64,000 nt of DNA from a virus. The notes below the pieces were generated by a model. It saw only the letters and a list, made by a program, of their open reading frames with translations. It had not been told where the DNA came from and ran no database searches. The first letter of the stretch is position 1. Every line of letters begins with the position of its first letter. Position numbers and translations under genes: made by a program. The stretch is taken from positions 1 through 64,000 of IMG/VR virus record IMGVR_UViG_3300021170_000017. The stretch is one strand, 5' to 3'. Positions 1 to 64,000 of the stretch are shown piece after piece.

Positions 1-765
1 GCGCCCGGCACGCACCTCGAGCTTGGGGAACTTGGCCTTCAACTGCTTGGCCACTTCCTTGAAGGTCTCATCGTCCTTCGGGTCAAAGCCTTCCTTGTTG
101 ACCAGGTTGACGTAGATCGTATTGGCCGCAGCCTTCTCGACCTCGAACTCCGGATCGTCCCACCACTCCTCGTTCGCCCGAATGAAGCGGCTGCCGGCAA
201 CCGTCGGGCCCTTGTTCTGTTGCTGCTGCGTCCCCTGTTGCTGGCGCTGCTGACCACCGTCGCCGGCGGCCGCGGTCTCACGCGTCGTCTGTCCGGCAGC
301 AGCAGCCTTCTTGGCCCAGAACTGGGCATCGAGCCGTGAGATCTGCGCCTGCAGTTCGGCGGACTCCTTGGAGTCGCCCTTCTCGTACGCGGCAGCGAGC
401 TTGTCCTTCAAGACATTGATGGCCGTCTCGTGCGCCCGGTCGGCGGCATCGTCGCCACCGCCGCGATCGACTTGCACGCGGTCGAGTTTCGCTTGCAGTT
501 CGGAGATCTGCCGCTGGTGCTCGGCATCCCGGGCCGCCTGCCGCTGCTCGAACTGCTTCTCGAGATTGCGCTCGAGGCGCCCCATCCGTTTGAAGAGTTC
601 CTTCTCCGCCTTGGTTCGTGGCCGATCGCCATCGGCGTCGTCTCGAACACCCTGGCCGATGTCGGCGGGCTTGCGGCGGGTCACAGCTTTCGAGGGATCG
701 GCGGCGTTCATGTCGACGCTGATCTCTCTCTCAGAGGCACTGGACCCCTGGTTTTCTTTGGGCAT
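1..765 (-). CDS. capsid scaffolding-like protein, 3' end cut by window edge
   Basis: The frame is open from the ATG at 765-763 to base 1 (255 codons, no stop). An AGGAG ribosome site lies about five bases upstream. The product is highly charged. A predicted coiled coil (about residues 55-110, rich in E, K, Q, R) is followed by a second helical stretch, a Gln-rich linker (about 180-200) and a more ordered end with the motif EEWWDDPEFE. This composition and its place between portal and capsid genes match phage scaffolding proteins, which guide procapsid assembly and are then lost. The C-terminus lies beyond the left edge. The family call rests on composition and order, not on a diagnostic motif. 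Confidence 0.7.
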   Translation of the reverse strand, partial: MPKENQGSSASEREISVDMNAADPSKAVTRRKPADIGQGVRDDADGDRPRTKAEKELFKRMGRLERNLEKQFEQRQAARDAEHQRQISELQAKLDRVQVDRGGGDDAADRAHETAINVLKDKLAAAYEKGDSKESAELQAQISRLDAQFWAKKAAAAGQTTRETAAAGDGGQQRQQQGTQQQQNKGPTVAGSRFIRANEEWWDDPEFEVEKAAANTIYVNLVNKEGFDPKDDETFKEVAKQLKAKFPKLEVRAGR

Positions 766-1387
766 TTACGCTCCTGAGCGCGCGGATAGGGCTTCGTCGA
801 ACGCGAATGTAGACTTCCGTCGACGCGTTGGACATGTCAGGAACTGGCTTGAAGTGGAGCAGAGTGGGAGGAAGTGGGGAGGTGAACCCCCCTGATCGGG
901 GGGATTGCTGCCTTTCCTACTGATGCCCCGAAGGGCGCGCGTGTACGGGGGCGGTGGTCCTCTGTTCCATGGCCCGGTTGGCTTGCCGGCCGGGTTTGAG
1001 GATTCAAAACAGGGGCCGCCCCCTTTTGGTGTATGCGTTTGAGAAGAGCGGGGCGCGCGCCTTACATCTCAGTCGTCGCCCCGCCGGCATGGCCCTCACC
1101 AGTCCCATGCGACCGCCGGCGCGCGTAGCCTAGGTCGCGGCCGAATCAAGTGATCTCTCTAGCCTCAAAAATTCGTGGGTGCATCACCAGACCATGGAGT
1201 CCCGCGTCGATGGACCAACGCAGAATATTGAGGCCCGGCTGCACCAGGTGCGGTTCTTTCTATGTCGGGTGACTCACACCTATACCCCGTCCGGATACGG
1301 CCAGTGCACTACTCTGGCGGGGACCCGGTACCCCGTTCACGCTAGTGCGCGAAGGTCATCACTTGTCGTGAGGCCGATTCTAATCCC
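766..1387. other. non-coding, structure-rich region before the scaffold gene
   Basis: About 620 bases without a convincing reading frame, in an otherwise packed leftward operon between the GroES-like and scaffold genes. It holds several inverted repeats: C6/G6 at 887-892/898-903; a long interrupted stem at 947-966/1007-1023; a perfect 8-bp stem at 1048-1055/1077-1084; GCATGG/CCATGC at 1087-1092/1105-1110; GCGACC/GGTCGC at 1109-1114/1133-1138. It may be a structured RNA, a processing or regulatory leader for capsid genes, or a promoter region. I could not find a convincing promoter or a tRNA. GC-rich DNA forms chance hairpins, so the reading is tentative. Confidence 0.5.
947..1027 (+). terminator. 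candidate terminator-like hairpin, rightward
   Basis: GGGGGCGG (947-954) pairs with CCGCCCCC (1016-1023). The inner arm CCTCTGTT (959-966) pairs with bases 1007-1014 with one G-U, and TGGT is a bulge. Four T follow at 1024-1027. The loop itself can fold (CCCGG with CCGGG). The T-run favours rightward reading, opposite to the flanking genes, so this may be the 3' end of a small rightward or antisense RNA, or simply part of a folded leader. Confidence 0.3.
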
Positions 1388-1921
1388 TCAGATGTAGAAC
1401 TTCCAGGCGTAGGGGTCGTCGGTGACGCCTAAAGTTTCGGTGAGCTTCATCGCCTTGATGATCTGACCGGTCTCGCGCAGCACGAGCTCCTGGCCGACGT
1501 GTTTCTGGTAAACGACGTACTTGCCGATCAGTTCCTCGGGCGTGCGGATGCTGCGCGTGTAGTTGTCCAGTTTGACGCCACCCGTGGTCTGCCCTTCCAT
1601 GCAAGCGGGCCCGACTTTGAGGATTCGCCCCACCGTCATCTGGTATGCCTCGGCTTCCATGGAAACGTCGACCACTTCGATACCGCCGTCGCTCTTGTTG
1701 CGCGGCTGCAGCGGCTCGACGACGATCATCCAATAGGCGGGCTCGAACGGGAAGCCGGCGGTCAAGAGGTCAGGCGGCGGCTTATCGGCCTGCATGGCCG
1801 CGCGCGCGGCGGCCTCGACCAGGGCATTCGTGGCGGCCGCGCGCGCTTTCGCCACCGCCTGCGTGGCCGGATTAGGCGTATTTGCTGGCTGGGGGCCGAG
1901 TGGGCGGGTTGAGTTCATCAT
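1388..1921 (-). CDS. GroES-like co-chaperonin
   Basis: 177 aa. After an Ala-rich leader of about 55 residues, the rest resembles the chaperonin-10 fold: an IVVEPLQPRNKSDGGI segment matches the first strand and mobile-loop region, VGRILKVGP matches the G-x-V-x-x-V-G-x-G strand, and the end (GKYVVYQKHVGQEL, then a final LGVTDDP) matches the last strands. Such phage proteins, with T4 gp31 as the model, cap host GroEL to fold capsid protein. It sits just upstream of the scaffold gene and no GroEL gene is visible, which fits use of host GroEL. Start chosen from GGAGG eight bases upstream; it overlaps the preceding gene by 50 bases. Confidence 0.7.
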   Translation of the reverse strand: MMNSTRPLGPQPANTPNPATQAVAKARAAATNALVEAAARAAMQADKPPPDLLTAGFPFEPAYWMIVVEPLQPRNKSDGGIEVVDVSMEAEAYQMTVGRILKVGPACMEGQTTGGVKLDNYTRSIRTPEELIGKYVVYQKHVGQELVLRETGQIIKAMKLTETLGVTDDPYAWKFYI

Positions 1922-2114
1922 CGTCTTGTCCTCCGGTCATACTCTTGATTTGGGCACTGATCTTATCGACGGTGTCGGCGAGCTCCTTGCAGCGACCGAC
2001 ATGCTCGCGGTAACTGTCGATCTCGACACCCCGGGCCATCTTCTCCATGAGTTCGCCGCGCCGCGTGCGCAGCATGATGCGCAGCGAGTCCAAGGCTTCG
2101 TAGGCGTCAGTCAT
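1872..2114 (-). CDS. small helical protein, unknown function
   Basis: 80 aa, starting MTDAYEAL. The ATG lies inside the stop region of the upstream gene (ATGACTGA overlap), which fixes the start; a longer upstream extension of the frame is likely unused. The sequence is mostly amphipathic helix (RTRRGELMEKMARG, ELADTVDKISAQIKS) with a polar Pro-rich tail. It resembles small phage helical proteins found near portal/scaffold genes, but I do not recognise a family. Confidence 0.75.
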   Translation of the reverse strand: MTDAYEALDSLRIMLRTRRGELMEKMARGVEIDSYREHVGRCKELADTVDKISAQIKSMTGGQDDDELNPPTRPPASKYA

Positions 2115-2502
2115 TGGAGAGATTCTCGACGTCTGTCTTGAGCCGGGCCCACCAATCGGCCGGCAACGCCGGGGAGGTGCCCAGGCGCAGCGACACCGTC
2201 GGCACCGCGTCGTAGCTCGTGGTCGGGCGCTTGCGCCACCAGATGTAGCCGCCACCGAGCTCTTTCAGGCGTTCGGTGACCCGGTCGACGACCGCGCGGG
2301 CGCGCGCCTGGTCGTGCACCCGGAAGTTGTGATACAGGATCCGCAGCACCAAACGCGACGCTTCCGGATGGCCCTCGGGCTCAATCTCGCCGTTGGGCGT
2401 CGACCAGTAATCGAGCGGGATCTCGAAGAAGGCCATCGGCGGCCCGTCGATCTCCATGATGGTGGGCTCATACCGCGCCGGGTCCTGGTAGCGCTTGTTC
2501 AC
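2107..2502 (-). CDS. conserved phage protein, unknown function
   Basis: 131 aa with a GTG start in a GTGA overlap with the upstream stop. It is a mixed alpha/beta soluble protein with motifs AFFEIPLDYWSTPNGE and GGGYIWWRKRPTT. No signal peptide, membrane segment or metal motif is seen. Its place among virion assembly genes suggests a structural or assembly role, but no function can be assigned from the sequence. Confidence 0.8.
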   Translation of the reverse strand: MNKRYQDPARYEPTIMEIDGPPMAFFEIPLDYWSTPNGEIEPEGHPEASRLVLRILYHNFRVHDQARARAVVDRVTERLKELGGGYIWWRKRPTTSYDAVPTVSLRLGTSPALPADWWARLKTDVENLSND

Positions 2503-3047
2503 GCGGGCAGATACTTCGTGCCGGCAATCAGGCGCTGTTCCTGCTCGCGCAGAATCTTGTATTCCTCCTCGAGCGTGCGCCCGAGGCGTGGCAGACCCTC
2601 TCGGAAGCGGCGGTCATAGTCGCCCACCGCCCAGTAGTTGTACCAGCCAAAGGCCGGATGAGAGGGCTTCGCGAACGCCACATTCTGGCGCGGTCGCCCG
2701 CTGCGTCCCGCCTCGTAACCCGAGTACTGCTGGTAGGCAACGCGCGTGCGCTCACCCTCCATCGCGTAGAAATCACGCTCGGCGCTCTGGAAGGTTTGCG
2801 CCAGATCAAGTGCGGACTCGCCGTCAGTCGACAGGCCGAGCACGATGTCCTGGAAACGCTGATTCGCCTGGGCGACCGTGATCTTGTAGTACTCGAGCCA
2901 TTCGGCAACCTGGGGCACAGTCGGAATCCATATCTGCCCCAGTTGCGGCAGCGGCAGTGCCTTGACTACCTCACCCGCAACGGCGATCGGTAGCGCGGCA
3001 GCCGCGGCGATCGAGACGGTCATCTGTAGGAACTGCCGGCGGTTCAT
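2499..3047 (-). CDS. predicted Tat-exported protein (RRxFL leader)
   Basis: 182 aa. The N-terminus MNRRQFLQ fits the twin-arginine consensus (S/T-R-R-x-F-L-K), followed by a hydrophobic Ala-rich stretch and a possible AVAG cleavage site near residue 24. The body is soluble, helical and rich in Tyr and Arg. The start is fixed by an ATGA overlap with the upstream gene. Tat signals export folded proteins across the inner membrane. It lies in the portal-to-scaffold block, where exported proteins are not expected. A second gene with the same leader type lies at 9382-9822. Function unknown; the leader could instead be a membrane anchor. Confidence 0.7.
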   Translation of the reverse strand: MNRRQFLQMTVSIAAAAALPIAVAGEVVKALPLPQLGQIWIPTVPQVAEWLEYYKITVAQANQRFQDIVLGLSTDGESALDLAQTFQSAERDFYAMEGERTRVAYQQYSGYEAGRSGRPRQNVAFAKPSHPAFGWYNYWAVGDYDRRFREGLPRLGRTLEEEYKILREQEQRLIAGTKYLPA

Positions 3048-3214
3048 TTGGCCGTCACACGGGTCGGCAGTTTCGAAAGATCGTGGCCTTTGTCGGCTTG
3101 GACGAATTCGTGGGCTACCGATGGCTTGGCCTGGACGCCTTCGCGCTTGGCGGCCTCCGGGTTGTGCTCCACCCATTCCCAGAAGCGGTGCTCCTTCATT
3201 GAACGAGATGGCAT
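3044..3214 (-). CDS. small protein, unknown function
   Basis: 56 aa, starting MPSRSMKEHRFWEWVEHNPEAA. The ATG overlaps the previous stop as TGATG and the gene ends in an ATGA overlap with the Tat-like gene. A longer open frame upstream runs antisense-like through the neighbouring gene and is not used here. The sequence is charged and helical, with no recognised motif. Confidence 0.65.
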   Translation of the reverse strand: MPSRSMKEHRFWEWVEHNPEAAKREGVQAKPSVAHEFVQADKGHDLSKLPTRVTAK

Positions 3215-3423
3215 CACGGCTTCTCCTCGAACAACAGCGGATATTCGGTCGGCAAGCGCTCGTACTCTTCCATGAAGGTCTTGACGGCAGCGCCCGGGAA
3301 GACCGGCACGCGCTGGCCACAATCGCAACTGCTGTATGTGTGCCAGGTGCGCCCGTGGATGACCTCGAGGTTGCACACCGTGATGGGATGGCCGCGCAGC
3401 CAGCAACGGAGACGCCTCAGCAT
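3214..3423 (-). CDS. small Cys-containing protein
   Basis: 69 aa from an ATG at 3423 with GGGAGC upstream; the start overlaps the end of the previous gene by seven bases. A Cys pair (SSCDCG) and an upstream Cys/His (HPITVCNLEVIHG) could bind one metal ion. The remainder is basic then acidic. No family recognised. Confidence 0.7.
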   Translation of the reverse strand: MLRRLRCWLRGHPITVCNLEVIHGRTWHTYSSCDCGQRVPVFPGAAVKTFMEEYERLPTEYPLLFEEKP

Positions 3424-3791
3424 CCGCAGCTCCCGTAGCTCTTGCCGTTGGCTTCGAGCCACCACTCGAGCGGCGTGGTTGCGTCGAGCACCAGATTGAC
3501 GAAGGGCGCGAACGGGTTTTCGGCTGTGACCGCGCCCAGGCGCTTCAAGAGATACATGGTCGACAACTGCTCACGTGGGTGGACGTGCAGCGTGTAGATG
3601 AACGAGGGGCCCAGGCGTAGCGCGCATTCGGTGAGGCTCAATTCGGTGCAGGTGCAGGCCGGTCCGAAGCCTTTGTAGCGCTCGGTGCACTGACAATGCG
3701 TGAGGAAAAACCGGCAATCCGGGCAACGGGCTCGATCGTCGATGGCGGACTGGCTGGACACTGCGGCTCCCAGAGAGGCGAGCCGCATCAT
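3417..3791 (-). CDS. Cys-rich protein, possible zinc binding
   Basis: 124 aa. CPDC followed by HCQC and CTC form a probable zinc site at about residues 23-48, and the C-terminus ends GSCGC. The middle (SFIYTLHVHPREQLS) is strand-like. No clear ribosome site precedes the double ATG, so the true start could be slightly downstream. Lies between small acidic proteins and other Cys-rich genes in the leftward operon. Function unknown. Confidence 0.65.
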   Translation of the reverse strand: MMRLASLGAAVSSQSAIDDRARCPDCRFFLTHCQCTERYKGFGPACTCTELSLTECALRLGPSFIYTLHVHPREQLSTMYLLKRLGAVTAENPFAPFVNLVLDATTPLEWWLEANGKSYGSCGC

Positions 3792-3813
3792 ATGCCAGTC
3801 GCAGGCGCGCGTG

Positions 3814-4320
3814 CTAGATGGTGTGCTTGGCGATCGTCTCGCGCTCGCCGTGGCCGATCACATGCTTCGCGGGTACGGAGCGCTCGCGGCCCATCGCGGC
3901 CTGCTCGTTTTCTTCGCGCTCGGGTTCCATCGCCTCCTTGCGATTCGCCTTCGAGCTCGCCATGTCCGACTCGCCCTCGGCGCTCTTGACGCCGATCTTG
4001 CCGCCATCGCCGATCACATGGTCGGCCTCGACGGTCTCGTGCATGATGCCGCGCCCGCCACGCACCTCGTGGTGCTCGCCCTCGCCGGCGTCTTCCTGTT
4101 CGCGCTGCGCGCGCCCCTGGGTCGACCGGGTACCGCTCGGGCTGCGCGCCATGCTCGAACCCTCATCGTCCTTCCCGCCGATCGGCTCATCGTGTTCTTT
4201 CGACACGTGCTCCTCGACGTTCTTCTCCTGGTCGCGGCGTGCCGCGGTACCGGAGCGGGCCATGCTCGAGCCCAAGCCGCGCTCCACTTCCTTATGCTCG
4301 TCCTCTCGCTTGATCGTCAT
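3814..4320 (-). CDS. highly charged, low-complexity protein with internal repeats
   Basis: 168 aa, rich in E, K, R, H and G and probably disordered. The motif SSMARS occurs twice, and a related MASS follows, each next to Arg/Gln/Glu-rich segments, suggesting internal duplication. The start is fixed by an ATGA overlap. Disordered charged proteins downstream of the portal gene may be head components or assembly factors, but nothing shows this directly. Confidence 0.7.
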   Translation of the reverse strand: MTIKREDEHKEVERGLGSSMARSGTAARRDQEKNVEEHVSKEHDEPIGGKDDEGSSMARSPSGTRSTQGRAQREQEDAGEGEHHEVRGGRGIMHETVEADHVIGDGGKIGVKSAEGESDMASSKANRKEAMEPEREENEQAAMGRERSVPAKHVIGHGERETIAKHTI

Positions 4321-4598
4321 GTCTGCTCGCCCTCTTCGTCATCGGTGGATGGGCCTGCGCCCGGGGGACCCATCGACGGACCCGCGCCCATTTGCGGGCC
4401 GGCTCCCATGGGTGGCGCCATCGGCGCCGGCTGTGGTGGTTCGGCCGGCATCTGGGATGGCCCGGCGCCGCCGTGCATTGCGCCTTCCGGGCGCCCGGGC
4501 TGCGCGTGCAAGCGGTTCAACCGCTCGTGCGGGGTACCTGGATCGGCGCCGCGCGCCGGCCCGTGGGCCTTGTGGCCGTGTTTGGTCTTGGCTGTCAT
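4317..4598 (-). CDS. Pro/Gly/Met-rich protein, paralogue of the next gene
   Basis: 93 aa. It begins MTAKTKHG and shares RGAD and PGRPEGA with the adjacent gene at 4595-4915. The second half is Pro/Met/Gly-rich low complexity (GAGPQMGAGPSMGPPGAG). ATGA overlaps on both sides. Looks like a tandem duplicate whose tail has diverged. Function unknown; composition resembles disordered virion or portal-associated proteins. Confidence 0.7.
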   Translation of the reverse strand: MTAKTKHGHKAHGPARGADPGTPHERLNRLHAQPGRPEGAMHGGAGPSQMPAEPPQPAPMAPPMGAGPQMGAGPSMGPPGAGPSTDDEEGEQT

Positions 4599-4915
4599 TG
4601 CTGTCCTCCTCCGTCATCGGTTGCGGGGCCCTCGCCCGTGTTCTGATAGTCCATGGACGGCGGCCCGGCGCTCGGTCCCTCACCCTTGGGCGGTGTCTCG
4701 ATCGGCTGCGGATACTGCGCATCATCGCGATTGCGATGCTGCGGCAATTCGCCGGCAGCCTCCTCATTGTCGTCCGTCTCGTTCATCGAGAGCGGCGCAC
4801 CCTCGGGTCGCCCCGGCCGGCGATGGTCCTTGAGCAGCTGCTCCTGGGTCGAACCCTCGTCGGCGCCGCGGGTCGGCTCCCCGCCGTAGTAGCCGTGCTT
4901 GAGCTTGGCGGTCAT
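4595..4915 (-). CDS. polar disordered protein, paralogue of the adjacent gene
   Basis: 106 aa beginning MTAKLKHGYYGG, with RGADEGS and PGRPEGAP in the same order as its neighbour at 4317-4598. The rest is acidic, Asn/Gln-rich and Pro-rich. ATGA overlaps on both sides show translational coupling. The pair most likely arose by duplication; no known family identified. Confidence 0.7.
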   Translation of the reverse strand: MTAKLKHGYYGGEPTRGADEGSTQEQLLKDHRRPGRPEGAPLSMNETDDNEEAAGELPQHRNRDDAQYPQPIETPPKGEGPSAGPPSMDYQNTGEGPATDDGGGQQ

Positions 4916-5214
4916 TTGAGGTTGCCGGCGCGTAGGTGTTCGCGCAGCAGGTTCGCGAGGAGTATCACATGGTCGACGTTCGTCAATTCAACGGCGGGAG
5001 ACTCGTTCTCCAGGTAGAAGGCTGGATCCTTGAGCCACAGCGTCACCTCCTGCAGGGTGGCACGCACCTGGTTCACGTCCAGGGGATTGTGGCAGAGAAA
5101 GATCTTGCGGCCTTCGCTGTCGACGGCCGCGTGCACGGCGATCGCAGCGTCCTCGAGCGCCTGGCTGTGCTGGATGTGCGGAACAGGGCGACGCAGCGGA
5201 TTCGTTTCGTTCAT
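4912..5214 (-). CDS. helical protein downstream of portal, unknown function
   Basis: 100 aa, well-folded composition with LLANLLREHLRAGNLK at the C-terminus and a central strand/helix part (GRKIFLCHNPLDVNQVR). No metal site or membrane segment. Coupled to the genes on both sides by four-base overlaps. Position suggests a role in head assembly, but this is inference. Confidence 0.75.
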   Translation of the reverse strand: MNETNPLRRPVPHIQHSQALEDAAIAVHAAVDSEGRKIFLCHNPLDVNQVRATLQEVTLWLKDPAFYLENESPAVELTNVDHVILLANLLREHLRAGNLK

Positions 5215-5438
5215 TGGCCACTCCGGAGCCCTTCCTCGAGCGCCTGCTCGCGGTAGAAGCTCTCATTTTGGCCGCCAGCATAGAGCCGAGCGAGCACCGC
5301 GGCAACGCCGGAGAACGGCAGGTCGAGTTCCTGGGCGGCGTTCGCGAAATGCCGCGGGCTGATGTCCGACGTCCCTGCTTTGAGCTTCTGCCGGAGGAAA
5401 CCGCGGGCGTTGCGAACATCGGAGGCGGGCGCTGTCAT
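5211..5438 (-). CDS. small protein next to portal, unknown function
   Basis: 75 aa, start MTAPASDVRNARGF in an ATGA overlap with the portal stop. Helical and moderately basic at the N-terminus (RGFLRQKLKAG), then FANAAQELDLPFSGVAAVL, a pattern that could be a small helical bundle. Not recognised. Confidence 0.75.
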   Translation of the reverse strand: MTAPASDVRNARGFLRQKLKAGTSDISPRHFANAAQELDLPFSGVAAVLARLYAGGQNESFYREQALEEGLRSGQ

Positions 5439-8149
5439 TTGACGCTCCCGCCCATATGACTGTCGGCTTCCGCTTCCTCGGCCGCGGCGGCTTGTGCGGT
5501 CTCATCCGCCTGCTTCAGACTTTGCTGATGCGAGGCTTCACCCTGCTCGAGCTGAGTCTCATGCTGTTCCTTCCCCTGATCGAGGCCCTGCTCGTGCGCC
5601 TCCTGACTCTGCTCCAGCGACTGTTCGTGCGACTGGACTAATTTCGCCTGCTCGAGGTTGTGCTGGTCCGTTGCGTGCGTAAGCCCTTGTTCGTGCTGCT
5701 GCTCGCCCTGGACTAATTTCTGCACGTGGCCGGCTTCTTTGTGCCGCAAGTCGACGTGCGCTTTGACCCCGCCGCGGATGGCATCGGTCGCCGCACTCGT
5801 ATCGATGCGCGCTTCCTGATTGTTGAGCGCCTGATCCTTGCGCCGCTCTTCGTTGTCGAATGCGATCTGCTTGCGCTTCTCCTCGGCCTGGAACTTCTGC
5901 TCGTTCTGGTCGATGGTGGCCTGGCTCGCTTTGGCGGCGAATTCCAATTTCTGCTGCGCCGCCTGCTGTTCGGCGGACGGGGTGCCGGGCTTAGGCGGCG
6001 GATGCGGCAGTTGCGAGATGATCTGCGCCACCCGGTTCGAGATCTGCTGTTCGGTCTGCGGGTCGAGGCCCTGAGGGTTGCCGTCGGCGTCGAAGTTCAC
6101 CTGCAGGCCCGCAGCGGCCATCACCTGCTTGTAATAGGCTTTCGCCATGTGATCGCGGATGTGCGCCTGCATCGCCGGCTGGATGACCTTCTCGAAGACG
6201 TCCGGCGGGTAGAGACTCGAGGCGCGCTGCAGCCCGTCCTGGTGAATCGCGATATGCGCCTTGTCGTCCTGGGTCGGGTACACCTTGACCGGCACGCCGG
6301 CGAAGATGTTGGCATTCTCGCCCACGGCATCCAAATACGGCGGCGTCTTCGCGACCGGGCCGATGGCGTCCAGATTCGGCACCTTGAGTGCCACCAGCAT
6401 GCGGCGGTGCGCCTCGGCGCGGTGCGGCGGCGGGTAGAGGTCGGGGGCCTTCTCCTGGAGCTCGAGCACGGCCTGGGCGCGCATCACGCGCTGGGTGTCC
6501 GAGCTCACCGCCGGGTCGGTCACGCAGATGACATCGACGCCGGGCGCGAAGTCGGACTTGAGGAGGAACTGCTCCTCGTCGCCGATCTTGTAGTCGTAGC
6601 GGTCCGGCATGAAGTCTTCCATCAGCTCGCAGAGCATTTGCAGCTCTTGGCTCATGGAGACGTGCAGGCGTTTGTGGATCGCATTGATCGGCTTTTGCGC
6701 CTGGTCGATCAGCGCGACCGTGGTGCCGACCGGCCCGGTGTTGTTGCCATCGCCCACCGCGGCATCCGTCGTGCCGCAGAAACGCTGGCCGGCGTCGACC
6801 AAGGCGCCCAGCAACTGGAAGAGCGCGGGACTCGGTTCCTTGAACGGCGGCGTGAAGAACGACTTGGCGAGATCCTCGCCCGAGGAGTCCACCTGCTTCC
6901 AGACGCCGAACTCGAGCCGGAACTCGCCGGCGAGCTTCGCCTCCTTGCTGACGAACCCGCCCTGGAAGTTCGCGGCCAGCGCAGCATCGAGCAGGCTGTT
7001 GACGGCACCGGAGGCGGCCATCCCTAAACTGCCGATCACATGCGGATAGCCCCAGCCATAGAACCCTAAGCCGGGCAGGAACTGGTGATGGGCGAACCAG
7101 ATGCGCTTCTTGTAGTCCGAGTCCTTCTTGCGCCAATTGCGCCGCACCATCAGGACTTCGTCGTTCGAGGCGTCCAAGACCACGAGGTACGGGCGGCGCC
7201 CGATATCGCCCTCCGGCAATTTGCGCATCCCATCGCCCAAGCGATCGCAGTCGAGCTGCAGGTCGACGTGGTACTCGAGCATCTCGTACAGACGGTCCGT
7301 GTCGTGCATCGACACCTGGCGCTGGTCCGAGATGTCCGCCGCCTGGTCGTGCTCGGCCTGGCCGACGGCAGGTTGTGGCAGGTAGATGTCCAGGAACATG
7401 CCGATCTGCATCGACTTGTCGATGTCCTCGCCGGTCATCGTGAACTTCCACGCATAGCGCGGCATGGACTTGAGATCCGTGCCGGCGTAGGGAGCCACGA
7501 ACTGGGTGCCTTTCACGTAGCGCAGGATCGGCAGGCCGGTCGTGAAGTCCTGACTCGCCCGGCGCATGGCGCTGCCGCCCATGGGCAGGTACATCGTCAT
7601 CTTGTCCGTGTCGTTGAAGTAGCCCTCGTCGACGTCGGTCAGGTAGTGGTTGACGAAGGTGCGGATGCGCTTGGCCCGGGCCATCTTGGGCGCGGTCTGG
7701 GTGCCTAGTACTTTCGTTTCCGCGGGGCCGGCCGGCGGGAAGAGTTCGACGATCGCATTCGCCTGGAAGCGGCTGGTCGCCTCCATCAGCATCGGGTGGG
7801 TCGTGTCGTGGCCACCGAGTTGCTCATCGTCGGCATCCGCCACGGGCTTCGACTTCAACCCCAGCATCTGCATCGAGGTCTTCTCGCGGTTCTCCCAGTC
7901 GGCGCGGCTATCCTCGTCCGCCCGGCAGAATTCCTTGAGGCGCATGGCCAGGAGCTTGCGCTCCGAGCTCTCCATCAATTCGGCCAAGTTCTCGTCGAAA
8001 TCGCCCTTCTTGGGGATCCGGGCCTTCAAGGGCGTACCGGCTTCGACGGTAATCGAACCGTCGGGGGTCCGCGTGATGGTGTGGCCATCGAAGCGAGAGA
8101 CTCCGGTCTTGACGTCCGGCGTCTGGGTGGCGATCGATTCGTAGGCCAA
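5435..8149 (-). CDS. portal protein with long C-terminal coiled coil
   Basis: 904 aa with a TTG start supported by GGAG upstream. Features typical of portals of P22-like and related podoviruses: a polar N-terminus, a long mixed core with Trp/Tyr-rich segments (GLGFYGWGYPHVIGS, GNNTGPVGTTVALIDQAQK) and a helical C-terminus. The C-terminal ~170 residues are an Ala/Gln/Glu/His-rich helix with a heptad-like HEQ-x-L-x-Q pattern, like the extended barrel of large portals. The portal forms the dodecameric ring at one capsid vertex through which DNA is packaged and ejected. Position upstream of scaffold and capsid genes agrees. Confidence 0.85.
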   Translation of the reverse strand: MAYESIATQTPDVKTGVSRFDGHTITRTPDGSITVEAGTPLKARIPKKGDFDENLAELMESSERKLLAMRLKEFCRADEDSRADWENREKTSMQMLGLKSKPVADADDEQLGGHDTTHPMLMEATSRFQANAIVELFPPAGPAETKVLGTQTAPKMARAKRIRTFVNHYLTDVDEGYFNDTDKMTMYLPMGGSAMRRASQDFTTGLPILRYVKGTQFVAPYAGTDLKSMPRYAWKFTMTGEDIDKSMQIGMFLDIYLPQPAVGQAEHDQAADISDQRQVSMHDTDRLYEMLEYHVDLQLDCDRLGDGMRKLPEGDIGRRPYLVVLDASNDEVLMVRRNWRKKDSDYKKRIWFAHHQFLPGLGFYGWGYPHVIGSLGMAASGAVNSLLDAALAANFQGGFVSKEAKLAGEFRLEFGVWKQVDSSGEDLAKSFFTPPFKEPSPALFQLLGALVDAGQRFCGTTDAAVGDGNNTGPVGTTVALIDQAQKPINAIHKRLHVSMSQELQMLCELMEDFMPDRYDYKIGDEEQFLLKSDFAPGVDVICVTDPAVSSDTQRVMRAQAVLELQEKAPDLYPPPHRAEAHRRMLVALKVPNLDAIGPVAKTPPYLDAVGENANIFAGVPVKVYPTQDDKAHIAIHQDGLQRASSLYPPDVFEKVIQPAMQAHIRDHMAKAYYKQVMAAAGLQVNFDADGNPQGLDPQTEQQISNRVAQIISQLPHPPPKPGTPSAEQQAAQQKLEFAAKASQATIDQNEQKFQAEEKRKQIAFDNEERRKDQALNNQEARIDTSAATDAIRGGVKAHVDLRHKEAGHVQKLVQGEQQHEQGLTHATDQHNLEQAKLVQSHEQSLEQSQEAHEQGLDQGKEQHETQLEQGEASHQQSLKQADETAQAAAAEEAEADSHMGGSVK

Positions 8150-8210
8150 GGTCCGCTCCAGGAGAGGGGGTCGGACGCGAGGTTACCGCGTGGGGCGGGG
8201 CCTCGACATG

Positions 8211-8414
8211 TCAGCGGTTGGCTCTGTTGGCGAATTGAGCGGCGGCTTCGGCTCTTAGCTTCGGGAGTTTGCGCAGTTCGCGCTTCAGGCGCCGGCGGTC
8301 GATCAGATGCCAATCAAGCCACTGGCGGCGTGGGTCGAAGACACCGCCTTCACAAAAGCGGCCCAAGTTCAAATCTTCGACCAGTTCGCTGGAGACTCTG
8401 ACCCGTTTGCTCAA
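8211..8414 (-). CDS. small basic protein, unknown function
   Basis: 67 aa, rich in Arg and Leu (DRRRLKRELRKLPKLRAEAA). Start fixed by ATGA overlap with the upstream gene. A 61-base gap separates it from the portal start and contains the portal ribosome site. May bind nucleic acid by charge, but no motif is recognised. Confidence 0.65.
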   Translation of the reverse strand: MSKRVRVSSELVEDLNLGRFCEGGVFDPRRQWLDWHLIDRRRLKRELRKLPKLRAEAAAQFANRANR

Positions 8415-8596
8415 TTGAAGTCGAGCTCCTCGAGGTCCCCGTCATCGTCGTGATACTCATCGTCGTATTGCGTACCGTCGTCGCGCTCGCGGTCCATGGG
8501 CTCCAATGGCAGCGGGTCGGGTATCGCCTCTTCGGGCGGTTCCTGCGGCGGCAGGCGCAGGTCCTCGGAGGGTTTGTTGCCGCGGCGGCCGCTCAT
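8411..8596 (-). CDS. small acidic protein, unknown function
   Basis: 61 aa. A basic Gly/Arg start (MSGRRGNK) leads into a strongly acidic tail (DDGTQYDDEYHDDDGDLEE). Coupled to neighbours by overlaps on both sides. Likely disordered. Not recognised. Confidence 0.65.
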   Translation of the reverse strand: MSGRRGNKPSEDLRLPPQEPPEEAIPDPLPLEPMDRERDDGTQYDDEYHDDDGDLEELDFN

Positions 8597-8730
8597 CGGT
8601 CGTCCCGGGTCAGCACGACTCCGCCCTCATCGTCTTGGGTCACCGTCCAATGCCGGGCCTCCTCGAGTGCAGCCGGGTCGGCCTTCGGAATGATCTCCTG
8701 CGTGTATTCGATTGCCTCGTTAGATTCCAC
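8593..8730 (-). CDS. small protein with GTG start
   Basis: 45 aa, reading MESNEAIEYTQEIIPKADPAAL at the start and ending VVLTRDDR. The GTG at 8730 lies inside the end of the preceding gene and has AGGGAGA about eight bases upstream; the stop overlaps the next ATG. Acidic, helical start with a strand-like end (WTVTQDDEGGVVL). No homologue recognised, but spacing and coupling make it likely real. Confidence 0.55.
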   Translation of the reverse strand: MESNEAIEYTQEIIPKADPAALEEARHWTVTQDDEGGVVLTRDDR

Positions 8731-9058
8731 CGACGATCTCTCCCTGGGTGATGTTGCCGTGCCAATGTCCCGCCGCGCCAGCGTTCAGGCTGGGCGTGAC
8801 GGTGAGGGTATCGAACGGCACGCTGCTCGGGAAGTTCCACGCCATCTCTTCCTTGCAGAGTACGGTGTCGACGGGATAGGCCGGCGGGTGTGCTTCGTTA
8901 CCGTCCCAGCCCAAAAGGTGGCGCCAGACGATCTCGCGCTGCTGCCAGGTGTCCATCGCGACGTTCTTGCAGGTCAGGAATACGTTCTGGCAGTGCGGGC
9001 AGAGGAAGGCGAAAACGTTCGGCGTGAGCCAGCGGGGCAAGAGGTCGACTAAGCGCAT
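8720..9058 (-). CDS. protein with N-terminal zinc-like Cys pair
   Basis: 112 aa. CPHC at about residues 20-23 followed by a Cys at about 30 (FLTCKN) may bind metal. The remainder is rich in aromatic residues (MDTWQQREIVWRHLLGW) and strands. Starts just after the upstream stop with no gap. Function unknown; likely a small virion or regulatory protein. Confidence 0.7.
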   Translation of the reverse strand: MRLVDLLPRWLTPNVFAFLCPHCQNVFLTCKNVAMDTWQQREIVWRHLLGWDGNEAHPPAYPVDTVLCKEEMAWNFPSSVPFDTLTVTPSLNAGAAGHWHGNITQGEIVGGI

Positions 9059-9061
9059 AAC

Positions 9062-9385
9062 CTACCGGTGCTTGCGCATATAACGGGCCCGGCGTGCATA
9101 TTTGCGGGCAAGGCGCGACTCAGCGCGCTCGCGGGCGAGTTTGGCCACCGCCGTGGGGCCGTGCTCGTCATTGAACTCGGCGCCGCTGTAGGCGTACGCG
9201 AGCTCGGGCAGATTGGTCGGCAGCGGGATATCAATCTCGACCCGCTCGAGGCTGCCCTTGCTCAAGCGTGAGGGCGGGATGGGTCCGGATCCCATGGGAT
9301 GGGGCAGCGACGTCAGAGCGACCCCATCGCCGCCAGGAAATAGCGTGGCAGCAACGCACAGCGGGATCAAGCCGCCGGGGCTCAT
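9062..9385 (-). CDS. protein with hydrophobic N-terminus, unknown function
   Basis: 107 aa. The N-terminus (GGLIPLCVAATLFPGG) could be a weak signal or anchor, but lacks leading positive charges. The C-terminus is strongly basic and helical (RERAESRLARKYARRARYM). ATGA overlap with the upstream Tat-like gene. No family recognised. Confidence 0.65.
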   Translation of the reverse strand: MSPGGLIPLCVAATLFPGGDGVALTSLPHPMGSGPIPPSRLSKGSLERVEIDIPLPTNLPELAYAYSGAEFNDEHGPTAVAKLARERAESRLARKYARRARYMRKHR

Positions 9386-9822
9386 CCGGGCACTACCAGG
9401 TAGCGCCAGTGGCCGTCGATCTTCTCGAGGATGCGGCCGCCGGTGTCTGCCTGGTGCATGCGCGACGGCAGGCAGACCGGTTTGACGTTCTTGACAGACG
9501 CGAGCGCCAAGTTGTCGAGGAATCGTCGGTCGATGGCGCGTGACTCCGCTGGCGTGATCAGACGGTTACTCCCAAAGGCGCCGCGCGGATCGGTCCAACC
9601 GACCGAATACCGGAAGGCGTCGGTCATGTCATTGCTTGCGCGGTCGATTTCCTCAAGCACCTCGAAGAGCGCCGGGTCCGGCTGCTTGAACGGCAGCGAA
9701 TTGATCCAGCCGCCGTCAGGAGGCAGAAAGAAGGTGCGCTTGGGGACCAGGAGCTCCGGCACCGCGATCGCGGCGGCCGCGCCGGCGAGACATCCTAAGA
9801 ACCCGCGCCGACTAACTCGCAT
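9382..9822 (-). CDS. predicted Tat-exported protein (SRRGFLG leader)
   Basis: 146 aa from the ATG at 9822. MRVSRRGFLG is a near-perfect twin-arginine motif, followed by a hydrophobic Ala-rich stretch. The mature part is soluble (WINSLPFKQPDPALFEV, AFRYSVGWTDPRG). An in-frame ATG at 9855 would bury the motif behind about 11 residues, so the later start is preferred; it overlaps the previous gene by 11 bases. This is the second Tat-type leader in the window (see 2499-3047). Role unknown. Confidence 0.7.
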   Translation of the reverse strand: MRVSRRGFLGCLAGAAAAIAVPELLVPKRTFFLPPDGGWINSLPFKQPDPALFEVLEEIDRASNDMTDAFRYSVGWTDPRGAFGSNRLITPAESRAIDRRFLDNLALASVKNVKPVCLPSRMHQADTGGRILEKIDGHWRYLVVPG

Positions 9823-10048
9823 CGTCGACCGCCTTATCGGCTGCGCTGGTCGCATTCTTCATGGCCTGCGCCGCGCCACTCACGGTGGTATCGACCTTGT
9901 CCGCCGAGGGTGCCGGCTTAGGAGGCGCGGCGGCGGGTTTCGCCGGCGGCGGATCGCCGTCATCGTCGTCCTTCGATGCCAGGCCGATCGACTGGGCGAA
10001 GCGGTGCAGCGTACCTTGCATGAAATCTCGATTGCTGCGCCCGGGCAT
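9812..10048 (-). CDS. Pro/Ala-rich protein with MPGRSNRD N-terminal tag
   Basis: 78 aa. The first 11 residues, MPGRSNRDFMQ, match the start of an unrelated gene at 61476-61826 (MPSRSNRDMMQ). After a short helix come acidic and Pro/Ala-rich parts (PPPAKPAAAPPKPAPSADK). Start overlaps the previous stop as TAATG. Probably disordered; function unknown. Confidence 0.7.
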   Translation of the reverse strand: MPGRSNRDFMQGTLHRFAQSIGLASKDDDDGDPPPAKPAAAPPKPAPSADKVDTTVSGAAQAMKNATSAADKAVDDAS

Positions 10049-10206
10049 TAGAGTCGTCCGGCCAAGACCAGCACCAGCACGATGATCAGAATGAGGCCGA
10101 TCACACCGCCCGGCATGTAGCCCCAGTTCTGCGAGTGCGGCCAGGTCGGGAAGGCGCCGACCAGCAGCAGCACCAGGACGATCAGCAGGATGGTACCCAC
10201 ACTCAT
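10048..10206 (-). CDS. DUF3309-like small membrane protein
   Basis: 52 aa, MSVGTILLIVLVLLLVGAFP then a WPHSQNWGYMPGG loop and a second hydrophobic helix ending LAGRL. Two membrane segments joined by a short W/Y/P-rich loop match the DUF3309 family, common on proteobacterial chromosomes and occasionally in phages. The function of the family is unknown. The stop overlaps the next ATG (TAATG) and a GGAG lies upstream of the start. Confidence 0.8.
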   Translation of the reverse strand: MSVGTILLIVLVLLLVGAFPTWPHSQNWGYMPGGVIGLILIIVLVLVLAGRL

Positions 10207-10221
10207 GGCGAACTCCTTTCT

Positions 10222-10857
10222 TTACTGGACGGTGAGGTTCGTCGGCGCCGCGGGCACCGGCGGCGGTAGCCCGGTGCAGGCTTCGATCGACTTAGGTCCC
10301 TCGACGGTACCCTCGACCGACGTCACGTAGAAGCAGGTGGACCCGACCACGATGCCCGTACTGATCACGGTCGTCACCCCCGTGATGCCGATCGCCACGC
10401 GCTGCTCATTGCCGGTCAGTCCCTGATAGATGTTGTAGGTCAGGGGCACGATGATCGTCGAGCCGTCGACGTTGATGGTGGGCGCGGTCCACAAGAGCGT
10501 GGCGGTCGCGGCGGGGAGCGGACTCGCGGCAGCGGGGCCGGTCCAGGGCGCGCTGGCGATCGTCTTGCTGTACCACGCCTGGGCGCTATTCTCCTGCCAG
10601 ATGAGCCCGTTCACGTAGGCGATCGCGATTACATTGCAAGTCGTGGGGTCGACCGAGCCTTTCAAAGTCACCATGCTCTTTTGGCCCGGCGAGGCCCAGG
10701 TCGCGGTACACGGTGCGGTCTGAGAGATGCCCCAGACATTGCCCGCGGCATCGGTGATGGTACTGTTTGAACCGACGAGGACGACGGTGTTATTCGGGGA
10801 GGCGGCGGCCAGGGCGAGAGTCGCCACCAGGCAGCCTAGGAGGGCAAGTTTACGCAT
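10222..10857 (-). CDS. secreted protein with signal peptide, FnIII-like end
   Basis: 211 aa from the second of two close ATGs (10857), which is better spaced from AGGG. The N-terminus MRKLALLGCLVATLALAAA is a clear Sec signal peptide; a Cys follows the hydrophobic core early but not in a lipobox. The mature part is Thr/Val/Ala-rich beta protein with a C-terminal stretch like a fibronectin type III strand set (VPLTYNIYQG, STCFYVTSVEG). Likely periplasmic or surface. Role unknown. Confidence 0.7.
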   Translation of the reverse strand: MRKLALLGCLVATLALAAASPNNTVVLVGSNSTITDAAGNVWGISQTAPCTATWASPGQKSMVTLKGSVDPTTCNVIAIAYVNGLIWQENSAQAWYSKTIASAPWTGPAAASPLPAATATLLWTAPTINVDGSTIIVPLTYNIYQGLTGNEQRVAIGITGVTTVISTGIVVGSTCFYVTSVEGTVEGPKSIEACTGLPPPVPAAPTNLTVQ

Positions 10858-10865
10858 GGACATCC

Positions 10866-11195
10866 CTATGTGTGGGTGAAGGACTGACGCTCCCGCTTTA
10901 TACGCCTTTTTAGATTCGCAAGCGCGCGCACGCTGCCGGGACCTCGCTGCCGTTTAGGCTTCGGTTGTTTGACGTGGCCAAACACGCGAGGGCCGTTTTG
11001 CCACTTGCGCTGGATGAGCGGCTTTCGGTCCGGTCTCCCCACGTCGTTGAGTCCATGCTCGCCCACCACTTTATGGAGATAGGTGCGGTTGACGCCGGTC
11101 AGCCGGGCCGCCGCTTTGATGTTCCCCCGGCAATCGGTGAGCACTCGGCGCCAGTACTCGGCCTTGAATTGCCGCAGCGCCTCGCGGTAGGTCAT
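10866..11195 (-). CDS. Fis-type helix-turn-helix DNA-binding protein
   Basis: 109 aa. Residues about 10-48 (GNIKAAARLTGVNRTYLHK) match the HTH of the Fis/NtrC C-terminal family, where AARLLGINRTTLY is typical. The C-terminal half is strongly basic (KPKRQRGPG, LKRRIKRERQ). Probably a transcription factor or nucleoid-type protein that could switch the late region. ATGA overlap with the upstream J-domain gene. Confidence 0.8.
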   Translation of the reverse strand: MTYREALRQFKAEYWRRVLTDCRGNIKAAARLTGVNRTYLHKVVGEHGLNDVGRPDRKPLIQRKWQNGPRVFGHVKQPKPKRQRGPGSVRALANLKRRIKRERQSFTHT

Positions 11196-11809
11196 GAATC
11201 AAGCAGGGCGTCCCGAGCGGCGGTCACGCGCCGGAACTCCGCAGCATCGCCGCCGTTGTCCGGATGGTGCTGGCTCGCCAGGCGCCGGTAGGCTAGCGTC
11301 ACTTCCTCTTTTGTCGCGTGACTTGAGACGCCGAGCACCTGCCATGGCTGCTCGGGCGCCGGCAGTGCGGTAAACCCCTGGAAGGCGCGGTCGAGAATGA
11401 GCGCGCCGCCATAGCGTTCGATGGCGCGCATCGCATCCAAGGTCGCCGCGATCGCCGCTAAGTTGTCTGGCAGCCGATCATAGGTGTCGATGGCCATGCA
11501 GCGCTGGTTCTTGCCTTGGGTCCAATACACAGCGGCGCCCACGTCCGCCGGCATGGCCTGCGAGCGGTTCGGCGTACCGTCCAGATTCAGGCGCAGGTTG
11601 GTCGAGATAATGATCCGCGTGCCGCCTAAGCGGCGCACGGCCGCATTCAGCCGGTCCATCCCTTGGCCCAAGGTGACGCGCTCTTGCCGCTGCCACTGAC
11701 CGGGCTCAGCGCCCGGCTTGCTCGCTTTGCCGACGAACTTTGCCTTGAGGCGTACGCTGGTGCGCTTCCAGCCTGGGGGCCAACTGAGCGGGTAGGCCGT
11801 GGCGCTCAT
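11192..11809 (-). CDS. J-domain (DnaJ-like) protein
   Basis: 205 aa. The C-terminal ~55 residues form a J domain: WQVLGVSSHATKEEVTLAY, the HPD tripeptide at about 182-184 (QHHPDNGGD), then a final helix. HPD is the residue set that stimulates DnaK ATPase. The first 150 residues are a separate alpha/beta domain of unknown type (TRIIISTNLRL). Such proteins recruit host Hsp70 to phage substrates. Coupled to its neighbours by four-base overlaps. Confidence 0.85.
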   Translation of the reverse strand: MSATAYPLSWPPGWKRTSVRLKAKFVGKASKPGAEPGQWQRQERVTLGQGMDRLNAAVRRLGGTRIIISTNLRLNLDGTPNRSQAMPADVGAAVYWTQGKNQRCMAIDTYDRLPDNLAAIAATLDAMRAIERYGGALILDRAFQGFTALPAPEQPWQVLGVSSHATKEEVTLAYRRLASQHHPDNGGDAAEFRRVTAARDALLDS

Positions 11810-12186
11810 GGGCCGCTCAGATTGACGATCATGCGGCGGTACTCGGGTCGCATCACCATGCCGTAACTGCCGAGCAGGTAGATCTTGTCCTTGAACGGGT
11901 CGTCGCGATAGCCGAAGAGCGCGATCAGTTCGTTATTGATCCGGGCGCGGAACTCCGCCGGCAGGAGGCGCGTCCCGTCCTTGAGTTTGATGTCGGCCAC
12001 TTGAATCTTAGGCGCCGGCGGCGGGGCGTCCCAGATTTCGCGCCCCATGAGACGCGGCCGAGCGAACGGGTTGAACAGGTCCGATTCGGCCGGCGTTGGC
12101 GGCAGCGCGCGCATCATGTCGCGCAGTTTCTCGACGGTCAGCGTGTTCTCTGCCGTCGGCCCCCCACTCGTCGTATTACCCGCCAT
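11806..12186 (-). CDS. conserved phage protein, unknown function
   Basis: 126 aa. Disordered first 20 residues, then a helical/strand domain with FNPFARPRLMGREIWDAP and a C-terminal YLLGSYGMVMRPEYRRM. No motif of known activity. It overlaps the upstream gene by 11 bases and is coupled to the J-domain gene by ATGA. Confidence 0.75.
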   Translation of the reverse strand: MAGNTTSGGPTAENTLTVEKLRDMMRALPPTPAESDLFNPFARPRLMGREIWDAPPPAPKIQVADIKLKDGTRLLPAEFRARINNELIALFGYRDDPFKDKIYLLGSYGMVMRPEYRRMIVNLSGP

Positions 12187-12613
12187 GGCCCACCGGCTCG
12201 GCGCGGATGCTGCCGTCGGGCTGCACCGTGACCGCGAGTTTCTCCTCAGAGCGCAGAATCGCCTCGAGTTCCTGGACGCTCGGCCGTCGCTTCTCCAGTT
12301 CCTCGGTCTTCATGGCCTGGCCCTTCTGGAACGGCATCCACTCGCAATAGCGGCGCCCGGTCGGCCGCTCGCCCTCGCCCTGCCAGAGGTAGACGCTGTG
12401 GCGCGCGTGCAGTTTGGCACCGATATCGAACACCGCGAGGCTCACACACTCATCGCCCCACACCGCGACTACGTGCGCTGCAAGTGGCTGACCGGGCAGC
12501 GTGTTCATGTCCGTGTCGTACCCCCAATCCTCCGATGTGAGCGAATAGGCAGTGACGCCGGGCTGGATGTACGGGCGGTACCAAACGACGCGGCCGACGG
12601 TGGGTGTGATCAC
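12176..12613 (-). CDS. conserved phage hypothetical protein
   Basis: 145 aa. Begins MITPTVGRVVWYRP and contains QPLAAHVVAVWGDECVSLAVF and YCEWMPFQKGQA, a pattern I know from many phage hypothetical proteins that have no function assigned. The C-terminus adds a charged helix (EELEKRRPSVQELEAIL). It has an SH3-like strand pattern and no catalytic motif. Confidence 0.8.
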   Translation of the reverse strand: MITPTVGRVVWYRPYIQPGVTAYSLTSEDWGYDTDMNTLPGQPLAAHVVAVWGDECVSLAVFDIGAKLHARHSVYLWQGEGERPTGRRYCEWMPFQKGQAMKTEELEKRRPSVQELEAILRSEEKLAVTVQPDGSIRAEPVGHGG

Positions 12614-12622
12614 GGCAATCTC

Positions 12623-12709
12623 CTAGTGATGGGTGTGTAACACGAGTGCAACGATGGAAACGACCAGGGCGGCGACGCTCAGCAGAAAGGCCAGGCCCGC
12701 GAGCTTCAT
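12623..12709 (-). CDS. 28-residue single-span membrane peptide
   Basis: Reads MKLAGLAFLLSVAALVVSIV and ends HTHH, one membrane helix. The ATG is in an ATGA overlap with the upstream stop and GGAGG lies just before it. Small phage membrane peptides can act in lysis timing or exclusion, but nothing specific is shown here. Confidence 0.5.
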   Translation of the reverse strand: MKLAGLAFLLSVAALVVSIVALVLHTHH

Positions 12710-12915
12710 TCGTCTGCCTCCACGGGTGGGAAGAATTCGGTCAGCCACCACCAGAAACGGCGGTACCAGGGCACGCGCTTGATCTGGAGGGTGCATCCAT
12801 TCAAGCGCTCGACGATCAGATAAGGCGTGCCGTCGGAGAGTGTGAGGACGGTCCCCTCGGTGAGCAGCGGACTCGACTCGGTCATCGTCACCGTCATTTT
12901 AGCCTTCGTCTTCAC
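12706..12915 (-). CDS. small protein, unknown function
   Basis: 69 aa, with Thr/Ser-rich start, strands (LTLSDGTPYLIVERLNG) and a Trp-rich segment (WYRRFWWWLTEFF) that could lie on a membrane. ATGA overlaps both sides. Not recognised. Confidence 0.7.
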   Translation of the reverse strand: MKTKAKMTVTMTESSPLLTEGTVLTLSDGTPYLIVERLNGCTLQIKRVPWYRRFWWWLTEFFPPVEADE

Positions 12916-13412
12916 GCGGCAAGTTCCACATCGCCGATGGTGAACCCGGCGGTAGCGACGATCAAGAGCGCGGCGTTGGGCGTGATCTGGTGCGCCGGCA
13001 CCGGCAGCGGGAATGGGACTTTCTTGATGTGCTGCAGGGCATTGATCACCAGCGCCGAGCAGTCGTAGGTGCCCGAGCGGTGCAGGTCCTTGTTGAGGAA
13101 ATAGCCCAGAATGTCCCGCTGCGCATAGAAATCGCCCACCTTGGCGATCAGATTGTCCTCCCAGTCCTTATACTCCGCGGCGGTTACCTCAAGGGTGGCG
13201 CGGCGCTTGCGGATCCAAGCTTCGGTGGATGGCTGGCGGAAGTGCACGCCGGGCTTGACCCCGCCGAGCTCGTCATTGCGGGCGTCTAAGTACCGGCCGT
13301 CCTTCAAGAGGCTGGCGCAGTGCGACCAGCCGTGCGGGCCTTGGCCGAACCACGCGATCCATCGCGAGGTCCAGTCCGGGCCCATCAGAAAGTCGATGGT
13401 GATGGTCTCCAT
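12912..13412 (-). CDS. permuted NlpC/P60-like (YiiX/LRAT type) protein
   Basis: 166 aa. GWSHCAS with a conserved His near residue 28 precedes TYDCSALV with the likely catalytic Cys near residue 119. The His-before-Cys order is that of permuted NlpC/P60 papain-like proteins, which act on peptidoglycan, lipids or small amides. No signal peptide, but it is coupled (TGATG) directly behind a secreted protein gene. Substrate unknown. Confidence 0.65.
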   Translation of the reverse strand: METITIDFLMGPDWTSRWIAWFGQGPHGWSHCASLLKDGRYLDARNDELGGVKPGVHFRQPSTEAWIRKRRATLEVTAAEYKDWEDNLIAKVGDFYAQRDILGYFLNKDLHRSGTYDCSALVINALQHIKKVPFPLPVPAHQITPNAALLIVATAGFTIGDVELAA

Positions 13413-13966
13413 CAGTTGATCATCGTCTCTACGACCGTACCCGACCCGCCCTGCAGCACGTTGACCAGGTAGGCGATGCAGCGACCGCGGTAATAATTGC
13501 ACTTGGTGCCGACCACATAGGACGCGGTGACACTGAAGCCGACCGCGAGGTTATCGCTGGCTCCCCCGTATTCGCCAGTGTAGTAGGGACACGCGGTGGT
13601 CCCCGCCATGGTGTAGACGTCACCGACGTGCGTCCCGTTGCCGACGGTGAAAGTCTTCGGCCCCCACGCAATCGGGTTGCAGCCGGCCAAGTACCCGTTG
13701 TTCAGGAAGCCGAACTGCCACGGCACATCGAGGTAGGAACCGCCGCCGCCTTCCGAATCGCCTTGGGCGAGGCAGATCGCGCCCATGTCCCCGGGGTAGG
13801 CGTTCGGGTTACCGTTCCACGCGGTGATACTCGAGCAGGGCGTCCCGCCATTGAAAGTGAAGCTATCGGACAACACGGCAGTCTGCGCATCCGCCACGCC
13901 TACTATCCCGGCGCAGAGCATCAGGCCCAGCAGCGTCGTCATCGAACTCAGTCTTGGAAATTTCAT
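13412..13966 (-). CDS. secreted protein with signal peptide
   Basis: 184 aa. MTTLLGLMLCAGIVGVADAQ near the N-terminus is a Sec signal with likely AxA cleavage (VADA). The mature part is Gly/Thr/Cys-rich beta protein with several Cys that may form disulfides in the periplasm (TACPYYTGEYGG, TKCNYYRGRCIAY). Overlaps the NlpC/P60-like gene as TGATG. No family recognised. Confidence 0.7.
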   Translation of the reverse strand: MKFPRLSSMTTLLGLMLCAGIVGVADAQTAVLSDSFTFNGGTPCSSITAWNGNPNAYPGDMGAICLAQGDSEGGGGSYLDVPWQFGFLNNGYLAGCNPIAWGPKTFTVGNGTHVGDVYTMAGTTACPYYTGEYGGASDNLAVGFSVTASYVVGTKCNYYRGRCIAYLVNVLQGGSGTVVETMIN

Positions 13967-13986
13967 CGTCTTCTCCCGTTGGTTGA

Positions 13987-14298
13987 CTATGGTCTCGAAA
14001 AAATGCGGTTCCAGACGGCCTTGGCTTCGACCTTCGTGGCCCCGGTCGTCTCAACGTAATGATCGATGCTCGAGCAGAAGATCACCCAGCCCTTGGCATG
14101 GACCACGAGCTTCATCTTGGTCTCGCGGTCGTGCAGGCGCGCATCGTCGGCGATGCCGCGCGGGAACCCGTTGAACCCCGTCGACAGCAGCCGATTGTCC
14201 CGCACAATGAGCGAACCCACCCGCGTCGAGGGGTCGCGCGACATGCGGCTGGCCGATAGCGCCAAGTCGAGAAAGTATCGATCCCATTTTTCGTTCAC
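13987..14298 (-). CDS. truncated dCMP/cytidine deaminase-like protein
   Basis: 103 aa with a GTG start in a GTGA overlap. Residues 1-60 match the N-terminal half of phage dCMP deaminase: KWDRYFLDLALSASRMSRD, PSTRVGSLIV, STGFNGFPRGI, then ETKMKLVVHA. Active enzymes continue with HAE and a later PCxxC zinc motif. Here HAE reads HAK, and after it the sequence is unrelated; no PCxxC is present in this or the adjacent frames before the next gene. Likely inactive for deamination, or repurposed. Confidence 0.7.
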   Translation of the reverse strand: MNEKWDRYFLDLALSASRMSRDPSTRVGSLIVRDNRLLSTGFNGFPRGIADDARLHDRETKMKLVVHAKGWVIFCSSIDHYVETTGATKVEAKAVWNRIFSRP

Positions 14299-15149
14299 GC
14301 GATTCGTTCCTTTGCTTGCGCGGCCTGGCACGCGGGATTGAGCCACAGCACCTCGCGATTGATCTTGGTTCCCCGCCGCGCGTTGCCGCGGCTGTTGCAC
14401 GAGTACTCGGTCCAATCGGTGAGCTCGGCGGCGTACATCTCCGAGTGGAAGCCAGAAATGATCACCATGCCTTTGAGATTTTTCAGGCAGCCGAGTAGGT
14501 CCATGTGCTGCCAGTCGGTCATCTCGTGCCGATAGTACTTGTCCGACTCCCAGCGCCGGCCGTTCCTAGTGCTGAAGACATACGGCGGGTCGCAATAGTG
14601 CAGCGTCGTCGGCGCATCGTGCTGCATGAGCACGGAAGTCGCCGGGCGGTGCTCGATGAGCACACCTGAGAGGCGCTCGCCGACTGAGGCGATCACCTGC
14701 GGGTATTTCTGCCACTGCGCGAAGTCGGTCGACCACTTGCGCCCGGAGTCGATCCGAAAGCCCGTGTTCTCCTTCGTTCCGCCGCTCGAGCCGTACCCCA
14801 TACCGGCCTTGATGGCCAACTGCCGGGCGCGCTCAATCGGGTCGGGGGTCGGCGTGTAGGCGTTTTCGAACTCCTCCCGCGCGAACGGCGTCAGGGCCAG
14901 GAGCTCGCAGAGCGCCAGGCGCTGCTCGGGGTTCCGGAGCACCCGAAAGAAGTTCACGACGTCGCCGTCCAAGTCGTTGTAGACCTCGGCGTACGAGGGT
15001 TCTTTGGTCAGGAGCACGCTGCCGGCGCCACCAAAGGGCTCGACGTACACCTGATGCGGCGGGAAGAACGAGCGTATCCAACTGGATAGCCTGAACTTCC
15101 CGCCGTGGTACCTAAGTACGGGCCGTTTGATCACGCCGGAAGCCTCCAT
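14295..15149 (-). CDS. dam: DNA adenine methyltransferase, D12 class (Dam-like)
   Basis: 284 aa. RYHGGKFRL (13-21) is motif [12 protein letters not shown] (36-46) is the AdoMet-binding motif [12 protein letters not shown] follows, and CDPPY (186-190) is catalytic motif IV. This is the D12 class-alpha N6-adenine family. The enzyme methylates adenine in a short target (often GATC, not provable here), protecting phage DNA or altering regulation. It overlaps the CsrA gene by 38 bases. No cognate restriction gene is seen. Confidence 0.9.
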
Positions 15150-15309
15150 CCCGGGCCTTGCGCTCGGCGATCTCCTCGCGGTCGACCGCCGTCGTCTTGG
15201 GCGCGGTCACGCCGATGCGCACCTGATTGCCCTTGACGCCCATCACGGTCACTTCGATGTCCGCTCCGATCTTGATGCTCTCCCCCACCCGTCTGGTCAG
15301 AATCAACAT
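15112..15309 (-). CDS. csrA: CsrA-like global RNA-binding regulator
   Basis: 65 aa, [15 protein letters not shown] at the start and [14 protein letters not shown] in the middle: an almost canonical CsrA. L4, R6, R7 and R44 (DREEI), which contact RNA, are present. CsrA dimers bind GGA sites in leaders and block or expose ribosome sites. The start at 15309 has AGGGAGAGGGG just upstream, itself rich in GGA-like sequence, so self-regulation is possible. A longer upstream extension of the frame lacks CsrA similarity. Encoded by a phage, it could retune host or phage translation. Confidence 0.92.
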
Positions 15310-15319
15310 ACCCCTCTCC

Positions 15320-15613
15320 CTAGGTTCGAAACATAACGATGACGGCGAGTCCCGCGAAGAGCGCACTGCCCCAAATCATGAAACGCGCCGCTCCGGAGAT
15401 CGGCGCGCGCCGTGCGTGCAGTTCCCGGTGGATGTCCGGCAGCGTCTTCCTGAGCCACGGCAAGCGCCCGGTCGACCACTGCGGCGCCAGCCACCAGACG
15501 CAGGCAATGTAGAACAGCACCGCCGGCGGGACACGGTGCATCACCAGCGCGATCACCATGGCCGCGATCGCGCTGCCGAAACAGCCTCCTAAGGCTATGG
15601 CGTCGCGGTTCAT
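15320..15613 (-). CDS. membrane protein, about three spans
   Basis: 97 aa. Hydrophobic helices near residues 5-25 ([16 protein letters not shown]), 30-45 ([12 protein letters not shown]) and 76-94 ([17 protein letters not shown]). A basic cytoplasmic loop lies between. Immediately upstream of csrA. May be a holin-like or exclusion protein; no family recognised. Confidence 0.75.
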
Positions 15614-16527
15614 GGCAGGTCACAGTCGACGCCGCACCAACTGTAGTCGTCGAAGTAGTAATACTCATAGCCTCCAGAATCGTAGGCCGGATAGAAGTCT
15701 GGCGAACTCACGAAGTCGATGACCTCGTCGATCAGTGCGCCCTCTTCGTCGCCGATCCACGCGTTGATGTTGGGGTCGATCTTGTCGTCGATGTAGTAAA
15801 TCGCCCCCCCGATCTGATAGCCGATGGCGAAAGAGGCCGAGAGATAGCTTCCCGCGTACGCCGCGGTCGACGCGAGACTGGCTTCGACGCTTAACCCCGC
15901 CGTCCACGAGTCCAGGAAGATGTCGTAGATGGTCATGTCCAAGTTGGGCGCCGGCGTCAGCCCCGCGATTCCTCTTTGGATATACAGCGCTTGGCTGCGC
16001 GCCAACACCGTCCTGGCGCCGCCCGCCGTGTAGCTCGCTTTGACCGCAGCGGGCGCATAGGCATTGACGGCGGCATCGACGTTCGCCTTGCCAAACGCTG
16101 CTTGTAGTTTGAGCAGATTGGTGGCCGTCAGTCGTTTGGCGGCAACTTCCAAGAGCGGCGCCAGGTTCCCGCCGCTGTGGATGTAGTACTCGCGCGAGAG
16201 CCGCGCCAAGTAGATATTCGCCGCGTTCGCGATGGTCGTGTTGATGGTGGGCGAATAGGTGAAGTTGTACAGCACGACCACCGGAAACTGAGAGTGGATG
16301 GTGGCTACCGTCGTGCCCCTCGAGGGCATCGGCGGACTGCCTGGAAATGCCACCGGCGCGGTGGCGTGATCGGACATGCACTTAATGGGGAGCACTTCGA
16401 GTCCCCGGCTCGTGATGATGGGCATACGACACACTGGCGCGTTCGGTAACGCCGTAGCCCCTGCCGTCGTCGACAGCGCCACCGCACCTGCAAGAACCGC
16501 GGTCGCGGCTAATTTGGACTTGAGCAT
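15610..16527 (-). CDS. large secreted protein with signal peptide
   Basis: 305 aa. Start at 16527 has GGAGG upstream; the N-terminus MLKSKLAATAVLAGAVAL with a cleavage site near AGA is a Sec signal. The mature part is Ala/Thr-rich helical (LLEVAAKRLTATNLLKLQAAF) and ends with an acidic Tyr-rich tail (GYEYYYFDDYSWCG). No known domain. Most likely periplasmic or surface-exposed. Confidence 0.7.
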   Translation of the reverse strand: MLKSKLAATAVLAGAVALSTTAGATALPNAPVCRMPIITSRGLEVLPIKCMSDHATAPVAFPGSPPMPSRGTTVATIHSQFPVVVLYNFTYSPTINTTIANAANIYLARLSREYYIHSGGNLAPLLEVAAKRLTATNLLKLQAAFGKANVDAAVNAYAPAAVKASYTAGGARTVLARSQALYIQRGIAGLTPAPNLDMTIYDIFLDSWTAGLSVEASLASTAAYAGSYLSASFAIGYQIGGAIYYIDDKIDPNINAWIGDEEGALIDEVIDFVSSPDFYPAYDSGGYEYYYFDDYSWCGVDCDLP

Positions 16528-16555
16528 AAAACCTCCAAAGATCTCGATTGGTTGA

Positions 16556-16831
16556 TCAATCGGCGTATTCGGCCCCAAGACGTCCTTCGATCTCCGACTG
16601 GCGGGCCAGGCCATGGATATATGCCAATACCTCGATTGGCGGTTCGGCGAGCGGCGCATTGCCGCCCAGGTTCGCGGGCTCTAAGAGCCGGCTATTGCGC
16701 CGGTCCCAGTAGACTCGGTGCTCTAGCATCCACTTGAGCGCGCGCTGCGCCAGGTGGTATTCGTCAAAGACCCGGACCATTGCCTCCGTGGTCCAGTCCA
16801 TGCGCTTCGCAGGGAATTGCGGTCCGGTCAT
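16556..16831 (-). CDS. conserved small phage protein
   Basis: 91 aa, starting MTGPQFPAKRMDWTTEAM with AGGAGA upstream and an ATGA overlap. Helical with several Trp/Arg residues (RALKWMLEHRVYWDRR). Resembles small early phage proteins, function unknown. Confidence 0.7.
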   Translation of the reverse strand: MTGPQFPAKRMDWTTEAMVRVFDEYHLAQRALKWMLEHRVYWDRRNSRLLEPANLGGNAPLAEPPIEVLAYIHGLARQSEIEGRLGAEYAD

Positions 16832-17055
16832 GTCGTCGTCTCCTGTTGCCAGGCCCAGGCATTGAACGCCTTGGCTTTCATTTCCTCGAACTTCTCCGGC
16901 GCCCAACTGCGCTCAAGCCAGGCGCTATGCACCCGGGCCGAGAGCGTCCAGCCCAGGAGGCTGCGGTGCTGCGCGCAGGCGAAATAGTGCCGCGGGATCC
17001 AGCGCGTGCAGGTGGGCGCCTGGCACGTATGCATTTTTTCGTGGCCGTGTCTCAC
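16828..17055 (-). CDS. small Cys/His protein, possible zinc finger
   Basis: 75 aa. C-x4-C (TCQAPTCTRW) and C-x2-H (FACAQH) form a plausible zinc site near residues 11-30; the remainder is a Trp-rich helix. ATGA overlaps on both sides. Confidence 0.7.
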   Translation of the reverse strand: MRHGHEKMHTCQAPTCTRWIPRHYFACAQHRSLLGWTLSARVHSAWLERSWAPEKFEEMKAKAFNAWAWQQETTT

Positions 17056-17381
17056 GAGTCGTAACTCGAGGCTTCAGCGAATTCCTTGGGCGTCATCTCC
17101 CGTCCCCAGGTATCGCGCGCGACCTGCCGGATGATGCACTCGGCCGACGCCAGACGCTCCTCGAGCTCGCGGATCCGCTGATCTTTGGTCTTCGGCTTGT
17201 CGATGCGCTTGCCGCGCAGGAAGATGCCGGCCTGCACTAACTCACTCACCCGGATGGCGCCGGCGAGTCCGCGCGCGACCTCGATGTCGCCGGTGGCATC
17301 AATGACCAGCCACGGACCCCAGAAGCCGGCGTCATGGCGCTCGCGCACCTTGATGACGTAGGTGTCAGAACGGGCGTTCAT
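17052..17381 (-). CDS. small protein with C-terminal helix, unknown function
   Basis: 109 aa from the ATG at 17381 in an ATGA overlap with the HNH gene stop. N-terminal strands (TYVIKVRERHDAGFWGPW), then a coiled-coil-like helix (DQRIRELEERLASAECI). No motif of known activity. Confidence 0.7.
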   Translation of the reverse strand: MNARSDTYVIKVRERHDAGFWGPWLVIDATGDIEVARGLAGAIRVSELVQAGIFLRGKRIDKPKTKDQRIRELEERLASAECIIRQVARDTWGREMTPKEFAEASSYDS

Positions 17382-17728
17382 TGGCACCACCCAGCTCGCT
17401 TATAGGTCCGTTTCTTGTGGCAATTGGCACAGACGACGTCACACATTTTCAATTCCTTCATGAACTGGTGATGGCTGCTGGCACGAGAAATCAAGTCTGA
17501 GACCCGCCGCTGGCTCTTGGCCCCGATACCGACACGATGATCGAACTCGAAAGGCGCCGCGGGGTCTGGCGGTTCATCGCAGTCCATGCACGGTTGTGCG
17601 GACAAAACCAAACGCCGAAGTCGCACGCACAGTTCCCGAGCGCGGCCCATCCTGATGCGGGCCTTCTCCCGCTGATCAGTCCGATTGCGGTCATACCAAT
17701 TTCTCGCATAGTCGGGATCGGAGCGCAT
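17378..17728 (-). CDS. HNH endonuclease
   Basis: 116 aa. CMDC (47-50), FDHR (62-65) and CANCH (100-104) form the HNH fold with the zinc-binding Cys pairs that many phage HNH nucleases have. The basic N-terminus may bind DNA. It lies just downstream of the SSB-like gene in transcription, so it may work in recombination or replication, or be a free-standing homing-type nuclease. Confidence 0.85.
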   Translation of the reverse strand: MRSDPDYARNWYDRNRTDQREKARIRMGRARELCVRLRRLVLSAQPCMDCDEPPDPAAPFEFDHRVGIGAKSQRRVSDLISRASSHHQFMKELKMCDVVCANCHKKRTYKRAGWCQ

Positions 17729-17731
17729 CGT

Positions 17732-18454
17732 CTAGAAAGGAATATCGTCATCGAATTCCGGGGCGTGCTGCTGACCCGTAGGCGGCGGTTGTCCGCCCCA
17801 GCCATCGTCAGATGGAGCCGGATGTCCAGCGTTCACCCGCTCGCTGATGGTGGGCGGCCGCTGGTGCTGCGCCGGCTGCGCGATTGATGAAGCAACAGAT
17901 CCGGCAGCACCGTTTATTTCCCCGGTTTGCGCATCGACGAATTCCCATTTCTGCGTTGCCGCGTTCCACACGGGCGGCGGCGGCCGATTCGGCGGCGGAG
18001 CAGCGGCGGGTGGCGGGGTCGGTAAGATCCACTGCTGGCGGTTGGCGTCCCACACCGGCGGCGGTGGAGCTCCTGGCGGTAGCGGCGCATCACCCCAGGC
18101 GCCCGCGGCGCCATTCGCGCGGTAGACGACGCCGGCAGGGGTCTCGAGGCGCACGCCGCCGACCGGCTTGTCACCGAACATCACGGTCGGATCGTAGGAG
18201 AGTTTGACGCGCTTGCCGATCCAGAGCTCGGAGTCGGGCCCGTAGGCCATCTCCAAGATGAGGACCCGGCTTTTGTTGAGCTGCAGGCCCTTCAAGTGTT
18301 CCTGGAACCAGAGGAAACACTTGACGTCCTGCCCGTGTGCCCCGCGCCCCATGATCTCTTCGGTCACGTGGGCGATGGTCAAGATCATCGGGCGCTGGCC
18401 CTCGAGATCCCGACCGCGCCAATACTTGGACTTGACCATGTCGGCCGTTCTCAT
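17732..18454 (-). CDS. single-stranded DNA-binding-like protein with DDDIPF tail
   Basis: 240 aa. The C-terminus DDDIPF is identical to the tip of bacterial SSB that docks partner proteins. An N-terminal ~115-residue globular domain (ILTIAHVTEEIMG, LWIGKRVKLSYD) is followed by a Pro-rich linker with two copies of a PPPPVW-x-A-x-x-Q-x-W motif and then the acidic tail. The layout is that of an SSB: OB-like domain, flexible linker, acidic tip. I infer ssDNA binding in replication. The start is fixed by an ATGA overlap. Confidence 0.7.
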   Translation of the reverse strand: MRTADMVKSKYWRGRDLEGQRPMILTIAHVTEEIMGRGAHGQDVKCFLWFQEHLKGLQLNKSRVLILEMAYGPDSELWIGKRVKLSYDPTVMFGDKPVGGVRLETPAGVVYRANGAAGAWGDAPLPPGAPPPPVWDANRQQWILPTPPPAAAPPPNRPPPPVWNAATQKWEFVDAQTGEINGAAGSVASSIAQPAQHQRPPTISERVNAGHPAPSDDGWGGQPPPTGQQHAPEFDDDIPF

Positions 18455-18765
18455 CGGTAGATCTCCATGATCATTTTGAAAGGGAGGGAGGAGGAAAACG
18501 ACGCACGGAGCCCCGCGCGCATCATCCGATCGGTCTGCGTCATGCGGTTCATGACCAGCCAGCGCTTGGCGTTGATCTGCCGCTCGGAGAACCACAGCGT
18601 CCAGTGACTGCGCCACGTGGGCGACCAGGCGTCCGGATGATGCATCCCCAACGCGCGGCGCAGGCGCCAGGCGCGGATCGCATCGGCATTCCTCTCCGCG
18701 AGCTCGAACTCCGCCATGATCTGATCGACCTCGAGATCGACCGCGACCTGGATGGGATCGGTCAT
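18451..18765 (-). CDS. helical protein upstream of SSB-like gene
   Basis: 104 aa, acidic N-terminal helix (LEVDQIMAEFELAERNADAI) and a basic, Trp- and Met-rich C-terminal half (RWLVMNRMTQTDRMMRAGL). ATGA overlaps on both sides. Not recognised. Confidence 0.7.
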   Translation of the reverse strand: MTDPIQVAVDLEVDQIMAEFELAERNADAIRAWRLRRALGMHHPDAWSPTWRSHWTLWFSERQINAKRWLVMNRMTQTDRMMRAGLRASFSSSLPFKMIMEIYR

Positions 18766-19079
18766 AAACCCGCCTGCGTGAGCACCATGCGAGCGGCGAT
18801 CACCATGGGGTCTATTTCCGGGTCATCCGAGTGACCGCAGTCGCCGCTCGCGATCACCGTCACGTAGCGCTCGAGCACGGTGCGCAAGGCTTCAGCGAGA
18901 TTCGGCGCGGCAGCCATCACCTTGGCGTCCGCAATGGTCTCCAACTGGTTTTGGATGGCTGCGTCGCCATCGAGTGCAGGATCGATATCGCAACTGGCGA
19001 CGACGAAGCCCTCACGCGTCACGATATCGACCGGGAATTTCTCGGTCTTGGCCGTCCAAGGGCCCGGTGTGCCCGTCAT
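18762..19079 (-). CDS. conserved phage protein of the TPGPW type
   Basis: 105 aa. Starts MTGTPGPWTAKTEKFPV and contains ETIADAKVMAAAPNLAEALR, a pattern shared by very many early phage hypothetical proteins. The family has no assigned function. Coupled by ATGA overlaps. Confidence 0.8.
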   Translation of the reverse strand: MTGTPGPWTAKTEKFPVDIVTREGFVVASCDIDPALDGDAAIQNQLETIADAKVMAAAPNLAEALRTVLERYVTVIASGDCGHSDDPEIDPMVIAARMVLTQAGL

Positions 19080-19435
19080 GACGGCACGCGGGAGCAGATC
19101 TCCGCCTCTTGCTTGGCCGTATTCCAGCCTTCGCAGAAGTCGGCCTGCAGTTTGGTGTGGTCGAAGTAGCGGGCGGCCGCCTCATCGCGGTCATTCTCGC
19201 TCTGCCCCTCGGCGTAGTAGTCCTGGCCCCGTTCGAACGCGGCATCGCGCGCGTCGCTGATGCGCTCCGATCGCTCGTCGAGCAGATCGGCATTGACTTC
19301 TGGATCGCCCAAATCAACCGGCTGCGCGCGTCGCTCGGGCTGGCGGGCCGCTTCCTCGCAGGCATGGCACTCGATCTCGAGGAAACCGCGCTCGTTGACG
19401 ATGCAGTCGCAATCGAGTTTGCGGTACTGGGTCAT
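19076..19435 (-). CDS. Cys-containing early protein
   Basis: 119 aa from 19435 (ATGA overlap). CDC near residue 10 and CHAC near residue 26 may form a zinc site; the rest is acidic helix (DARDAAFERGQDYYAEG). Second gene of the leftward operon, so probably early. Function unknown. Confidence 0.7.
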   Translation of the reverse strand: MTQYRKLDCDCIVNERGFLEIECHACEEAARQPERRAQPVDLGDPEVNADLLDERSERISDARDAAFERGQDYYAEGQSENDRDEAAARYFDHTKLQADFCEGWNTAKQEAEICSRVPS

Positions 19436-19614
19436 GACGTGGGACCGGTGAGGGGCTCGGCCTCCACGGGCAGGCTGGCGAGCTCTTTGAGCAGCGGCAC
19501 CAGCGCCTTCTCGGCGGACTTGGCCATGGTCGAGGCGGGGGCGTTGGTCCGCTGCAGGAGCTGCAAACACCGGATGGCGCGCAGCAGCCGATCTTTGTTG
19601 GTCTTCGCTTCCAT
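19432..19614 (-). CDS. first gene of the leftward operon, helical protein
   Basis: 60 aa, starting MEAKTNKDRLLRAIR with GAAGGTG upstream. Mostly helix with Leu-rich segments (IRCLQLLQR, LVPLLKELASLPVE). It is divergent from the Cro-like gene at 19682, across a 67-base control region. As the promoter-proximal gene it may be an early regulator, but no motif shows this. Confidence 0.65.
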   Translation of the reverse strand: MEAKTNKDRLLRAIRCLQLLQRTNAPASTMAKSAEKALVPLLKELASLPVEAEPLTGPTS

Positions 19615-19681
19615 GAGACACCTTCGTTGCTGATTGGACGGTTGCATCCTAAAAGCAGTGCTTGAATAAAGCAACAGCCTA
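19615..19681. promoter_or_regulatory. divergent control region with repeated half-sites
   Basis: 67-base gap between divergent genes. It holds TGCTT-GAATA-AAGCA (19659-19673), a perfect 5-bp inverted repeat, and a third overlapping half-site AAGCA (19653-19657), giving AAGCA-TGCTT-AAGCA. TTGCAT and ATGCAA also flank the block. This is the kind of site bound by a Cro/CI-type repressor, and a Cro-like gene lies next to it. Promoter hexamers are not clear enough to place. Confidence 0.5.
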
Positions 19682-19891
19682 ATGCAATATTCATCCATGA
19701 TCTATAAAACAGCGTGGGTCCATTACGAGTCGAGTCGCAACATCGCACGAGTCTGCGGGGTCACAGACCAAGCTGTCAGTCAATGGAAAAAGCGGGGAAT
19801 TATCCCCATCCACTGGGCCCTAGTTCTTGAAAAGGACAGCGGCGGCGTGATCAAGGTCGACCCCGCGGTCTACTCCAAGTCGGCGATATAA
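19682..19891 (+). CDS. Cro-like helix-turn-helix regulator
   Basis: 69 aa. RNIARVCGVTDQAVSQWKK is a typical Cro/YdaS-type HTH, followed by RGIIPIHWALVLEKDSGG, as in Cro-family repressors that end 'R-x-I-P-x-x-x-x-x-x-I'. A start at 19697 is also possible; neither has a strong ribosome site. It opens the rightward operon and faces the leftward operon across the repeat-bearing gap, so it likely controls both. Confidence 0.85.
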   Translation: MQYSSMIYKTAWVHYESSRNIARVCGVTDQAVSQWKKRGIIPIHWALVLEKDSGGVIKVDPAVYSKSAI

Positions 19892-19929
19892 CAGCGATGT
19901 GTATATTGCTTATGGCAAATGGACGGCGT

Positions 19930-19965
19930 AAAAATACGAACGCCTCCACAAGGGAGGCGTCGTAT
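19930..19965 (-). terminator. intrinsic terminator, leftward
   Basis: Stem ATACG-A-ACGCCTCC (19934-19947) with GGAGGCGT-CGTAT (19953-19965), 13 pairs with one bulged A and a five-base loop. Read leftward it is followed by five T (19930-19934), a good intrinsic terminator. No convincing gene lies upstream on that strand, so it may end a small leftward RNA starting near the DnaA boxes, or stop read-through into the control region. Confidence 0.7.
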
Positions 19966-20257
19966 GCCGGGTACCAGCCCGGGCTGCGATTGAGTGATTG
20001 CGCCACGAACCGCGTCGCCATTCTACCTGCGCACGCTGTCTCCCGCAAACACCCAGTCCACGGCATACCGTCTGAGGCACGAAAGACTGTGGCCGAAACC
20101 GGCCTGGCCCTCAAGAAACGGTTAATCCGGGCAACGTTGCGCCACTTGCGACCCGGTCCTGAAATGGAGCTCGCACTCGATGCGAGAGGGGACCCGAGTA
20201 TCCGTACCAAGAGGGAGAAAGGGCAGGAGACTCGACCTGGGGCGAATTGTGCACCGT

Positions 20258-20278
20258 CTATTCACAGGGTTATCCACA
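20258..20278 (+). promoter_or_regulatory. two DnaA-box-like sequences
   Basis: TTATCCACA at 20270-20278 is a perfect match to the DnaA box TTATNCACA. CTATTCACA at 20258-20266 matches eight of nine bases. They are direct repeats 12 bases apart. Host DnaA could bind both and open a replication origin. Confidence 0.55.
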
Positions 20279-20279
20279 A

Positions 20280-20456
20280 GTGCGCTCTCTGAGTTCCTCG
20301 CAGGGCAATGGGCACCTCAGGCGTCACTATGTGCCTGAAAAGCAGCACTTCGCGCTTTGCGGCTTCCTGCCGTCTCGAGGCAGCACCTGGCGCCGGCCGC
20401 ATGTCCGAGCTCGGGTGTGCATCACCTGCCACAAATTGCTCCGCTCGAGACGCTGA
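20280..20456 (+). CDS. small Cys protein, possible
   Basis: 58 aa from a GTG at 20280; the frame could also start at a TTG at 20247. It contains ALCGFLPSRG and VCITCHKLLRSRR, like small phage proteins with an LCG...TCxxC zinc pattern. The stop overlaps the next ATG as TGATG, which supports it. Start uncertain because the DnaA boxes lie at its head. Confidence 0.4.
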   Translation: MRSLSSSQGNGHLRRHYVPEKQHFALCGFLPSRGSTWRRPHVRARVCITCHKLLRSRR

Positions 20457-20773
20457 TGCCGCTCACGAAGATCGGTAACGAGTCGTTCAACATCGAGCGG
20501 ATCTTGAAGCACGTCGAGGCCGCAGCCGAGGTGGCGTGGTCAGGCTCCGAGCGCACCATGATCAATCTGGTGGCGCGCTTGATCCGGCTGCAGAAGCAGC
20601 GGATCCAGGAGCTCGAGGCGCGCGTGGTGTTTCTCGAGCGGGAGGCATTGCTGCTGGAGGCATTGCTGCTCCAGGACAAGAACCGGCCGCTGGAGCAGGA
20701 ACTGACGTATTTCAAGGCGGAGCACGCGGATCTGCTCCGGCGCTGGCATCTGATTATGGAGAGGACGCGATAA
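20456..20773 (+). CDS. coiled-coil protein, unknown function
   Basis: 105 aa, MPLTKIGNESFNIERILKHV then a long coiled coil (QKQRIQELEARVVFLEREAL) rich in Leu and Glu. TAATG overlap with the next gene. It may be an adapter or regulator; no family recognised. The ribosome site is weak. Confidence 0.7.
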   Translation: MPLTKIGNESFNIERILKHVEAAAEVAWSGSERTMINLVARLIRLQKQRIQELEARVVFLEREALLLEALLLQDKNRPLEQELTYFKAEHADLLRRWHLIMERTR

Positions 20774-21660
20774 TGACCGAGACCAAAATCGAGTGGTGTG
20801 ACTACAGTTTCAACGCTTGGTGGGGCTGCACCAAAGTCTCGCCGGCGTGCGATCACTGTTATGCCGAGACCTGGGCCAAGCGCACCGGGTTTCCCGACCT
20901 CTGGGGCGTCCAGGCCGGCCGGCGCACCTTCGGCGAGAAGCATTGGCTGGAACCGCTCAAGTGGGATATCAAAGCCCTGCGGATGGGCAATGTGACGCGA
21001 CCGCGCGTCTTCTGCAATTCCATGGCGGACGTCTTCGACAACCACGAGGGCGTGGTCCTGGCGCGCGAGCGCCTCTGGAGGCTGATCCGGGCCACGCAGG
21101 GCCTCGACTGGCTGATCCTGACCAAGCGCATCGGCAACGTCCACAAGATGCTGCCGCATGACTGGGAAGACGGGTATCCGAATGTCTGGCTCGGCATCTC
21201 GGTCTGCGAGCAGCGCGAAGCGGACCGCGACATCCCGAAGCTCTTGGACATCCCCGCGGCGGTGCGCTTCCTATCCTGCGAGCCGCTCTTGGGCCACATC
21301 GACCTCTTCCCGTTCCACCAGGGCTCCTGCATCGCCTGCGCGGGCGGCGGCGAAGTGGCGGCGTGCGGTCCGACCACGACGTTTCCGGAACATGACGACG
21401 GCCTCGAGCGCTGCTATGACTGCGGCGGTACCGGGCTCTGCGAGGACAATGAGGGCCTCGATTGGGTGATCGTGGGTGGCGAATCGGGCGCCGGCGCGCG
21501 CAGCATGAACGTCGACTGGGCGCTCAACATCGCCGCAGAATGCCGCTCGCAGGAGATCCCGTTCTTCATGAAACAGTTATCTCAGGCGGACACCAAGGAA
21601 TTTAAGGACTTCGGCTCGTTTCCCGAGCCGTTGCGGGTGCGTGAATGGCCGAAACCCTAA
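20773..21660 (+). CDS. Gp37/Gp68 family (DUF5131) protein
   Basis: 295 aa. IEWCDYSFNAWWGCTKVSP then ACDHCYAE gives the C-x-n-C-x2-C set typical of the family, annotated 'phage Gp37/Gp68' and related in pattern to radical SAM proteins. The later motifs LTKRIGNV, VWLGISVCEQ, LSCEPLLG and VIVGGESGAGAR match well. A Cys-rich insert (SCIACAGGGE, CYDCGGTGLC; about residues 180-225) looks like a small zinc ribbon. Biochemical role not established. Confidence 0.85.
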   Translation: MTETKIEWCDYSFNAWWGCTKVSPACDHCYAETWAKRTGFPDLWGVQAGRRTFGEKHWLEPLKWDIKALRMGNVTRPRVFCNSMADVFDNHEGVVLARERLWRLIRATQGLDWLILTKRIGNVHKMLPHDWEDGYPNVWLGISVCEQREADRDIPKLLDIPAAVRFLSCEPLLGHIDLFPFHQGSCIACAGGGEVAACGPTTTFPEHDDGLERCYDCGGTGLCEDNEGLDWVIVGGESGAGARSMNVDWALNIAAECRSQEIPFFMKQLSQADTKEFKDFGSFPEPLRVREWPKP

Positions 21661-22019
21661 CCCCAGCCGCCAAGCGGCAACTGTTTGACGATGAGACCGC
21701 GGAGCTGCGCCTCGCCAAGGTACGCGATCGCATCCGCAAGAACTTCCCGAACGAGCGCGCAGCGCTGCACTGGCGCCGCGACACGCCGACCCGGCTGGTG
21801 TCGATCTGCGGCCGGTTCGCCATCGAGAAGACCGGCGAGGGCGAGGCGCTGCGCTACACGGCGAAACTCTTGCCGCATTCGGTCATCGGCAATCGGCGGT
21901 TTTCCCTCGAGCAGGCCAAAGAGGACTGCAATAGCCATGCCTCACCACTACCGCTCGAACCCGCGCAGCCCGAGCTCGCGCCGGTAGTCGAGCGTGAACC
22001 GGGGAGCGATGACGAATGA
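21645..22019 (+). CDS. small early protein, unknown function
   Basis: 124 aa, overlapping the previous gene by 16 bases. Helical, charged N-terminus (ETAELRLAKVRDRIRKNF), then strands (TRLVSICGRFAIEK). The C-terminus is Pro/Glu-rich. Coupled by ATGA to the next gene. Confidence 0.7.
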   Translation: MAETLTPAAKRQLFDDETAELRLAKVRDRIRKNFPNERAALHWRRDTPTRLVSICGRFAIEKTGEGEALRYTAKLLPHSVIGNRRFSLEQAKEDCNSHASPLPLEPAQPELAPVVEREPGSDDE

Positions 22020-22249
22020 GCTTCGAGGTCGTGATCATCCGCAACAGCGACGGCAAGCGCGTGACCTACGTCGACACCGACGACTGGACCGTAGGTGCAG
22101 AGTTTCGCTGGACCGAAGGCAACCAGGCGTGCGATTGCAACCGCCGCGGCTACTTCCTGTTCCTCGAAGGCGATCCTGACCCGGACTATGGCCAGTGCGG
22201 CGACACCGAATTCTCCGTGATCTTGCCCAAGGAGAAACCCCGTGAATGA
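22016..22249 (+). CDS. small phage protein, unknown function
   Basis: 77 aa. Beta-rich (SFEVVIIRNSDGKRVTYV) with CDCN near residue 40 and GDPDPDYGQCGDTEFSVIL. ATGA overlap at its start. Similar small acidic proteins occur in phage early regions; function unknown. Confidence 0.7.
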   Translation: MSFEVVIIRNSDGKRVTYVDTDDWTVGAEFRWTEGNQACDCNRRGYFLFLEGDPDPDYGQCGDTEFSVILPKEKPRE

Positions 22250-22352
22250 CGACGACATGATGGAGTCGATGATCGGCGCGCTGCTGGTCATGGGCCTGGT
22301 CGTGCTCCTGATCTGGTTTGGCTTGCCACTCGTGGAGGACTATTTCCGATGA
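22242..22352 (+). CDS. 36-residue single-span membrane peptide
   Basis: GTG start at 22242 with AAGGAG seven bases upstream, reading MNDDDMMESM then one hydrophobic helix (GALLVMGLVVLLIWFGL) and a short tail. It overlaps the genes on both sides (ATGA at its end). Small phage membrane peptide of unknown role. Confidence 0.55.
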   Translation: MNDDDMMESMIGALLVMGLVVLLIWFGLPLVEDYFR

Positions 22353-22948
22353 AACTCATGGTCTACGACGCAGAGATCAAGCACGCCATCCCCGAGCGCG
22401 GCCGCGCCAACTTGGACGGCATCCAATACTGTGACGGCTGGGGCGATCGCATCGGCATGGGCGTGTCGGTCATCTGCGCCTACGTCTGGGGCGACGGGTA
22501 TCGGGTGTTCCTCGAGGATAACTTCGAGGCGTTCAAGACCCTCGCCGAGGACCCAAACACCCTCTGCATCGGCTTCAATAACCGCATATTCGACGATCTC
22601 CTGGTCCGGGATGCGCTAGGCGTGGTTATCGACCAGGACCGCTCCTTCGACCTCCTACGCGCCGTACGGGTCGCCCGCGGGGACAATCCGAGCGCGCCCG
22701 GCAGGGTCTCGCTCGACACCCTCTGCAAGGCGAACTTTCTACCCGGCAAGTCGGGGAGCGGGGCGTTCGCGCCCATCCTCTGGCAGAAGGGCAAGCGCGG
22801 GCAGGTGATCGACTATTGCCTGAACGATGTCATGCAGACCACGCAGCTCATTGAGCTCGTGATGACCGGCCGACTGCGGGATCCAGAGAACGGCCGCATC
22901 CTACCCGTGACCATCCCTGGGGAAATCGTTCGGGAGGACGTCGCATGA
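22349..22948 (+). CDS. DEDDy-type 3'-5' exonuclease-like protein
   Basis: 199 aa. D7 and E9 (VYDAEI), D82 (GFNNRIFDD) and the Y156/D160 pair (YCLNDV) match the four acidic residues and Tyr of the DEDDy exonuclease superfamily (RNase D, DnaQ and DNA polymerase proofreading types). The metal-binding acids are all present, so activity is plausible. Substrate could be DNA or RNA. It likely acts in replication, repair or host nucleic-acid turnover. Confidence 0.75.
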   Translation: MKLMVYDAEIKHAIPERGRANLDGIQYCDGWGDRIGMGVSVICAYVWGDGYRVFLEDNFEAFKTLAEDPNTLCIGFNNRIFDDLLVRDALGVVIDQDRSFDLLRAVRVARGDNPSAPGRVSLDTLCKANFLPGKSGSGAFAPILWQKGKRGQVIDYCLNDVMQTTQLIELVMTGRLRDPENGRILPVTIPGEIVREDVA

Positions 22949-23184
22949 GCGACCCGGGCGTTTGCTATTGCGGGGCATACGGCGGCGGCAAGCACACCCT
23001 CTCGGCACGCTGCAAGCCGACGCCTCCGGCCCTCGTCACCGATATGCAGCGGCTCGATTCCCGTCTGAGCCAGGCCGCCTATCGCCTCAAGATGGCGAAC
23101 GAGGAACTGCACCGTGCCGAGGTAGAACACCGGCTAGCGGGCGAGGCCGTCGACGCCGAACTCGCCCGCTTAGGAGGCCGCTGA
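22945..23184 (+). CDS. small Cys-containing protein
   Basis: 79 aa. CYCGAYGGGKHTLSARCK at the start resembles a zinc knuckle, followed by a long helix (RLKMANEELHRAEVEHRL). ATGA overlaps on both sides. Function unknown. Confidence 0.7.
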   Translation: MSDPGVCYCGAYGGGKHTLSARCKPTPPALVTDMQRLDSRLSQAAYRLKMANEELHRAEVEHRLAGEAVDAELARLGGR

Positions 23185-23501
23185 TGCCATTCTTCCGCAT
23201 GCCCGACGGCAGTGTCTGCCACGTCCGCATGGCCAAAGGCCGCTCGCGGCGCTGCACGGTCTGCAAGTTCCAGACGGTCCAAGTGCGCCTGCGCGAGTGC
23301 GATTTCCTGCTGCCCAACGGCAAGACCTGCGACAAACTGATGTGCATCGACTGCGCGCATCACGTGGGCCCGAACCGCGACCTCTGTCCCGAGCACTTCT
23401 TGCACCGCGAGGGCATGACCGCAGCCGAGCTCGACGCACACTGGGCCGAGATCGACGACCTGTTCGACCGCACTGACTGGCCACCGGAGAAACGACCATG
23501 A
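23184..23501 (+). CDS. zinc-ribbon protein
   Basis: 105 aa from the ATG at 23184 (overlapping the previous stop). CTVC (34-37 region), C-x-n-C, CIDCAHH and CPEH give a likely two-zinc ribbon. The C-terminus is acidic helix (AHWAEIDDLFDRTDW). May bind RNA, DNA or proteins. Common type among early phage genes. Confidence 0.75.
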   Translation: MPFFRMPDGSVCHVRMAKGRSRRCTVCKFQTVQVRLRECDFLLPNGKTCDKLMCIDCAHHVGPNRDLCPEHFLHREGMTAAELDAHWAEIDDLFDRTDWPPEKRP

Positions 23502-23716
23502 CCGATAAAGCCTGGATCACGATGACCGTCGAGCCCTACGAACTGGTGGCGCTCGTCGACTGGCACCTCGAGCAGAAGCGCGTGTGCGCCATAGACGAGA
23601 GGTTCGAGCAGGCCGAGGTGCACCGCAAGCGCGCGCTCGAGCTCATGAAACTGCGCGAGGCAGCCGGCGAGACGCGCCGGATCGCCGCCGAAGCCGCGAA
23701 GAAGGATCCGCCATGA
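23498..23716 (+). CDS. small helical protein
   Basis: 72 aa, start MTDKAWITMTVEPYELVAL in an ATGA overlap. Long amphipathic helices (RFEQAEVHRKRALELMKLR). No motif recognised. Confidence 0.7.
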   Translation: MTDKAWITMTVEPYELVALVDWHLEQKRVCAIDERFEQAEVHRKRALELMKLREAAGETRRIAAEAAKKDPP

Positions 23717-23787
23717 CCGACAAGATCGGTACCGCCGGCCGCGCCGTGATCGGCGCACTGCTCACAGCGTTCGATGCCGCCAAGTAG
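23713..23787 (+). CDS. 24-residue peptide, possible
   Basis: ATG in an ATGA overlap, reading MTDKIGTAGRAVIGALLTAF and ending DAAK. A short amphipathic/hydrophobic peptide. Start spacing and coupling support it, but it is too short to judge by codon use. Confidence 0.4.
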   Translation: MTDKIGTAGRAVIGALLTAFDAAK

Positions 23788-23802
23788 CAGCTCCCAGTCG
23801 GC

Positions 23803-24054
23803 ATGCGCGAGTGCACTATCCTCCACATGGAGTGCGAGAAAGGCCACAGCTGGCTCACCGCCACGAACTGGGTCCAGCACCCGTGTCCCACCTGCCAGCG
23901 CCAGGCGCTCGAGAAGGCCGGCGACATTCTGGCCCACCAGTTGATGTACGGCGAGCACGCGGCCGAGTTGGCCGCATGGTGGGCAGCGCGCGATAACAAG
24001 TGCAGTTACTGCGACCCACTTCATCCCGAGGAGGGACCAGCCCATGGCCTATGA
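23803..24054 (+). CDS. small zinc-type Cys/His protein
   Basis: 83 aa. ECEKGHSW, CPTCQRQ and CSYCD supply Cys/His for one or two zinc sites. A Trp-rich helix (AHQLMYGEHAAELAAWWAA) lies between. Overlaps the next gene by 11 bases. Confidence 0.7.
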   Translation: MRECTILHMECEKGHSWLTATNWVQHPCPTCQRQALEKAGDILAHQLMYGEHAAELAAWWAARDNKCSYCDPLHPEEGPAHGL

Positions 24055-24532
24055 ACCCGACGAGCGGATCCTCGAAGCCTGCCCAGGCTGCGGCAGTGGC
24101 CGTCTGGCGTGCGTCCTTGGCACCAGCGAGGCGCTCGACTTCTGCATGGCCTGCCACCGCGTCTGGGAGCGGCTGCCGGCGGGCGAGCCCTACACCATCG
24201 ACGGCGAACAATTGGCCTTCAAGGTCCCCTGCGATAACTGCGCCTACCGCGGCGACTCCAAAGAGCGCGCGGACCCCAGAGGCTGGGCGGAGCTCCAGTC
24301 GATGCTGGCGCACGGTGGGGAGTTCTACTGCCACAAAGGCGTGCCGTTCAATCCCCTGACCGGCGGCGCTGACGGGTTCGAGTTCCCCCGGAAGGAAGCG
24401 ACCGTGGACCTGGCCGGCAAGTGCCACCCGTATCAGCAGTACGACAAAGACCGCATGCGGCTTTGCCGTGGATATCTCAACGCCCACATTGGACCCCTGG
24501 TCAAAAGGATGTTCTCCCATGCCCAAAATTGA
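24044..24532 (+). CDS. zinc-type Cys-rich protein
   Basis: 162 aa. CPGCGSG (13-19), CMACHRVW, CDNCAYRG and later single Cys residues (YCHKG, KCHPY) suggest two zinc-ribbon sites. The middle is acidic and Gly-rich. Same type as its neighbours, so possibly part of an early takeover set; function unknown. Confidence 0.7.
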   Translation: MAYEPDERILEACPGCGSGRLACVLGTSEALDFCMACHRVWERLPAGEPYTIDGEQLAFKVPCDNCAYRGDSKERADPRGWAELQSMLAHGGEFYCHKGVPFNPLTGGADGFEFPRKEATVDLAGKCHPYQQYDKDRMRLCRGYLNAHIGPLVKRMFSHAQN

Positions 24533-24740
24533 AGGCCGCAAGGTCATCGCCCAGAAGAACCTGCCGATGCGGATCCCGCTCTGGCCGACCTTGACCACCT
24601 GGCTGCTCCTCGACCGCTTCCACGCGCCCGAGTGGCTGGCGGGCATCATGATCTTCTTGATCGCGTTCGCCTGGCTCGTCTGGTTTCGCGATATGTACAC
24701 CCGCGTCGACGTCGACGTCCTCACCAACCGTAGGGAATAG
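24519..24740 (+). CDS. small two-span membrane protein
   Basis: 73 aa. MPKIEGRKVIAQKN then a short hydrophobic turn (PTLTTWLLLDRF) and a strong helix (LAGIMIFLIAFAWLVWF). Starts within the end of the previous gene. Function unknown. Confidence 0.65.
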   Translation: MPKIEGRKVIAQKNLPMRIPLWPTLTTWLLLDRFHAPEWLAGIMIFLIAFAWLVWFRDMYTRVDVDVLTNRRE

Positions 24741-24743
24741 AAC

Positions 24744-25427
24744 ATGCAAAAACTCTCCGTCTCCAAGCGCCGCGGCGACATCGGCGGCTCGATCGTCAAC
24801 CGCACCCAGATGCACGGCAAAAAGGAAAAGGTGCCGGCGATCTCCGTGCCCGTGGGCGGGATCATTCTCACGCCCGAGGAGTTCTGCGCGCTGATGCAGG
24901 ACCCGCATGCGTACGAGGCGTTCTTCACCGACGAGCGCAGCCAGGTCATGGAGCCGCGCTTCCCCGGCATGGACCCGATCACCATCTCGGATAAGTTCGA
25001 AGGCGCGAAGGCGACCATCAAGCCGGAGGACGCCGAGGATGCGGTCATTTTGAAGCCGGCAACCATCGGGTCGATCGTCATCACACCCCTGGGCGCGCAG
25101 CCGATCATGAAGTGCATGATCTCCGGCGTCCCCGATGTCCACCTGCAGACGCTGACGCTGCTCAATAAACGCTGCACGATATCGATTCTGAACGGGGCAC
25201 TGGCCGACCGGGACGAGAAGCAAAAAGACCTGCCGCTCGCCGGCGGGGGACCCAACGTCGACGGTACAGACGTACCCGACAGCAACGAGGCCGTCGATCC
25301 GCCGACGCTCGCGGACGCCAACAAGGAAGAGGCGGAGGCCACCGCGAGCGCCATGGGCCAGCAGATCGGCCGCTCAGATCGCGCGCAGAAGGCCAAGAAG
25401 GCGCGGGCGGCGAGGACCAAGAAATGA
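24744..25427 (+). CDS. conserved early protein, unknown function
   Basis: 227 aa. A beta/alpha domain in residues 1-165 (IVNRTQMHGKKEKVPAI, GIILTPEEFCALM, TIGSIVITPLGAQPIMKCM) is followed by an acidic linker and a basic Lys/Ala tail (AQKAKKARAARTKK). The largest protein in this stretch besides the Gp37/68 gene. I recognise no family. The basic tail suggests nucleic-acid contact. Confidence 0.75.
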   Translation: MQKLSVSKRRGDIGGSIVNRTQMHGKKEKVPAISVPVGGIILTPEEFCALMQDPHAYEAFFTDERSQVMEPRFPGMDPITISDKFEGAKATIKPEDAEDAVILKPATIGSIVITPLGAQPIMKCMISGVPDVHLQTLTLLNKRCTISILNGALADRDEKQKDLPLAGGGPNVDGTDVPDSNEAVDPPTLADANKEEAEATASAMGQQIGRSDRAQKAKKARAARTKK

Positions 25428-25882
25428 CGACATCCCCGTCCTTCGAACGCTGCAGCATGTGTCCACTTCCGGCGGGGCACATCTCGCCTTGCGAAATCCC
25501 GGTTCCGATGCTGGCCACGCACCATCCGATCGGATCGGCCGAGGAGTGCCACAGCCGACGGGTGCGGTTCGATAAGTACTTCGCCATGCAGCAGTTGCTC
25601 ATGGAAATCGTCGCTGCGGCGCCCGAGGACAACCACGCCATGCAGTTCCAGAGTAAAGCCAGGGAAATCCTTGCCGGCATGGTGCGGCCGCGTGGGCCCG
25701 CGGTGCGCAGTAAGGAGCGGGCGGACGAGCTCGAGACTCTGGTCCTCGCCTATCGCGTCGCCTCGGGCGTGTTCCCCGTCGAGTCGCCGCATCTGCCGGA
25801 GGCGCGTACGCTGATCGTCGAGGCCCTCAAGGCATGGGAACGCGCGCATCCGCCGGCGCCACTCGATCCGCTACTCCTATGA
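25424..25882 (+). CDS. Cys-containing early protein
   Basis: 152 aa. CSMCPLPAGHISPC at the N-terminus and ATHHP may bind zinc. The rest is helical (FAMQQLLMEIVAAAPEDN; ETLVLAYRVASGVFPVE). ATGA overlap on both sides. Function unknown. Confidence 0.7.
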   Translation: MTTSPSFERCSMCPLPAGHISPCEIPVPMLATHHPIGSAEECHSRRVRFDKYFAMQQLLMEIVAAAPEDNHAMQFQSKAREILAGMVRPRGPAVRSKERADELETLVLAYRVASGVFPVESPHLPEARTLIVEALKAWERAHPPAPLDPLLL

Positions 25883-26124
25883 GCATGCCCCATCAGTGTC
25901 GATGCGGGACCTGCGGTCTTGAGTTCATGCCACAGGTGCCGGACCCATTGGACGCCGCCAATCTCGCCACCTACAACCGTGAGCAGGGCGTCAGACTATT
26001 GGCTGCGGCCATCATCAAGATCGCACCCAACGAGGCGCAGCAGATCGCCCAGCGCTGGGAGCAGCTGCGGGAGTCGGAGCAACGCGCGCTCGATGATTTC
26101 TTGGCCGTGCTGCGCGCACCATGA
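25879..26124 (+). CDS. small zinc-knuckle plus helical protein
   Basis: 81 aa from the ATG at 25879 (ATGA overlap). CRCGTCGLEF is a Cys cluster; the rest is helix (EAQQIAQRWEQLRESEQRAL). Function unknown. Confidence 0.7.
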   Translation: MSMPHQCRCGTCGLEFMPQVPDPLDAANLATYNREQGVRLLAAAIIKIAPNEAQQIAQRWEQLRESEQRALDDFLAVLRAP

Positions 26125-26432
26125 GCGCGACGGATAAATGCGCCTGGGACCATGACGGCACGGGCGTCTATACGCTGGGCTGCGACGGTGGGGATTACTA
26201 CGGATCGCAGAATGGCGACTTCGATGCGCCGCCTGACTTCATGATTTATTGCTTCAACTGCGGTAAGGAAATTGACTGGTCGGCAGTGAACGACCAGGAC
26301 GAAGAGCAAGCGACGCGGCCCGATGTCGTGGCGAAACACGCGCACCAGGGGTCAGTCGGAATCGATCGGGGGGAGACCTGCTTGCACTGCGGTAAGGACA
26401 TGCACGACCCGGTGCACGACGTCGGCCCATAA
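26121..26432 (+). CDS. last gene of rightward operon, two Cys pairs
   Basis: 103 aa. CFNCGKEIDW and CLHCGKDMHD are two C-x2-C-G-K zinc-ribbon knuckles about 45 residues apart, probably sharing one or two zinc ions. The first 40 residues are acidic and Gly/Tyr-rich. It ends right at a strong terminator. Function unknown. Confidence 0.75.
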   Translation: MSATDKCAWDHDGTGVYTLGCDGGDYYGSQNGDFDAPPDFMIYCFNCGKEIDWSAVNDQDEEQATRPDVVAKHAHQGSVGIDRGETCLHCGKDMHDPVHDVGP

Positions 26433-26461
26433 AAAAGCCGCCTGGGGTCACCAGGCGGCTT
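26431..26461. terminator. bidirectional intrinsic terminator
   Basis: Perfect 11-bp stem AAGCCGCCTGG (26435-26445) and CCAGGCGGCTT (26451-26461) with a five-base loop. A-run at 26431-26436 gives a six-T tail when read leftward and a short TTAAG when read rightward. It separates the end of the rightward operon from the end of the leftward packaging operon and probably serves both, strongest for the leftward one. Confidence 0.85.
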
Positions 26462-26517
26462 AAGTCCATTTGCAACGATCAACACAAGGCGAGCCGGACT
26501 CTACCCGCTTTTGCTTC

Positions 26518-27057
26518 CTACTGGAAGGTCGCTGCTAGGACCGGTGCGGCCGGAGGCGCGACGGTCACGGAGGCCGGAGCGACTTCGGCGTTCGACAAAG
26601 GGCTGATATTGCCCGCCGTGTCCGTCACGAACACCGTGTAGGTGTCGCCCGGGTTGGCCGAGGGGTCCGTGAAGGTGAGGTCCGTCGGCAGCAGGCCCGC
26701 GCCGGCAACCGCGCTGTTGGTCTGCAGCGTGGTCTCGGGTCCGAGCACCGGCGGTGTGCCGGTCGAGCGCTCAACCTGGTAAGTGATCGACGCGATGTCG
26801 GTGGCCGCGAGCGGCGAGCCGTCCGTGCGGGTCGTCGGGATGGTAGCAACGAGAATGGCTTTCATGGAATCTCCTGAAATGTCGAAGGTAGCCGCCAGTT
26901 TGGGCGCGGCCGGGGTTGGAAGGAAACGCCGCAAGATGGTGCGGACCAGTTGGTCGACCAGTTCGAGATTCGCCTCGAGCTGCCTCAGCCTTCGACTCTC
27001 AAATTGTTCGATGCGCTCTAAGCGCGTAAGCCGGCGGTCGATATCGTGTTCGTTCAT
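26518..27057 (-). CDS. coiled-coil plus FnIII-like protein
   Basis: 179 aa from the ATG at 27057. Residues 1-45 are a coiled coil (RLTRLERIEQFESRRLRQL) and 65-179 an Ig/FnIII-like beta domain (ITYQVERSTGT, GDTYTVFVTDTAGNISP). An internal ATG at 26865 has a good AGGAG five bases upstream, so a 115-residue short form may also be made. The motif APxLAATF occurs at residue ~54 and again at the C-terminus. May be a virion decoration or fibre-like protein; last gene of the packaging operon. Confidence 0.65.
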   Translation of the reverse strand: MNEHDIDRRLTRLERIEQFESRRLRQLEANLELVDQLVRTILRRFLPTPAAPKLAATFDISGDSMKAILVATIPTTRTDGSPLAATDIASITYQVERSTGTPPVLGPETTLQTNSAVAGAGLLPTDLTFTDPSANPGDTYTVFVTDTAGNISPLSNAEVAPASVTVAPPAAPVLAATFQ

Positions 27058-27184
27058 GGCGCGCACACTCTACAGCGGTCAGATGACGGTAGAAAGGCTC
27101 AAACGATGTCGGCGCTATCCTATACGACGATTGGCCATTGTCGCATGCCAGCGACCGGCATCCGCGGTGGTAGAATCCGCGCCC

Positions 27185-27412
27185 ATGAAGTCTATGCGCA
27201 CCATTGCGGTCGAGATTCGTCACAACGACGAGGCGCTCGGCCGTGTCTATCACAATGGCGCGGTCGAAGTGCACGATGAGGTGCCGGGCGCTGAACCCCG
27301 TTTCTGGATCGGCGCGCGTGCCTGGCACGCCGGCATGCACTCACGCATACCGCTTAGCCGGAAGTTTCTTCCAAGCCCAGGGCGACACATCGTCCCGTTC
27401 GTCATCCGGTAA
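27185..27412 (+). CDS. possible small gene opposite the terminase 3' end
   Basis: 75 aa, MKSMRTIAVEIRHNDEALGR with a regular strand/helix pattern (WIGARAWHAGMHSRI). It lies in the 283-base gap between two leftward genes and overlaps the last 72 bases of the terminase gene on the other strand. A TAGAAT lies 8 bases before the ATG, but no ribosome site is seen. Could be chance; kept at low confidence because the gap is otherwise empty. Confidence 0.3.
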   Translation: MKSMRTIAVEIRHNDEALGRVYHNGAVEVHDEVPGAEPRFWIGARAWHAGMHSRIPLSRKFLPSPGRHIVPFVIR

Positions 27413-29011
27413 CTGCAAGTCATGGTAGCGCCGGGCGTACATCCAGACGATGACGCAGGTGGAGACATAGTCGTCGTGGTCACCGTTCGGGAACTTGGAG
27501 CACTCCTCCATGACCGCGTAGGAGAACGGCCGCGGCGGGTACCAGACGCAGCCCTTCTCGAGCATCAGGGACGCCGAGTTCGCGCGGGCCACGAGATCCC
27601 CTTCCTTGCCCTGCTTGCCGGATGACCCCGAGAGCTTGACGCCCTTGATCGGCAGGCGCTTCTTGCGCAGCTCCTGGATCAGGCTGTGCCCGGAGACCTT
27701 CTTTTCGATCAAGATCAGGTTCGGGGCGAACTCCAAGTTCATCTCGATGGCTTTCTTGCGCAGGTCCGGATAGCTATAGCGCTCCTGGACTGCGTCGAGC
27801 AGCATGATGCTGGTGCGCGTCTGCCCGAGCACGGGCTTGCCCGTATTCTTGTCCATGAACTGTTCGGTGTAACTGAACGTCCCCCAGGTCGTGCAGGCCG
27901 AGAAGTCATCCTGCTCCTCCTCCTCGAGCGCGGTGTCCCACACCTGGATGATCTGGTCGAAGCGCGGCATGGGGCGCTCCTCGCCGGCGTTCGCCCGCCA
28001 TTGCGGCTGCACCCACGGCCGCCACCAGTGACGCTTCAAGATCAAGCCGCCTGTGCCCGCGGGGCGCTGGTTGTGCTGCGCCTGCCAGGCGGCCTCCGAC
28101 ATGATCCGTTTCTCGGCGTTGACGGTCTTCGCCGACATGCGCTTGGGGTCCAGGACTTCGCGCTCCTGGGTCCGCGGGTCCTCGAAGATGGGCTTGGCGT
28201 CAGGGAGGGGCCCGTCGCCTTTGTTCAAAAACGTGATGGTCTTGCGGGCCGGGTCGTACTCCTGGGGGATGATGAAATGGCACCAACGGCTGCCCTCTTG
28301 CTCGAGGACGTGGCCGAAGATGTCCATGTCGTGCGTGCGCTGACCCACGTACACCTTGCGGGCCTGGTCGGGGTTGTTCAGACGCGAGCGCCAGGCGTTG
28401 TCGTGCCAGGCCAAGGCGTTATGGCGGGTCTTGTCCGACTCGATCTTCTTGGCGTCGTGCGGGTCGTCGAGAATCTGAATGGTGCCGCCGACACCCGTGA
28501 TGCGGCCCTGCAGGGAGCCGATCATCCGGTAGCCGCCCTTGCGGTTGCGGTACATGCCGGCGGTGTTCTCGTCGTCGTAGAGTTCGATTTCCCCTGGGTA
28601 TTGCGTCTTCCACCACTCGGACTCGATGAGGCGGCGGGAGAGAATCGAGGCATCGCGCGCGAGCTGGTCGTCGACGCCGGCGGAGAGGAACTGCTCACCG
28701 GGTTCGTGCAGCCAGTGCCAGTCGGGCCAGAGCACGGAGACCAGCATGGTCTTCGACATGCGCGGCGGGACGTTGATCATCAGGAACCGGATCTCGCCTA
28801 AGGTCACGTAGGCTAAGTGATCGCAGATGGCGTCCATGTGCCAGTTCCACACCATCTTCTGCGGCTGCAGCGTCGCCCAGGCGCGCTTCGCGAATGTGCG
28901 TAACGAGCGGCGCGCCTCTTCGGCGGCGACTTGGGTCAGGTAGGCGCGGACGTGGCCAGGGGTGAGTTCCGCACGAGGCGGCAGCAAATCGCCGGAGAGC
29001 AGTTCGTACAT
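27341..29011 (-). CDS. terL: terminase large subunit
   Basis: 556 aa. ATPase domain: Walker A variant PPRMSKT (82-88), Walker B ILDDPHD (180-186). Nuclease domain: acidic residues D359 (VWDT), E436 (LIEKK) and D511/D513/D514 (GDHDDYVS), as in RNase H-fold terminase nucleases. It cuts concatemeric DNA and pumps it into the procapsid through the portal. The large N-terminal lead (1-75) is typical. No frameshift. Shares an operon with the small terminase and the VRR-NUC nuclease. Confidence 0.95.
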   Translation of the reverse strand: MYELLSGDLLPPRAELTPGHVRAYLTQVAAEEARRSLRTFAKRAWATLQPQKMVWNWHMDAICDHLAYVTLGEIRFLMINVPPRMSKTMLVSVLWPDWHWLHEPGEQFLSAGVDDQLARDASILSRRLIESEWWKTQYPGEIELYDDENTAGMYRNRKGGYRMIGSLQGRITGVGGTIQILDDPHDAKKIESDKTRHNALAWHDNAWRSRLNNPDQARKVYVGQRTHDMDIFGHVLEQEGSRWCHFIIPQEYDPARKTITFLNKGDGPLPDAKPIFEDPRTQEREVLDPKRMSAKTVNAEKRIMSEAAWQAQHNQRPAGTGGLILKRHWWRPWVQPQWRANAGEERPMPRFDQIIQVWDTALEEEEQDDFSACTTWGTFSYTEQFMDKNTGKPVLGQTRTSIMLLDAVQERYSYPDLRKKAIEMNLEFAPNLILIEKKVSGHSLIQELRKKRLPIKGVKLSGSSGKQGKEGDLVARANSASLMLEKGCVWYPPRPFSYAVMEECSKFPNGDHDDYVSTCVIVWMYARRYHDLQLPDDERDDVSPWAWKKLPAKRYA

Positions 29012-29047
29012 CTACATCTCAGGCCCCTTGAGCCTGGCGGGTTTTAT

Positions 29048-29290
29048 TTATCGGTTCACGGGGTCGACACTGATCCGGATATGGACCTTGGCGGTTGCTG
29101 CCAGTCGAAACAGCCAATTGACGGAGAAATACTCGTGCCGGCCGCTCCTCATCCTCGAGAGACGCATCCAGGTAACGTCGGCAAACTCGGCGGCATCGGC
29201 CAGGGTGCGGAAGCGCCTACGCAGATCGGCATCGATCGCCCGCATCAGCGCGAGCTTGAACTGCGCCTCGGTACTTAAGGGTTCGGGCAC
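29048..29290 (-). CDS. XRE/HigA-type helix-turn-helix protein
   Basis: 80 aa with a GTG start. LADAAEFADVTWMRLSRMR is an HTH, followed by FSVNWLFRLAATAKVHIRISVDP, the pattern of HigA/XRE antitoxin-type proteins. No toxin gene is adjacent. It sits between the terminase genes, so it may regulate packaging genes or assist DNA recognition. Confidence 0.7.
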   Translation of the reverse strand: MPEPLSTEAQFKLALMRAIDADLRRRFRTLADAAEFADVTWMRLSRMRSGRHEYFSVNWLFRLAATAKVHIRISVDPVNR

Positions 29291-29611
29291 CTAGCCGCCC
29301 GCCTTACTCACTACCTCGTCGATCGCGGCTTCGCGGGCCCGGCCGCCGCTGCCGACGGGGAGCTCGTCGGGGGTGCCGGAACTGCCGGAGGCTGCGGGGT
29401 TGTGGGGAGCAGGGTCGGAGGCGGAGTCGGCGCCAAAGGCGCTGCGGGTGGGTGGCGAGACGGTGCGGCGGCCACCTTGGCGGTTGCCGCTCGAGTCTCT
29501 GGGATCGCCCTCGGAGGGTACCGCGTGCTGCGGACCGCGGGACACCGCGCCTTCCATGCCGGGCCGATGCGCCGGCTGATTGATTTCGCTTTCGTAGGTG
29601 GGATCGGCCAT
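29291..29611 (-). CDS. disordered Pro/Ser/Gly-rich protein
   Basis: 106 aa, low complexity (SPPTRSAFGADSASDPAPHN). Starts with MADPTYESEINQ. Probably disordered throughout. It lies between the small and large terminase genes; function unknown. A 61-base gap lies upstream. Confidence 0.65.
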   Translation of the reverse strand: MADPTYESEINQPAHRPGMEGAVSRGPQHAVPSEGDPRDSSGNRQGGRRTVSPPTRSAFGADSASDPAPHNPAASGSSGTPDELPVGSGGRAREAAIDEVVSKAGG

Positions 29612-29672
29612 GGCGCGCTCCTAGATGATGCTATACGGGGCGCGTGCAAATATGTCATATCCCGGCAAGGCG

Positions 29673-30452
29673 TCAAGCGGAGGTCTTCTCCTGCACCGCG
29701 ATGACACCCTCCTCGAGCGCGGCTTTCTCGACGTCCTCCGCCGTGAACCCCAGTCGCTGCGCGAACTCGAGACCGACCAGCGGCAGCATCTGGCGGGTGA
29801 GTGCGTGCAGTTTGCCGGTGGGCACGTTCTGGAACTCCAAGGTGTGATGGGTGTGCTTGTGGCTGTGGCGCTCGACGATGAGTTTCTCGGCGAACATGCC
29901 GTACTGCCTTCCTAAGCTGGTCAAGTACAGGTGCTGCTCGCGGATGGTCGGCAGCCGGTAGGAGATGCGATCGCCGCTCGAGCTCGTGATCTCGACCACC
30001 GCCCGCTGCTCTGCGGTCAGTTCCGAGTAGGGCTTCAAGCGTTCGGCGAACACCGGCTTGCCGTGCCACTCGACCGTGCGCTCGGTCGCCTGCTTGGCGC
30101 CTTTCTCCTTGACCCACTCCGTGAGCGGCTTTTCGGACATTTCATAGAACTCGGTCGGGTCGTAGAACACCCGCTTGACCATGCCCTGCAGGACCGCCTC
30201 ATCGTCGATGGCCAAGCGCTCGGCGATGACCTTGGCCTTGGCCTCTTGGATGGGGCGCAGATAGTCGGCGAACTTCTTGAGCTTGGCGAGGGACAGGCGA
30301 CTCGCGGCCGAGCGTGCAGTCGTGTAGCCGGCTTCGCGGTAGGCGCGGTCTTTGTCGAAGTGGTGCAGCCAGCGCTCGCAGAAGACCTTGTCCTGGTCGG
30401 TCTGGGGACCCAACTGCCGGGGGCGTTTTTTGATCCCCTTGCCTCGCCCCAT
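29673..30452 (-). CDS. terS: terminase small subunit
   Basis: 259 aa. DQDKVFCERWLHHFDKDRAYREAGY is the N-terminal HTH-like segment of TerS proteins (shown here in two parts: DQDKVFCERWLH and DKDRAYREAGY). The centre (RLPTIREQHLYLTSLGRQY) and C-terminal helices would form the oligomer core and TerL contact. It recognises the packaging site on phage DNA. Two genes upstream of TerL in the same leftward operon. Confidence 0.8.
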   Translation of the reverse strand: MGRGKGIKKRPRQLGPQTDQDKVFCERWLHHFDKDRAYREAGYTTARSAASRLSLAKLKKFADYLRPIQEAKAKVIAERLAIDDEAVLQGMVKRVFYDPTEFYEMSEKPLTEWVKEKGAKQATERTVEWHGKPVFAERLKPYSELTAEQRAVVEITSSSGDRISYRLPTIREQHLYLTSLGRQYGMFAEKLIVERHSHKHTHHTLEFQNVPTGKLHALTRQMLPLVGLEFAQRLGFTAEDVEKAALEEGVIAVQEKTSA

Positions 30453-30721
30453 CAGCGCAACGCAGTCGCCCGCTCGGCGCGCTCCCGGTAGGCTTTGCTA
30501 TAGGCGAGTACTCGCATCGCCGGTACCGCGTCCGGCAGTTGCCGATACTTCCAGGGTGTTGCAAACCAACTGCCGTAGTCGATGAGCTCGATACCGACGG
30601 TGGCCATCAGTTTGCGCAGCACCTCTTCTTGGCTCACCGCGATCGCGCAGTGGCGGAAGGCGAGGCCCTCGACCTCGAATTCGAGGATCTCGCAGAAGAT
30701 CGTGTCCTGGACCAGCCTCAT
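30452..30721 (-). CDS. small conserved protein, unknown function
   Basis: 89 aa, beta/alpha (TIFCEILEFEVEGLAFRHC; IELIDYGSWFATPWKYR). Start in an ATGA overlap. Position in the packaging operon is the only clue to function. Confidence 0.7.
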   Translation of the reverse strand: MRLVQDTIFCEILEFEVEGLAFRHCAIAVSQEEVLRKLMATVGIELIDYGSWFATPWKYRQLPDAVPAMRVLAYSKAYRERAERATALR

Positions 30722-30957
30722 AGCAGGTGTTTCCAGGCCCGGCCCAAGATGATCTCGCGGATCCGCTCGTAACTCACGCCGTATTCCCGGCTCAAGCCGC
30801 GGTAGCCAAACTGGGGGTCACGCGGGACATAGACCTTGCGTATCCGCCGCACCTGGTGGGCGTACAGTTTGGCCTGCGGGTTGCGGCGCCCCTTCGTGCG
30901 CGCCCGGGAAAACGGGGTCGAGGACTCTCCACCGCTGCCTATATGGATCACCGTCAT
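30718..30957 (-). CDS. helix-turn-helix type small DNA-binding protein
   Basis: 79 aa from the ATG at 30957 (ATGA overlap). YRGLSREYGVSYERIREII is an HTH followed by LGRAWKHL, a pattern common in phage HTH domains, often attached to HNH nucleases, that end 'I-x-x-x-W-K-H'. The basic leader (RARTKGRRNPQAK) would aid DNA binding. May regulate the packaging operon. Confidence 0.75.
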   Translation of the reverse strand: MTVIHIGSGGESSTPFSRARTKGRRNPQAKLYAHQVRRIRKVYVPRDPQFGYRGLSREYGVSYERIREIILGRAWKHLL

Positions 30958-31580
30958 CGCGGCACGTAGCTCCGCAGGTAGGCGGTGATGATCAGCGCGG
31001 CAGCCTCCCAGCCGTTCGCCACCTCGCAGCGCCATCCCAGCGCGAGCATGCGCTCGTGAAAGGTCTTCTGGTCATCCGAGGCGCCAGGCCCGCGGGTGCG
31101 CTTCATCTCGAGCCAGAGACCCGGACACTTCGTCGCCCAGATCGGCACCGGCAGGATGTAGTCCGAGGCGCCCGGCTGCGTCCCCATGGCCTTCAACTTC
31201 CCCATCGTGATGCCGCGGGTCTTCTTGTCGGCCCCCAGGTAGGCACCGTTGGGTACGTGGATCAGATAGTCTGAGACCAAGCCGCCGGCGAAGCGTTGCG
31301 TCTGCGCCCAGTCCATCAGCCAGCGGCACTCCTCGTACTCGAGCGGCACCGGCAACTGCGGCGTCCTCGCGCGTCTCGCCACTTTCGCCTTTTTAGCAGG
31401 CCGGATCTTCTCTGGCACCGGCGCCCCGTGGTGATCGCGCTTGAGCCCGTCGGCGTTCTCCATCGCCTTGACGGTCTCGGCCGGCAGCCCGCGGCCGCTG
31501 TTCTGCTGGAACTTGGCAAGGTTCGCGTCTTGGCGCGCCCGGATGTCAGCTAGGTCCTGTTCGGTGTAGCGGTATGGCAT
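30954..31580 (-). CDS. VRR-NUC domain nuclease
   Basis: 208 aa. The C-terminal half carries the VRR-NUC pattern: HVPNGAYLG, GASDYILPVP with the acidic Asp, LWLEMKRTRG as the E-x-K catalytic pair, DDQKTFHERMLALGW and the ending helix. VRR-NUC enzymes cut structured DNA such as Holliday junctions or flaps. The N-terminal half is a charged linker (AKKAKVARRART). It may resolve replication intermediates before packaging. Confidence 0.8.
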   Translation of the reverse strand: MPYRYTEQDLADIRARQDANLAKFQQNSGRGLPAETVKAMENADGLKRDHHGAPVPEKIRPAKKAKVARRARTPQLPVPLEYEECRWLMDWAQTQRFAGGLVSDYLIHVPNGAYLGADKKTRGITMGKLKAMGTQPGASDYILPVPIWATKCPGLWLEMKRTRGPGASDDQKTFHERMLALGWRCEVANGWEAAALIITAYLRSYVPR

Positions 31581-31936
31581 CAGCGCGGCACTCCCCTATT
31601 TTGCGTATCAAGGATGGCCTGCACTGTGTCGAGGCAGAACGCTACCTCGGGCGGCGGATGCAACTGCAGTCCATCCTTGATTCCGATCCAACCACCGTTG
31701 TAGCGCTCCGGCCGGCACTCCATCAAGAATTGCACGGTCCTACTCATGGCCGTCAACTGGGCCGCGTATAGCCCCTGAATCTCCATGCCGCGCTCGACGA
31801 CCTTGTAGACCCTATCGCGATGCGCCGGCCGCATCGCCGCCATGTTGGCCTTCAGCTCGGGGATGGCCATGGTCTGTCGCTGAACAAGCGCGCTGATCGC
31901 GTCGACGGACTTCAGCGGCAGCCCTTGTATCATCAT
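31580..31936 (-). CDS. helical protein, unknown function
   Basis: 118 aa, mostly helix (VDAISALVQRQTMAIPELK; RTVQFLMECRPERYNG). Stop overlaps the next gene. No motif recognised. Confidence 0.7.
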   Translation of the reverse strand: MMIQGLPLKSVDAISALVQRQTMAIPELKANMAAMRPAHRDRVYKVVERGMEIQGLYAAQLTAMSRTVQFLMECRPERYNGGWIGIKDGLQLHPPPEVAFCLDTVQAILDTQNRGVPR

Positions 31937-32199
31937 GAGTCGAGCCTCCGGAGTGTTTTGGGCGCCTTATGGCCGAACCGATCTTGCAGTAACACGCGCG
32001 TGACGATGGTGAGGTCCCGCCGGCAGTAGTCGTCGGCGATCTTCATCCACTCGTTCTGCTTGATCGGGTTCAACTGATCGGCGTAGAGCTCGCGGTAGGC
32101 TGTGATCAGTTTCATGGCGAGGCGATCGCCCAAATCGGCGAGCCGTTTTATATGGACAGAATTCACCCGCTGCCACTCGAGCGTTTCGCCGAAGGTCAT
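31933..32199 (-). CDS. first gene of the packaging operon, helical protein
   Basis: 88 aa, charged and helical (RLADLGDRLAMKLITAYRE). It faces the rightward gene at 32253 across a 53-base gap that probably holds divergent promoters. ATGA overlap at its end. Function unknown; operon-leading position suggests early or regulatory use. Confidence 0.65.
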   Translation of the reverse strand: MTFGETLEWQRVNSVHIKRLADLGDRLAMKLITAYRELYADQLNPIKQNEWMKIADDYCRRDLTIVTRVLLQDRFGHKAPKTLRRLDS

Positions 32200-32252
32200 G
32201 CCAGTCTCGCGTCATATTGCGGATGGCGAGTGTAGCCTCTACGCTCCCCACC
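32200..32252. promoter_or_regulatory. short divergent promoter region
   Basis: 53 bases between divergent genes. It includes an AT-rich patch (CATATTGCGGATG). Promoter hexamers are not clear; the only evidence is divergent gene starts with no room elsewhere. Confidence 0.35.
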
Positions 32253-32552
32253 ATGCTAGATCTCGACCTCGAACGGTTCGCGAACGGCCTGCATCAGACC
32301 CGGGCCGGCTGGCATCTGCGCATGGCGATCCACGAGGCACGCATAGCAGTCGAACAGATCGGGCGCCTGGAACGGCGCAACCACCCGTACGGCGCCAAAA
32401 TGATCAACGACTGGCGGCGCACCTACATCAAAGCCTGCGAGAAGGCTTCAGAGGCCATCGACCAGCTCTGGGATAAGCACCAGTGGCCGGCCGATGGCGC
32501 GCGGCGCCGCGACTTCGAGTGGAAACCTAGACCTTCGGCTTCGCGGCGGTAG
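32253..32552 (+). CDS. small basic helical protein, rightward
   Basis: 99 aa from the ATG at 32253. Amphipathic helices (HEARIAVEQIGRLERR; CEKASEAIDQLWDKHQW) and a basic tail (ARRRDFEWKPRPSASRR). A lone rightward gene between leftward operons; its last 26 bases overlap the end of the convergent gene at 32527. Function unknown. Confidence 0.6.
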   Translation: MLDLDLERFANGLHQTRAGWHLRMAIHEARIAVEQIGRLERRNHPYGAKMINDWRRTYIKACEKASEAIDQLWDKHQWPADGARRRDFEWKPRPSASRR

Positions 32553-32745
32553 TGGCTGCGGCTGCGTCGGCCGCCTGAATCGCCGCAACCAGGGCTGCAT
32601 GGTCGGCTCCGTACTGCGTCAGGACCGCGTTCACGTCATTGGCCGACACCGGTTTGCCCTCGGTCGCCTGCTGGAACAGCGCGAGCAGTTGGGGCGCGGC
32701 GCCCAAGAGGCTGGTCAGCAATCCTAAGATCACCGCGGGCGTCAT
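32527..32745 (-). CDS. small membrane protein, end of lysis block
   Basis: 72 aa from the ATG at 32745 (ATGA overlap). One hydrophobic helix (VILGLLTSLLGAAPQLLAL) then a soluble Ala-rich part (NAVLTQYGADHAALVAAI). A longer upstream start is disfavoured by the coupling. May be a lysis accessory; convergent with the gene at 32253. Confidence 0.6.
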   Translation of the reverse strand: MTPAVILGLLTSLLGAAPQLLALFQQATEGKPVSANDVNAVLTQYGADHAALVAAIQAADAAAATTAAKPKV

Positions 32746-33230
32746 GATTGCACCGCCGGCGGCGTCAACTTCACGGTACAGGCGTCGAACGTCTGGATGG
32801 TCAGCGGTTTGGTCGTTAAACACGCTGAGAGCACCGCCAGTGGCCCCAGGGCCTGGGCGAGGTTACCGGTCGCCACCCCCGTGTTGCCCGTCTGGGCGGC
32901 TCCGTACGCGACGTCCAAGGTCATTTTGATCGAATCCGTGATCGACATGACCTTCTTGGCCTGCGCCGAACTGATGAGACCGGATTGCAGCGTCGAGGTC
33001 GTGGTCTTGATGACCAAGTCCTCGGCGGTCACGGCATTCGCATAGAGCGCATCAAACGTCTGTAGTGCCGTCGGCGCCGGCGTCCCTGGTGTGGCCGGGG
33101 GGACCTGACAGCCACTAACCGAGAGTGTGGCTGCCCCCAAGAGGGCCAGCACCAGGATTGGGAGTAGCAGCGGGGATAGCAGCCGGCGTGGCTGTGGCGG
33201 TCGCGGTAGCAGGTTTAGCAGGTGACGCAT
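32742..33230 (-). CDS. lipoprotein, candidate outer-membrane spanin
   Basis: 162 aa from the ATG at 33230, with GGAG upstream. Basic N-terminus, hydrophobic core and a lipobox (LSVSGC, Cys 41) make it a predicted lipoprotein. Its start lies 116 bases inside the upstream membrane-protein gene in another frame, like the nested Rz/Rz1 arrangement. It is longer than typical o-spanins, and the mature part is Thr/Ala helical. I infer a role in outer-membrane disruption at lysis. Confidence 0.6.
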   Translation of the reverse strand: MRHLLNLLPRPPQPRRLLSPLLLPILVLALLGAATLSVSGCQVPPATPGTPAPTALQTFDALYANAVTAEDLVIKTTTSTLQSGLISSAQAKKVMSITDSIKMTLDVAYGAAQTGNTGVATGNLAQALGPLAVLSACLTTKPLTIQTFDACTVKLTPPAVQS

Positions 33231-33519
33231 TCGGATCTCCAGGTTGAACGGACAGGGCAAGGGTCGGCGCCCCGGGGGGCGGCTGATTCGGGTCCGGCAG
33301 CGCCGCGGGGCGCGAGCGCGCGAAGAAGAAGTTCATCTGCAGCGTCAAGATGGTGATCAGCGCTGCGATGACGGAGGTCAAGATGGTCGTGCCGGTCTCG
33401 CTCAGTTGCGTGTGAAAGAGCACCAGCACGAAGACCAGCGCGATGATGGCCATCAACAAAATGGCGGTGAACCCTACCTGGGCTTTGGCAAGCAGTAGGT
33501 CAAGGTCCGTCTGCTTCAC
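33115..33519 (-). CDS. two-span membrane protein, candidate holin
   Basis: 134 aa with a GTG start in a GTGA overlap. Helix 1 (about 17-36, ILLMAIIALVFVLVLF) and helix 2 (about 45-62, LTSVIAALITILTLQM), then a Pro/Ala/Thr-rich tail (AKPATATATATPAA). Two-span topology with basic and polar ends fits a class II holin, but the tail is unusual. The lipoprotein gene begins inside its 3' end. Confidence 0.6.
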   Translation of the reverse strand: MKQTDLDLLLAKAQVGFTAILLMAIIALVFVLVLFHTQLSETGTTILTSVIAALITILTLQMNFFFARSRPAALPDPNQPPPGAPTLALSVQPGDPNASPAKPATATATATPAAIPAATPNPGAGPLGGSHTLG

Positions 33520-33686
33520 GTGGTCCCGTGCCGCAGCAACATGATCGCTCCGATCAGGCAGGCGACGCCCAGCCAGCCAAAGTGCGGGGGCGGCCGCGGC
33601 GCCGGCGTGGTGAAGAACGTCCAGAACGCCTGGATGATGCAGAACACCAAGGCGAAGACCAGCAGGATCAGAACCCAGTTATTCAT
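33516..33686 (-). CDS. 56-residue two-span membrane protein
   Basis: MNNWVLILLVFALVFCIIQA opens the first helix; a Pro-rich loop (TTPAPRPPPH) and a second helix (WLGVACLIGAIMLL) follow. Lies directly downstream of the endolysin with an ATGA overlap, so a holin or antiholin is plausible. Confidence 0.65.
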   Translation of the reverse strand: MNNWVLILLVFALVFCIIQAFWTFFTTPAPRPPPHFGWLGVACLIGAIMLLRHGTT

Positions 33687-34180
33687 GACGGCGCTCCCGG
33701 GACGGTGATATCAGCAGGCCAATTGCCAGTTTCTATCATGGTCTCGAGGCGTCCGGCTCGGGCGGGGCCGACTTGCGATGTCCATAACTGGTCACTGCGG
33801 ATCTCGGCGACGGCGGAAGCATAGTCTTGTTTCGCCATGAAAGACAAGAAATGCGGCCAGCGCAGGAGCCCGGCGACGCCGATGTTGTAGGCGATATCAG
33901 CGAGCGCCACCTGCCGGACCGGGTCTAAGGCGGCGTACCAGACGAGATACTTGGCAAGCCCGGCTTGCACCTTGGCAATCCGGTTCTGCTCAATGAACTG
34001 CAGTTCCACGGCGTCGAAGCCGGTCATGAGATTGATGCCGATGCCGGCCGAGAGGTTGCCCTTGAGTGTGTCGCCCTTCTGGAATGTCTTGCCGGTGGCG
34101 TCATCGTAGATGTACTGCCGGTCGCCCTCCTCGACCTCGAGTTCGGCGTCCAAGTGTTCAATCGGTGTGGGTGTGTTCAT
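33683..34180 (-). CDS. endolysin, GH24 (T4-type) lysozyme
   Basis: 165 aa from 34180. Catalytic Glu (VEEGDRQ, E17/E18), Asp nine residues on (YIYDDATG, D26/D27), and the GNLSAGIGINL segment matching the GTLTIGYG strand of T4 lysozyme. The usual Thr is replaced by Ser in this segment. No signal peptide, so it depends on a holin. Cleaves the glycan strands of peptidoglycan. Central gene of the lysis cassette. Confidence 0.85.
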   Translation of the reverse strand: MNTPTPIEHLDAELEVEEGDRQYIYDDATGKTFQKGDTLKGNLSAGIGINLMTGFDAVELQFIEQNRIAKVQAGLAKYLVWYAALDPVRQVALADIAYNIGVAGLLRWPHFLSFMAKQDYASAVAEIRSDQLWTSQVGPARAGRLETMIETGNWPADITVPGAPS

Positions 34181-34608
34181 GCGTGCCTCGTGAATGCAAA
34201 AACGGCGGATGCGATCGCGGCGGCGATCGAAATGACAGACACCAGCATCAGCCAACCCTGGTGCAGACCGACACCCTGGTCCTGCCGGCTGTTGACCCGC
34301 TTGGTGAGTTCTTCGATCTTGTCAGAGAGCACCCGGAAGGATTGCTCGGCTTCGCTGCGCGGCATGAGGAGGCGAGCCGAGTCGGCGAGCGCACCGCGGA
34401 ATTCGTTCATCGACTCGAAGCGCTTCTCGCTCGCCGACTCCGCCTTGGTCACCGCCCGATCGGCCGCGGCCAGGGCGGCAGAGACCGCCTTCTCGGCGGC
34501 GGCGAGCGCGGCGGCCACCGCCTTTTCCTGGGCGTCGAACCGCATGTCGACGTACTGCTCGAGGGAGATGTACTCGCCCGCGAGCGGCGCTTTTTGCGGG
34601 TCGCTCAT
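34177..34608 (-). CDS. coiled-coil protein with C-terminal membrane helix
   Basis: 143 aa. Ala/Glu/Lys-rich helix with a repeated A-A-[AL]-A-A-A-[ED]-[KR]-A-V unit (about residues 28-60), then a coiled coil, and a C-terminal hydrophobic helix (WLMLVSVISIAAAIASAVF). Layout like the XhlA group of lysis-associated proteins. ATGA overlaps on both sides. Could be a spanin partner. Confidence 0.65.
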   Translation of the reverse strand: MSDPQKAPLAGEYISLEQYVDMRFDAQEKAVAAALAAAEKAVSAALAAADRAVTKAESASEKRFESMNEFRGALADSARLLMPRSEAEQSFRVLSDKIEELTKRVNSRQDQGVGLHQGWLMLVSVISIAAAIASAVFAFTRHA

Positions 34609-34943
34609 CGGCGCACCGGGTCGCTCGAGCGGGTACGTGCACCGGTGGAACGATAGGGGATCTCATCGATCCGCTCGTGGATACGCGACAGGCCGTCCTC
34701 GATGCGCTCGAGCTTGCGGGTGTTCTCGCTGTGCATGGCGGTGCGCGCCTGGGAGATGCTGTCCAGGTGCCGGGTCAACTCCTCCCGGGTCACATAGGTG
34801 GAGAGCAACTGCGTGTGTCCGTCCTGCAGGTCATCGATTTTCTTGCGGTAGATCGCGGCAAGCGCGCTCAACAAACCCACGAAGCCTCCGAGCAGCCAGT
34901 TGATGATGGTCTGAGTCGTTGAATCGGGTGTGACAGGTTCCAT
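34605..34943 (-). CDS. N-terminal anchor plus coiled coil, spanin-like
   Basis: 112 aa. One membrane helix near residues 12-33 (IINWLLGGFVGLLSALAAIY) then a charged coiled coil (TRKLERIEDGLSRIHERID). This is the plan of an inner-membrane spanin (Rz-type). It begins right after the giant gene (TGAATG) and leads into the lysis cassette. The lipoprotein at 32742 would be the outer partner, though the two are not adjacent. Confidence 0.6.
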   Translation of the reverse strand: MEPVTPDSTTQTIINWLLGGFVGLLSALAAIYRKKIDDLQDGHTQLLSTYVTREELTRHLDSISQARTAMHSENTRKLERIEDGLSRIHERIDEIPYRSTGARTRSSDPVRR

Positions 34944-37900
34944 TCAAGCAAATGCCTCCAATGATTGCACCACGCGCGGTCGCGGCTGTTCGGGCAGTGA
35001 ACGCCACAGTTCAGCGAAGGCCGGCATCCCGGCGTCGCGCAGGGCAGCCGCTGCGTCATCACGGCTCCTCCCCTCTATCAGCGACGAAATCTTATCCGCG
35101 GCCTCACGGGCCTTGATCTTGTCCTGCCGGATGTCCCGCTCGGTACCGCGCTCCTTCAATTTGGAGTCACGGATCTCCTGCCGCAAGGCTTCGACTTCCT
35201 CTTTGTCGCCCTTCTCGGTGGCCTTTTTAAGGCGCATCTGCAGACCCCGGATGTAGGACTTCTCCGTCTCCCGCATCTGGTAGCGATCCATCTGCTCAGG
35301 GGAGGTGACCCGGGCTGGCGCCGGGCCAAACCCGATGTACGGCATGGTCGAGAGCACCTTGCCGCGCGCGTCCATCTCGCCCGCGCCTACGAACTGCTTC
35401 GTCCCCTGAATCGAGAACGGCACGACCTGGCGCGCCCCGTAGGCGAGGCTCTGCCAAGTCTGTTTCTCCCATGAGTCGTCTGGGAACCGGATGGCGTTGC
35501 CGAAGAAATCCTCATTGGCATAGATCGAATGCAGGATCCCGAAGAGCGGGTTCGCCTTGTTGATCAGCGTGGTCACCGGCTGGGTGCCGTACTCGTACAG
35601 GTCCTTGGTGTAGGAGGGCATCGAGATGCGTTCTTTGGTCCCGTACTTCGTCATGCGCCCGGTCCACGGGAAAAAGTAATCCTTGAGCTCCTGCGGCCCT
35701 TTGCCCGTGAGCAACTGCTGAATGATGGCCCCAACAATCATGGTCGTACCGATGAGCGCCAGCGTGTACGGGATCTTGTGCCCGACCTTCTCCGCGACGC
35801 GCTGCAGTTTGGACTTCTGCGCCTCATAGTCGAGCCGCGCTTGGGATGTCTTCGAGAGCGGCGCCGCGGGCAGTTCCGCCGGCGCCCCGCGCGCCATGTA
35901 GTCCAAGAGCTTGACCACGTCGATGGGCGCGCCCCCGAGTTCGCGGATGGTGCCTAAGTTCCACCCCACCGCCCGGACCATCATGTGGTTGACGTCCTTG
36001 AACGTGCGGTTCCAGAAGACGTTGTCGTACACCATCTCGCCTAAGCGGTTGTCGACCGAGTTCCAGATGCGCTGCATGGCACCGGCGAAGGCGACCGGGT
36101 CCTCGAGCGGATTCCTGCGGATATGATCAGCCGCCAGGTCCGAGAAGACGCCCAGTTTCTGGAGCGGCACGATGTGCTCCATGATGATGCTGGTCGACGC
36201 CCGGGTCATGCGGCCGGCGATCTCGAGGCCGGACATGATGGGCAGCACTTTGAGCGGCTCCAACTGCCAGATTTGCTCGAGGTCACGCCATAGCCGCATC
36301 GCGTACTGCTGCGGGAAGGAGGTCAGGACCTTGGTGAGCGACTCGACCTCGCCGCGCGGTTTGGTGAGCGCCGCCTTGACGTCACTCGCCAGCGTCGCGA
36401 ATCCCACGCCCTTGAACGGCGAGAGCCCTTGCGCGGCCTGGAAGTAGTTGTCCATCTTGACCCGGCCGCCGGCGGCGGACAGGCCCTCGACGATGCGGCG
36501 CATCTCGGGGCTCGCGGTTTTGGGATCCACGTAGGCCCGCATCAGGCGCTGGCCACGGATCAGGTTCATGGCCGCCCCGCCGATGCCGGTCGATGCCTCC
36601 AAGAACGCGGCCACGGCGCGCAGCGGCTCGCCGTGCGCCAGCCGCTCGATGGCGAGGGCATTTTTCGATATAACGGCATCCAGCGTGGTGAACCCTAAGT
36701 GAAACGCCGAGAACCCCAACTGCAGCGCATTGGCAGCGTTCGACATCGCGCGAAAGATCTGCGCCGGCAGGAAATTGCGCAGCGCCGAGCTCGACAGATG
36801 ATTGTTGATCACCCGCGCGGCGTCGACCGGCATGATGTACTTGCCGCGCTCGATGAACCCCTGCTCGGTCTCGCTCCACTGCCGGACGCGCCCGACCGCG
36901 TCATTGATTTCAGCCCAGTCATCCGGACGAAGCTTGCCGCTCGGGAGGAACTTGGCCAGCCCCTCGTCCTTGAAGCGCTGCATGAGTTTTACGCCGGCGT
37001 AGAAGCGCTGCATCTCGCGCAATTTCGCAAAGGCCAGAACCAGCGGGTTGGTGCTGATCGGCGTCAAGCCTGCCTCGAGGCCCTCTTTGGTCGTCGGGAT
37101 AGTCCGCTCTTTCAGGAACGATGCCGGGCCCTTGAGCGGTCGGCGGCCGAAGATCTGGCCGAATATCTTTTTGGCCTGCGCGTCGTTTTGCCAGATGTGA
37201 GGAAAGTAGTTCTCGATGAAATTGTCGAGCGCGCCTACGCCCAGGCCGCGGATGTTCTCCCGCCAGCCGTCGAGTAGCTTGCGGATGGTGTCCGCGGCCG
37301 GTTGCAGATCGGGGCGCGTCGGCCGCCCGCCCTCCATCGCGTCGATGAAGTCGTACCGGTCCTGCGTCCCCAGCAAGTCGAATTGCTTGGAGTAGCGCTC
37401 GAGGTCCTGCAGCGCCGCCTCCGAAGCCTGCGCGAGCTCGCCCAGCGCTTCCCTGGTCACTAGGGCCGTCGCCCGGGCCGGCTCCGACACGCCGGCAGGA
37501 TCGGCGATGCGGCGTAGCGATAGCGTGAACTCGTTGTTCGGGATGGCGGCGACGGCGCGTCGCACCAGAGCGTAGGCGCCTTTCTTGGGTGAAGGCGGCT
37601 CGGTCCCCGCGCTGCCCTTGCGGCGTTTCAGGAACATCGGCTGACCCGCCATGACACTATCCCGCATAGCGGGTGTGATGCGCACCATGTGGGCCGGTAC
37701 CGGCGGTGAGAGCGACTGCGCAGCATCCAACGCGGCGACATGATTGGCCAGGAAGTGACGCTGCTCGTTGGTCCCTGACTGCATGATCCGCTGGTATTGT
37801 TCCTCAGCGCCTTCGTGCGGCAGGTTTTGCGAGTCCTGCCAGCGGCGAAGCCCCTCGCTGAGCTTAGTCAATTGAGACTCTCGGCCAGAATTCTCGACTG

Positions 37901-40900
37901 GCAGATTTCCAGCCTCGACCTTGCCGCCCCACTTCTTGACCAGTTTGCCAACGGTCGCCGGCAGGATCTTGTCGTAGAAGGACTTCATGCCTTCGCCGCC
38001 GACCTTGAGGTCGAGGCCCTCGTACTTGACTGCTGGCAGGCCCGGCGGCTGATTGGCGATCTTGACTGCCATCTCCTTGCCGATCAGGCGCTCGAGCGCA
38101 GATTCCTGGACCTCACCGTTGTGGATCGTGCCGCCGGCCTTGTTGACGATGTGCACCGTGTAGGTATTGGACTTCTCGCCGCCGTGTACATGCTTGATCG
38201 CGCCGATCTTGCTGACGTGGTTCTGCAGGTTATAGCGCTCGGCATTGGTCTCCCCGGTGTCCCACGACACCGCGTCATAGCCACGCTCGGCCGCGTAGCG
38301 CAGCATCCGCTTCATGGCGAGCTCGGGCCAGGTCGTCTTAAATGGCGCGTTGGGGACAGGCGCCCCGGTCGATCGCGACTCATTGCGGATATCCATATTC
38401 ACCCGCGCCAGGGCTTCGCGTAGTTCCGGGGTGGTCCGCAAAAAGGCTCGGTGAGTACCTACCGCGTCCATGGCGTCCTGAGCCGTCGGGAAGATCACCT
38501 CCTGGTTGAAACTGCGGCGGTGGCTGCCCTCGTCCATGACCATCCAGCCCGGCTCGCTGATCCCGCGCAGCACCGTGACCTCGCCCTGAGCCGTCTGCGC
38601 CTTGTAGAGCACGCCCTCGTGGCCTTCCTGGTGGCTCTGCAGATCCTCGCCCTCCTCCCACTCGAGCGGCGCGCGGGTTTCTTCAATCTGCCGCTCAATG
38701 TCCGCCTTCTTGTCCTGGAGCGCCTTGAGCGCGGTGTCCTCCCCGACATAGCCCTTGCGGCGTCCCTCCTGATGCCAGTCCGACTGCACCTCGTGGACGT
38801 GCAGGACGCGCTCGCCGTTCGGGCCCACCCGGTCATCGAAGCGCACGTGCGCCAGCACGTTCTTCTGATCCCAGTGGGGGCTGTCATATGCTTGGGCCCG
38901 CAGCTTTTGCTGTTCGGCGTAGTAGGCATCGTGGCGCGCGCGGAGCTCCGCATAGCGCTGCTTCATGGCCGGCGAGAGCGCCTGCTTGGCGAGCAGTTTT
39001 TCGTACAGGATGGTGAGCTCACCATTCTCCGGACCAGTCAGGAAAGGCGTTTTGGCCTCGCGATCGAGCTTCATCAGGAGCTCGCGGTAATTCTCCCCGC
39101 CTGGCGTCTTCCACTGACTGTACTGCGTCATCCCGGTTACTTCGCCCGGCTCGTTCGTTTCATAGAACGGCGCCATGAGTTTCTCAGGTACGCCGTGCGA
39201 CTCGAACTCGCCGATCGTCTCCTCATCACCGCCCATGGCGCGGGAGATCGCCTGGTTCAAGTCTTCCATGGCCGACGGGTCCAAGGCATCGACCTCGCCG
39301 TGTTCGAGGAACCACTGGCGCAGCGCATGCTCATCGGCGCCCTTACCGCCCATGCCGAAGAGTTCCTCACCCAATTGCACGCGATGCGCATTGACGTACT
39401 CGGCCACCTCGTCCTTGGTGACCCGGCCACGGCCCTCGAGCCAGTCCTTGAGGCCGGTCCACTGGATCTCCTCCGCCTTGACGCCCGGCATGTTGCGTAA
39501 GGTCGCCTCCCACTCGGCGCCGGTGCCCTTGTCGCGCTTGGCGGCGTCGACCGCTTTCGCCAGGCCCGAGTAGAAGGTATCCTCAGGACCCGCGAACGCT
39601 GGGACAGCATCGGGACCGCCGTCTTTCGTCTGGGTTGCGGTACCCCGGCGTAGGAATGACTCGAGATCCCCCAGCGTTCGCTTCACGAAGAGGTCGTCGA
39701 ACTTCTTCGGCAGCCCCATGACACTCCGTATCCAATCCCGCAGCATTCCCATCAGACGGTCGAGCCATCGCTTGGCTTGGGCCGGTACCGACTGATCCGC
39801 CGCATAGCGCTGGCCGTAGTAGGCGAGCACCTCCTCCGCCGCGCGATTGCGATGGTGGGCATTGAGAGGATTGAACGTCCCCGGGAACTCCGACTGGCCA
39901 CGGGCGCGGAACTCCGCCGGCATGGCCTTTCTGATCCCGTCCAAGATCGCCTGATATCGGGCATCACGGGTATCACCAAAGGCCGCGCGCAAGCCGTAGT
40001 GCGTGATGTACTCGTGGGCGATCGAGGAGATCACATCTTCCGGGCCCTCGAACTGGTCGCCCACCAGGTAGATCTTGTTCGTCTCCGGGTGCATGAACGC
40101 GATGACATCACCCGGGTCCTTGTCGGCAAGGTCGCTGGCCAGTGCCGGGTCGCGTTTGAGCTCGGCCAGGTTCTTGGCGATGACAACGTCCGGCTTAACC
40201 CCGAAGCCGCCGATGAACTTATCGACCGTCTGCCGGATCTCGGGCGTAGACATTGACGGCTCAATTTCCCCGCCTTCACCGCGGCGGTAGAGCACCGACT
40301 TCTCGCCGTCCTGCTTGGTCTGGAAGGTATCGACCAGGCGCTGGATGGCCGCATTGATGGCCGGTCGATCCTCAAGCGGATAGGGATTGCCCTTGTAGCC
40401 GGTCGCATAGCGCTCGCCCTCGGCGCCCTGGACCAGGTAGTCGCTCTGGTTGCCCTCAGCCTTGATCTTGTCTTGGACATAGCCCTCGAAGGCGCGCGCG
40501 AACATCTCCGTCGGCCGGCGCCAATACTCGCCCAGCGCTTGGGCATTCCGGATGTAATGCGTCGGTCGCTCGCCGAAGGTACCTTCCGGATTCGCCCGCG
40601 CGCCCTCGATGCGCTTGCGCACGTCGGGGATCTGCACATCGTTGAGGAACGACCGCTGATTGTTGAGGGCCGGGTCGCCAGGGCTCGTCTTCAACATCTC
40701 GTCGATACGGTCGATGCGCGCCCGCATGTTCTCGAGCGACAGTTCGCCATCGCGGATGAACTCCGCGGCGCCTACCTTGCGCTTGAACAGCGCCTCCATG
40801 ACCCCGTTCCAGGCTTCCTGCATCTCGGGGCGCAGATGGGCGAGCGAGCGCCGATCGGCATACCAGCCAGACGCACCGCGAGCGCCCGTCGTGTAAGCAT

Positions 40901-43900
40901 CCGAACGGCCGAACTCGCCCATGTAGTGATCGAGCGCATGGGCCCATTCGTGTGCAAGCGCGCCGGCGCCGTTGATCTTGGTCATGTTGATGACCAACTT
41001 GCCGGGCTCATAGTGCGCCGCGAACCGGCCGCCGCCTCGAGCTCCGAGCGCGAGGCCCATGGTGCCGTTCAAGCTCAGCGCCTTCGGGGGCAGGTTCATG
41101 ATGCGTGCCAGGTCCTGCAGGCCCTCATAGGCATAGTTGAGCAGCCGCTGCCGCTCATCGTTCGCCGCCCAGTTACCGAACTCAAGGCCACGGAAGCCTA
41201 AGTCCTTGACGAAGTCGGTGCTGGTCACATCCCCGGTGCGCACGGGCGGCCCGATGCGGTTGATCTCGTCCAGGTGCGGCCGCTTGGGCTCCGGCGGACC
41301 TTTGTCCTTGACGACCGCGCCCGGTTCGGCGGCCTCCTTGACCTTCTTCGCGGGCCAGCCGGCGGCGAGCAGCTGGTCCGCCTTGCGCTGATCGCTGTAG
41401 GCAATGTGCAGCGTCGAACGGCGGCCTTTCTGAATGGACCAGAACTTATCCCGCGCTTCTTTCTCCTCCGGCGTCGACGCAATCGAGTAGCCGCGGGGCA
41501 TCTTGAGTTCGGTCGCCAGCGCATTGCCGATCTTGCCGATGTCCTCCGGAGTGTCGGCCGCGAGCATCATGTCGCGCACCCGCCCCATGATCTCGACGTA
41601 ATGCCGGCGCCCTTCCGGGGTATTCATGCGCGGCTTGGCGGCCAACTGGTCGAACAGCACCTTGGCCATGGCGAGGGTCTTCGGGCTATGACCGTCGTCG
41701 ATCAATTGCTGCCAGTTGGGGTTCCAGACGGCCTTCTTGTTGACCAGCGTTGCGGCCTCGCCTTCCGACATGCTGGAGAGGTCCGCGAGGCGCATGCCGC
41801 GCTCCGCCCATTTGTCCTTGCGCGCGCCACCGATCTTCTCGCCGGCGTCCTCGAGCGCCCCGGTCGGCTTGATACCCAACTGCTGTTCAACGGCGGCCAA
41901 TCGCTCGGTGACCGTCTTCGGCACATCGGTGAGATCCGTCTGCTGACGCGCCTGGCTGAAGAGGTCCCCGGGCTTGCCGGTCTCGACCGACTCTTGTCCC
42001 GTGTTGCGCTTCTTGTCGAGCGCCGCCTCGAGCTTCTTGATCTCGTTCTTGACGTGATCGACCGCACCGAAGAGGTCCTGCTGCACACCCGGCGGCTTGC
42101 CACCGCGCTGGAACGGGATCCGGTCGAGCTCCTCCTCCGACTCGGCCTCGGTAGCCAACCCGGCGCGTTCAATCTCCCGCTCGAGGCGGTCCTGCTCCTG
42201 GCGCAGTTGCTCGAGGCGCGCCACGGCCTGGTCGACCGATAGCTTGGCGAGCTCGGCATCGCTCAACGGCGTGCGCCAGTCTTTGGCCGCCTCCGGCAGG
42301 CGTGAGTCGTTGTGGCTGGAGAAGTGCTGCTTGCCGCGCAGTTCGTCGTCGATGCGGTCTAAGAGGACATTCGGCGAGTAATGACCGTGCTCATCGGTGA
42401 CCGGATAACCTGCCTCCGCCAGCGCTTCCGCTGCGTGGTCGAAAGACATGCCGCCTGCACGGAAAGCTCTCTTGATTCCAACATGAGCAGCTGCAAGCCG
42501 CATATCCGCGGGGTCGACACCCTGGGATCCAGCTTCTTCGCTATCCAGGCCACGCGGATGGCGAGCCAGGAATTGGAGAATGCTGTCGTGGTGAGGATCT
42601 GGGCCAGGAGATCGTTTAACCGTGACGCGCGGTACCGACTCGGGGTCGATGGGCTTGGTGAGGTCGCCCTCTTTGAGCCAGCGCTTGAGCTGGGACGGGG
42701 ACAGTTCCGTAATGCCCCCCAACCCTTTCCAGTCTTTCGGGTAGTGGGATAGATACTGAGCCCGAGCCTCCGCCTCATTACGTACGCCAACTTGGACCTT
42801 GTGCTCATCGAACTCACCCTTCGGGTTCAACTGGTCGATCACATAGGCTTTGTCCGCGTCCGCGTGCGGGCCCATCATGATGTCGATGCCGTCTTCGTCG
42901 GCACCTTTGGTCCCCGGAATATACCCGTAGTCGGCGCGCATCAGGCGCTTGCCCGGCTTGCCGGTCCGCGCATCGACGAACCGCCGGTACTGGCCCTTCG
43001 TGTTCTCAATCTTGATCGGCAGCCCGTGCCACTCGACCGACGGCTTGAAGTAATTGCCGGCGGCCGCCTGCGGGCCGGTGGGGACGTCCGGCTTGCGCTT
43101 TACTTCTTGGCCGAGGACTTCGGCGGCAGGCGCACCCCCACCAGCCGGAAGCCCTGCTTCACGAGCCCGGATGCTCGCGTTCGGAGGCTGTTCTCCGCGG
43201 GCAGCACGGACGCCTTCGGCTTGCCGTCCTTGCTTGGCGGCGTTGAGGTTGCCTTCGGCTTCTTCGAGTGTGGTGCCTGTGCCATGGGAGAGTCCTACCC
43301 CTTTGAGTTCAATGGTGCGGCCGTCCGGATGCGCAAACGTGAGTGTTGCACCATCGAGACGCGCCTTCGCTCGAGCCATGGCCGCCTCTGCGGCCGCATG
43401 ATCGTCGCCTTGGACGACGAATTCGTCCCCCGAAATATGATAGGCATTGCCGCCTGACTCCTCGTGCAGCGCCTGCGCCACGGTCTTGAGCAACTGGTCG
43501 CCGCCCTCGTGGCTCGCGTTGTCGTTGATCCACTTGAGTGAGTCCACGTCGACCGACACCTGCGACGGCTTCTTGGCCGAGTCCTCATAGGCCCGGCGGT
43601 TGGGGATCCCGGTCAGCTCGTGCGTGAGGAGCGCGGCCTTCATCTGCTCCGGCGTCATCTGGTCGACGCGCTGGCGCAGGCCCGTGGCGGAGCGGCGTTC
43701 GACCTGGGCAACAGGCTGCGTGCGCTCGAGCTCGGTCTCAGGCGCCCGCTCGCCCGTTTCAGTAATGTCCTTAAAAGTTGCAGGTTTACCCTGTTTCGTT
43801 TCACCTGAGGGAGCTTTTGTTGCACTGGGAGGCGTTTCCGTCTCACTTGCGGCGGGTTTCGTACCCACGACCTTGCGCGCCTGCGCCATCGCCTGGCGTG

Positions 43901-45773
43901 CCGCTTCGACGGTATCGAACTGGGCAACCGGCTGGCCTTTCACATGGACCGACCAGCCTTCTTCCTCGGGCTCGAGGGTTACATCCGACCGCTTCTCGGC
44001 CGCGGCCGCCGCGGTATTGAGTGCGTCGACCTTGGCTTGATACGTGGCCCGAGCACCCGCGGCGCCGGTTGGCGCCTCGGCACCGGCGGCAGCGGCGCCT
44101 CCGCCGGCAGGACCAGTTCCTCCAGGTCCAGGCGCAGCCCCCGGCGCGGCGGCTCCCGGGCCTCCTCCAATTCGGGGAGTGCCGCGAGGAGCGCCGCCAG
44201 CGCCAGGAGATGTCGGTTCATAGCGATGCGTGTCCTCGTTCCATTCGTAGCCGGGATAGGTTTGCCCTGGCTTCATCTGCGGGCCGCCCATGGCATCCGA
44301 TGCCGCCTTGACGCGGTTCAGGAGCTCATCGGCGTCCAGGTCCCGCCGCGCCTGCGCTGCTCGAGCGCGCTCCGGCGCCCCCATGGCGTCATGCGCGATC
44401 GCGATCGGCGCGGCCGTTATTGCGGACGTGACGCCCGTGTAGGCAATGTCTTTGAGCGCATCCGAGAGCGTCGTCTGCTCGTGGACGATGCCGGTATCGA
44501 CCGCCTTCTGAATCGACGCCTGCAACATGCCACCGGCGCCGTTCGCGACCATGGTGCCCGCAATCCGCCCACCGGCAGTCTGGCCCACCGCGGCGCCCAC
44601 GATGCGGTCGAGCACCGCCTTGCCGGCCGGCGAGCGGGAAAGGACCGCCGAGACGGGGATGGCGCCCGCCGCATCGCCCACCGCATAGAGGAAGCCGGCG
44701 GTGTTGGCGATCTTGTCCGAGCTCGCCGCCAGGTCAGCCGCTTGCTGCCGGAGATCATTCGTGACCGGGTTCAAGCCGCGCTTGCCGCCGATCGGCGCGG
44801 CGTCATCTAACTGGTCCGCCTTCTCGAGGATGCGACTCACCTGGTCATCGATCTTGTTCTTGGCGTCCTCGCGTTGCGCCGGCGCAAAGAGTGCCGTCGC
44901 CGTCGCAGCACCGGCGCCCATGCCGACACCCGGACCGCCGACGGCAGTCCCGGCGACCGTTGCGCCCGTCACGGCCGCGAGATCGGGGATGGCGAGCGCG
45001 GCGTTGAAGGCGATGCCCTTGGCGCTCCACGGGTCGAGCTTGCCGTTCTTGAGGTCTGAGGGCTGCCAGACGCGCTCATCGGCCCAGGCTTGGTTGCGAG
45101 TCCCGCGGCCGGCGGTCACATTGTCGCGGCCCGCCTCGAGCGTCGCCTGCGCGCGCGCCGCGTTGTCCGCCTGCTGCTCCGGAGACAATCCCGATATCGC
45201 ACTCCAGTCACCGGCGAACTCCTGCGGTGAGATCCCCAAGGACCGCGCCGTCTTCTGCACCAGCGGATCCTTGGCGAGCTGATCGGAGGGGACGATGCCC
45301 TTGTCCGCGCCCATCCGGGCCGCGACCTGGGGCAGGACATTGAGGGCCGCCGCCTGCCGCTCGGCGCTCTGCACCTGCGCCGCACCCGTCGTCTCCTGAT
45401 ACCCGGCCTTGAGCTTGCCGAACTCAGCACCGACCAGGTGCGGATAGGCCGTGGCCAGCGTCGAGACGTCAGGCCCCGACGTGAACCGGTCCGCCTCCTC
45501 GCCCACCGATTGGCGCAAGGACGGCAGGATGCCGGTCACATAGCGCTGGTCGGTATCCGAGGGGCTCGCGGGTTCGTGGCCGAACAGCAGTTCCTTGCTG
45601 CGCTGGAGGAGGCCGATGGAGTTATCGACCGGATGTGCAGCCGGATCCTGATGCGGCCGGACGAGCGCCGGGACCGATGCGGTATCGGGTCCGACCGGCT
45701 TCCACGGGTCTTGCGCGGGGGTCGCGGCCGGCGCTTGAGTATCGGCACCCTGAGCAATCCAGCCGGCGCCCAC
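34944..45773 (-). CDS. giant polyvalent virion protein, probably ejected with DNA
   Basis: 3609 aa, GTG start, one unbroken frame. Order by approximate residue: glycine-zipper-like N-terminus (about 255-295, GTAVGGPGVGMGAG) and low-complexity Pro/Gly linker (~550); GGDEF-like domain (~715-850: TGIPNRRAYE, VDVDSLKWIND, SGDEFVV); pyrophosphatase-like InPase domain (~900-1045: RADYGYIPG, DEDGIDIMMGP); a phage domain (~1050-1150) and coiled coil (~1190); LPD1 (~1500-1750) with zincin motif HEWAHALDHY (~1608); a second HEYITH site (~1921); a domain with VHEVQSDWH (~2327) and YDAVSWDTGE (~2505); and an LPD38-like C-terminus (~2720-3609) with one membrane-like helix (~3340). This matches polyvalent proteins of large phages, thought to enter the cell with DNA and act on the host early. 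It follows two internal virion protein genes and precedes lysis genes. Confidence 0.85.
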   Translation of the reverse strand: MGAGWIAQGADTQAPAATPAQDPWKPVGPDTASVPALVRPHQDPAAHPVDNSIGLLQRSKELLFGHEPASPSDTDQRYVTGILPSLRQSVGEEADRFTSGPDVSTLATAYPHLVGAEFGKLKAGYQETTGAAQVQSAERQAAALNVLPQVAARMGADKGIVPSDQLAKDPLVQKTARSLGISPQEFAGDWSAISGLSPEQQADNAARAQATLEAGRDNVTAGRGTRNQAWADERVWQPSDLKNGKLDPWSAKGIAFNAALAIPDLAAVTGATVAGTAVGGPGVGMGAGAATATALFAPAQREDAKNKIDDQVSRILEKADQLDDAAPIGGKRGLNPVTNDLRQQAADLAASSDKIANTAGFLYAVGDAAGAIPVSAVLSRSPAGKAVLDRIVGAAVGQTAGGRIAGTMVANGAGGMLQASIQKAVDTGIVHEQTTLSDALKDIAYTGVTSAITAAPIAIAHDAMGAPERARAAQARRDLDADELLNRVKAASDAMGGPQMKPGQTYPGYEWNEDTHRYEPTSPGAGGAPRGTPRIGGGPGAAAPGAAPGPGGTGPAGGGAAAAGAEAPTGAAGARATYQAKVDALNTAAAAAEKRSDVTLEPEEEGWSVHVKGQPVAQFDTVEAARQAMAQARKVVGTKPAASETETPPSATKAPSGETKQGKPATFKDITETGERAPETELERTQPVAQVERRSATGLRQRVDQMTPEQMKAALLTHELTGIPNRRAYEDSAKKPSQVSVDVDSLKWINDNASHEGGDQLLKTVAQALHEESGGNAYHISGDEFVVQGDDHAAAEAAMARAKARLDGATLTFAHPDGRTIELKGVGLSHGTGTTLEEAEGNLNAAKQGRQAEGVRAARGEQPPNASIRAREAGLPAGGGAPAAEVLGQEVKRKPDVPTGPQAAAGNYFKPSVEWHGLPIKIENTKGQYRRFVDARTGKPGKRLMRADYGYIPGTKGADEDGIDIMMGPHADADKAYVIDQLNPKGEFDEHKVQVGVRNEAEARAQYLSHYPKDWKGLGGITELSPSQLKRWLKEGDLTKPIDPESVPRVTVKRSPGPDPHHDSILQFLARHPRGLDSEEAGSQGVDPADMRLAAAHVGIKRAFRAGGMSFDHAAEALAEAGYPVTDEHGHYSPNVLLDRIDDELRGKQHFSSHNDSRLPEAAKDWRTPLSDAELAKLSVDQAVARLEQLRQEQDRLEREIERAGLATEAESEEELDRIPFQRGGKPPGVQQDLFGAVDHVKNEIKKLEAALDKKRNTGQESVETGKPGDLFSQARQQTDLTDVPKTVTERLAAVEQQLGIKPTGALEDAGEKIGGARKDKWAERGMRLADLSSMSEGEAATLVNKKAVWNPNWQQLIDDGHSPKTLAMAKVLFDQLAAKPRMNTPEGRRHYVEIMGRVRDMMLAADTPEDIGKIGNALATELKMPRGYSIASTPEEKEARDKFWSIQKGRRSTLHIAYSDQRKADQLLAAGWPAKKVKEAAEPGAVVKDKGPPEPKRPHLDEINRIGPPVRTGDVTSTDFVKDLGFRGLEFGNWAANDERQRLLNYAYEGLQDLARIMNLPPKALSLNGTMGLALGARGGGRFAAHYEPGKLVINMTKINGAGALAHEWAHALDHYMGEFGRSDAYTTGARGASGWYADRRSLAHLRPEMQEAWNGVMEALFKRKVGAAEFIRDGELSLENMRARIDRIDEMLKTSPGDPALNNQRSFLNDVQIPDVRKRIEGARANPEGTFGERPTHYIRNAQALGEYWRRPTEMFARAFEGYVQDKIKAEGNQSDYLVQGAEGERYATGYKGNPYPLEDRPAINAAIQRLVDTFQTKQDGEKSVLYRRGEGGEIEPSMSTPEIRQTVDKFIGGFGVKPDVVIAKNLAELKRDPALASDLADKDPGDVIAFMHPETNKIYLVGDQFEGPEDVISSIAHEYITHYGLRAAFGDTRDARYQAILDGIRKAMPAEFRARGQSEFPGTFNPLNAHHRNRAAEEVLAYYGQRYAADQSVPAQAKRWLDRLMGMLRDWIRSVMGLPKKFDDLFVKRTLGDLESFLRRGTATQTKDGGPDAVPAFAGPEDTFYSGLAKAVDAAKRDKGTGAEWEATLRNMPGVKAEEIQWTGLKDWLEGRGRVTKDEVAEYVNAHRVQLGEELFGMGGKGADEHALRQWFLEHGEVDALDPSAMEDLNQAISRAMGGDEETIGEFESHGVPEKLMAPFYETNEPGEVTGMTQYSQWKTPGGENYRELLMKLDREAKTPFLTGPENGELTILYEKLLAKQALSPAMKQRYAELRARHDAYYAEQQKLRAQAYDSPHWDQKNVLAHVRFDDRVGPNGERVLHVHEVQSDWHQEGRRKGYVGEDTALKALQDKKADIERQIEETRAPLEWEEGEDLQSHQEGHEGVLYKAQTAQGEVTVLRGISEPGWMVMDEGSHRRSFNQEVIFPTAQDAMDAVGTHRAFLRTTPELREALARVNMDIRNESRSTGAPVPNAPFKTTWPELAMKRMLRYAAERGYDAVSWDTGETNAERYNLQNHVSKIGAIKHVHGGEKSNTYTVHIVNKAGGTIHNGEVQESALERLIGKEMAVKIANQPPGLPAVKYEGLDLKVGGEGMKSFYDKILPATVGKLVKKWGGKVEAGNLPVENSGRESQLTKLSEGLRRWQDSQNLPHEGAEEQYQRIMQSGTNEQRHFLANHVAALDAAQSLSPPVPAHMVRITPAMRDSVMAGQPMFLKRRKGSAGTEPPSPKKGAYALVRRAVAAIPNNEFTLSLRRIADPAGVSEPARATALVTREALGELAQASEAALQDLERYSKQFDLLGTQDRYDFIDAMEGGRPTRPDLQPAADTIRKLLDGWRENIRGLGVGALDNFIENYFPHIWQNDAQAKKIFGQIFGRRPLKGPASFLKERTIPTTKEGLEAGLTPISTNPLVLAFAKLREMQRFYAGVKLMQRFKDEGLAKFLPSGKLRPDDWAEINDAVGRVRQWSETEQGFIERGKYIMPVDAARVINNHLSSSALRNFLPAQIFRAMSNAANALQLGFSAFHLGFTTLDAVISKNALAIERLAHGEPLRAVAAFLEASTGIGGAAMNLIRGQRLMRAYVDPKTASPEMRRIVEGLSAAGGRVKMDNYFQAAQGLSPFKGVGFATLASDVKAALTKPRGEVESLTKVLTSFPQQYAMRLWRDLEQIWQLEPLKVLPIMSGLEIAGRMTRASTSIIMEHIVPLQKLGVFSDLAADHIRRNPLEDPVAFAGAMQRIWNSVDNRLGEMVYDNVFWNRTFKDVNHMMVRAVGWNLGTIRELGGAPIDVVKLLDYMARGAPAELPAAPLSKTSQARLDYEAQKSKLQRVAEKVGHKIPYTLALIGTTMIVGAIIQQLLTGKGPQELKDYFFPWTGRMTKYGTKERISMPSYTKDLYEYGTQPVTTLINKANPLFGILHSIYANEDFFGNAIRFPDDSWEKQTWQSLAYGARQVVPFSIQGTKQFVGAGEMDARGKVLSTMPYIGFGPAPARVTSPEQMDRYQMRETEKSYIRGLQMRLKKATEKGDKEEVEALRQEIRDSKLKERGTERDIRQDKIKAREAADKISSLIEGRSRDDAAAALRDAGMPAFAELWRSLPEQPRPRVVQSLEAFA

Positions 45774-45774
45774 G

Positions 45775-47067
45775 TTACTGCCTCGTCAGCGGGCCGCTGC
45801 TCACCTGAGTGGGCTGGCCATCGATGCCGATGGTCCACTTCCCCTGCGCGCCGAAGTCGCGAACCATGCCCGGCTTCAAGCCCTGCAGAGCCTGGGGCGG
45901 TGGCTTGTTGCCCGGCTGCACAATGGGCGCGTTCGCTTTGGTGACCGCGCCGGCGCCGTACTGATCCAAGATGTACTGGTCGGCGACGCGCTTCGCCTTC
46001 TCATCATCGCCCATCGTCGCCTGCATCACCGACTTATAGATCGCCGCATGGTCCGCGTTGACACTGCCGGTCTTGGGCTTGAACGCAATCTTGGCGGCCG
46101 TGTCCTGGTCCATGCCGAGCACATTGGTCAGGTACTTGTGGGTGCGCACCGCGGCGGGGTCCTGGTTCGACTTGTCGATCCCGGAACCGGCTTCCTTGCC
46201 GAGTACTCGTCCCTGGAAGGGCTTGCCGTCGATGCCGGTCACGGGCTCCGCGTGCGCATGGCCGTCCTCATCACGCACCAGCGTGTGAATGACGCCACCG
46301 GGCCCGACCGCGTAGGTGGCGGCGCCCATCCCGGCGGATTTGGTGGCCGTGGCGCCAGCGATGTCCTTGAAGGCGCCGGCCACGTTCTTGGTCTCGGTCG
46401 TCTCATCGAGATTGCGCTTCTCCTGAGCGGCCATCGCGGCGGCCGGCGTACCGATCCCGGCCTGTTCTTTCGCGCGCGCGGTCTCGATACCCTGCGCCTG
46501 CGTGTCATACGCCTTCTGCTTGTCCGCAATCTGTCCCTGGTTGGCGTCGTGCTGATCGGACATGACGCCCGCGAGCACCGCGCCCTGGTTGGTCGTCGCC
46601 GGCGCGGAGGCTTTCATGAGGTGCAGGCCGAATTCGAGCAGCGCCGCGAACTTCTCCTTCTTGGTCTGCGGTTCATCGTCCGACGGGCGAGCGCCCATCT
46701 GGGACTTCATGTTGTCGTACTTCTCGTCGATGTCGCCGTGCTGCTTCTGCCACCAATCCATGTAGTCGGTGCGCGACTGCGGCTTCATGGCATTCAAGAG
46801 GTCCAACGTGGTCTGGGCCTTGGCGAGCTTCTTGGGGTCGTACTCGGGCTTGACGTCTGGAGTGGCGATCTCGCCCTTGCCCGTGCCCTGCTGGATGGTG
46901 CGGCCCGGCTGCGGCTGTGACAGCGGGGGAGCCGCGCCGGCGCCGGGTGCGGCTGGCTGCGACGGGGAGGCGGCGGGACCCGGCGGCTGGCCACCCTGAA
47001 TGGGCGGCATCGACGGCTGCTGGACGTCGGAGAGGTCCGGATCGGGAGCGATGGTGCCGGCGGCCAT
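45775..47067 (-). CDS. internal virion protein-like
   Basis: 430 aa. Pro/Ala/Gln-rich first 75 residues, then a long helical region (LLEFGLHLMKASAPATT; MDQDTAAKIAFK) and a C-terminal strand-rich end (MVRDFGAQGKWTIGIDG). No catalytic motif. Position directly upstream of the polyvalent gene and composition suit an internal core or ejection protein. Stop and the giant's GTG start lie one base apart. Confidence 0.65.
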   Translation of the reverse strand: MAAGTIAPDPDLSDVQQPSMPPIQGGQPPGPAASPSQPAAPGAGAAPPLSQPQPGRTIQQGTGKGEIATPDVKPEYDPKKLAKAQTTLDLLNAMKPQSRTDYMDWWQKQHGDIDEKYDNMKSQMGARPSDDEPQTKKEKFAALLEFGLHLMKASAPATTNQGAVLAGVMSDQHDANQGQIADKQKAYDTQAQGIETARAKEQAGIGTPAAAMAAQEKRNLDETTETKNVAGAFKDIAGATATKSAGMGAATYAVGPGGVIHTLVRDEDGHAHAEPVTGIDGKPFQGRVLGKEAGSGIDKSNQDPAAVRTHKYLTNVLGMDQDTAAKIAFKPKTGSVNADHAAIYKSVMQATMGDDEKAKRVADQYILDQYGAGAVTKANAPIVQPGNKPPPQALQGLKPGMVRDFGAQGKWTIGIDGQPTQVSSGPLTRQ

Positions 47068-47070
47068 GGC

Positions 47071-48114
47071 CTAGCCCCCCTCGATCGATGGCATGGTGGG
47101 CGCTTGACCCGGGTCGACCGTGATGTTGGAGAGACTGTTCGAACCCGTGGTCGCACCCGAATCGTACATCCCCGCGCCAGAAGACCCCATCGGCGGCGCA
47201 CCCGAGCCGCTCGAGGAGCCGCCACCGAAGAGGCCGGCAACCGTGGAACCCAACCCCAGCAACTGATTCGCCGTGTTCGACTGAATGGCCGGCGTCTGCG
47301 CGGGACTGCCCTTGGCACTGCCGACCGCAGAGATCAGCGAGCCCAACTGCTGCGCGCTCCAGTTCTGCTGACGCATGAACTGCGCGTACTGATTCGAGAG
47401 GTCGGTCTGGGCGATCACCTGGGCGACACCGCCCGTCTTCATGAGATCGCTGATCTGCGAGGAGGTCATGTTGGTGACGTCCATCCCCGCCTGTTCGTAG
47501 GCACTGGCCGCCGCCAACTTCTGCTGGTTGTCCGACTGCCAGGTCGAGATCGCCTTGTCGTAGGCGTTGGCGTTGCCGGTCGCCGTCAACTGCCCCACGT
47601 TCAAGTTCTGATCGGCCGCGAGCTGGCCCTCTTGGATGGCCTCGCGACTATTGCCGAATGATCCCGACCCCGCCGCACCGCTCTGGATGCCAGCCAAGCT
47701 TTGCAGATACTGCTTGTTCGAGGCCGCGACCGACGCATCAGTGACCGCGGCCGTATAGGGACTCATGTACTTGGAGGCCGTATCGGCGTTCCAACCGTTA
47801 TTCGCCACCTGACTGATGAGCCCGGTCGCTTGCTGGTTGTCGCCCTGGGCGATGCCATTGGTCGCGGTCGAGGACGCCAGGCTGTATGCCTGCTGCTGAT
47901 TGCCGGACATGGGCGCGGTCATCGTGCCGGTGTAGGGCGTGAACGGCTGTTGGGCGACGTTCTCCGCCTGGTTCAACATGCTGCCTTGCGCGCCCGCCAA
48001 CTGCGCCGCGCCGGCGTTGTTCTTCTTGGCCGCCGATGCGGCCGACTGGTTGCTGGCGATGCTCTCGCCCGCGTCGATCGCCGCGATACCTGCTGAGACC
48101 CATCCGGCTGGCAT
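47071..48114 (-). CDS. internal/ejection protein-like, Ala/Gln/Ser-rich
   Basis: 347 aa from the ATG at 48114 with CAGGG upstream. Long Ala/Gln/Asn/Ser-rich helical repeats (SNQSAASAAKKNNAGAAQL; GQLTATGNANAYDKAIS), with Gly/Ser-rich ends. This composition is typical of podovirus internal or DNA-transfer proteins. A longer upstream frame is ignored. Not recognised to family level. Confidence 0.65.
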   Translation of the reverse strand: MPAGWVSAGIAAIDAGESIASNQSAASAAKKNNAGAAQLAGAQGSMLNQAENVAQQPFTPYTGTMTAPMSGNQQQAYSLASSTATNGIAQGDNQQATGLISQVANNGWNADTASKYMSPYTAAVTDASVAASNKQYLQSLAGIQSGAAGSGSFGNSREAIQEGQLAADQNLNVGQLTATGNANAYDKAISTWQSDNQQKLAAASAYEQAGMDVTNMTSSQISDLMKTGGVAQVIAQTDLSNQYAQFMRQQNWSAQQLGSLISAVGSAKGSPAQTPAIQSNTANQLLGLGSTVAGLFGGGSSSGSGAPPMGSSGAGMYDSGATTGSNSLSNITVDPGQAPTMPSIEGG

Positions 48115-48116
48115 TG

Positions 48117-48767
48117 TTACCCTGCCTCGGCAGGCGGCGCGGCGCCCGCATAGTGATAGTCGTAGCACACCGGCTGCTGCAGTCGCATGCAGATGATGAG
48201 CGTGATCCGCTCCTCGTTCGTCGGGTTCTCGACCCAGTGCGTCTTCGAGTTATCGAAGGCGAAGAGATCGCCGGGCTTGGTCTCGAGTTTGTAGCCCTCG
48301 TAACAGAACTTCTGGCCCTTGGCCGCCTTGATCTGGACGCCGAATTTGAGGTAATGCTCGGCGTGCCAGCCCTTGTCGATGTGCTTGCCGACGCTGCACT
48401 TGGGCGGTATGCGCGTAATCAGCACCATGCCTAACCGCTCGGCGTAGAACATGCGCATGAGATCGAACACCAGCGGTTGCAGGTACGGTAGTTTGTCGTA
48501 CGCGCCCCACCACACCGATTCATGCTCGCCGTTGAAGGCCGCGCGATCGCCCGTCCAGTCCTTCCAATCACGGAAGCGGCAGATGATGTCGGAGATCTTC
48601 TGGTGCGGGTTGCCGCCGTAACTGCCCTCGGTACGGAACACGTTCTGGTCCCAGAGCTCAGGCGCAGCATCCAACTGCTGGATCAATGGGGCCACCACCA
48701 CATTGCGGTGCAGGATGCGGATAGGGCGCTGAATCTTGGTGACGCTGACTTTGAGTCTGGCGTTCAT
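48117..48767 (-). CDS. aspartyl/asparaginyl beta-hydroxylase-like dioxygenase
   Basis: 216 aa from the ATG at 48767 (ATGA overlap). H129-x-D131 (GKHIDKG) and a distal H177 (SKTHWVEN), with R187 (ERITLII), are the Fe(II)- and 2-oxoglutarate-binding residues of the cupin-fold Asp/Asn beta-hydroxylase family. KPGDLFAFDN is the usual strand before the second His. It would hydroxylate a protein or small molecule. The neighbouring gene encodes a sulfotransferase-like protein, so both may modify a virion or host-surface component. Confidence 0.75.
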   Translation of the reverse strand: MNARLKVSVTKIQRPIRILHRNVVVAPLIQQLDAAPELWDQNVFRTEGSYGGNPHQKISDIICRFRDWKDWTGDRAAFNGEHESVWWGAYDKLPYLQPLVFDLMRMFYAERLGMVLITRIPPKCSVGKHIDKGWHAEHYLKFGVQIKAAKGQKFCYEGYKLETKPGDLFAFDNSKTHWVENPTNEERITLIICMRLQQPVCYDYHYAGAAPPAEAG

Positions 48768-49291
48768 GCACATGCCTCGATGAGTCGTTTGCGGAAGTCC
48801 CGTACACGGACGGGGTCTATCCGGACTTTATCGAAGCAAGGCTCGACGTGCATCTCGCAGAGCTGCGCATGGCGGTGCTCGTCGAAGTTCCGCTGCACCA
48901 GGTGCTCATAGATCGGCCGCGCCGTGACCGCGTTGAACAGGTCCTCATACTGCACGTGCATGCCCTCGAGGCGCTCGAGCGCGCCGCGCCAGAGCGAGCC
49001 CAGCGGGGTCAGACCCAGCGTGACCAGCGAGCGGTTCACGTCGTCCAAGTCACGGTGCACGATCACCTTGCGGGCTGGATGCGTGTTGACGAACGCCGGC
49101 AGGAGACCTAAGGCCGTGCAGGAGATGCCGAGCATGCGCCCGACGTGGATCTGGTCCAAGAGCTCGGGACGGTGTTCGAAGACGGGGTCGTGCAGGCAGA
49201 GCGAATGCTCGGTCGTGAGCCAATTGGCCGCCCAGGTGCTTGCGGAGCGAGGCGCACTCAAGACCATGAACTTGACCAAGGAGGTCTCCAC
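48764..49291 (-). CDS. sulfotransferase-like P-loop protein
   Basis: 175 aa with a GTG start. SAPRSASTWA (12-21) matches the 5'-phosphosulfate loop PRSGSTW of PAPS-dependent sulfotransferases, and VIVHRDLDDVNRSLVTLG matches the 3'-phosphate motif (R-x-P-x-D-x-x-x-S). The fold is shorter than the usual 250-300 residues, so it may be a minimal form. The donor would be host PAPS. Coupled by ATGA to the hydroxylase gene. An in-frame ATG nine codons downstream is possible. Confidence 0.65.
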   Translation of the reverse strand: METSLVKFMVLSAPRSASTWAANWLTTEHSLCLHDPVFEHRPELLDQIHVGRMLGISCTALGLLPAFVNTHPARKVIVHRDLDDVNRSLVTLGLTPLGSLWRGALERLEGMHVQYEDLFNAVTARPIYEHLVQRNFDEHRHAQLCEMHVEPCFDKVRIDPVRVRDFRKRLIEACA

Positions 49292-49337
49292 ATCACGCTG
49301 ATGGGCAGCGCGGACGGGAGGAGCTTACGGGCGCGGG

Positions 49338-49727
49338 CTAGTTCGAGGGAATGCCAGTGGCGGGCTTGTCGAACCCCCGATTGAGGACTTCGGCGGCCAT
49401 CGATTCACGCGCGACCTGCAGCGTGACCGGCGTCTCAAGTAGCTCCCATACCTGGCCCAGCACCAGCGGCGACCACATGGCACCCGCCTGTTCCTTCAGG
49501 AATACGACTTCCTCAGCGGACAGGTCGATGTAGTGATTGGCCTGGGCGATGCGCTTGGCCAGCGCATAGGCCGTGAGCTTATCGACCGCCGACGGCAGTT
49601 TGCCGCGATCGACGAAAAGCGCGGTGCGTACCAAAGCGGTTCGCAGCGTGTAGCCGGCAACGTCCTGGGCATCCGTGATCTGGACGCCAGCCAGGTCTTT
49701 CAAGGCGAGGGTGAGGTCGTATCGCAT
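49338..49727 (-). CDS. conserved phage protein near fibre genes
   Basis: 129 aa, helical (MRYDLTLALKDLAGVQITD; VVFLKEQAGAMWSPLVLGQ). A pattern I know from phage proteins between tail fibre and internal protein genes, with no assigned function. May be a chaperone or assembly factor. Confidence 0.75.
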   Translation of the reverse strand: MRYDLTLALKDLAGVQITDAQDVAGYTLRTALVRTALFVDRGKLPSAVDKLTAYALAKRIAQANHYIDLSAEEVVFLKEQAGAMWSPLVLGQVWELLETPVTLQVARESMAAEVLNRGFDKPATGIPSN

Positions 49728-49737
49728 GGGCGCGATA

Positions 49738-51606
49738 TTACACGCCCCACTTGGCGTTGAGGTAGTTCTCGACGTTGGTGATCTCGGTGTTGGTCAGGAT
49801 CCGGTTGTACACGATGAGTGCCGCGATCGATCCATTGAGCGGGCTGCTGTTGCTAACATCAGCACCGATCAAATCGGTGTATTCGCCTGAAGTATTGCCT
49901 GCCCCGGTCGTCCCTGTCCCGCTGCCGGCGGCCGCACGACCCTGCCGGAAGACGTAGGCGCCCGAGGTCGCGTTGTAGGTGACGTTGGCCTGAAATGGCG
50001 TGCCAGACACCCACGCGGTAGAAGATGAACCAATCACTGCAGCGCCTGTCTTTACGAGACCAATTTTTGCCGTCCCCCCGACGGACACCAAATACAGAGA
50101 TAGCGCCCCGGTATTACCGCCAGTAATCGCTTGCGTGGCCGCGCTTGTATTCGGATTGGCTACGATGAAGAAAGTGCCAGCATTCCCGCTAAACCAAAAG
50201 CCCCCAGAGCCGATACTGTTGGTGGCACTCACTGGAGCGGGAATAGCGTAGCGCCCAGCAAGCGTTCCCGGCCATTTCAGAGCAACGAGTCCATTGATTT
50301 TGTTGGAATCAATTACCACCCCAGCCCCGTCGCCGCTCGACGCAGCAAATGCCAACCCGCCTATCCAGGGGGTTCGCTCACGCATACGCGAAATTGCGGT
50401 GCCCGCAGCGCCTAGGATGTCGTCCGACTCCCACCAGAGCATGAGGTCGGGGATGGTGCCGGGCAGCGCCGGCGAGGCCGCTGCGATCGTGACCGTGGCG
50501 TTAGGCGTGCTGCCACTTACCGTCGCCCCGGAGAAGGTCAGGCTGGTCGTGCCGGCCACCGTATGCGTGCCATCGGTGACGCTCAGCGATCCGCCGCCGG
50601 TCCCCACTGCGGACGCCAGTTGCAGTTCATAGAGTTGGCCGCCGGCCATGACCTGCAGGTACGGATTGCTCGAGCCGCCGAGCGGATACGCCACCATCAC
50701 GTCCAGGCCGTTGTAGGTGAAGTTATTGGCCGAGATCCCCACCGTGTCGACGACTTCGGCGATGCGCTGCACGTAGAGCCAATTCTCACCGTCCGAGCCG
50801 ATCGTATAGCCCGGGTCGGGATCCGCGACCGAGGCCCACATCTCCTGGCCCGGTTCCACGTGCAACCGCCACGTCCCCTCGTCCGTGATGTCGTTGACGT
50901 TCTGGATCCGGTCCTCAACGCCTTCCGGCCCGAATTGCTCGAGGTTGCCGGTCAAGTCGATATCGCTGCCGGACACCAGGCCAGAAGAGAAGGTCTGCAG
51001 CCCGCTGAAGGTGTTGGGGGCACCGACCAGAGCGTACTGCGGATGGTCGTCGGCCAGCAGGTTCAAGAGATTGCTGTGGTTCAACTGATGGTCGTTGACC
51101 GCGATGCTGCCGCTCATGAGCGTGATGCCGTTGCCGGCGATCGCCCACCGCAGGCCACCGGCGCCGCCATTCGCGAGCGGATCCCACATGATCAGCGCAT
51201 CGTTCCCAGGATTGCTCAACCCCAGCCCCGTGGCGAGCGGCTCCGCCGACCAATAGCCGTTGACGAACGTGATCACATCGCCATTGACGGGAGCGGCGAA
51301 GGTACCGGGGTCGGTATCGGCGATCTGCGCGAAGGTTAGGAAGCCGAAATGTGCAGTCGTCGGCGATTCGGCAATGAGCACCTGGCCTGCCTGGAGGCCG
51401 GCGACGGTGTGATCAGGCCCTAAGCCGGTCTGGTCCGCGAGCTCGTGGACGGCGACGCCGACCGGCGTCGTGCTCGAGGTCTGATTGGCGAGCAGGTTGA
51501 CCGCGCCGATGACTTGCTGCAGCGACTGGACGAGCTGGTTGCCTTTGACCTTGTCCCAGGCGTCGCCGAACTGGATGTCGAGGTTGCCGACCTTCTTGCC
51601 TGGCAT
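49738..51606 (-). CDS. tail fibre/spike-like protein with C-terminal LamG domain
   Basis: 622 aa. The N-terminal ~60 residues (AWDKVKGNQLVQSLQQVIG) may attach to the tail. A beta-rich middle carries ADDHPQYALVG, a motif common in phage fibres. From about residue 395, IPDLMLWWESDD to TNTEITNVENYLNAKWGV forms a concanavalin/LamG-like domain that could bind host glycans. Ordinary length for a podovirus fibre. The central Gly/Ser/Thr-rich part suggests trimeric beta structure. Confidence 0.75.
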   Translation of the reverse strand: MPGKKVGNLDIQFGDAWDKVKGNQLVQSLQQVIGAVNLLANQTSSTTPVGVAVHELADQTGLGPDHTVAGLQAGQVLIAESPTTAHFGFLTFAQIADTDPGTFAAPVNGDVITFVNGYWSAEPLATGLGLSNPGNDALIMWDPLANGGAGGLRWAIAGNGITLMSGSIAVNDHQLNHSNLLNLLADDHPQYALVGAPNTFSGLQTFSSGLVSGSDIDLTGNLEQFGPEGVEDRIQNVNDITDEGTWRLHVEPGQEMWASVADPDPGYTIGSDGENWLYVQRIAEVVDTVGISANNFTYNGLDVMVAYPLGGSSNPYLQVMAGGQLYELQLASAVGTGGGSLSVTDGTHTVAGTTSLTFSGATVSGSTPNATVTIAAASPALPGTIPDLMLWWESDDILGAAGTAISRMRERTPWIGGLAFAASSGDGAGVVIDSNKINGLVALKWPGTLAGRYAIPAPVSATNSIGSGGFWFSGNAGTFFIVANPNTSAATQAITGGNTGALSLYLVSVGGTAKIGLVKTGAAVIGSSSTAWVSGTPFQANVTYNATSGAYVFRQGRAAAGSGTGTTGAGNTSGEYTDLIGADVSNSSPLNGSIAALIVYNRILTNTEITNVENYLNAKWGV

Positions 51607-51609
51607 GGG

Positions 51610-54600
51610 CTACCGCTTCGCGTAGGGCGTCGCCAAGCCCTGCCAAATTCCCATCCTGAAACTCGAACCCAAGGAGGGCGCGCCGCCCGGGCCCGTGTAG
51701 TTGTCCAATTGGATGACCACCTGGCTGCCGTGCGCGTCGATGTCGATCTGCCCCGTGGTTTCGGTGAACAGCACCGGGCCCTCCTGGACGTAGGTCTGAT
51801 CCTGCGGCCGGTCCTTGGTCAGGAGCGTCAGGTTCATGGAGCCGGTCATGTAGGCCCAGTCCGGCAGCATCGAGCGAATCAGCAAATGACTGTCCGAGCC
51901 GCCGATGGCGAAGCGCGCATCCGACCCGCCCATGGTGTACTCGCTTTTGGCGCCGCCGACCGTGATGTCTAAGGACTTCATGAAGAAGCCGATCGCTTGC
52001 GTGCCAAACGCTTCGACCGCATCGATGCCGACCTCGTGCTGGTAGAGATACCCAGCATTCACCCCGTAGGGATAGCCGTTCATGGCCGGCGCGCGTCCCG
52101 CCGCGCAGGTGCGCTGCCAGTACCCGTAGAACCAGGTGCCGTCTTCCCAGTTGAAGGTCACATAGCGGTCATTGCCGATGAAGAGCGCGGTACCCGCCGC
52201 GATGGGGCTCACCAGCGGCAAGTTCCAGGTGGCGTTCGTCTGACCATTGGTCAAAAGCACCGGCCGCGACTCCTGGTCCGAGAACTGCAGTTCGTAGTAC
52301 CCCGTGCGCCCGGTCCACGCCGTGGTGAGGCTGCCGGAGGTCGCCCACTGCTGGAGGATGCCGTTGAAGGTCACGGTAAAGGCGCCGTCGATCGACTGGT
52401 AGAGCCAGGTGATCTCGGTCTTGGGTTCGTAGGTGTAGCAGACGACGCCTTCGGACTGTGCACGGTTCAAAGCCGTATGGAAGCCGGTGCTGTCGACGTA
52501 ACTGGGGTCGAACACCGTCTCCCAGACATCGCAGGCTTGCAGATTCAGCGTGCCTGAGTAGTTGTAGAAATTGTCGAAGCCCCAGAAGTAGGCGACGCCG
52601 TCGACGTCGACTGCAGCGTTCGGCCCCACGATGGTCACGCCACCCGCGGGGATGAAGTCGTACTCGTCCGGCTCACCCACGAACACCATGCGGTAGAGCG
52701 TGGTGTCGGTCCAGATCAGGTTCTGGCCCTTGGTCTTCAGGCCCGTGACGATCCGCGAGCCCGCGGTCAGGAGGTCATCGCCGGCGGTGTTGATGTCGGT
52801 CGGTACCCAGTCGGTGATGTCGTCGAACGAGCACCAGCGCACGAGGAGCGGATCGAAGGCCGAGGTCACATCGGTGCAGCCCAAGGCGATGATCACCCGC
52901 TGCTGGGCGTCGACAATGACGCGCTGGCACCCGGTCGGCGCCAAGGGGATGATCCCGGCCCGGCTGTTAGGTCCCGTGTTCCGCTGCCACCAGTAGATCT
53001 CGCCATCCGACTGCGAGGCGATCAGGTCCTGGCCATAGTTGTCGAGCGACCAAGTGCGCATGCGCGCGAACACTCCAGTACCGATGGCGCGCGCCGTGCC
53101 GTAGGTGCCGGCGCCATACAACCCCGTGCCGTAGCCCAAGAGCTGGCCATTCGCCGGCAGGCCCGTGGTGATCTCATAGGCAATCGAGAAATTGCCGCCG
53201 CCAGTCGCGCTCGAGACCGCCGGCGACGCCGCGAAGATGGTGTAGGTGTTGGGGTCGATAACCGAGAGCTCATAGCTACCGAGTAGTTGCAGGCCGCCGA
53301 CCGGGGAGGCACCGATGATGTCGATGAAATCCCCGCTGTTCGCCTGATGTCCTGGGTCCACGATGCTGACGATGTTCGAGTTCGCGAACGTGGTGAGCGC
53401 ATTGACGACGTTCGAGGTCTTCCTCTGCGGCGTGATGTCGTAGAGCGTCCCCTGGTTGACGACGTAGAGCTTTAAGTTTGTGCCGATGGCAATCCAGTAC
53501 TGGCCATCGAGCGAGCTCCAATCATGGAGATCTCGAGCGAGACCCGCATAGATAGACGAGGAGAAGCCGGAGGGCGGCGTCGAACTCCCCGTGGTGTTGG
53601 GCAGGCCCAGGGTATTTTCGGCCGTGGCCGGCGTGTAGGTGGTCGTATAGAGCGCCAGGCGCGTCAATCGTACCTCGTCGATCGCGCCGGCGAAGGACGT
53701 GGTCCAGCCGCCCGCCACCGCCATGCTGCCACCGGCCGGGCCGATGTTGCCCGCGTAGGAGAGCGTTCCGGCCGAGACTCCCCCGATGTAGAGGGTGAAG
53801 GTCCCGCCCTGCCGGACCAGCGCGACATCGGTCCAAGTGTTGAGCGCAACCGCGCCGCTGGTGATGTTGCCGTAACTGGATCCGGTCCAGATGAAGGCTT
53901 TGACCGTGCCCGCCGCCGTGTACTCGAGGTAGAAGCCGGCGGTGTCACCGTTCGAAGCGTCGAACAGCAGGCCCAGGACCGCCGAGGTCGGGTAGATCCA
54001 GAACTCCAAGGTGAAGTCGGTCTGCGACAAGTCCAAGGGCGTGCCCACCGTCACCGGCGTCGAGACTTCCGCGGTAGCCCCGTCCGACTGCAGCGCGCCG
54101 TTGCCGAACTTCGGCGTCGCGCTGTCCGAGGTCGCGGTCGAGCTCGCCGTCATCGGCCAGTTGTAGAAGGACGCATCGCTCGGCACCAAGGTCGAGCCGC
54201 CGATGTTGGGCGACAGCGGCCCGGCCGGCGCGTAGTTCGAGGTGTAAACCGCGGCCTTCGAGACCCGCACTTCGTCCAAGTTGAAGGGCGCGAAAGTCAC
54301 GGAGGGCGCGCCACCGAACAGCACTCCCGTGGGCGAGGTCGGGCTATTGGTGCCCCAGTTGGTGGCCGTCGTGCCGAGCGCCGTGCCGTTCAAATAAAAA
54401 GTCGCCACCGCGCCGTGGCGCACCAGAGCGAAGGCGTACCAGGTATTGGCCAACAGCGTGGCCACCGTATTCGAGAAGCCGGACCAGCCGCTCACATTGG
54501 TCGAGATCTGGATATCGGTGCTGTTCGGCACGGAGATGACGACACCGGGCGACCCGCCGTTCATGTTGCCGTAGTCGACGATGGTGAAGACTGCGCCAAA

Positions 54601-55827
54601 CGCCGGGGCCATGAACCAGCCTTCGATGGTGAAATCCCCGCCCGTGGGTCCGAAGAGATCGAGCGGACCGCCCGCGACAATCGCCGGGGTCGTGAGCTCG
54701 GACGAAGTTCCGCCGCCGCCCGGGAAGGAGCCCTCGCCGGCGCCGAACTTCGGGTTCGAGGTCGAGACCACCGCGGTCGTCGGCGTCATGGTGTAGTTGT
54801 TCACCGAGGAATCGATGAACTCCAAAATGTTGGGCTGCGTCGCCGGCGAGGTCAGGGGACCGCTCGGCGTGTAGTTCGCGGTATAGAGCGCGACGCCCTT
54901 CGTAATACGCAAGTCATCGAATTTGTTGCCGGCCAGTGTATTCGTCCACAGGCCGTGGCCGAGTTTCATGGTACCCCCGCCCCAGAGCAGCGGACTCGAT
55001 GTCGGGGCGCCCAACGCACTCCCGACGCCATTGACGAACATGTAGAACCGATTGCCCTGCCGGCAAAAGGCGATCGCATTCCAGGCATTGGCGATCAGGG
55101 AACCACCAGGTGAGGACCCGCTGATCAATCCGGTGGGGACTACTTGGAGCTGGAAGTCCAACTGGCTGCTGTCTGGGCTGCCCGTCTGATAGAGCATGAT
55201 TCCGCCATCCAAATACGACGGGCCCATGCCGATCTCGAAGATCTCGCAGTTGACACTGCTGACACTGGTCGGCCAGTACCAAAATTCGATGGTGAAATCG
55301 CCCGAGGTCAGATCAAGTGGTCCGGAAGCCGGGCATGGCACCGAGATGCTGTCGGTCGCCAGAGGGGTTATGAGCGCGCCCGTGCCGAATTCGGGGCTCG
55401 AGGTCGTCACCTGCGCCGTGCCATTCGCCGTCACCGTGAGATTGTTGGGCCCTGAATCCGGGAAGCTCGTCGAGCCGTTGGTGCCATCCATGTGCAGCAA
55501 GATCGCCACCGGCCAGGTGAGGGTCACCGGGTCCATGTGCAAGAGCAGGCTACACGGGATATTGCCGGCGACCGCGTTCAAGTGCAGCAGCAGCGTGGGC
55601 GCGCCCGGCACCAGCGTCTGATAGGTCTGCTCGCCCAGTAGCGCCTGGTACTGCCAGCCGCCTTGCTTCTCCGGCAGGAGCTTGTGCCAGCGCACCCAGG
55701 TGGAGTCTTTCCACCGGTCCCAGTTCATGTAGTTGATGCGCGTGCGCGCGCCGCGTCCGGTCGTGTTGGAGAGCACCCCGGGCCCCAGTGGGATGCTCAC
55801 GTACTGCGCTTTGCGCTGGCCTGCCAC
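51610..55827 (-). CDS. beta-propeller tail protein with three inserted LamG domains
   Basis: 1405 aa. Residues 1-75 (GVLSNTTGRGARTRINYMN, WDRWKDSTWVRWHKLLPEK) and 765-1405 (GCQRVIVDAQQRVIIALG; LLVRWCSFDDITDWVPT) form a propeller-type tail protein common in short-tailed phages. Between them lie three tandem LamG-like units (about 95-330, 335-545, 545-745), each with DLxxxDFTIEFW or similar, FYLNG/LYIGG strands and an ending [DE][ED][LV]R[LIV][TS]-x-x-ALYT-x-x-YTP. The C-terminal part also has an ECH-like module (FSDQESRPVLLTNGQTNATW) shared with two other genes. Probably part of the tail tip with glycan-binding inserts. Confidence 0.8.
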   Translation of the reverse strand: MAGQRKAQYVSIPLGPGVLSNTTGRGARTRINYMNWDRWKDSTWVRWHKLLPEKQGGWQYQALLGEQTYQTLVPGAPTLLLHLNAVAGNIPCSLLLHMDPVTLTWPVAILLHMDGTNGSTSFPDSGPNNLTVTANGTAQVTTSSPEFGTGALITPLATDSISVPCPASGPLDLTSGDFTIEFWYWPTSVSSVNCEIFEIGMGPSYLDGGIMLYQTGSPDSSQLDFQLQVVPTGLISGSSPGGSLIANAWNAIAFCRQGNRFYMFVNGVGSALGAPTSSPLLWGGGTMKLGHGLWTNTLAGNKFDDLRITKGVALYTANYTPSGPLTSPATQPNILEFIDSSVNNYTMTPTTAVVSTSNPKFGAGEGSFPGGGGTSSELTTPAIVAGGPLDLFGPTGGDFTIEGWFMAPAFGAVFTIVDYGNMNGGSPGVVISVPNSTDIQISTNVSGWSGFSNTVATLLANTWYAFALVRHGAVATFYLNGTALGTTATNWGTNSPTSPTGVLFGGAPSVTFAPFNLDEVRVSKAAVYTSNYAPAGPLSPNIGGSTLVPSDASFYNWPMTASSTATSDSATPKFGNGALQSDGATAEVSTPVTVGTPLDLSQTDFTLEFWIYPTSAVLGLLFDASNGDTAGFYLEYTAAGTVKAFIWTGSSYGNITSGAVALNTWTDVALVRQGGTFTLYIGGVSAGTLSYAGNIGPAGGSMAVAGGWTTSFAGAIDEVRLTRLALYTTTYTPATAENTLGLPNTTGSSTPPSGFSSSIYAGLARDLHDWSSLDGQYWIAIGTNLKLYVVNQGTLYDITPQRKTSNVVNALTTFANSNIVSIVDPGHQANSGDFIDIIGASPVGGLQLLGSYELSVIDPNTYTIFAASPAVSSATGGGNFSIAYEITTGLPANGQLLGYGTGLYGAGTYGTARAIGTGVFARMRTWSLDNYGQDLIASQSDGEIYWWQRNTGPNSRAGIIPLAPTGCQRVIVDAQQRVIIALGCTDVTSAFDPLLVRWCSFDDITDWVPTDINTAGDDLLTAGSRIVTGLKTKGQNLIWTDTTLYRMVFVGEPDEYDFIPAGGVTIVGPNAAVDVDGVAYFWGFDNFYNYSGTLNLQACDVWETVFDPSYVDSTGFHTALNRAQSEGVVCYTYEPKTEITWLYQSIDGAFTVTFNGILQQWATSGSLTTAWTGRTGYYELQFSDQESRPVLLTNGQTNATWNLPLVSPIAAGTALFIGNDRYVTFNWEDGTWFYGYWQRTCAAGRAPAMNGYPYGVNAGYLYQHEVGIDAVEAFGTQAIGFFMKSLDITVGGAKSEYTMGGSDARFAIGGSDSHLLIRSMLPDWAYMTGSMNLTLLTKDRPQDQTYVQEGPVLFTETTGQIDIDAHGSQVVIQLDNYTGPGGAPSLGSSFRMGIWQGLATPYAKR

Positions 55828-56084
55828 TAGGCGGGTCTCCAGACGCCGTGCTCGAGGTAGCCGTGATAGACCTCGAGCGGTTTGCCATCCCGGCTGGTGT
55901 ACACCGCGATCGAGGGGCTCACCGTGATGGTGCCGTCCTCGTGCTCGACGACCTTGTGGCCGCCGAGATTGCCCGCGTGGTCATTCGGCGTGATGGCAAT
56001 CCAGCACTCGTCCTCGATCGAGTAGCCATAGTCGCCCGGCGACCAGAGGTGCCAGTCGAAGCCCGGGACGCGGCGTCCTATCAA
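55827..56084 (-). CDS. DUF6527-like phage protein
   Basis: 85 aa. GDYGYSIEDECWIAITPND then GNLGGHKVVEHEDGTITVS and YHGYLEHGVW match the DUF6527 pattern, a small beta protein often next to phage tail genes. Function unknown. Overlaps the next gene start by one base. Confidence 0.7.
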   Translation of the reverse strand: MIGRRVPGFDWHLWSPGDYGYSIEDECWIAITPNDHAGNLGGHKVVEHEDGTITVSPSIAVYTSRDGKPLEVYHGYLEHGVWRPA

Positions 56085-57730
56085 CTGACCACTCCCTTGA
56101 CGTTGGGCGATCCAGATCCAGAGATGAAGGTCGCACTGCCGCCCGAGAGCTCGATGGCCTTGCCGGCGGCGCCCGCCGCGCCACCCGGCATCTGGTAGGT
56201 GAACGTCGTGTCGTTGGCACCCGCCGTGCCAGCCGCTCCCCAGTCGCCGCCCGCACCGCCGTTCTGCGCATGCGCGCCGCTGCCGGAGACCGCTTGAACA
56301 CCCGCGGCGCCGAACGTCCCATTGACACCCGAGGTCGAATCGCCGCCGGCCGTCGCCACCGCGGCGCCGACCTGGGGGTCACCCACCAGGCCCGGCTCAC
56401 CGCCGAACGCGCCGCCGGATCCCGCACCGCCGCCGCCGGCGTTGGCGACACCCAGCACCGCCTGGCCATTGGAGACCCCGCCCCCGCCGCCGCCGCCGCC
56501 GCCACCCCAGATATGGCCGTTGCCGTTCGTGATGTTGAAGGTCGACCCGGATCCCGGTCCCTTGATGGCCTGGCCGCCGGGCTGGCCGGCGAGCGCACTG
56601 ATGTAGGTGACGCCACTCCCGGGAAAGCCCGTGCCGCCACCGCGACCGCCGCGTCCACCCGTGCCCAGGATGTAGCCCAGGTTAGTGAGATTGATGGTGC
56701 AGCCACTGATGAGGCCGGAGAGGTCCATCGCCGGTGTGCCCGAGCTCGAACTCTCGACGACCACCCCGGCCGCTACCAGGATGTTGATGGTCGCGGGGCT
56801 TCCCAAGGTCCCGATGATCGCCTTCAAGTTCCAGTCGACGCTGTTGCTCGAGATGGTGATGGGCAGCGTCGTGCCGGCGCCCGAGTTCAAGTTCGGGCCC
56901 TGGATTGCGGTCCAGCGGTTGAGCGCGAAGTTGTAGCGCAAGAGGAAGCGATCGATCGCGCCAGCCGCGGTGCCGAGGGTAGGGGCCAAGCCATTCGCGA
57001 ACAGGAAGATGCTGTTCCAGGTCAGCGTGCGCCCGCCCGTGCCGTCCTGGACCACGAGGAGGTCGATCTCCGAGCCGTCGCGCGGGTTGATCGGCGCTGC
57101 CATGGTGCGGTTGCCGGTCAGGGTCAGGATCTGACTGTTGCCGGCGTTGGCATCGATCGTCGTGGTCGGGCCTTCCGTCACCGTCTGATAGGGCCAGGCG
57201 GTGGGGATCGTCACCGAGTTCTGGACGATGGTGTTGGCGGCGATCTCGGCCGCAGTGCGCGACTGGCGCACCCAGTTGGCCGCCGGCGTGCCGCCCAAGG
57301 ACGTGGCAGAGGAGGCGTTGGCGACCACCGGCCAGCAGTTGGTGCCATCGCACCAGATGAGGCGGATCTCGCCATTGGCGACCGTCGTGGTGCTGGTGCT
57401 GCCCGAGTACGTGAAGGTGAGTGTCTGCCCCGTCTGGTTATTGATCAGGTACATCTTGCCCGGGATGCTCGACGGGACGGTCACCGTCACCGCGGAGCCA
57501 GGCGTGCCGGTCATCAATAGCGAGAAGAACCTCGAGACGCTCGCGGTGCCAGCGGTGAGGGCGGGCAGCGAGTAGGAGGTCGCCGAGGCGATGTTGACGA
57601 CCGTCCAGCCGCAGATGGCCGGGTCTAAGAGATTGATGGCGTCGGAGTTGAGGGTCGCGCCCCAGGTGTTGTTATAGGCGCCCGTCGCGATCAGGCGAAC
57701 CTGATTGAACGTCGAGAATGAGTCTGCCAC
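56081..57730 (-). CDS. fibre/adhesin with glycine-rich C-terminal domain
   Basis: 549 aa with a GTG start. N-terminal half is a beta-rich fibre body (TWGATLNSDAINLLDPAI; NRTMAAPINPRDGSEIDL). From about 355 the sequence is Gly-rich with poly-Gly runs (GTGGRGGRGGGTGFPGSG; WGGGGGGGGGGVSNG), as in T-even gp38-type adhesins, where Gly-rich motifs form polyglycine II helices and variable loops contact the receptor. It therefore is a good candidate receptor-binding protein. Confidence 0.75.
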   Translation of the reverse strand: MADSFSTFNQVRLIATGAYNNTWGATLNSDAINLLDPAICGWTVVNIASATSYSLPALTAGTASVSRFFSLLMTGTPGSAVTVTVPSSIPGKMYLINNQTGQTLTFTYSGSTSTTTVANGEIRLIWCDGTNCWPVVANASSATSLGGTPAANWVRQSRTAAEIAANTIVQNSVTIPTAWPYQTVTEGPTTTIDANAGNSQILTLTGNRTMAAPINPRDGSEIDLLVVQDGTGGRTLTWNSIFLFANGLAPTLGTAAGAIDRFLLRYNFALNRWTAIQGPNLNSGAGTTLPITISSNSVDWNLKAIIGTLGSPATINILVAAGVVVESSSSGTPAMDLSGLISGCTINLTNLGYILGTGGRGGRGGGTGFPGSGVTYISALAGQPGGQAIKGPGSGSTFNITNGNGHIWGGGGGGGGGGVSNGQAVLGVANAGGGGAGSGGAFGGEPGLVGDPQVGAAVATAGGDSTSGVNGTFGAAGVQAVSGSGAHAQNGGAGGDWGAAGTAGANDTTFTYQMPGGAAGAAGKAIELSGGSATFISGSGSPNVKGVVS

Positions 57731-57739
57731 GCGAGCTCC

Positions 57740-58621
57740 TTATCCGGCCGCGGCTGCCTGCTGTGGTGGCGGCCCCGGTATCGACGCGATAGGTGCCAAG
57801 GGTGCGTACACCCCTGATCTCGCTGCGATCATCACTTCGCCGCGGGCATTAGGTAGAAGTTCTTCATAGTATTTCGTTTTCATGTCGGCATAGCGGTCAT
57901 CGGCTTTGAGCCACTGCTCGGCCTCCATGAGGCAGGCGACGAAGAGCAGCTGGCCCTCGTTATCGCCAATCCAGGTGTTCTGCGCGACGACGATCGATGG
58001 CGGCCGCTGCACATAGCGGCGCTTGATGGCCGTCGCGTTGGCATCGGCCGCGGGCCCGAAGATCCAGGTCGACTGGCCCTGGTCCGCGTAGTAATACGGC
58101 CGCCCCGCCGCCGCGGCGAGATAGCCCTGCATGAAGTCCCACGAGCGCTTGACCATGAGCTTGGTCGCGCCGTTGTAGACCACCCACAAGTTGCGCTCGA
58201 CCACGAACTGACTCGAGATGACCGCGTTCGCCGTCACGGCATTGGCCATCGGCAAGGTCCAGATCGCCGTGGTCTGTCCATTGGTCAGCGTCACCGACTG
58301 GATCTCATTATCGGAGAAGGTGACGACATATGGCCCGGTCGTGCCGGTCCAGGCGCTCGCCAGCGTCGCCGAGGTCGCATTCGGATTGATCGCCGCGTTG
58401 AAGACGAGCGGCTGGCTGCCGAGCGGCTTAAGGAGCGAGGTCGCCGCCGGGGCGATCGCCACCTGGTCATTCACATCGAAGATATCGAGGTCCAAGTCCA
58501 CGACCACCCGCAGTTCGCCCAAGTAGATCAGACGATTGATGCTGGCGAGATACGCAGCGCTTGCCTTCAAGGGCCAGACCTGCAGGGCCGAGTACAACTG
58601 CTGGTAGCTAAATCCGAGCAT
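57740..58621 (-). CDS. tail/adaptor-type protein with inserted Ig-like module
   Basis: 293 aa. N- and C-terminal parts are helical and resemble podovirus adaptor proteins (PLKASAAYLASINRLIYLG; EGQLLFVACLMEAEQWLKAD). Between them lies a ~60-residue beta module (about 80-135: WTGTTGPYVVTFSDNEIQS and LTNGQTTAIWTLPM) that also occurs in the genes at 51610 and 61832. Proline/Ala-rich C-terminal tail. It likely joins the tail machine to the portal or to fibres. Confidence 0.7.
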   Translation of the reverse strand: MLGFSYQQLYSALQVWPLKASAAYLASINRLIYLGELRVVVDLDLDIFDVNDQVAIAPAATSLLKPLGSQPLVFNAAINPNATSATLASAWTGTTGPYVVTFSDNEIQSVTLTNGQTTAIWTLPMANAVTANAVISSQFVVERNLWVVYNGATKLMVKRSWDFMQGYLAAAAGRPYYYADQGQSTWIFGPAADANATAIKRRYVQRPPSIVVAQNTWIGDNEGQLLFVACLMEAEQWLKADDRYADMKTKYYEELLPNARGEVMIAARSGVYAPLAPIASIPGPPPQQAAAAG

Positions 58622-58952
58622 TCGGCACCTCGTTATCGACTTCGTTGGAGGGCCCGGAGAGCGCGCTGCCGGCTTGGGCGATCAGGTAGTAGGCGGCCGA
58701 ATCGATGTCATCGACGGGGTCGTCCGTGATGATGTCGATAAACTGAAAAAGACTGCCGGCCAAGGTCTCATAGAGCGCCCAGCCGTTGTTATTGGCGTTT
58801 TTGTAGAGAAAGAAGTTCGATATACCGCCCGTTGCGCAGGTCCAGGTGAGGAGAATCTGGCTGCCGAGTTGGTTGAGGGTCCCCTTGAGCACCGGCGCGG
58901 CCACCGGCGGGCTCAAGGTGATCTCGACCGTGTTCGACACCGCGCTACCCAT
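58608..58952 (-). CDS. FnIII-like small structural protein
   Basis: 114 aa, beta-rich with PVLKGTLNQLGSQILLTWT and FFLYKNANNNGWALYETL, a fibronectin type III-like strand order. It overlaps the next gene by 14 bases. Probably a small fibre or decoration element. Confidence 0.7.
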   Translation of the reverse strand: MGSAVSNTVEITLSPPVAAPVLKGTLNQLGSQILLTWTCATGGISNFFLYKNANNNGWALYETLAGSLFQFIDIITDDPVDDIDSAAYYLIAQAGSALSGPSNEVDNEVPNARI

Positions 58953-59463
58953 TCTGGGCGTTCTCGTTGATGTCGTAGCCGCGGATGTAGTACCAGACGG
59001 TGTTCGCCGGCGGACTCGAGTCGGTGTAAGTCAGGGTCTCGATGGCGAGCGCGCCGAACTCGTCCGCCGTGTTGGGGAGCGACACCAGCATGGTGAAGTT
59101 CACGCCATCGATGGAGCGCCAGACCTCATACGCGGCAGACAGGTACGGTCCAAAGCCGCCGACGCGGTCTTCCCCGACAGGCGGACCACCGATACTGCTC
59201 CACGTGAGGACGACCGATCCGCCAGAGATGACGGCGGTAAGGAAAGGCGGTAGCACCGCGTAGGTATCGACCGCGGGCTTCCACAGCGCGACCGGATCCG
59301 ACACGACGGCCAGGCGCTCTTGAGGCTGCGGGGGATCGTAACAGCCGGGACAGACGCGAATATTCGGGTAGTAGCCATCGAGGACGAGCTCGCGGAGGTA
59401 GTACCGCAGGCCGCATCGCTGGCAGAGCCCCCAGGCAAGTCGTCCCTTCGCGTATGCCGGCAA
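58945..59463 (-). CDS. zinc ribbon plus FnIII-like protein
   Basis: 172 aa. N-terminal zinc ribbon (CQRCGLRYYLRELVLDGY, RVCPGCYD), then a beta domain of FnIII type (VVLTWSSIGGPPVGED; AAYEVWRSIDGVNFTML). Phage structural proteins with an N-terminal Cys ribbon and FnIII domain are common near adaptor genes. Role probably in the virion. Confidence 0.75.
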   Translation of the reverse strand: MPAYAKGRLAWGLCQRCGLRYYLRELVLDGYYPNIRVCPGCYDPPQPQERLAVVSDPVALWKPAVDTYAVLPPFLTAVISGGSVVLTWSSIGGPPVGEDRVGGFGPYLSAAYEVWRSIDGVNFTMLVSLPNTADEFGALAIETLTYTDSSPPANTVWYYIRGYDINENAQNG

Positions 59464-59472
59464 GTCCTCACC

Positions 59473-59667
59473 TTACTTCTGGCCGATGCCAGGGTAGCGC
59501 GCGTGCACCTTGCGCTTGATCACTTCCTGCTCGGCAGGGCTCGCGTAGTGCGCCATCGAGAGCGCGGCGCGCGCATGGTTCTCGTCATGAATCGGATACC
59601 GGCGTCCCGGGAGGGCGAACTCGCCCCCCGGGATCTCGTCCCGCCGTTCCGTGGTGAGCTTGCTCAC
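59473..59667 (-). CDS. DUF6582-like small phage protein
   Basis: 64 aa. KLTTERRDEIPGGEFALPG, RRYPIHDENHARAALSMA and VKRKV-like KRKVHARYPGI match the DUF6582 pattern seen in many phages, often near capsid or tail genes. Function unknown. Confidence 0.8.
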   Translation of the reverse strand: MSKLTTERRDEIPGGEFALPGRRYPIHDENHARAALSMAHYASPAEQEVIKRKVHARYPGIGQK

Positions 59668-60179
59668 GGCAGCAAGACCGCCCGCTGCTCGGGCGTGAGC
59701 TTAAGCGCATCCGCACGAGCGGCGTTCATGCCCCAGTTGGCTACCTGGGCCGCCGTCACCCCGGTTGCGGTCAGTTGCGTGGTCGTGAGACCCAGCGCGG
59801 CCGCCTGCAGGGCCGAGAGCTTCAGTCCCTTCAACTGCTCGACCGACATGCCCGTGCCATGCGCGTGCGCGACCGCAGCCCCGGCCGCAGGAACACTCGG
59901 CGGCGTCGGCTTCTTGGCTGAGGCCGGGAAGCGCAGGTTCGCGATCGGCGCGGGAGGCGTCGGCTTCGGCTTCGCAGCGGGAGCGACTCCAGGGCCGATG
60001 CGCGCGGCCTCGATCGGCAGGCCCGCCAAGATCAAGCGCTTGACCTCAGCCAGGTTCCAGGTGGCGTCCGGCGCCGGGTAGCTCGCACTCACCGCGACGT
60101 CCTTCTGGGCGACGTAGTCATAGATCTGCTCGGCGTCCGGGTTGTAGCCAAAGCGCGGTTTCGGATTGATCAGGTTCAT
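59664..60179 (-). CDS. Pro/Ala-rich structural-type protein
   Basis: 171 aa. Ordered first 65 residues (FGYNPDAEQIYDYVAQKDV; LAEVKRLILAGLPIEAARI), a Pro/Ala linker, and a helical C-terminal domain with repeats (GLKLSALQAAALGLTTTQL). ATGA overlap at its end. Function unknown. Confidence 0.7.
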   Translation of the reverse strand: MNLINPKPRFGYNPDAEQIYDYVAQKDVAVSASYPAPDATWNLAEVKRLILAGLPIEAARIGPGVAPAAKPKPTPPAPIANLRFPASAKKPTPPSVPAAGAAVAHAHGTGMSVEQLKGLKLSALQAAALGLTTTQLTATGVTAAQVANWGMNAARADALKLTPEQRAVLLP

Positions 60180-60197
60180 CTCAATGTCCTCCAGTGG

Positions 60198-60917
60198 TTA
60201 CCAGCGACCGCGTTTCGGCCGCGACATAGTCAAGCGTACATCGCCCCAGTCACGGTTGGCGTCCAAGGCCATCGCGAGCTGCCCGCCGATGTTGCGCGGA
60301 TTCGGGTCATCCCCCCGATAATACTTTTGCAATACTTCAAAACGGCCCGCGTTGAATTTCATGGCGAGCTTGGCCGCGAGGCCCGCGTGCATCGCCTCCT
60401 GCATCTCGGGGCGCGTCTGCAACTGCAGCGACAGGTCCGAGTCCCCGGGCAGCGCCGTGTTGACCATGCCCCAGTAGAAGATCGCATCGGTGCTGTTCTC
60501 GGGGCTGCGCCACACCGTCATGACCACCTGGTTGTATTGCCGGTCAATCAGATACCGATCCGGCCGGCCCTGCTGCGTCTTGTCGGGAATCTCGAGCCAC
60601 TCCTGCCGCGACATCGGATTGATCGGCGTATCGCGGTTGTCGCGCCGCAAGATCGCATCCGATACGGTGATGAGGCCCGCCGGCAGGATGATCTGCGGCG
60701 TGTTGACGACGGTCGTGAAGTTGTACTCGAGGAACTGATAGGTCCGGATGCCTAAGGTCAGCCACTCGGAGTTCAGCATCAACGCGAGCGAACGGAAGGC
60801 CGACTCGATGTGATCGTTGCCGAGGGTCTTGGCCGACACGCCGGCGCGCTCAAAGCACTCCGAGAAGACTGAGGCTAGGTCCGGAGAGAGGTACCCAATG
60901 TTGGTGCCGATGGCCAC
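60198..60917 (-). CDS. head-to-tail adaptor, P22 gp4-like
   Basis: 239 aa with a GTG start. Helical N-terminus (ESAFRSLALMLNSEWLTLG), then a beta part (QIILPAGLITVSDAILRR; RPDRYLIDRQYNQVVMTVW), as in P22 gp4-type adaptor proteins, which form the ring below the portal and seal the packaged head. Gene position between head and tail genes agrees. No lytic motif seen. Confidence 0.75.
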   Translation of the reverse strand: MAIGTNIGYLSPDLASVFSECFERAGVSAKTLGNDHIESAFRSLALMLNSEWLTLGIRTYQFLEYNFTTVVNTPQIILPAGLITVSDAILRRDNRDTPINPMSRQEWLEIPDKTQQGRPDRYLIDRQYNQVVMTVWRSPENSTDAIFYWGMVNTALPGDSDLSLQLQTRPEMQEAMHAGLAAKLAMKFNAGRFEVLQKYYRGDDPNPRNIGGQLAMALDANRDWGDVRLTMSRPKRGRW

Positions 60918-60923
60918 CGCGGG

Positions 60924-61472
60924 TTAGCCACGCGCCAGGCCCTGAATGACCTCGAGGAACGCGGTGCCTCCGGTCAGGGCGGTAACGTGCAAGCGCACGG
61001 CCATGCATGGCTCGGTGATCACCCCATTGGCCCGGCCGGTCTGACTGGTCAAGCCGGCGGCCAGCGCGAAGACGCGGCAGAGCACGGCCTGCGTGTAGGC
61101 GGTGCCCACCGTGGCCCCTGTGTTGGCGACCGTGTAGGTGAACGTCGTGAGGCCGGTCACCGTGATGATCTGGCTGCCGTCCAAGTTCGGGTCGCCCGAG
61201 TTATAGATGACCGCCGAGTCGCCGGTCACCAGGCCGTGCGGGTTCGCCATCGTCACCGTCGCGGTCGTGGTCGAGCGCGTGAGGGAGACGACGTTGTTGC
61301 CCTTGATGTAGTTCGGGTTGTCGGGCGTCGCCTCGATGGAGTAGGTGATCGCGTTCGCGTCCTCACTCACCGAGCCGTACAGGCCCACGTTGAAGAAGTA
61401 CGCGAGATAGTCGAGCGGGATCCACGGGGTTACCCCGATGGCCGCCAAAGACACTCTGATCGGTGATCGCAT
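60924..61472 (-). CDS. head protein with FCCH-like beta module
   Basis: 182 aa. The middle (MANPHGLVTGDSAVIY; LTTFTYTVANTGATVG) is the HGL-x-x-GD module often found repeated in phage structural proteins. Flanks are beta-rich. Likely a capsid decoration, stopper or minor head protein. Ribosome site GGAG eight bases before the ATG. Confidence 0.7.
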   Translation of the reverse strand: MRSPIRVSLAAIGVTPWIPLDYLAYFFNVGLYGSVSEDANAITYSIEATPDNPNYIKGNNVVSLTRSTTTATVTMANPHGLVTGDSAVIYNSGDPNLDGSQIITVTGLTTFTYTVANTGATVGTAYTQAVLCRVFALAAGLTSQTGRANGVITEPCMAVRLHVTALTGGTAFLEVIQGLARG

Positions 61473-61475
61473 CGA

Positions 61476-61826
61476 CTATCTCCTCACTGCGCCCGGCGGC
61501 GGCGTCCCGATCTCCATACGTGGCACCCCGGGACTTACCGTCCCCGGTCCGGTCGCCCCTTGCATCGGCATGGGCGCAGGCATCGGCCGAGGCCCTGCGA
61601 TGATCGGCCGCGTGGCCGTCGCGGGTCCGGTCGGCGCGCCCGGCAGTCCTGGCGGCGCTGCCGGCGGCATCGAGGCCCCCAGTCGCGGCTCAGGGCGCGG
61701 CAGCATGGGCTGCCTGGGCTGGAAGCCGCCCACCGCCGCGGGGACCGGCGCCTGCGTCTGCGAAGGCAGGGGCGGCCGTCCCATGATGGGGCGTTGCATC
61801 ATGTCCCGGTTGCTGCGACTGGGCAT
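61476..61826 (-). CDS. Pro/Met-rich disordered protein with MPSRSNRD tag
   Basis: 116 aa. The first 11 residues match those of the gene at 9812-10048 (MP-G/S-RSNRD-F/M-MQ). The remainder is Pro/Met/Gly/Ala-rich (PAPMPMQGATGPGTVSPG). Disordered; lies between head genes. Function unknown. Confidence 0.65.
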   Translation of the reverse strand: MPSRSNRDMMQRPIMGRPPLPSQTQAPVPAAVGGFQPRQPMLPRPEPRLGASMPPAAPPGLPGAPTGPATATRPIIAGPRPMPAPMPMQGATGPGTVSPGVPRMEIGTPPPGAVRR

Positions 61827-61831
61827 GACTC

Positions 61832-62764
61832 TTAGACCGGTGTGACGCCGAAAGAGCCCACCTGCGTGGTGTTGTCCATGACCTTGAACTCACCGCAGAT
61901 GTATTTCGCCCCGTTGAGCGCTGCGTTGGTCGTGTAGGTCCCGCGCACATCCCCAGTACTCGTGGTCGCCGGCAGCGTGATGTCCGCTGCCACGAAGGTA
62001 CCCGGGTCGGCCGCGTCCGCCACCAGCGCGCCCATCCAATCGCCTGACTGCACCCGGAAGGGCAGGCCCAGTGCGCTGCCGGTGCCGAAGGTCGCGAGCG
62101 TGATCGCCGCACTCGACTGAATCGAGGTGATGCTGGCGAATGCCTTCTTGCCGGTGAACGCGGTGCCGGTCTGCACTTCGGTCTGCACCTGGCCGTAATA
62201 GTCGGTGCCGATGACCGTGATGGTGGAGGACGTCGTCCAGGCGCCCACCACATTGCGGGGCACATCGGGCACGGTCGCCGCGAGTACCGCAAAGCCGCCC
62301 AAGCCGATCGAGGCGGAGACCGAGTAGAAGTTCGACACCGCGAGCTGGGGCGGCACCCCAGCCACCGTGACGTTCGCCGTGACGGCGTTGACCAGCGCGG
62401 CCTGCGTCGTGTAGGTGGGGTTCAAGCCGCCGCTCGAGACGCCGTAGCCGCCACCGATGGGTGAGGGCGTCGCGGGGTAGAACTTGACCGCCGTGCTGCC
62501 GTTGGTGAAGAGGCCGGTCAGGACCTCGCCGTCGGAGAACGTGATCGGAAAGAGATTCGTGGGGCCAGCCCAGTTGCCGGTCAGCGTGCCACTGGTCGCA
62601 CCGGCGGCAAGGCCCGCGGTGAAGGCTGCCGCGAAGGACGTGCCGGCCGGACGCCACCGATAGGTGAGATGGACTTCGCTACCCGGCTTGTCTGCCTGGT
62701 AGGGACCGAAGGTGGCGCGCCCGTTGAAGGTCTGGTTCGCCCGGGAGATCAATTGACGTGACAT
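61832..62764 (-). CDS. head decoration/minor head protein with Ig-like module
   Basis: 310 aa, AGGAG upstream. A Gly/Ser/Thr-rich beta protein; the N-terminal third carries the shared module (GNWAGPTNLFPITFSDGEV; FTNGSTAVKFYP). The remainder has repeated short strands (GTDYYGQVQTEVQTGTAF). It follows the major capsid gene, as decoration or minor head proteins often do. Confidence 0.7.
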   Translation of the reverse strand: MSRQLISRANQTFNGRATFGPYQADKPGSEVHLTYRWRPAGTSFAAAFTAGLAAGATSGTLTGNWAGPTNLFPITFSDGEVLTGLFTNGSTAVKFYPATPSPIGGGYGVSSGGLNPTYTTQAALVNAVTANVTVAGVPPQLAVSNFYSVSASIGLGGFAVLAATVPDVPRNVVGAWTTSSTITVIGTDYYGQVQTEVQTGTAFTGKKAFASITSIQSSAAITLATFGTGSALGLPFRVQSGDWMGALVADAADPGTFVAADITLPATTSTGDVRGTYTTNAALNGAKYICGEFKVMDNTTQVGSFGVTPV

Positions 62765-62858
62765 GGAAAGCTCCTGATAGCAGCCGTCGTCGGCATCGTG
62801 GTCAGTCTTGGCCCGGCCTGCTTCTGCGGCTCAGCCGGGCACTCGTCGCTGGTTTAGC

Positions 62859-63764
62859 CTAGTTGCCGGACGCTGCCGCTCCGCGAGGATTGGTCCATCC
62901 CTGGCTGTAGCGTTCGGAGATCTTGTAGCGCAGGTTCCCGGTCTCGAAGTCGCCCTCAAGGCCCTTCTTGAGCGCGCGGCGCTTGAAGGCTCGCAGACCG
63001 TCGGGCACGTCCGTGATCAGGTACCACTGGGTCGGACTCGACAGATACCGGTTGACGCTGAAGCCGTCGCGGATGGTGCCCAGTTTGAACAGGGCATTGA
63101 TGTTGTTGTCCCCCGTGTCCGGCTGGTAGGGCGTCATCAGGAGCCGGGCTGCCACGAACTGGAGCTCGGTCGGGATGACCAGTTTCTTGATCATCGCCCG
63201 CACGGGGATCGACCGCTCGTCGGTCCACTCGGCGATCTGGATGCTGATCTGCTCGAGCGCGGCCTCGGAGAGCTGCGCCGAGGTCGCCAGCATGTTCGAG
63301 AGCACCCCTCCACCGCCGAGCGGATGAGCCGTGCTGAACAGCGGCACACCGTCACCGCCAGGATTCGTCGACGCGAACCCGTAGTTCAGGATGTTGGTGC
63401 GGTTGAGCTCCTTCGAGTACTTCATCGACCGGCCCATGGAGCGCGCGATCTGGCTGCCCATGGTCAGGTACAGGTTGTCCTCGACGGCCTCTTCCGTGAT
63501 GGCGACCGCCTTGACGATCGTGGCGTGCTGGTAGCGCGACACGAAGGTCTCGAACATGTCGTCGTACTCGATGGCCGAACCTTCGGGCTTGGTCTGCCCC
63601 GGCCCGGTACCCGCCATCATGACGTCCTCTTCGTACGCCTTTTCCGAGGGACTCTCGGTAAAGATGTCCGGCCAGAGGTCCGGATACTCGGTGTAGGCCA
63701 GGCCCACCACGGCGTTCAGCCCCAGTTGGAGCTGCTTGCGTTCGTCTGCTCTCAAAATTGTCAT
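62859..63764 (-). CDS. major capsid protein
   Basis: 301 aa. Starts MTILRADERKQLQLGLNAV and has capsid-type segments: AIVKAVAITEEAVEDNLYL-like (THIVKAVAITEEA), GVPLFSTAHPLGGGG, LLMTPYQPDTGDNN, and WYLITDVPDGLRAFKRR. This resembles the HK97-fold major head proteins of Mu-gpT/P22-like groups. Length is typical. Position next to scaffold and portal (across the window edges) supports it. Good ribosome site (TAGGAG). Confidence 0.85.
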   Translation of the reverse strand: MTILRADERKQLQLGLNAVVGLAYTEYPDLWPDIFTESPSEKAYEEDVMMAGTGPGQTKPEGSAIEYDDMFETFVSRYQHATIVKAVAITEEAVEDNLYLTMGSQIARSMGRSMKYSKELNRTNILNYGFASTNPGGDGVPLFSTAHPLGGGGVLSNMLATSAQLSEAALEQISIQIAEWTDERSIPVRAMIKKLVIPTELQFVAARLLMTPYQPDTGDNNINALFKLGTIRDGFSVNRYLSSPTQWYLITDVPDGLRAFKRRALKKGLEGDFETGNLRYKISERYSQGWTNPRGAAASGN

Positions 63765-63804
63765 TGTCAGATGCTCCTAATAGTTCGCTGAGACGAGCGC
63801 GGGG

Positions 63805-64000
63805 TTAGTAGACGACGCCGGCGCCGGCGACCGCGTTCTTGTAGTGCAAGAAGATGCTCACCAGGGCCCGGGCGTACTGCCCGTAGTTGTTGTTGGTGAG
63901 AAGTCTCAGCGACTGCACTTGGAGCTGCTGGTTGGTGGCGGAGGCCGACAGCGTGGTCTGGTCGACCATGTCGCCGCTCTGCCCGGTTTGGGACGATCCG
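63805..64000 (-). CDS. C-terminal part of a gene cut by the right edge
   Basis: 65 codons open from the right edge to TAA at 63805-63807. The visible end is polar then helical (NQQLQVQSLRLLTNNNYGQ; ALVSIFLHYKNAVAG). It lies just upstream of the major capsid gene in transcription. If the genome closes onto the left edge, this gene follows the scaffold. It may be a head protein; the N-terminus is missing so no family can be named. Confidence 0.55.
   Translation of the reverse strand, partial: GSSQTGQSGDMVDQTTLSASATNQQLQVQSLRLLTNNNYGQYARALVSIFLHYKNAVAGAGVVY

Follow-up and report, generated by a model that had tools for sequence, protein, structure and literature searches.

The polyvalent proteins of phages were defined as a class by Iyer et al. 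(2017, PMC5512222), and GGDEF, inorganic pyrophosphatase (InPase), MPTase and LPD domains are named there in such chains. Giant phage proteins have also been studied experimentally. Sp5 ORF80 (2,793 aa) is essential for plaques and lysogens although mutant heads and DNA packaging are normal, and it was assigned to tail assembly by its authors (PMC5155283). Mass spectrometry of CsCl-purified virions detected the DarB-like giant JC1 gp69 (4,515 aa) by 51 unique peptides (PMC9144972). According to the literature, the N4 virion RNA polymerase is likewise a giant phage protein with a zincin that is delivered with the DNA. In this work, a giant protein was analysed that is encoded in the first 64,000 nucleotides (the window) of a virus record of 65,544 bases.

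The giant gene, its neighbours and its described relatives

The giant gene occupies positions 34944-45773 on the minus strand. It is a stop-free frame of 3,609 codons with a GTG start at 45773, and the homologue P0002 has the same start. A single open frame of this length had been claimed in a preliminary description and is borne out, with the strand now added; the length is far beyond chance. Directly upstream lies a 430-aa gene (45775-47067, minus strand), which is found in the same place in locus L006 (62%) and ends one base from the GTG. Two genes upstream of the giant gene, a 365-aa protein (47071-48168, minus strand) matches phrog_4287, 'DNA ejection protein' (E 1.5e-13), which gives partial support to the earlier statement that the gene adjoins internal virion protein genes. 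Downstream, also on the minus strand, are a 208-aa gene (30954-31580), whose position between giant gene and terminase is the same in L006 and L007, and the terminase small subunit (29673-30452; phrog_51 and synteny) and large subunit (27341-29011; phrog_38, E 2.4e-63; 81% identical in L006). L006 shows the same succession of the 430-aa gene, the giant gene, the 208-aa gene, TerS and TerL, and L007 shares the downstream part of it. The giant gene thus lies close to late virion genes, as in the polyvalent class.

The capsid protein of the window is closest to those of HTVC023P/CRP-901-type phages and some cyanobacterial phages (~35-48% identity). No giant gene is listed in the gene tables of the stretches examined of HTVC023P and CRP-902, both capsid/terminase relatives, so these phages may fill the core role in another way. 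In a further phage with a related capsid (L260, MW202675.1 30000-61219), a match to the EVQSDWHQ region described below and other large proteins are separate genes in the portal-capsid interval, as if a polyvalent protein were split. Elsewhere in the window, an aspartyl/asparaginyl beta-hydroxylase-like protein (PF05118, E 7.2e-7) is encoded at 48117-48773 (minus strand) within the tail/ejection gene cluster, and a 1,405-aa virion protein, encoded at 51610-55827 (minus strand), has three stretches of the Laminin_G_3 (concanavalin A-like) type. A segment of ~70 residues, GTTGPYVVTFSDNE...LTNGQTTAIW, occurs at 57740-58621, 52183-52386 and 62486-62653 (all minus strand) and is common to three proteins, an SU10-adaptor-like one, the 1,405-aa virion protein and one of 310 aa next to the major capsid gene.

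The window protein (P0001) carries several unrelated enzymatic domains together with LPD and MPTase domains on one chain. Judged from its diagnostic InPase and LPD1 domains, its two zincins, its place in a late operon and its relatives, which are found in virions or are essential for infectivity, it is well supported as a phage-type polyvalent protein sensu Iyer et al. (2017), as had been proposed. It shares with the class, as described in PMC5512222, the giant chain with unrelated enzymes, the zincin MPTases, InPase, LPD1, GGDEF and the late-gene position. It differs in that Pfam LPD38 is absent and that its C-terminal and EVQSDWHQ modules have no Pfam family; moreover, a recurrent side-by-side GGDEF-InPase pair is not mentioned in the passages of PMC5512222 examined. 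Since the class and the domains were already described there and a 5,279-aa virus protein is similar, the terms 'new system' and 'unusual domain set' in the preliminary description were overstated. The latter protein, from IMG/VR 3300004007_000017 (L046; full frame L572), combines SLT, GGDEF, InPase, LPD1, helicase and LPD38 on one chain. Its GGDEF is directly followed by InPase, as in the window protein (40% identical over both), and then by zincin-LPD1; what it has in addition are the SLT transglycosylase, the helicase, which is of the strawberry-notch type, and Pfam LPD38.

The better-studied giants resemble the window protein over shorter stretches. The family phrog_616 (2,793 positions) matches it at residues 1505-1625, and from the equal length and a homologue in Escherichia phage phi296, Sp5 ORF80 appears to belong to this family. 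ORF80 and the 2,800-aa phi296 protein share with the window protein a zincin-LPD1 followed by zincin 2 in a late giant gene; on the other hand, no GGDEF or InPase was detected in the phi296 protein by the profiles built here, and LPD38 is present. The Bcep22-like DarB-like giants (JC1 gp69, phrog_10089) are also giant late proteins but longer, and the likeness rests on a match of phrog_10089 (4,647 positions) to residues 495-1042. No RNA polymerase domain was detected in the window protein, in which it differs from the N4 enzyme. The data on JC1 gp69 and Sp5 ORF80 support the view that the core serves in the virion or in delivery.

The GGDEF domain and its pairing with InPase

The GGDEF (diguanylate cyclase) domain spans residues 700-861 (43191-43676, minus strand) and is supported by GGDEF matches in the PDB, by alignments and by Pfam (residues 719-849, E 3.8e-8, 33.7 bits against a cut-off of 23.8). 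The signature is SGDEF at residues 781-785, and D742, N750, H755 and D759 are kept in the alignment with PleD. In the C-terminal KxxR motif (847-850), the Lys-Arg spacing is one residue shorter than in PleD, as it is in other phage copies; the PleD counterparts are presumably K442 and R446. The RxxD inhibitory site is absent from the aligned window domain. The general GGDEF model of NCBIfam (TIGR00254) scores 30.0, below its cut-off of 37.4, so the domain is a divergent copy. With a profile match above the curated cut-off and its catalytic residues, it nevertheless has the sequence features of a GGDEF diguanylate cyclase. In another phage frame (L652, 632-9967), the SGDEF hairpin of the GGDEF domain (about residues 917-1090) precedes the DxD...IND motif rather than following it, and this domain is possibly a circularly permuted GGDEF.

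The phage-type InPase domain (residues 896-1041; 42651-43088, minus strand) is identified by PF18823 at residues 902-1034 (E 1.5e-41, 141.9 bits against a cut-off of 26.8) and by alignment, in which D959, D961, D964 and the FDEHK motif at 988-992 are conserved, as in the polyvalent InPases. Residues 914-1043 also match the C-terminus of a phage gp19 portal (PDB 9b41), and InPase-portal fusions are noted in PMC5512222.

Eight divergent giant proteins, the window protein included, have GGDEF and InPase as immediate neighbours, five in the order GGDEF-InPase, with linkers of ~33-68 residues, and three in the order InPase-GGDEF. The eight frames measure 1,294 to 5,279 aa, several of them cut by locus ends, and both domains are confirmed by Pfam in the window protein, L572, L577, L589 and L652. 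These cases do not give a frequency, because the search query was the aligned pair itself, from the window and L046. GGDEF was absent from all of ~118 frames, many of them incomplete, in an InPase-motif sample that had not been selected for GGDEF, and the pair is therefore uncommon. In the InPase tree, the paired cases need at least six changes, and forcing them into a single clade costs 36 log-likelihood units, which is not rejected (AU p 0.125). That both domain orders exist implies that the pair was rearranged or was joined a second time. The synthesis of c-di-GMP releases two PPi, and the side-by-side arrangement suggests a cyclase coupled to the removal of its by-product. A further conjecture, which we hold to be doubtful but possible, is that phages repeatedly assemble an injected cassette of a feedback-insensitive GGDEF and a PPi-removing InPase, which would be freed by the protein's own zincins and would give a burst of cyclic dinucleotide at DNA entry.

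The zincins, LPD1 and the modules without a Pfam family

The preliminary description had named two HExxH sites. Only one is an HEXXH (H1608, in HEWAHALD); the second is an HEXXXH (H1920, in HEYITH). The zincin 1 module covers residues 1512-1829 (40287-41240, minus strand; Pfam, alignments and model) and includes LPD1 (PF18796, residues 1748-1820, E 6.5e-17). It shows the features given in PMC5512222 for a common MPTase clade of phage polyvalent proteins, namely HEXXH (H1608/E1609/H1612) with an Asp three residues later, a conserved preceding His (H1587) and, in a helix further on, a Glu (E1756). In the AlphaFold model (pLDDT ~90), a helix, three strands, the HEXXH helix, a helical insert and the Glu helix follow one another, which is the MPTase element order described in that paper; the best PDB match of the zincin model is a zincin, although a weak one. 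The zincin 2 module (residues 1834-2060; 39594-40274, minus strand; alignments and model) has E1980/E1981 as candidate third ligand. Its predicted element order is that of zincin 1, so the AlphaFold check suggested earlier came out in favour of both sites, and it corresponds to the HEXXXH variant of polyvalent zincins described in PMC5512222. The NCBIfam model CLCA_X (NF041907) matches the start of zincin 1 (residues 1506-1646; window 40836-41258) with E 3.7e-35, below its cut-off, which suggests that a cellular family shares this fold.

LPD1 was matched in 51 of 57 aligned sequences, most of which had been collected by the motif HEW[AG]HALD; the window protein and its duplicate account for two of the rows. 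An HExxHxxD helix lies upstream in all nine LPD1 matches found with the Pfam model, eight from records selected by the InPase motif and one from a bacterial genome. Of 54 rows, 53 have the Glu of E1756, which lies inside LPD1, and conservation at the HEWAHALD positions is almost equally strict. In all cases checked, LPD1 thus comes after an HExxHxxD helix. Together with its near-invariant Glu, this makes it resemble the C-terminal half of a zincin, and from the alignments and the model it is probably part of this fold.

The N-terminal region (residues 1-680; 43734-45773, minus strand), Gly/Ala-rich at ~255-300, occurs only in close relatives, and its residues 282-349 have a weak YtxH-like Pfam match below the cut-off. 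A 'mid' region (residues 1060-1500; 41274-42596, minus strand) is conserved in other phage proteins as well, there too ahead of zincin 1. With our own profiles, the order InPase, mid, zincin 1 and zincin 2 recurs across motif-fetched loci, some of which also have the EVQSDWHQ and C-terminal modules.

The EVQSDWHQ module (residues 2064-2712; 37638-39584, minus strand; profiles, alignment and model) shows enzyme-like conservation, as more than 20 positions are invariant in all 52 rows covering them, and at least 120 matching stretches were found in each of two collections. Its 53 members gave only scattered singleton matches in Pfam. The core of its fold is well predicted; matches to PDB folds are weak and none is significant, and those in a viral structure library are mostly other uncharacterised phage proteins. 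Its resemblance to GNAT acetyltransferases is not significant: the hhalign probability against 29 GNATs was 1.2%, the best of six modules, and the PDB fold matches were weak. Phages thus commonly carry this enzyme-like domain, for which Pfam has no family. The C-terminal module (residues 2745-3500; 35274-37541, minus strand; profile searches and hhalign) includes the only strongly hydrophobic, membrane-helix-like segment of the protein (residues 3333-3357; 35703-35777, minus strand). The preliminary description had called the C-terminus LPD38-like, which is not upheld. PF18857 has no match in the window genome or its closest relatives, whereas the same search was positive in 5 of 20 related records, and hhalign of the module against five LPD38 segments gave a probability of 0.3%. 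GGDEF, InPase and LPD1, named in the same description, were all found by the profile scan.

Module exchange, proposed role and alternatives

The homologue P0002 (3,232 aa, in L006) covers residues 5-3609 of the window protein, with 67% identity in the best segment. The dN/dS between the two is about 0.1-0.35 across six regions, ~0.12 over residues 2712-3609, the most conserved part, and ~0.3 elsewhere, so that in this comparison with a relative having the same neighbours the giant protein is under purifying selection. P0002 lacks the GGDEF block, and residues 1512-1829, the HEXXH and LPD1 together, are missing as one unit. Both parts therefore behave as cargo modules, and GGDEF is dispensable for the basic role. 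A nucleotide search with 25 kb gave no near match among phage records, tblastn of the C-terminal 910 residues against phages gave no match, and a first-round search of genome contigs with the whole protein gave no relatives. The contigs L132 and L004/L005 encode a protein identical to that of the window and are thus not independent; L132 forms one redundant row in alignments A2 and A3.

We hypothesize, and consider it fairly probable, that this is a polyvalent protein of a tailed phage that is built into the particle, delivered with the DNA and cut by its zincins, with the cyclase and InPase acting in the cell. It would be made late, from an operon with an ejection-protein-like gene and ahead of the terminase genes, and would join the virion, as we infer from JC1 gp69 and Sp5 ORF80, so that the 'likely packaged' of the preliminary description is a reasonable expectation; the conserved C-terminal module and the single hydrophobic helix are the likely structural or membrane part. 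Once the protein has entered with the DNA, its chain would be cut by one zincin or by both (HEWAHALD with the LPD1 Glu; HEYITH), and the domains would separate. The GGDEF domain, with its catalytic residues kept and no inhibitory site, would then synthesise a cyclic dinucleotide, in the simplest case c-di-GMP made from GTP, and the adjacent InPase would remove two PPi per c-di-GMP and drive synthesis forward. A further substrate of the InPase may be the PPi that early phage RNA or DNA synthesis releases.

The label 'multi-weapon early-infection protein' covers only part of the picture, because the Sp5 relative is essential despite normal heads and packaging (PMC5155283); the core may be an essential virion part with the enzymes as exchangeable cargo. 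The same result would fit an essential structural or ejection protein, mainly a virion part or DNA-delivery conduit, whose enzymes are relic passengers with little or no activity, and so would the strong conservation of the C-terminal region (dN/dS ~0.12) and the gain and loss of modules between relatives. We consider such a relic state unlikely, as the GGDEF and InPase catalytic residues are kept across copies ~40% identical or less and the zincin motifs are near invariant.

It is more improbable still that the enzymes serve counter-defence, the GGDEF product flooding or decoying a host cyclic-nucleotide sensor and InPase targeting a nucleotide signal rather than PPi. Interference of GGDEF with host cyclic-nucleotide responses and nucleotide-like InPase targets are indeed proposed in PMC5512222, but no matching defence locus was identified, PADLOC (a library of anti-phage defence) gave no match in the window protein, and PPi removal is the simpler account of the side-by-side pair. 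A late protein outside the virion, active only within the producing cell, is hardly to be expected given the late operon with its ejection-like gene and the virion proteomics (PMC9144972) and genetics (PMC5155283) of relatives.

With the GGDEF-InPase pair, seen in both orders in divergent phages, the vague notion of a 'multi-weapon' protein comes down to something that can be assayed simply on 356 residues. If LPD1 is indeed the C-terminal half of a zincin, a domain so far described as elusive would gain a function. The polyvalent class is known, and its enzymes may act in the newly infected cell; the pair and the reading of LPD1 add to it.
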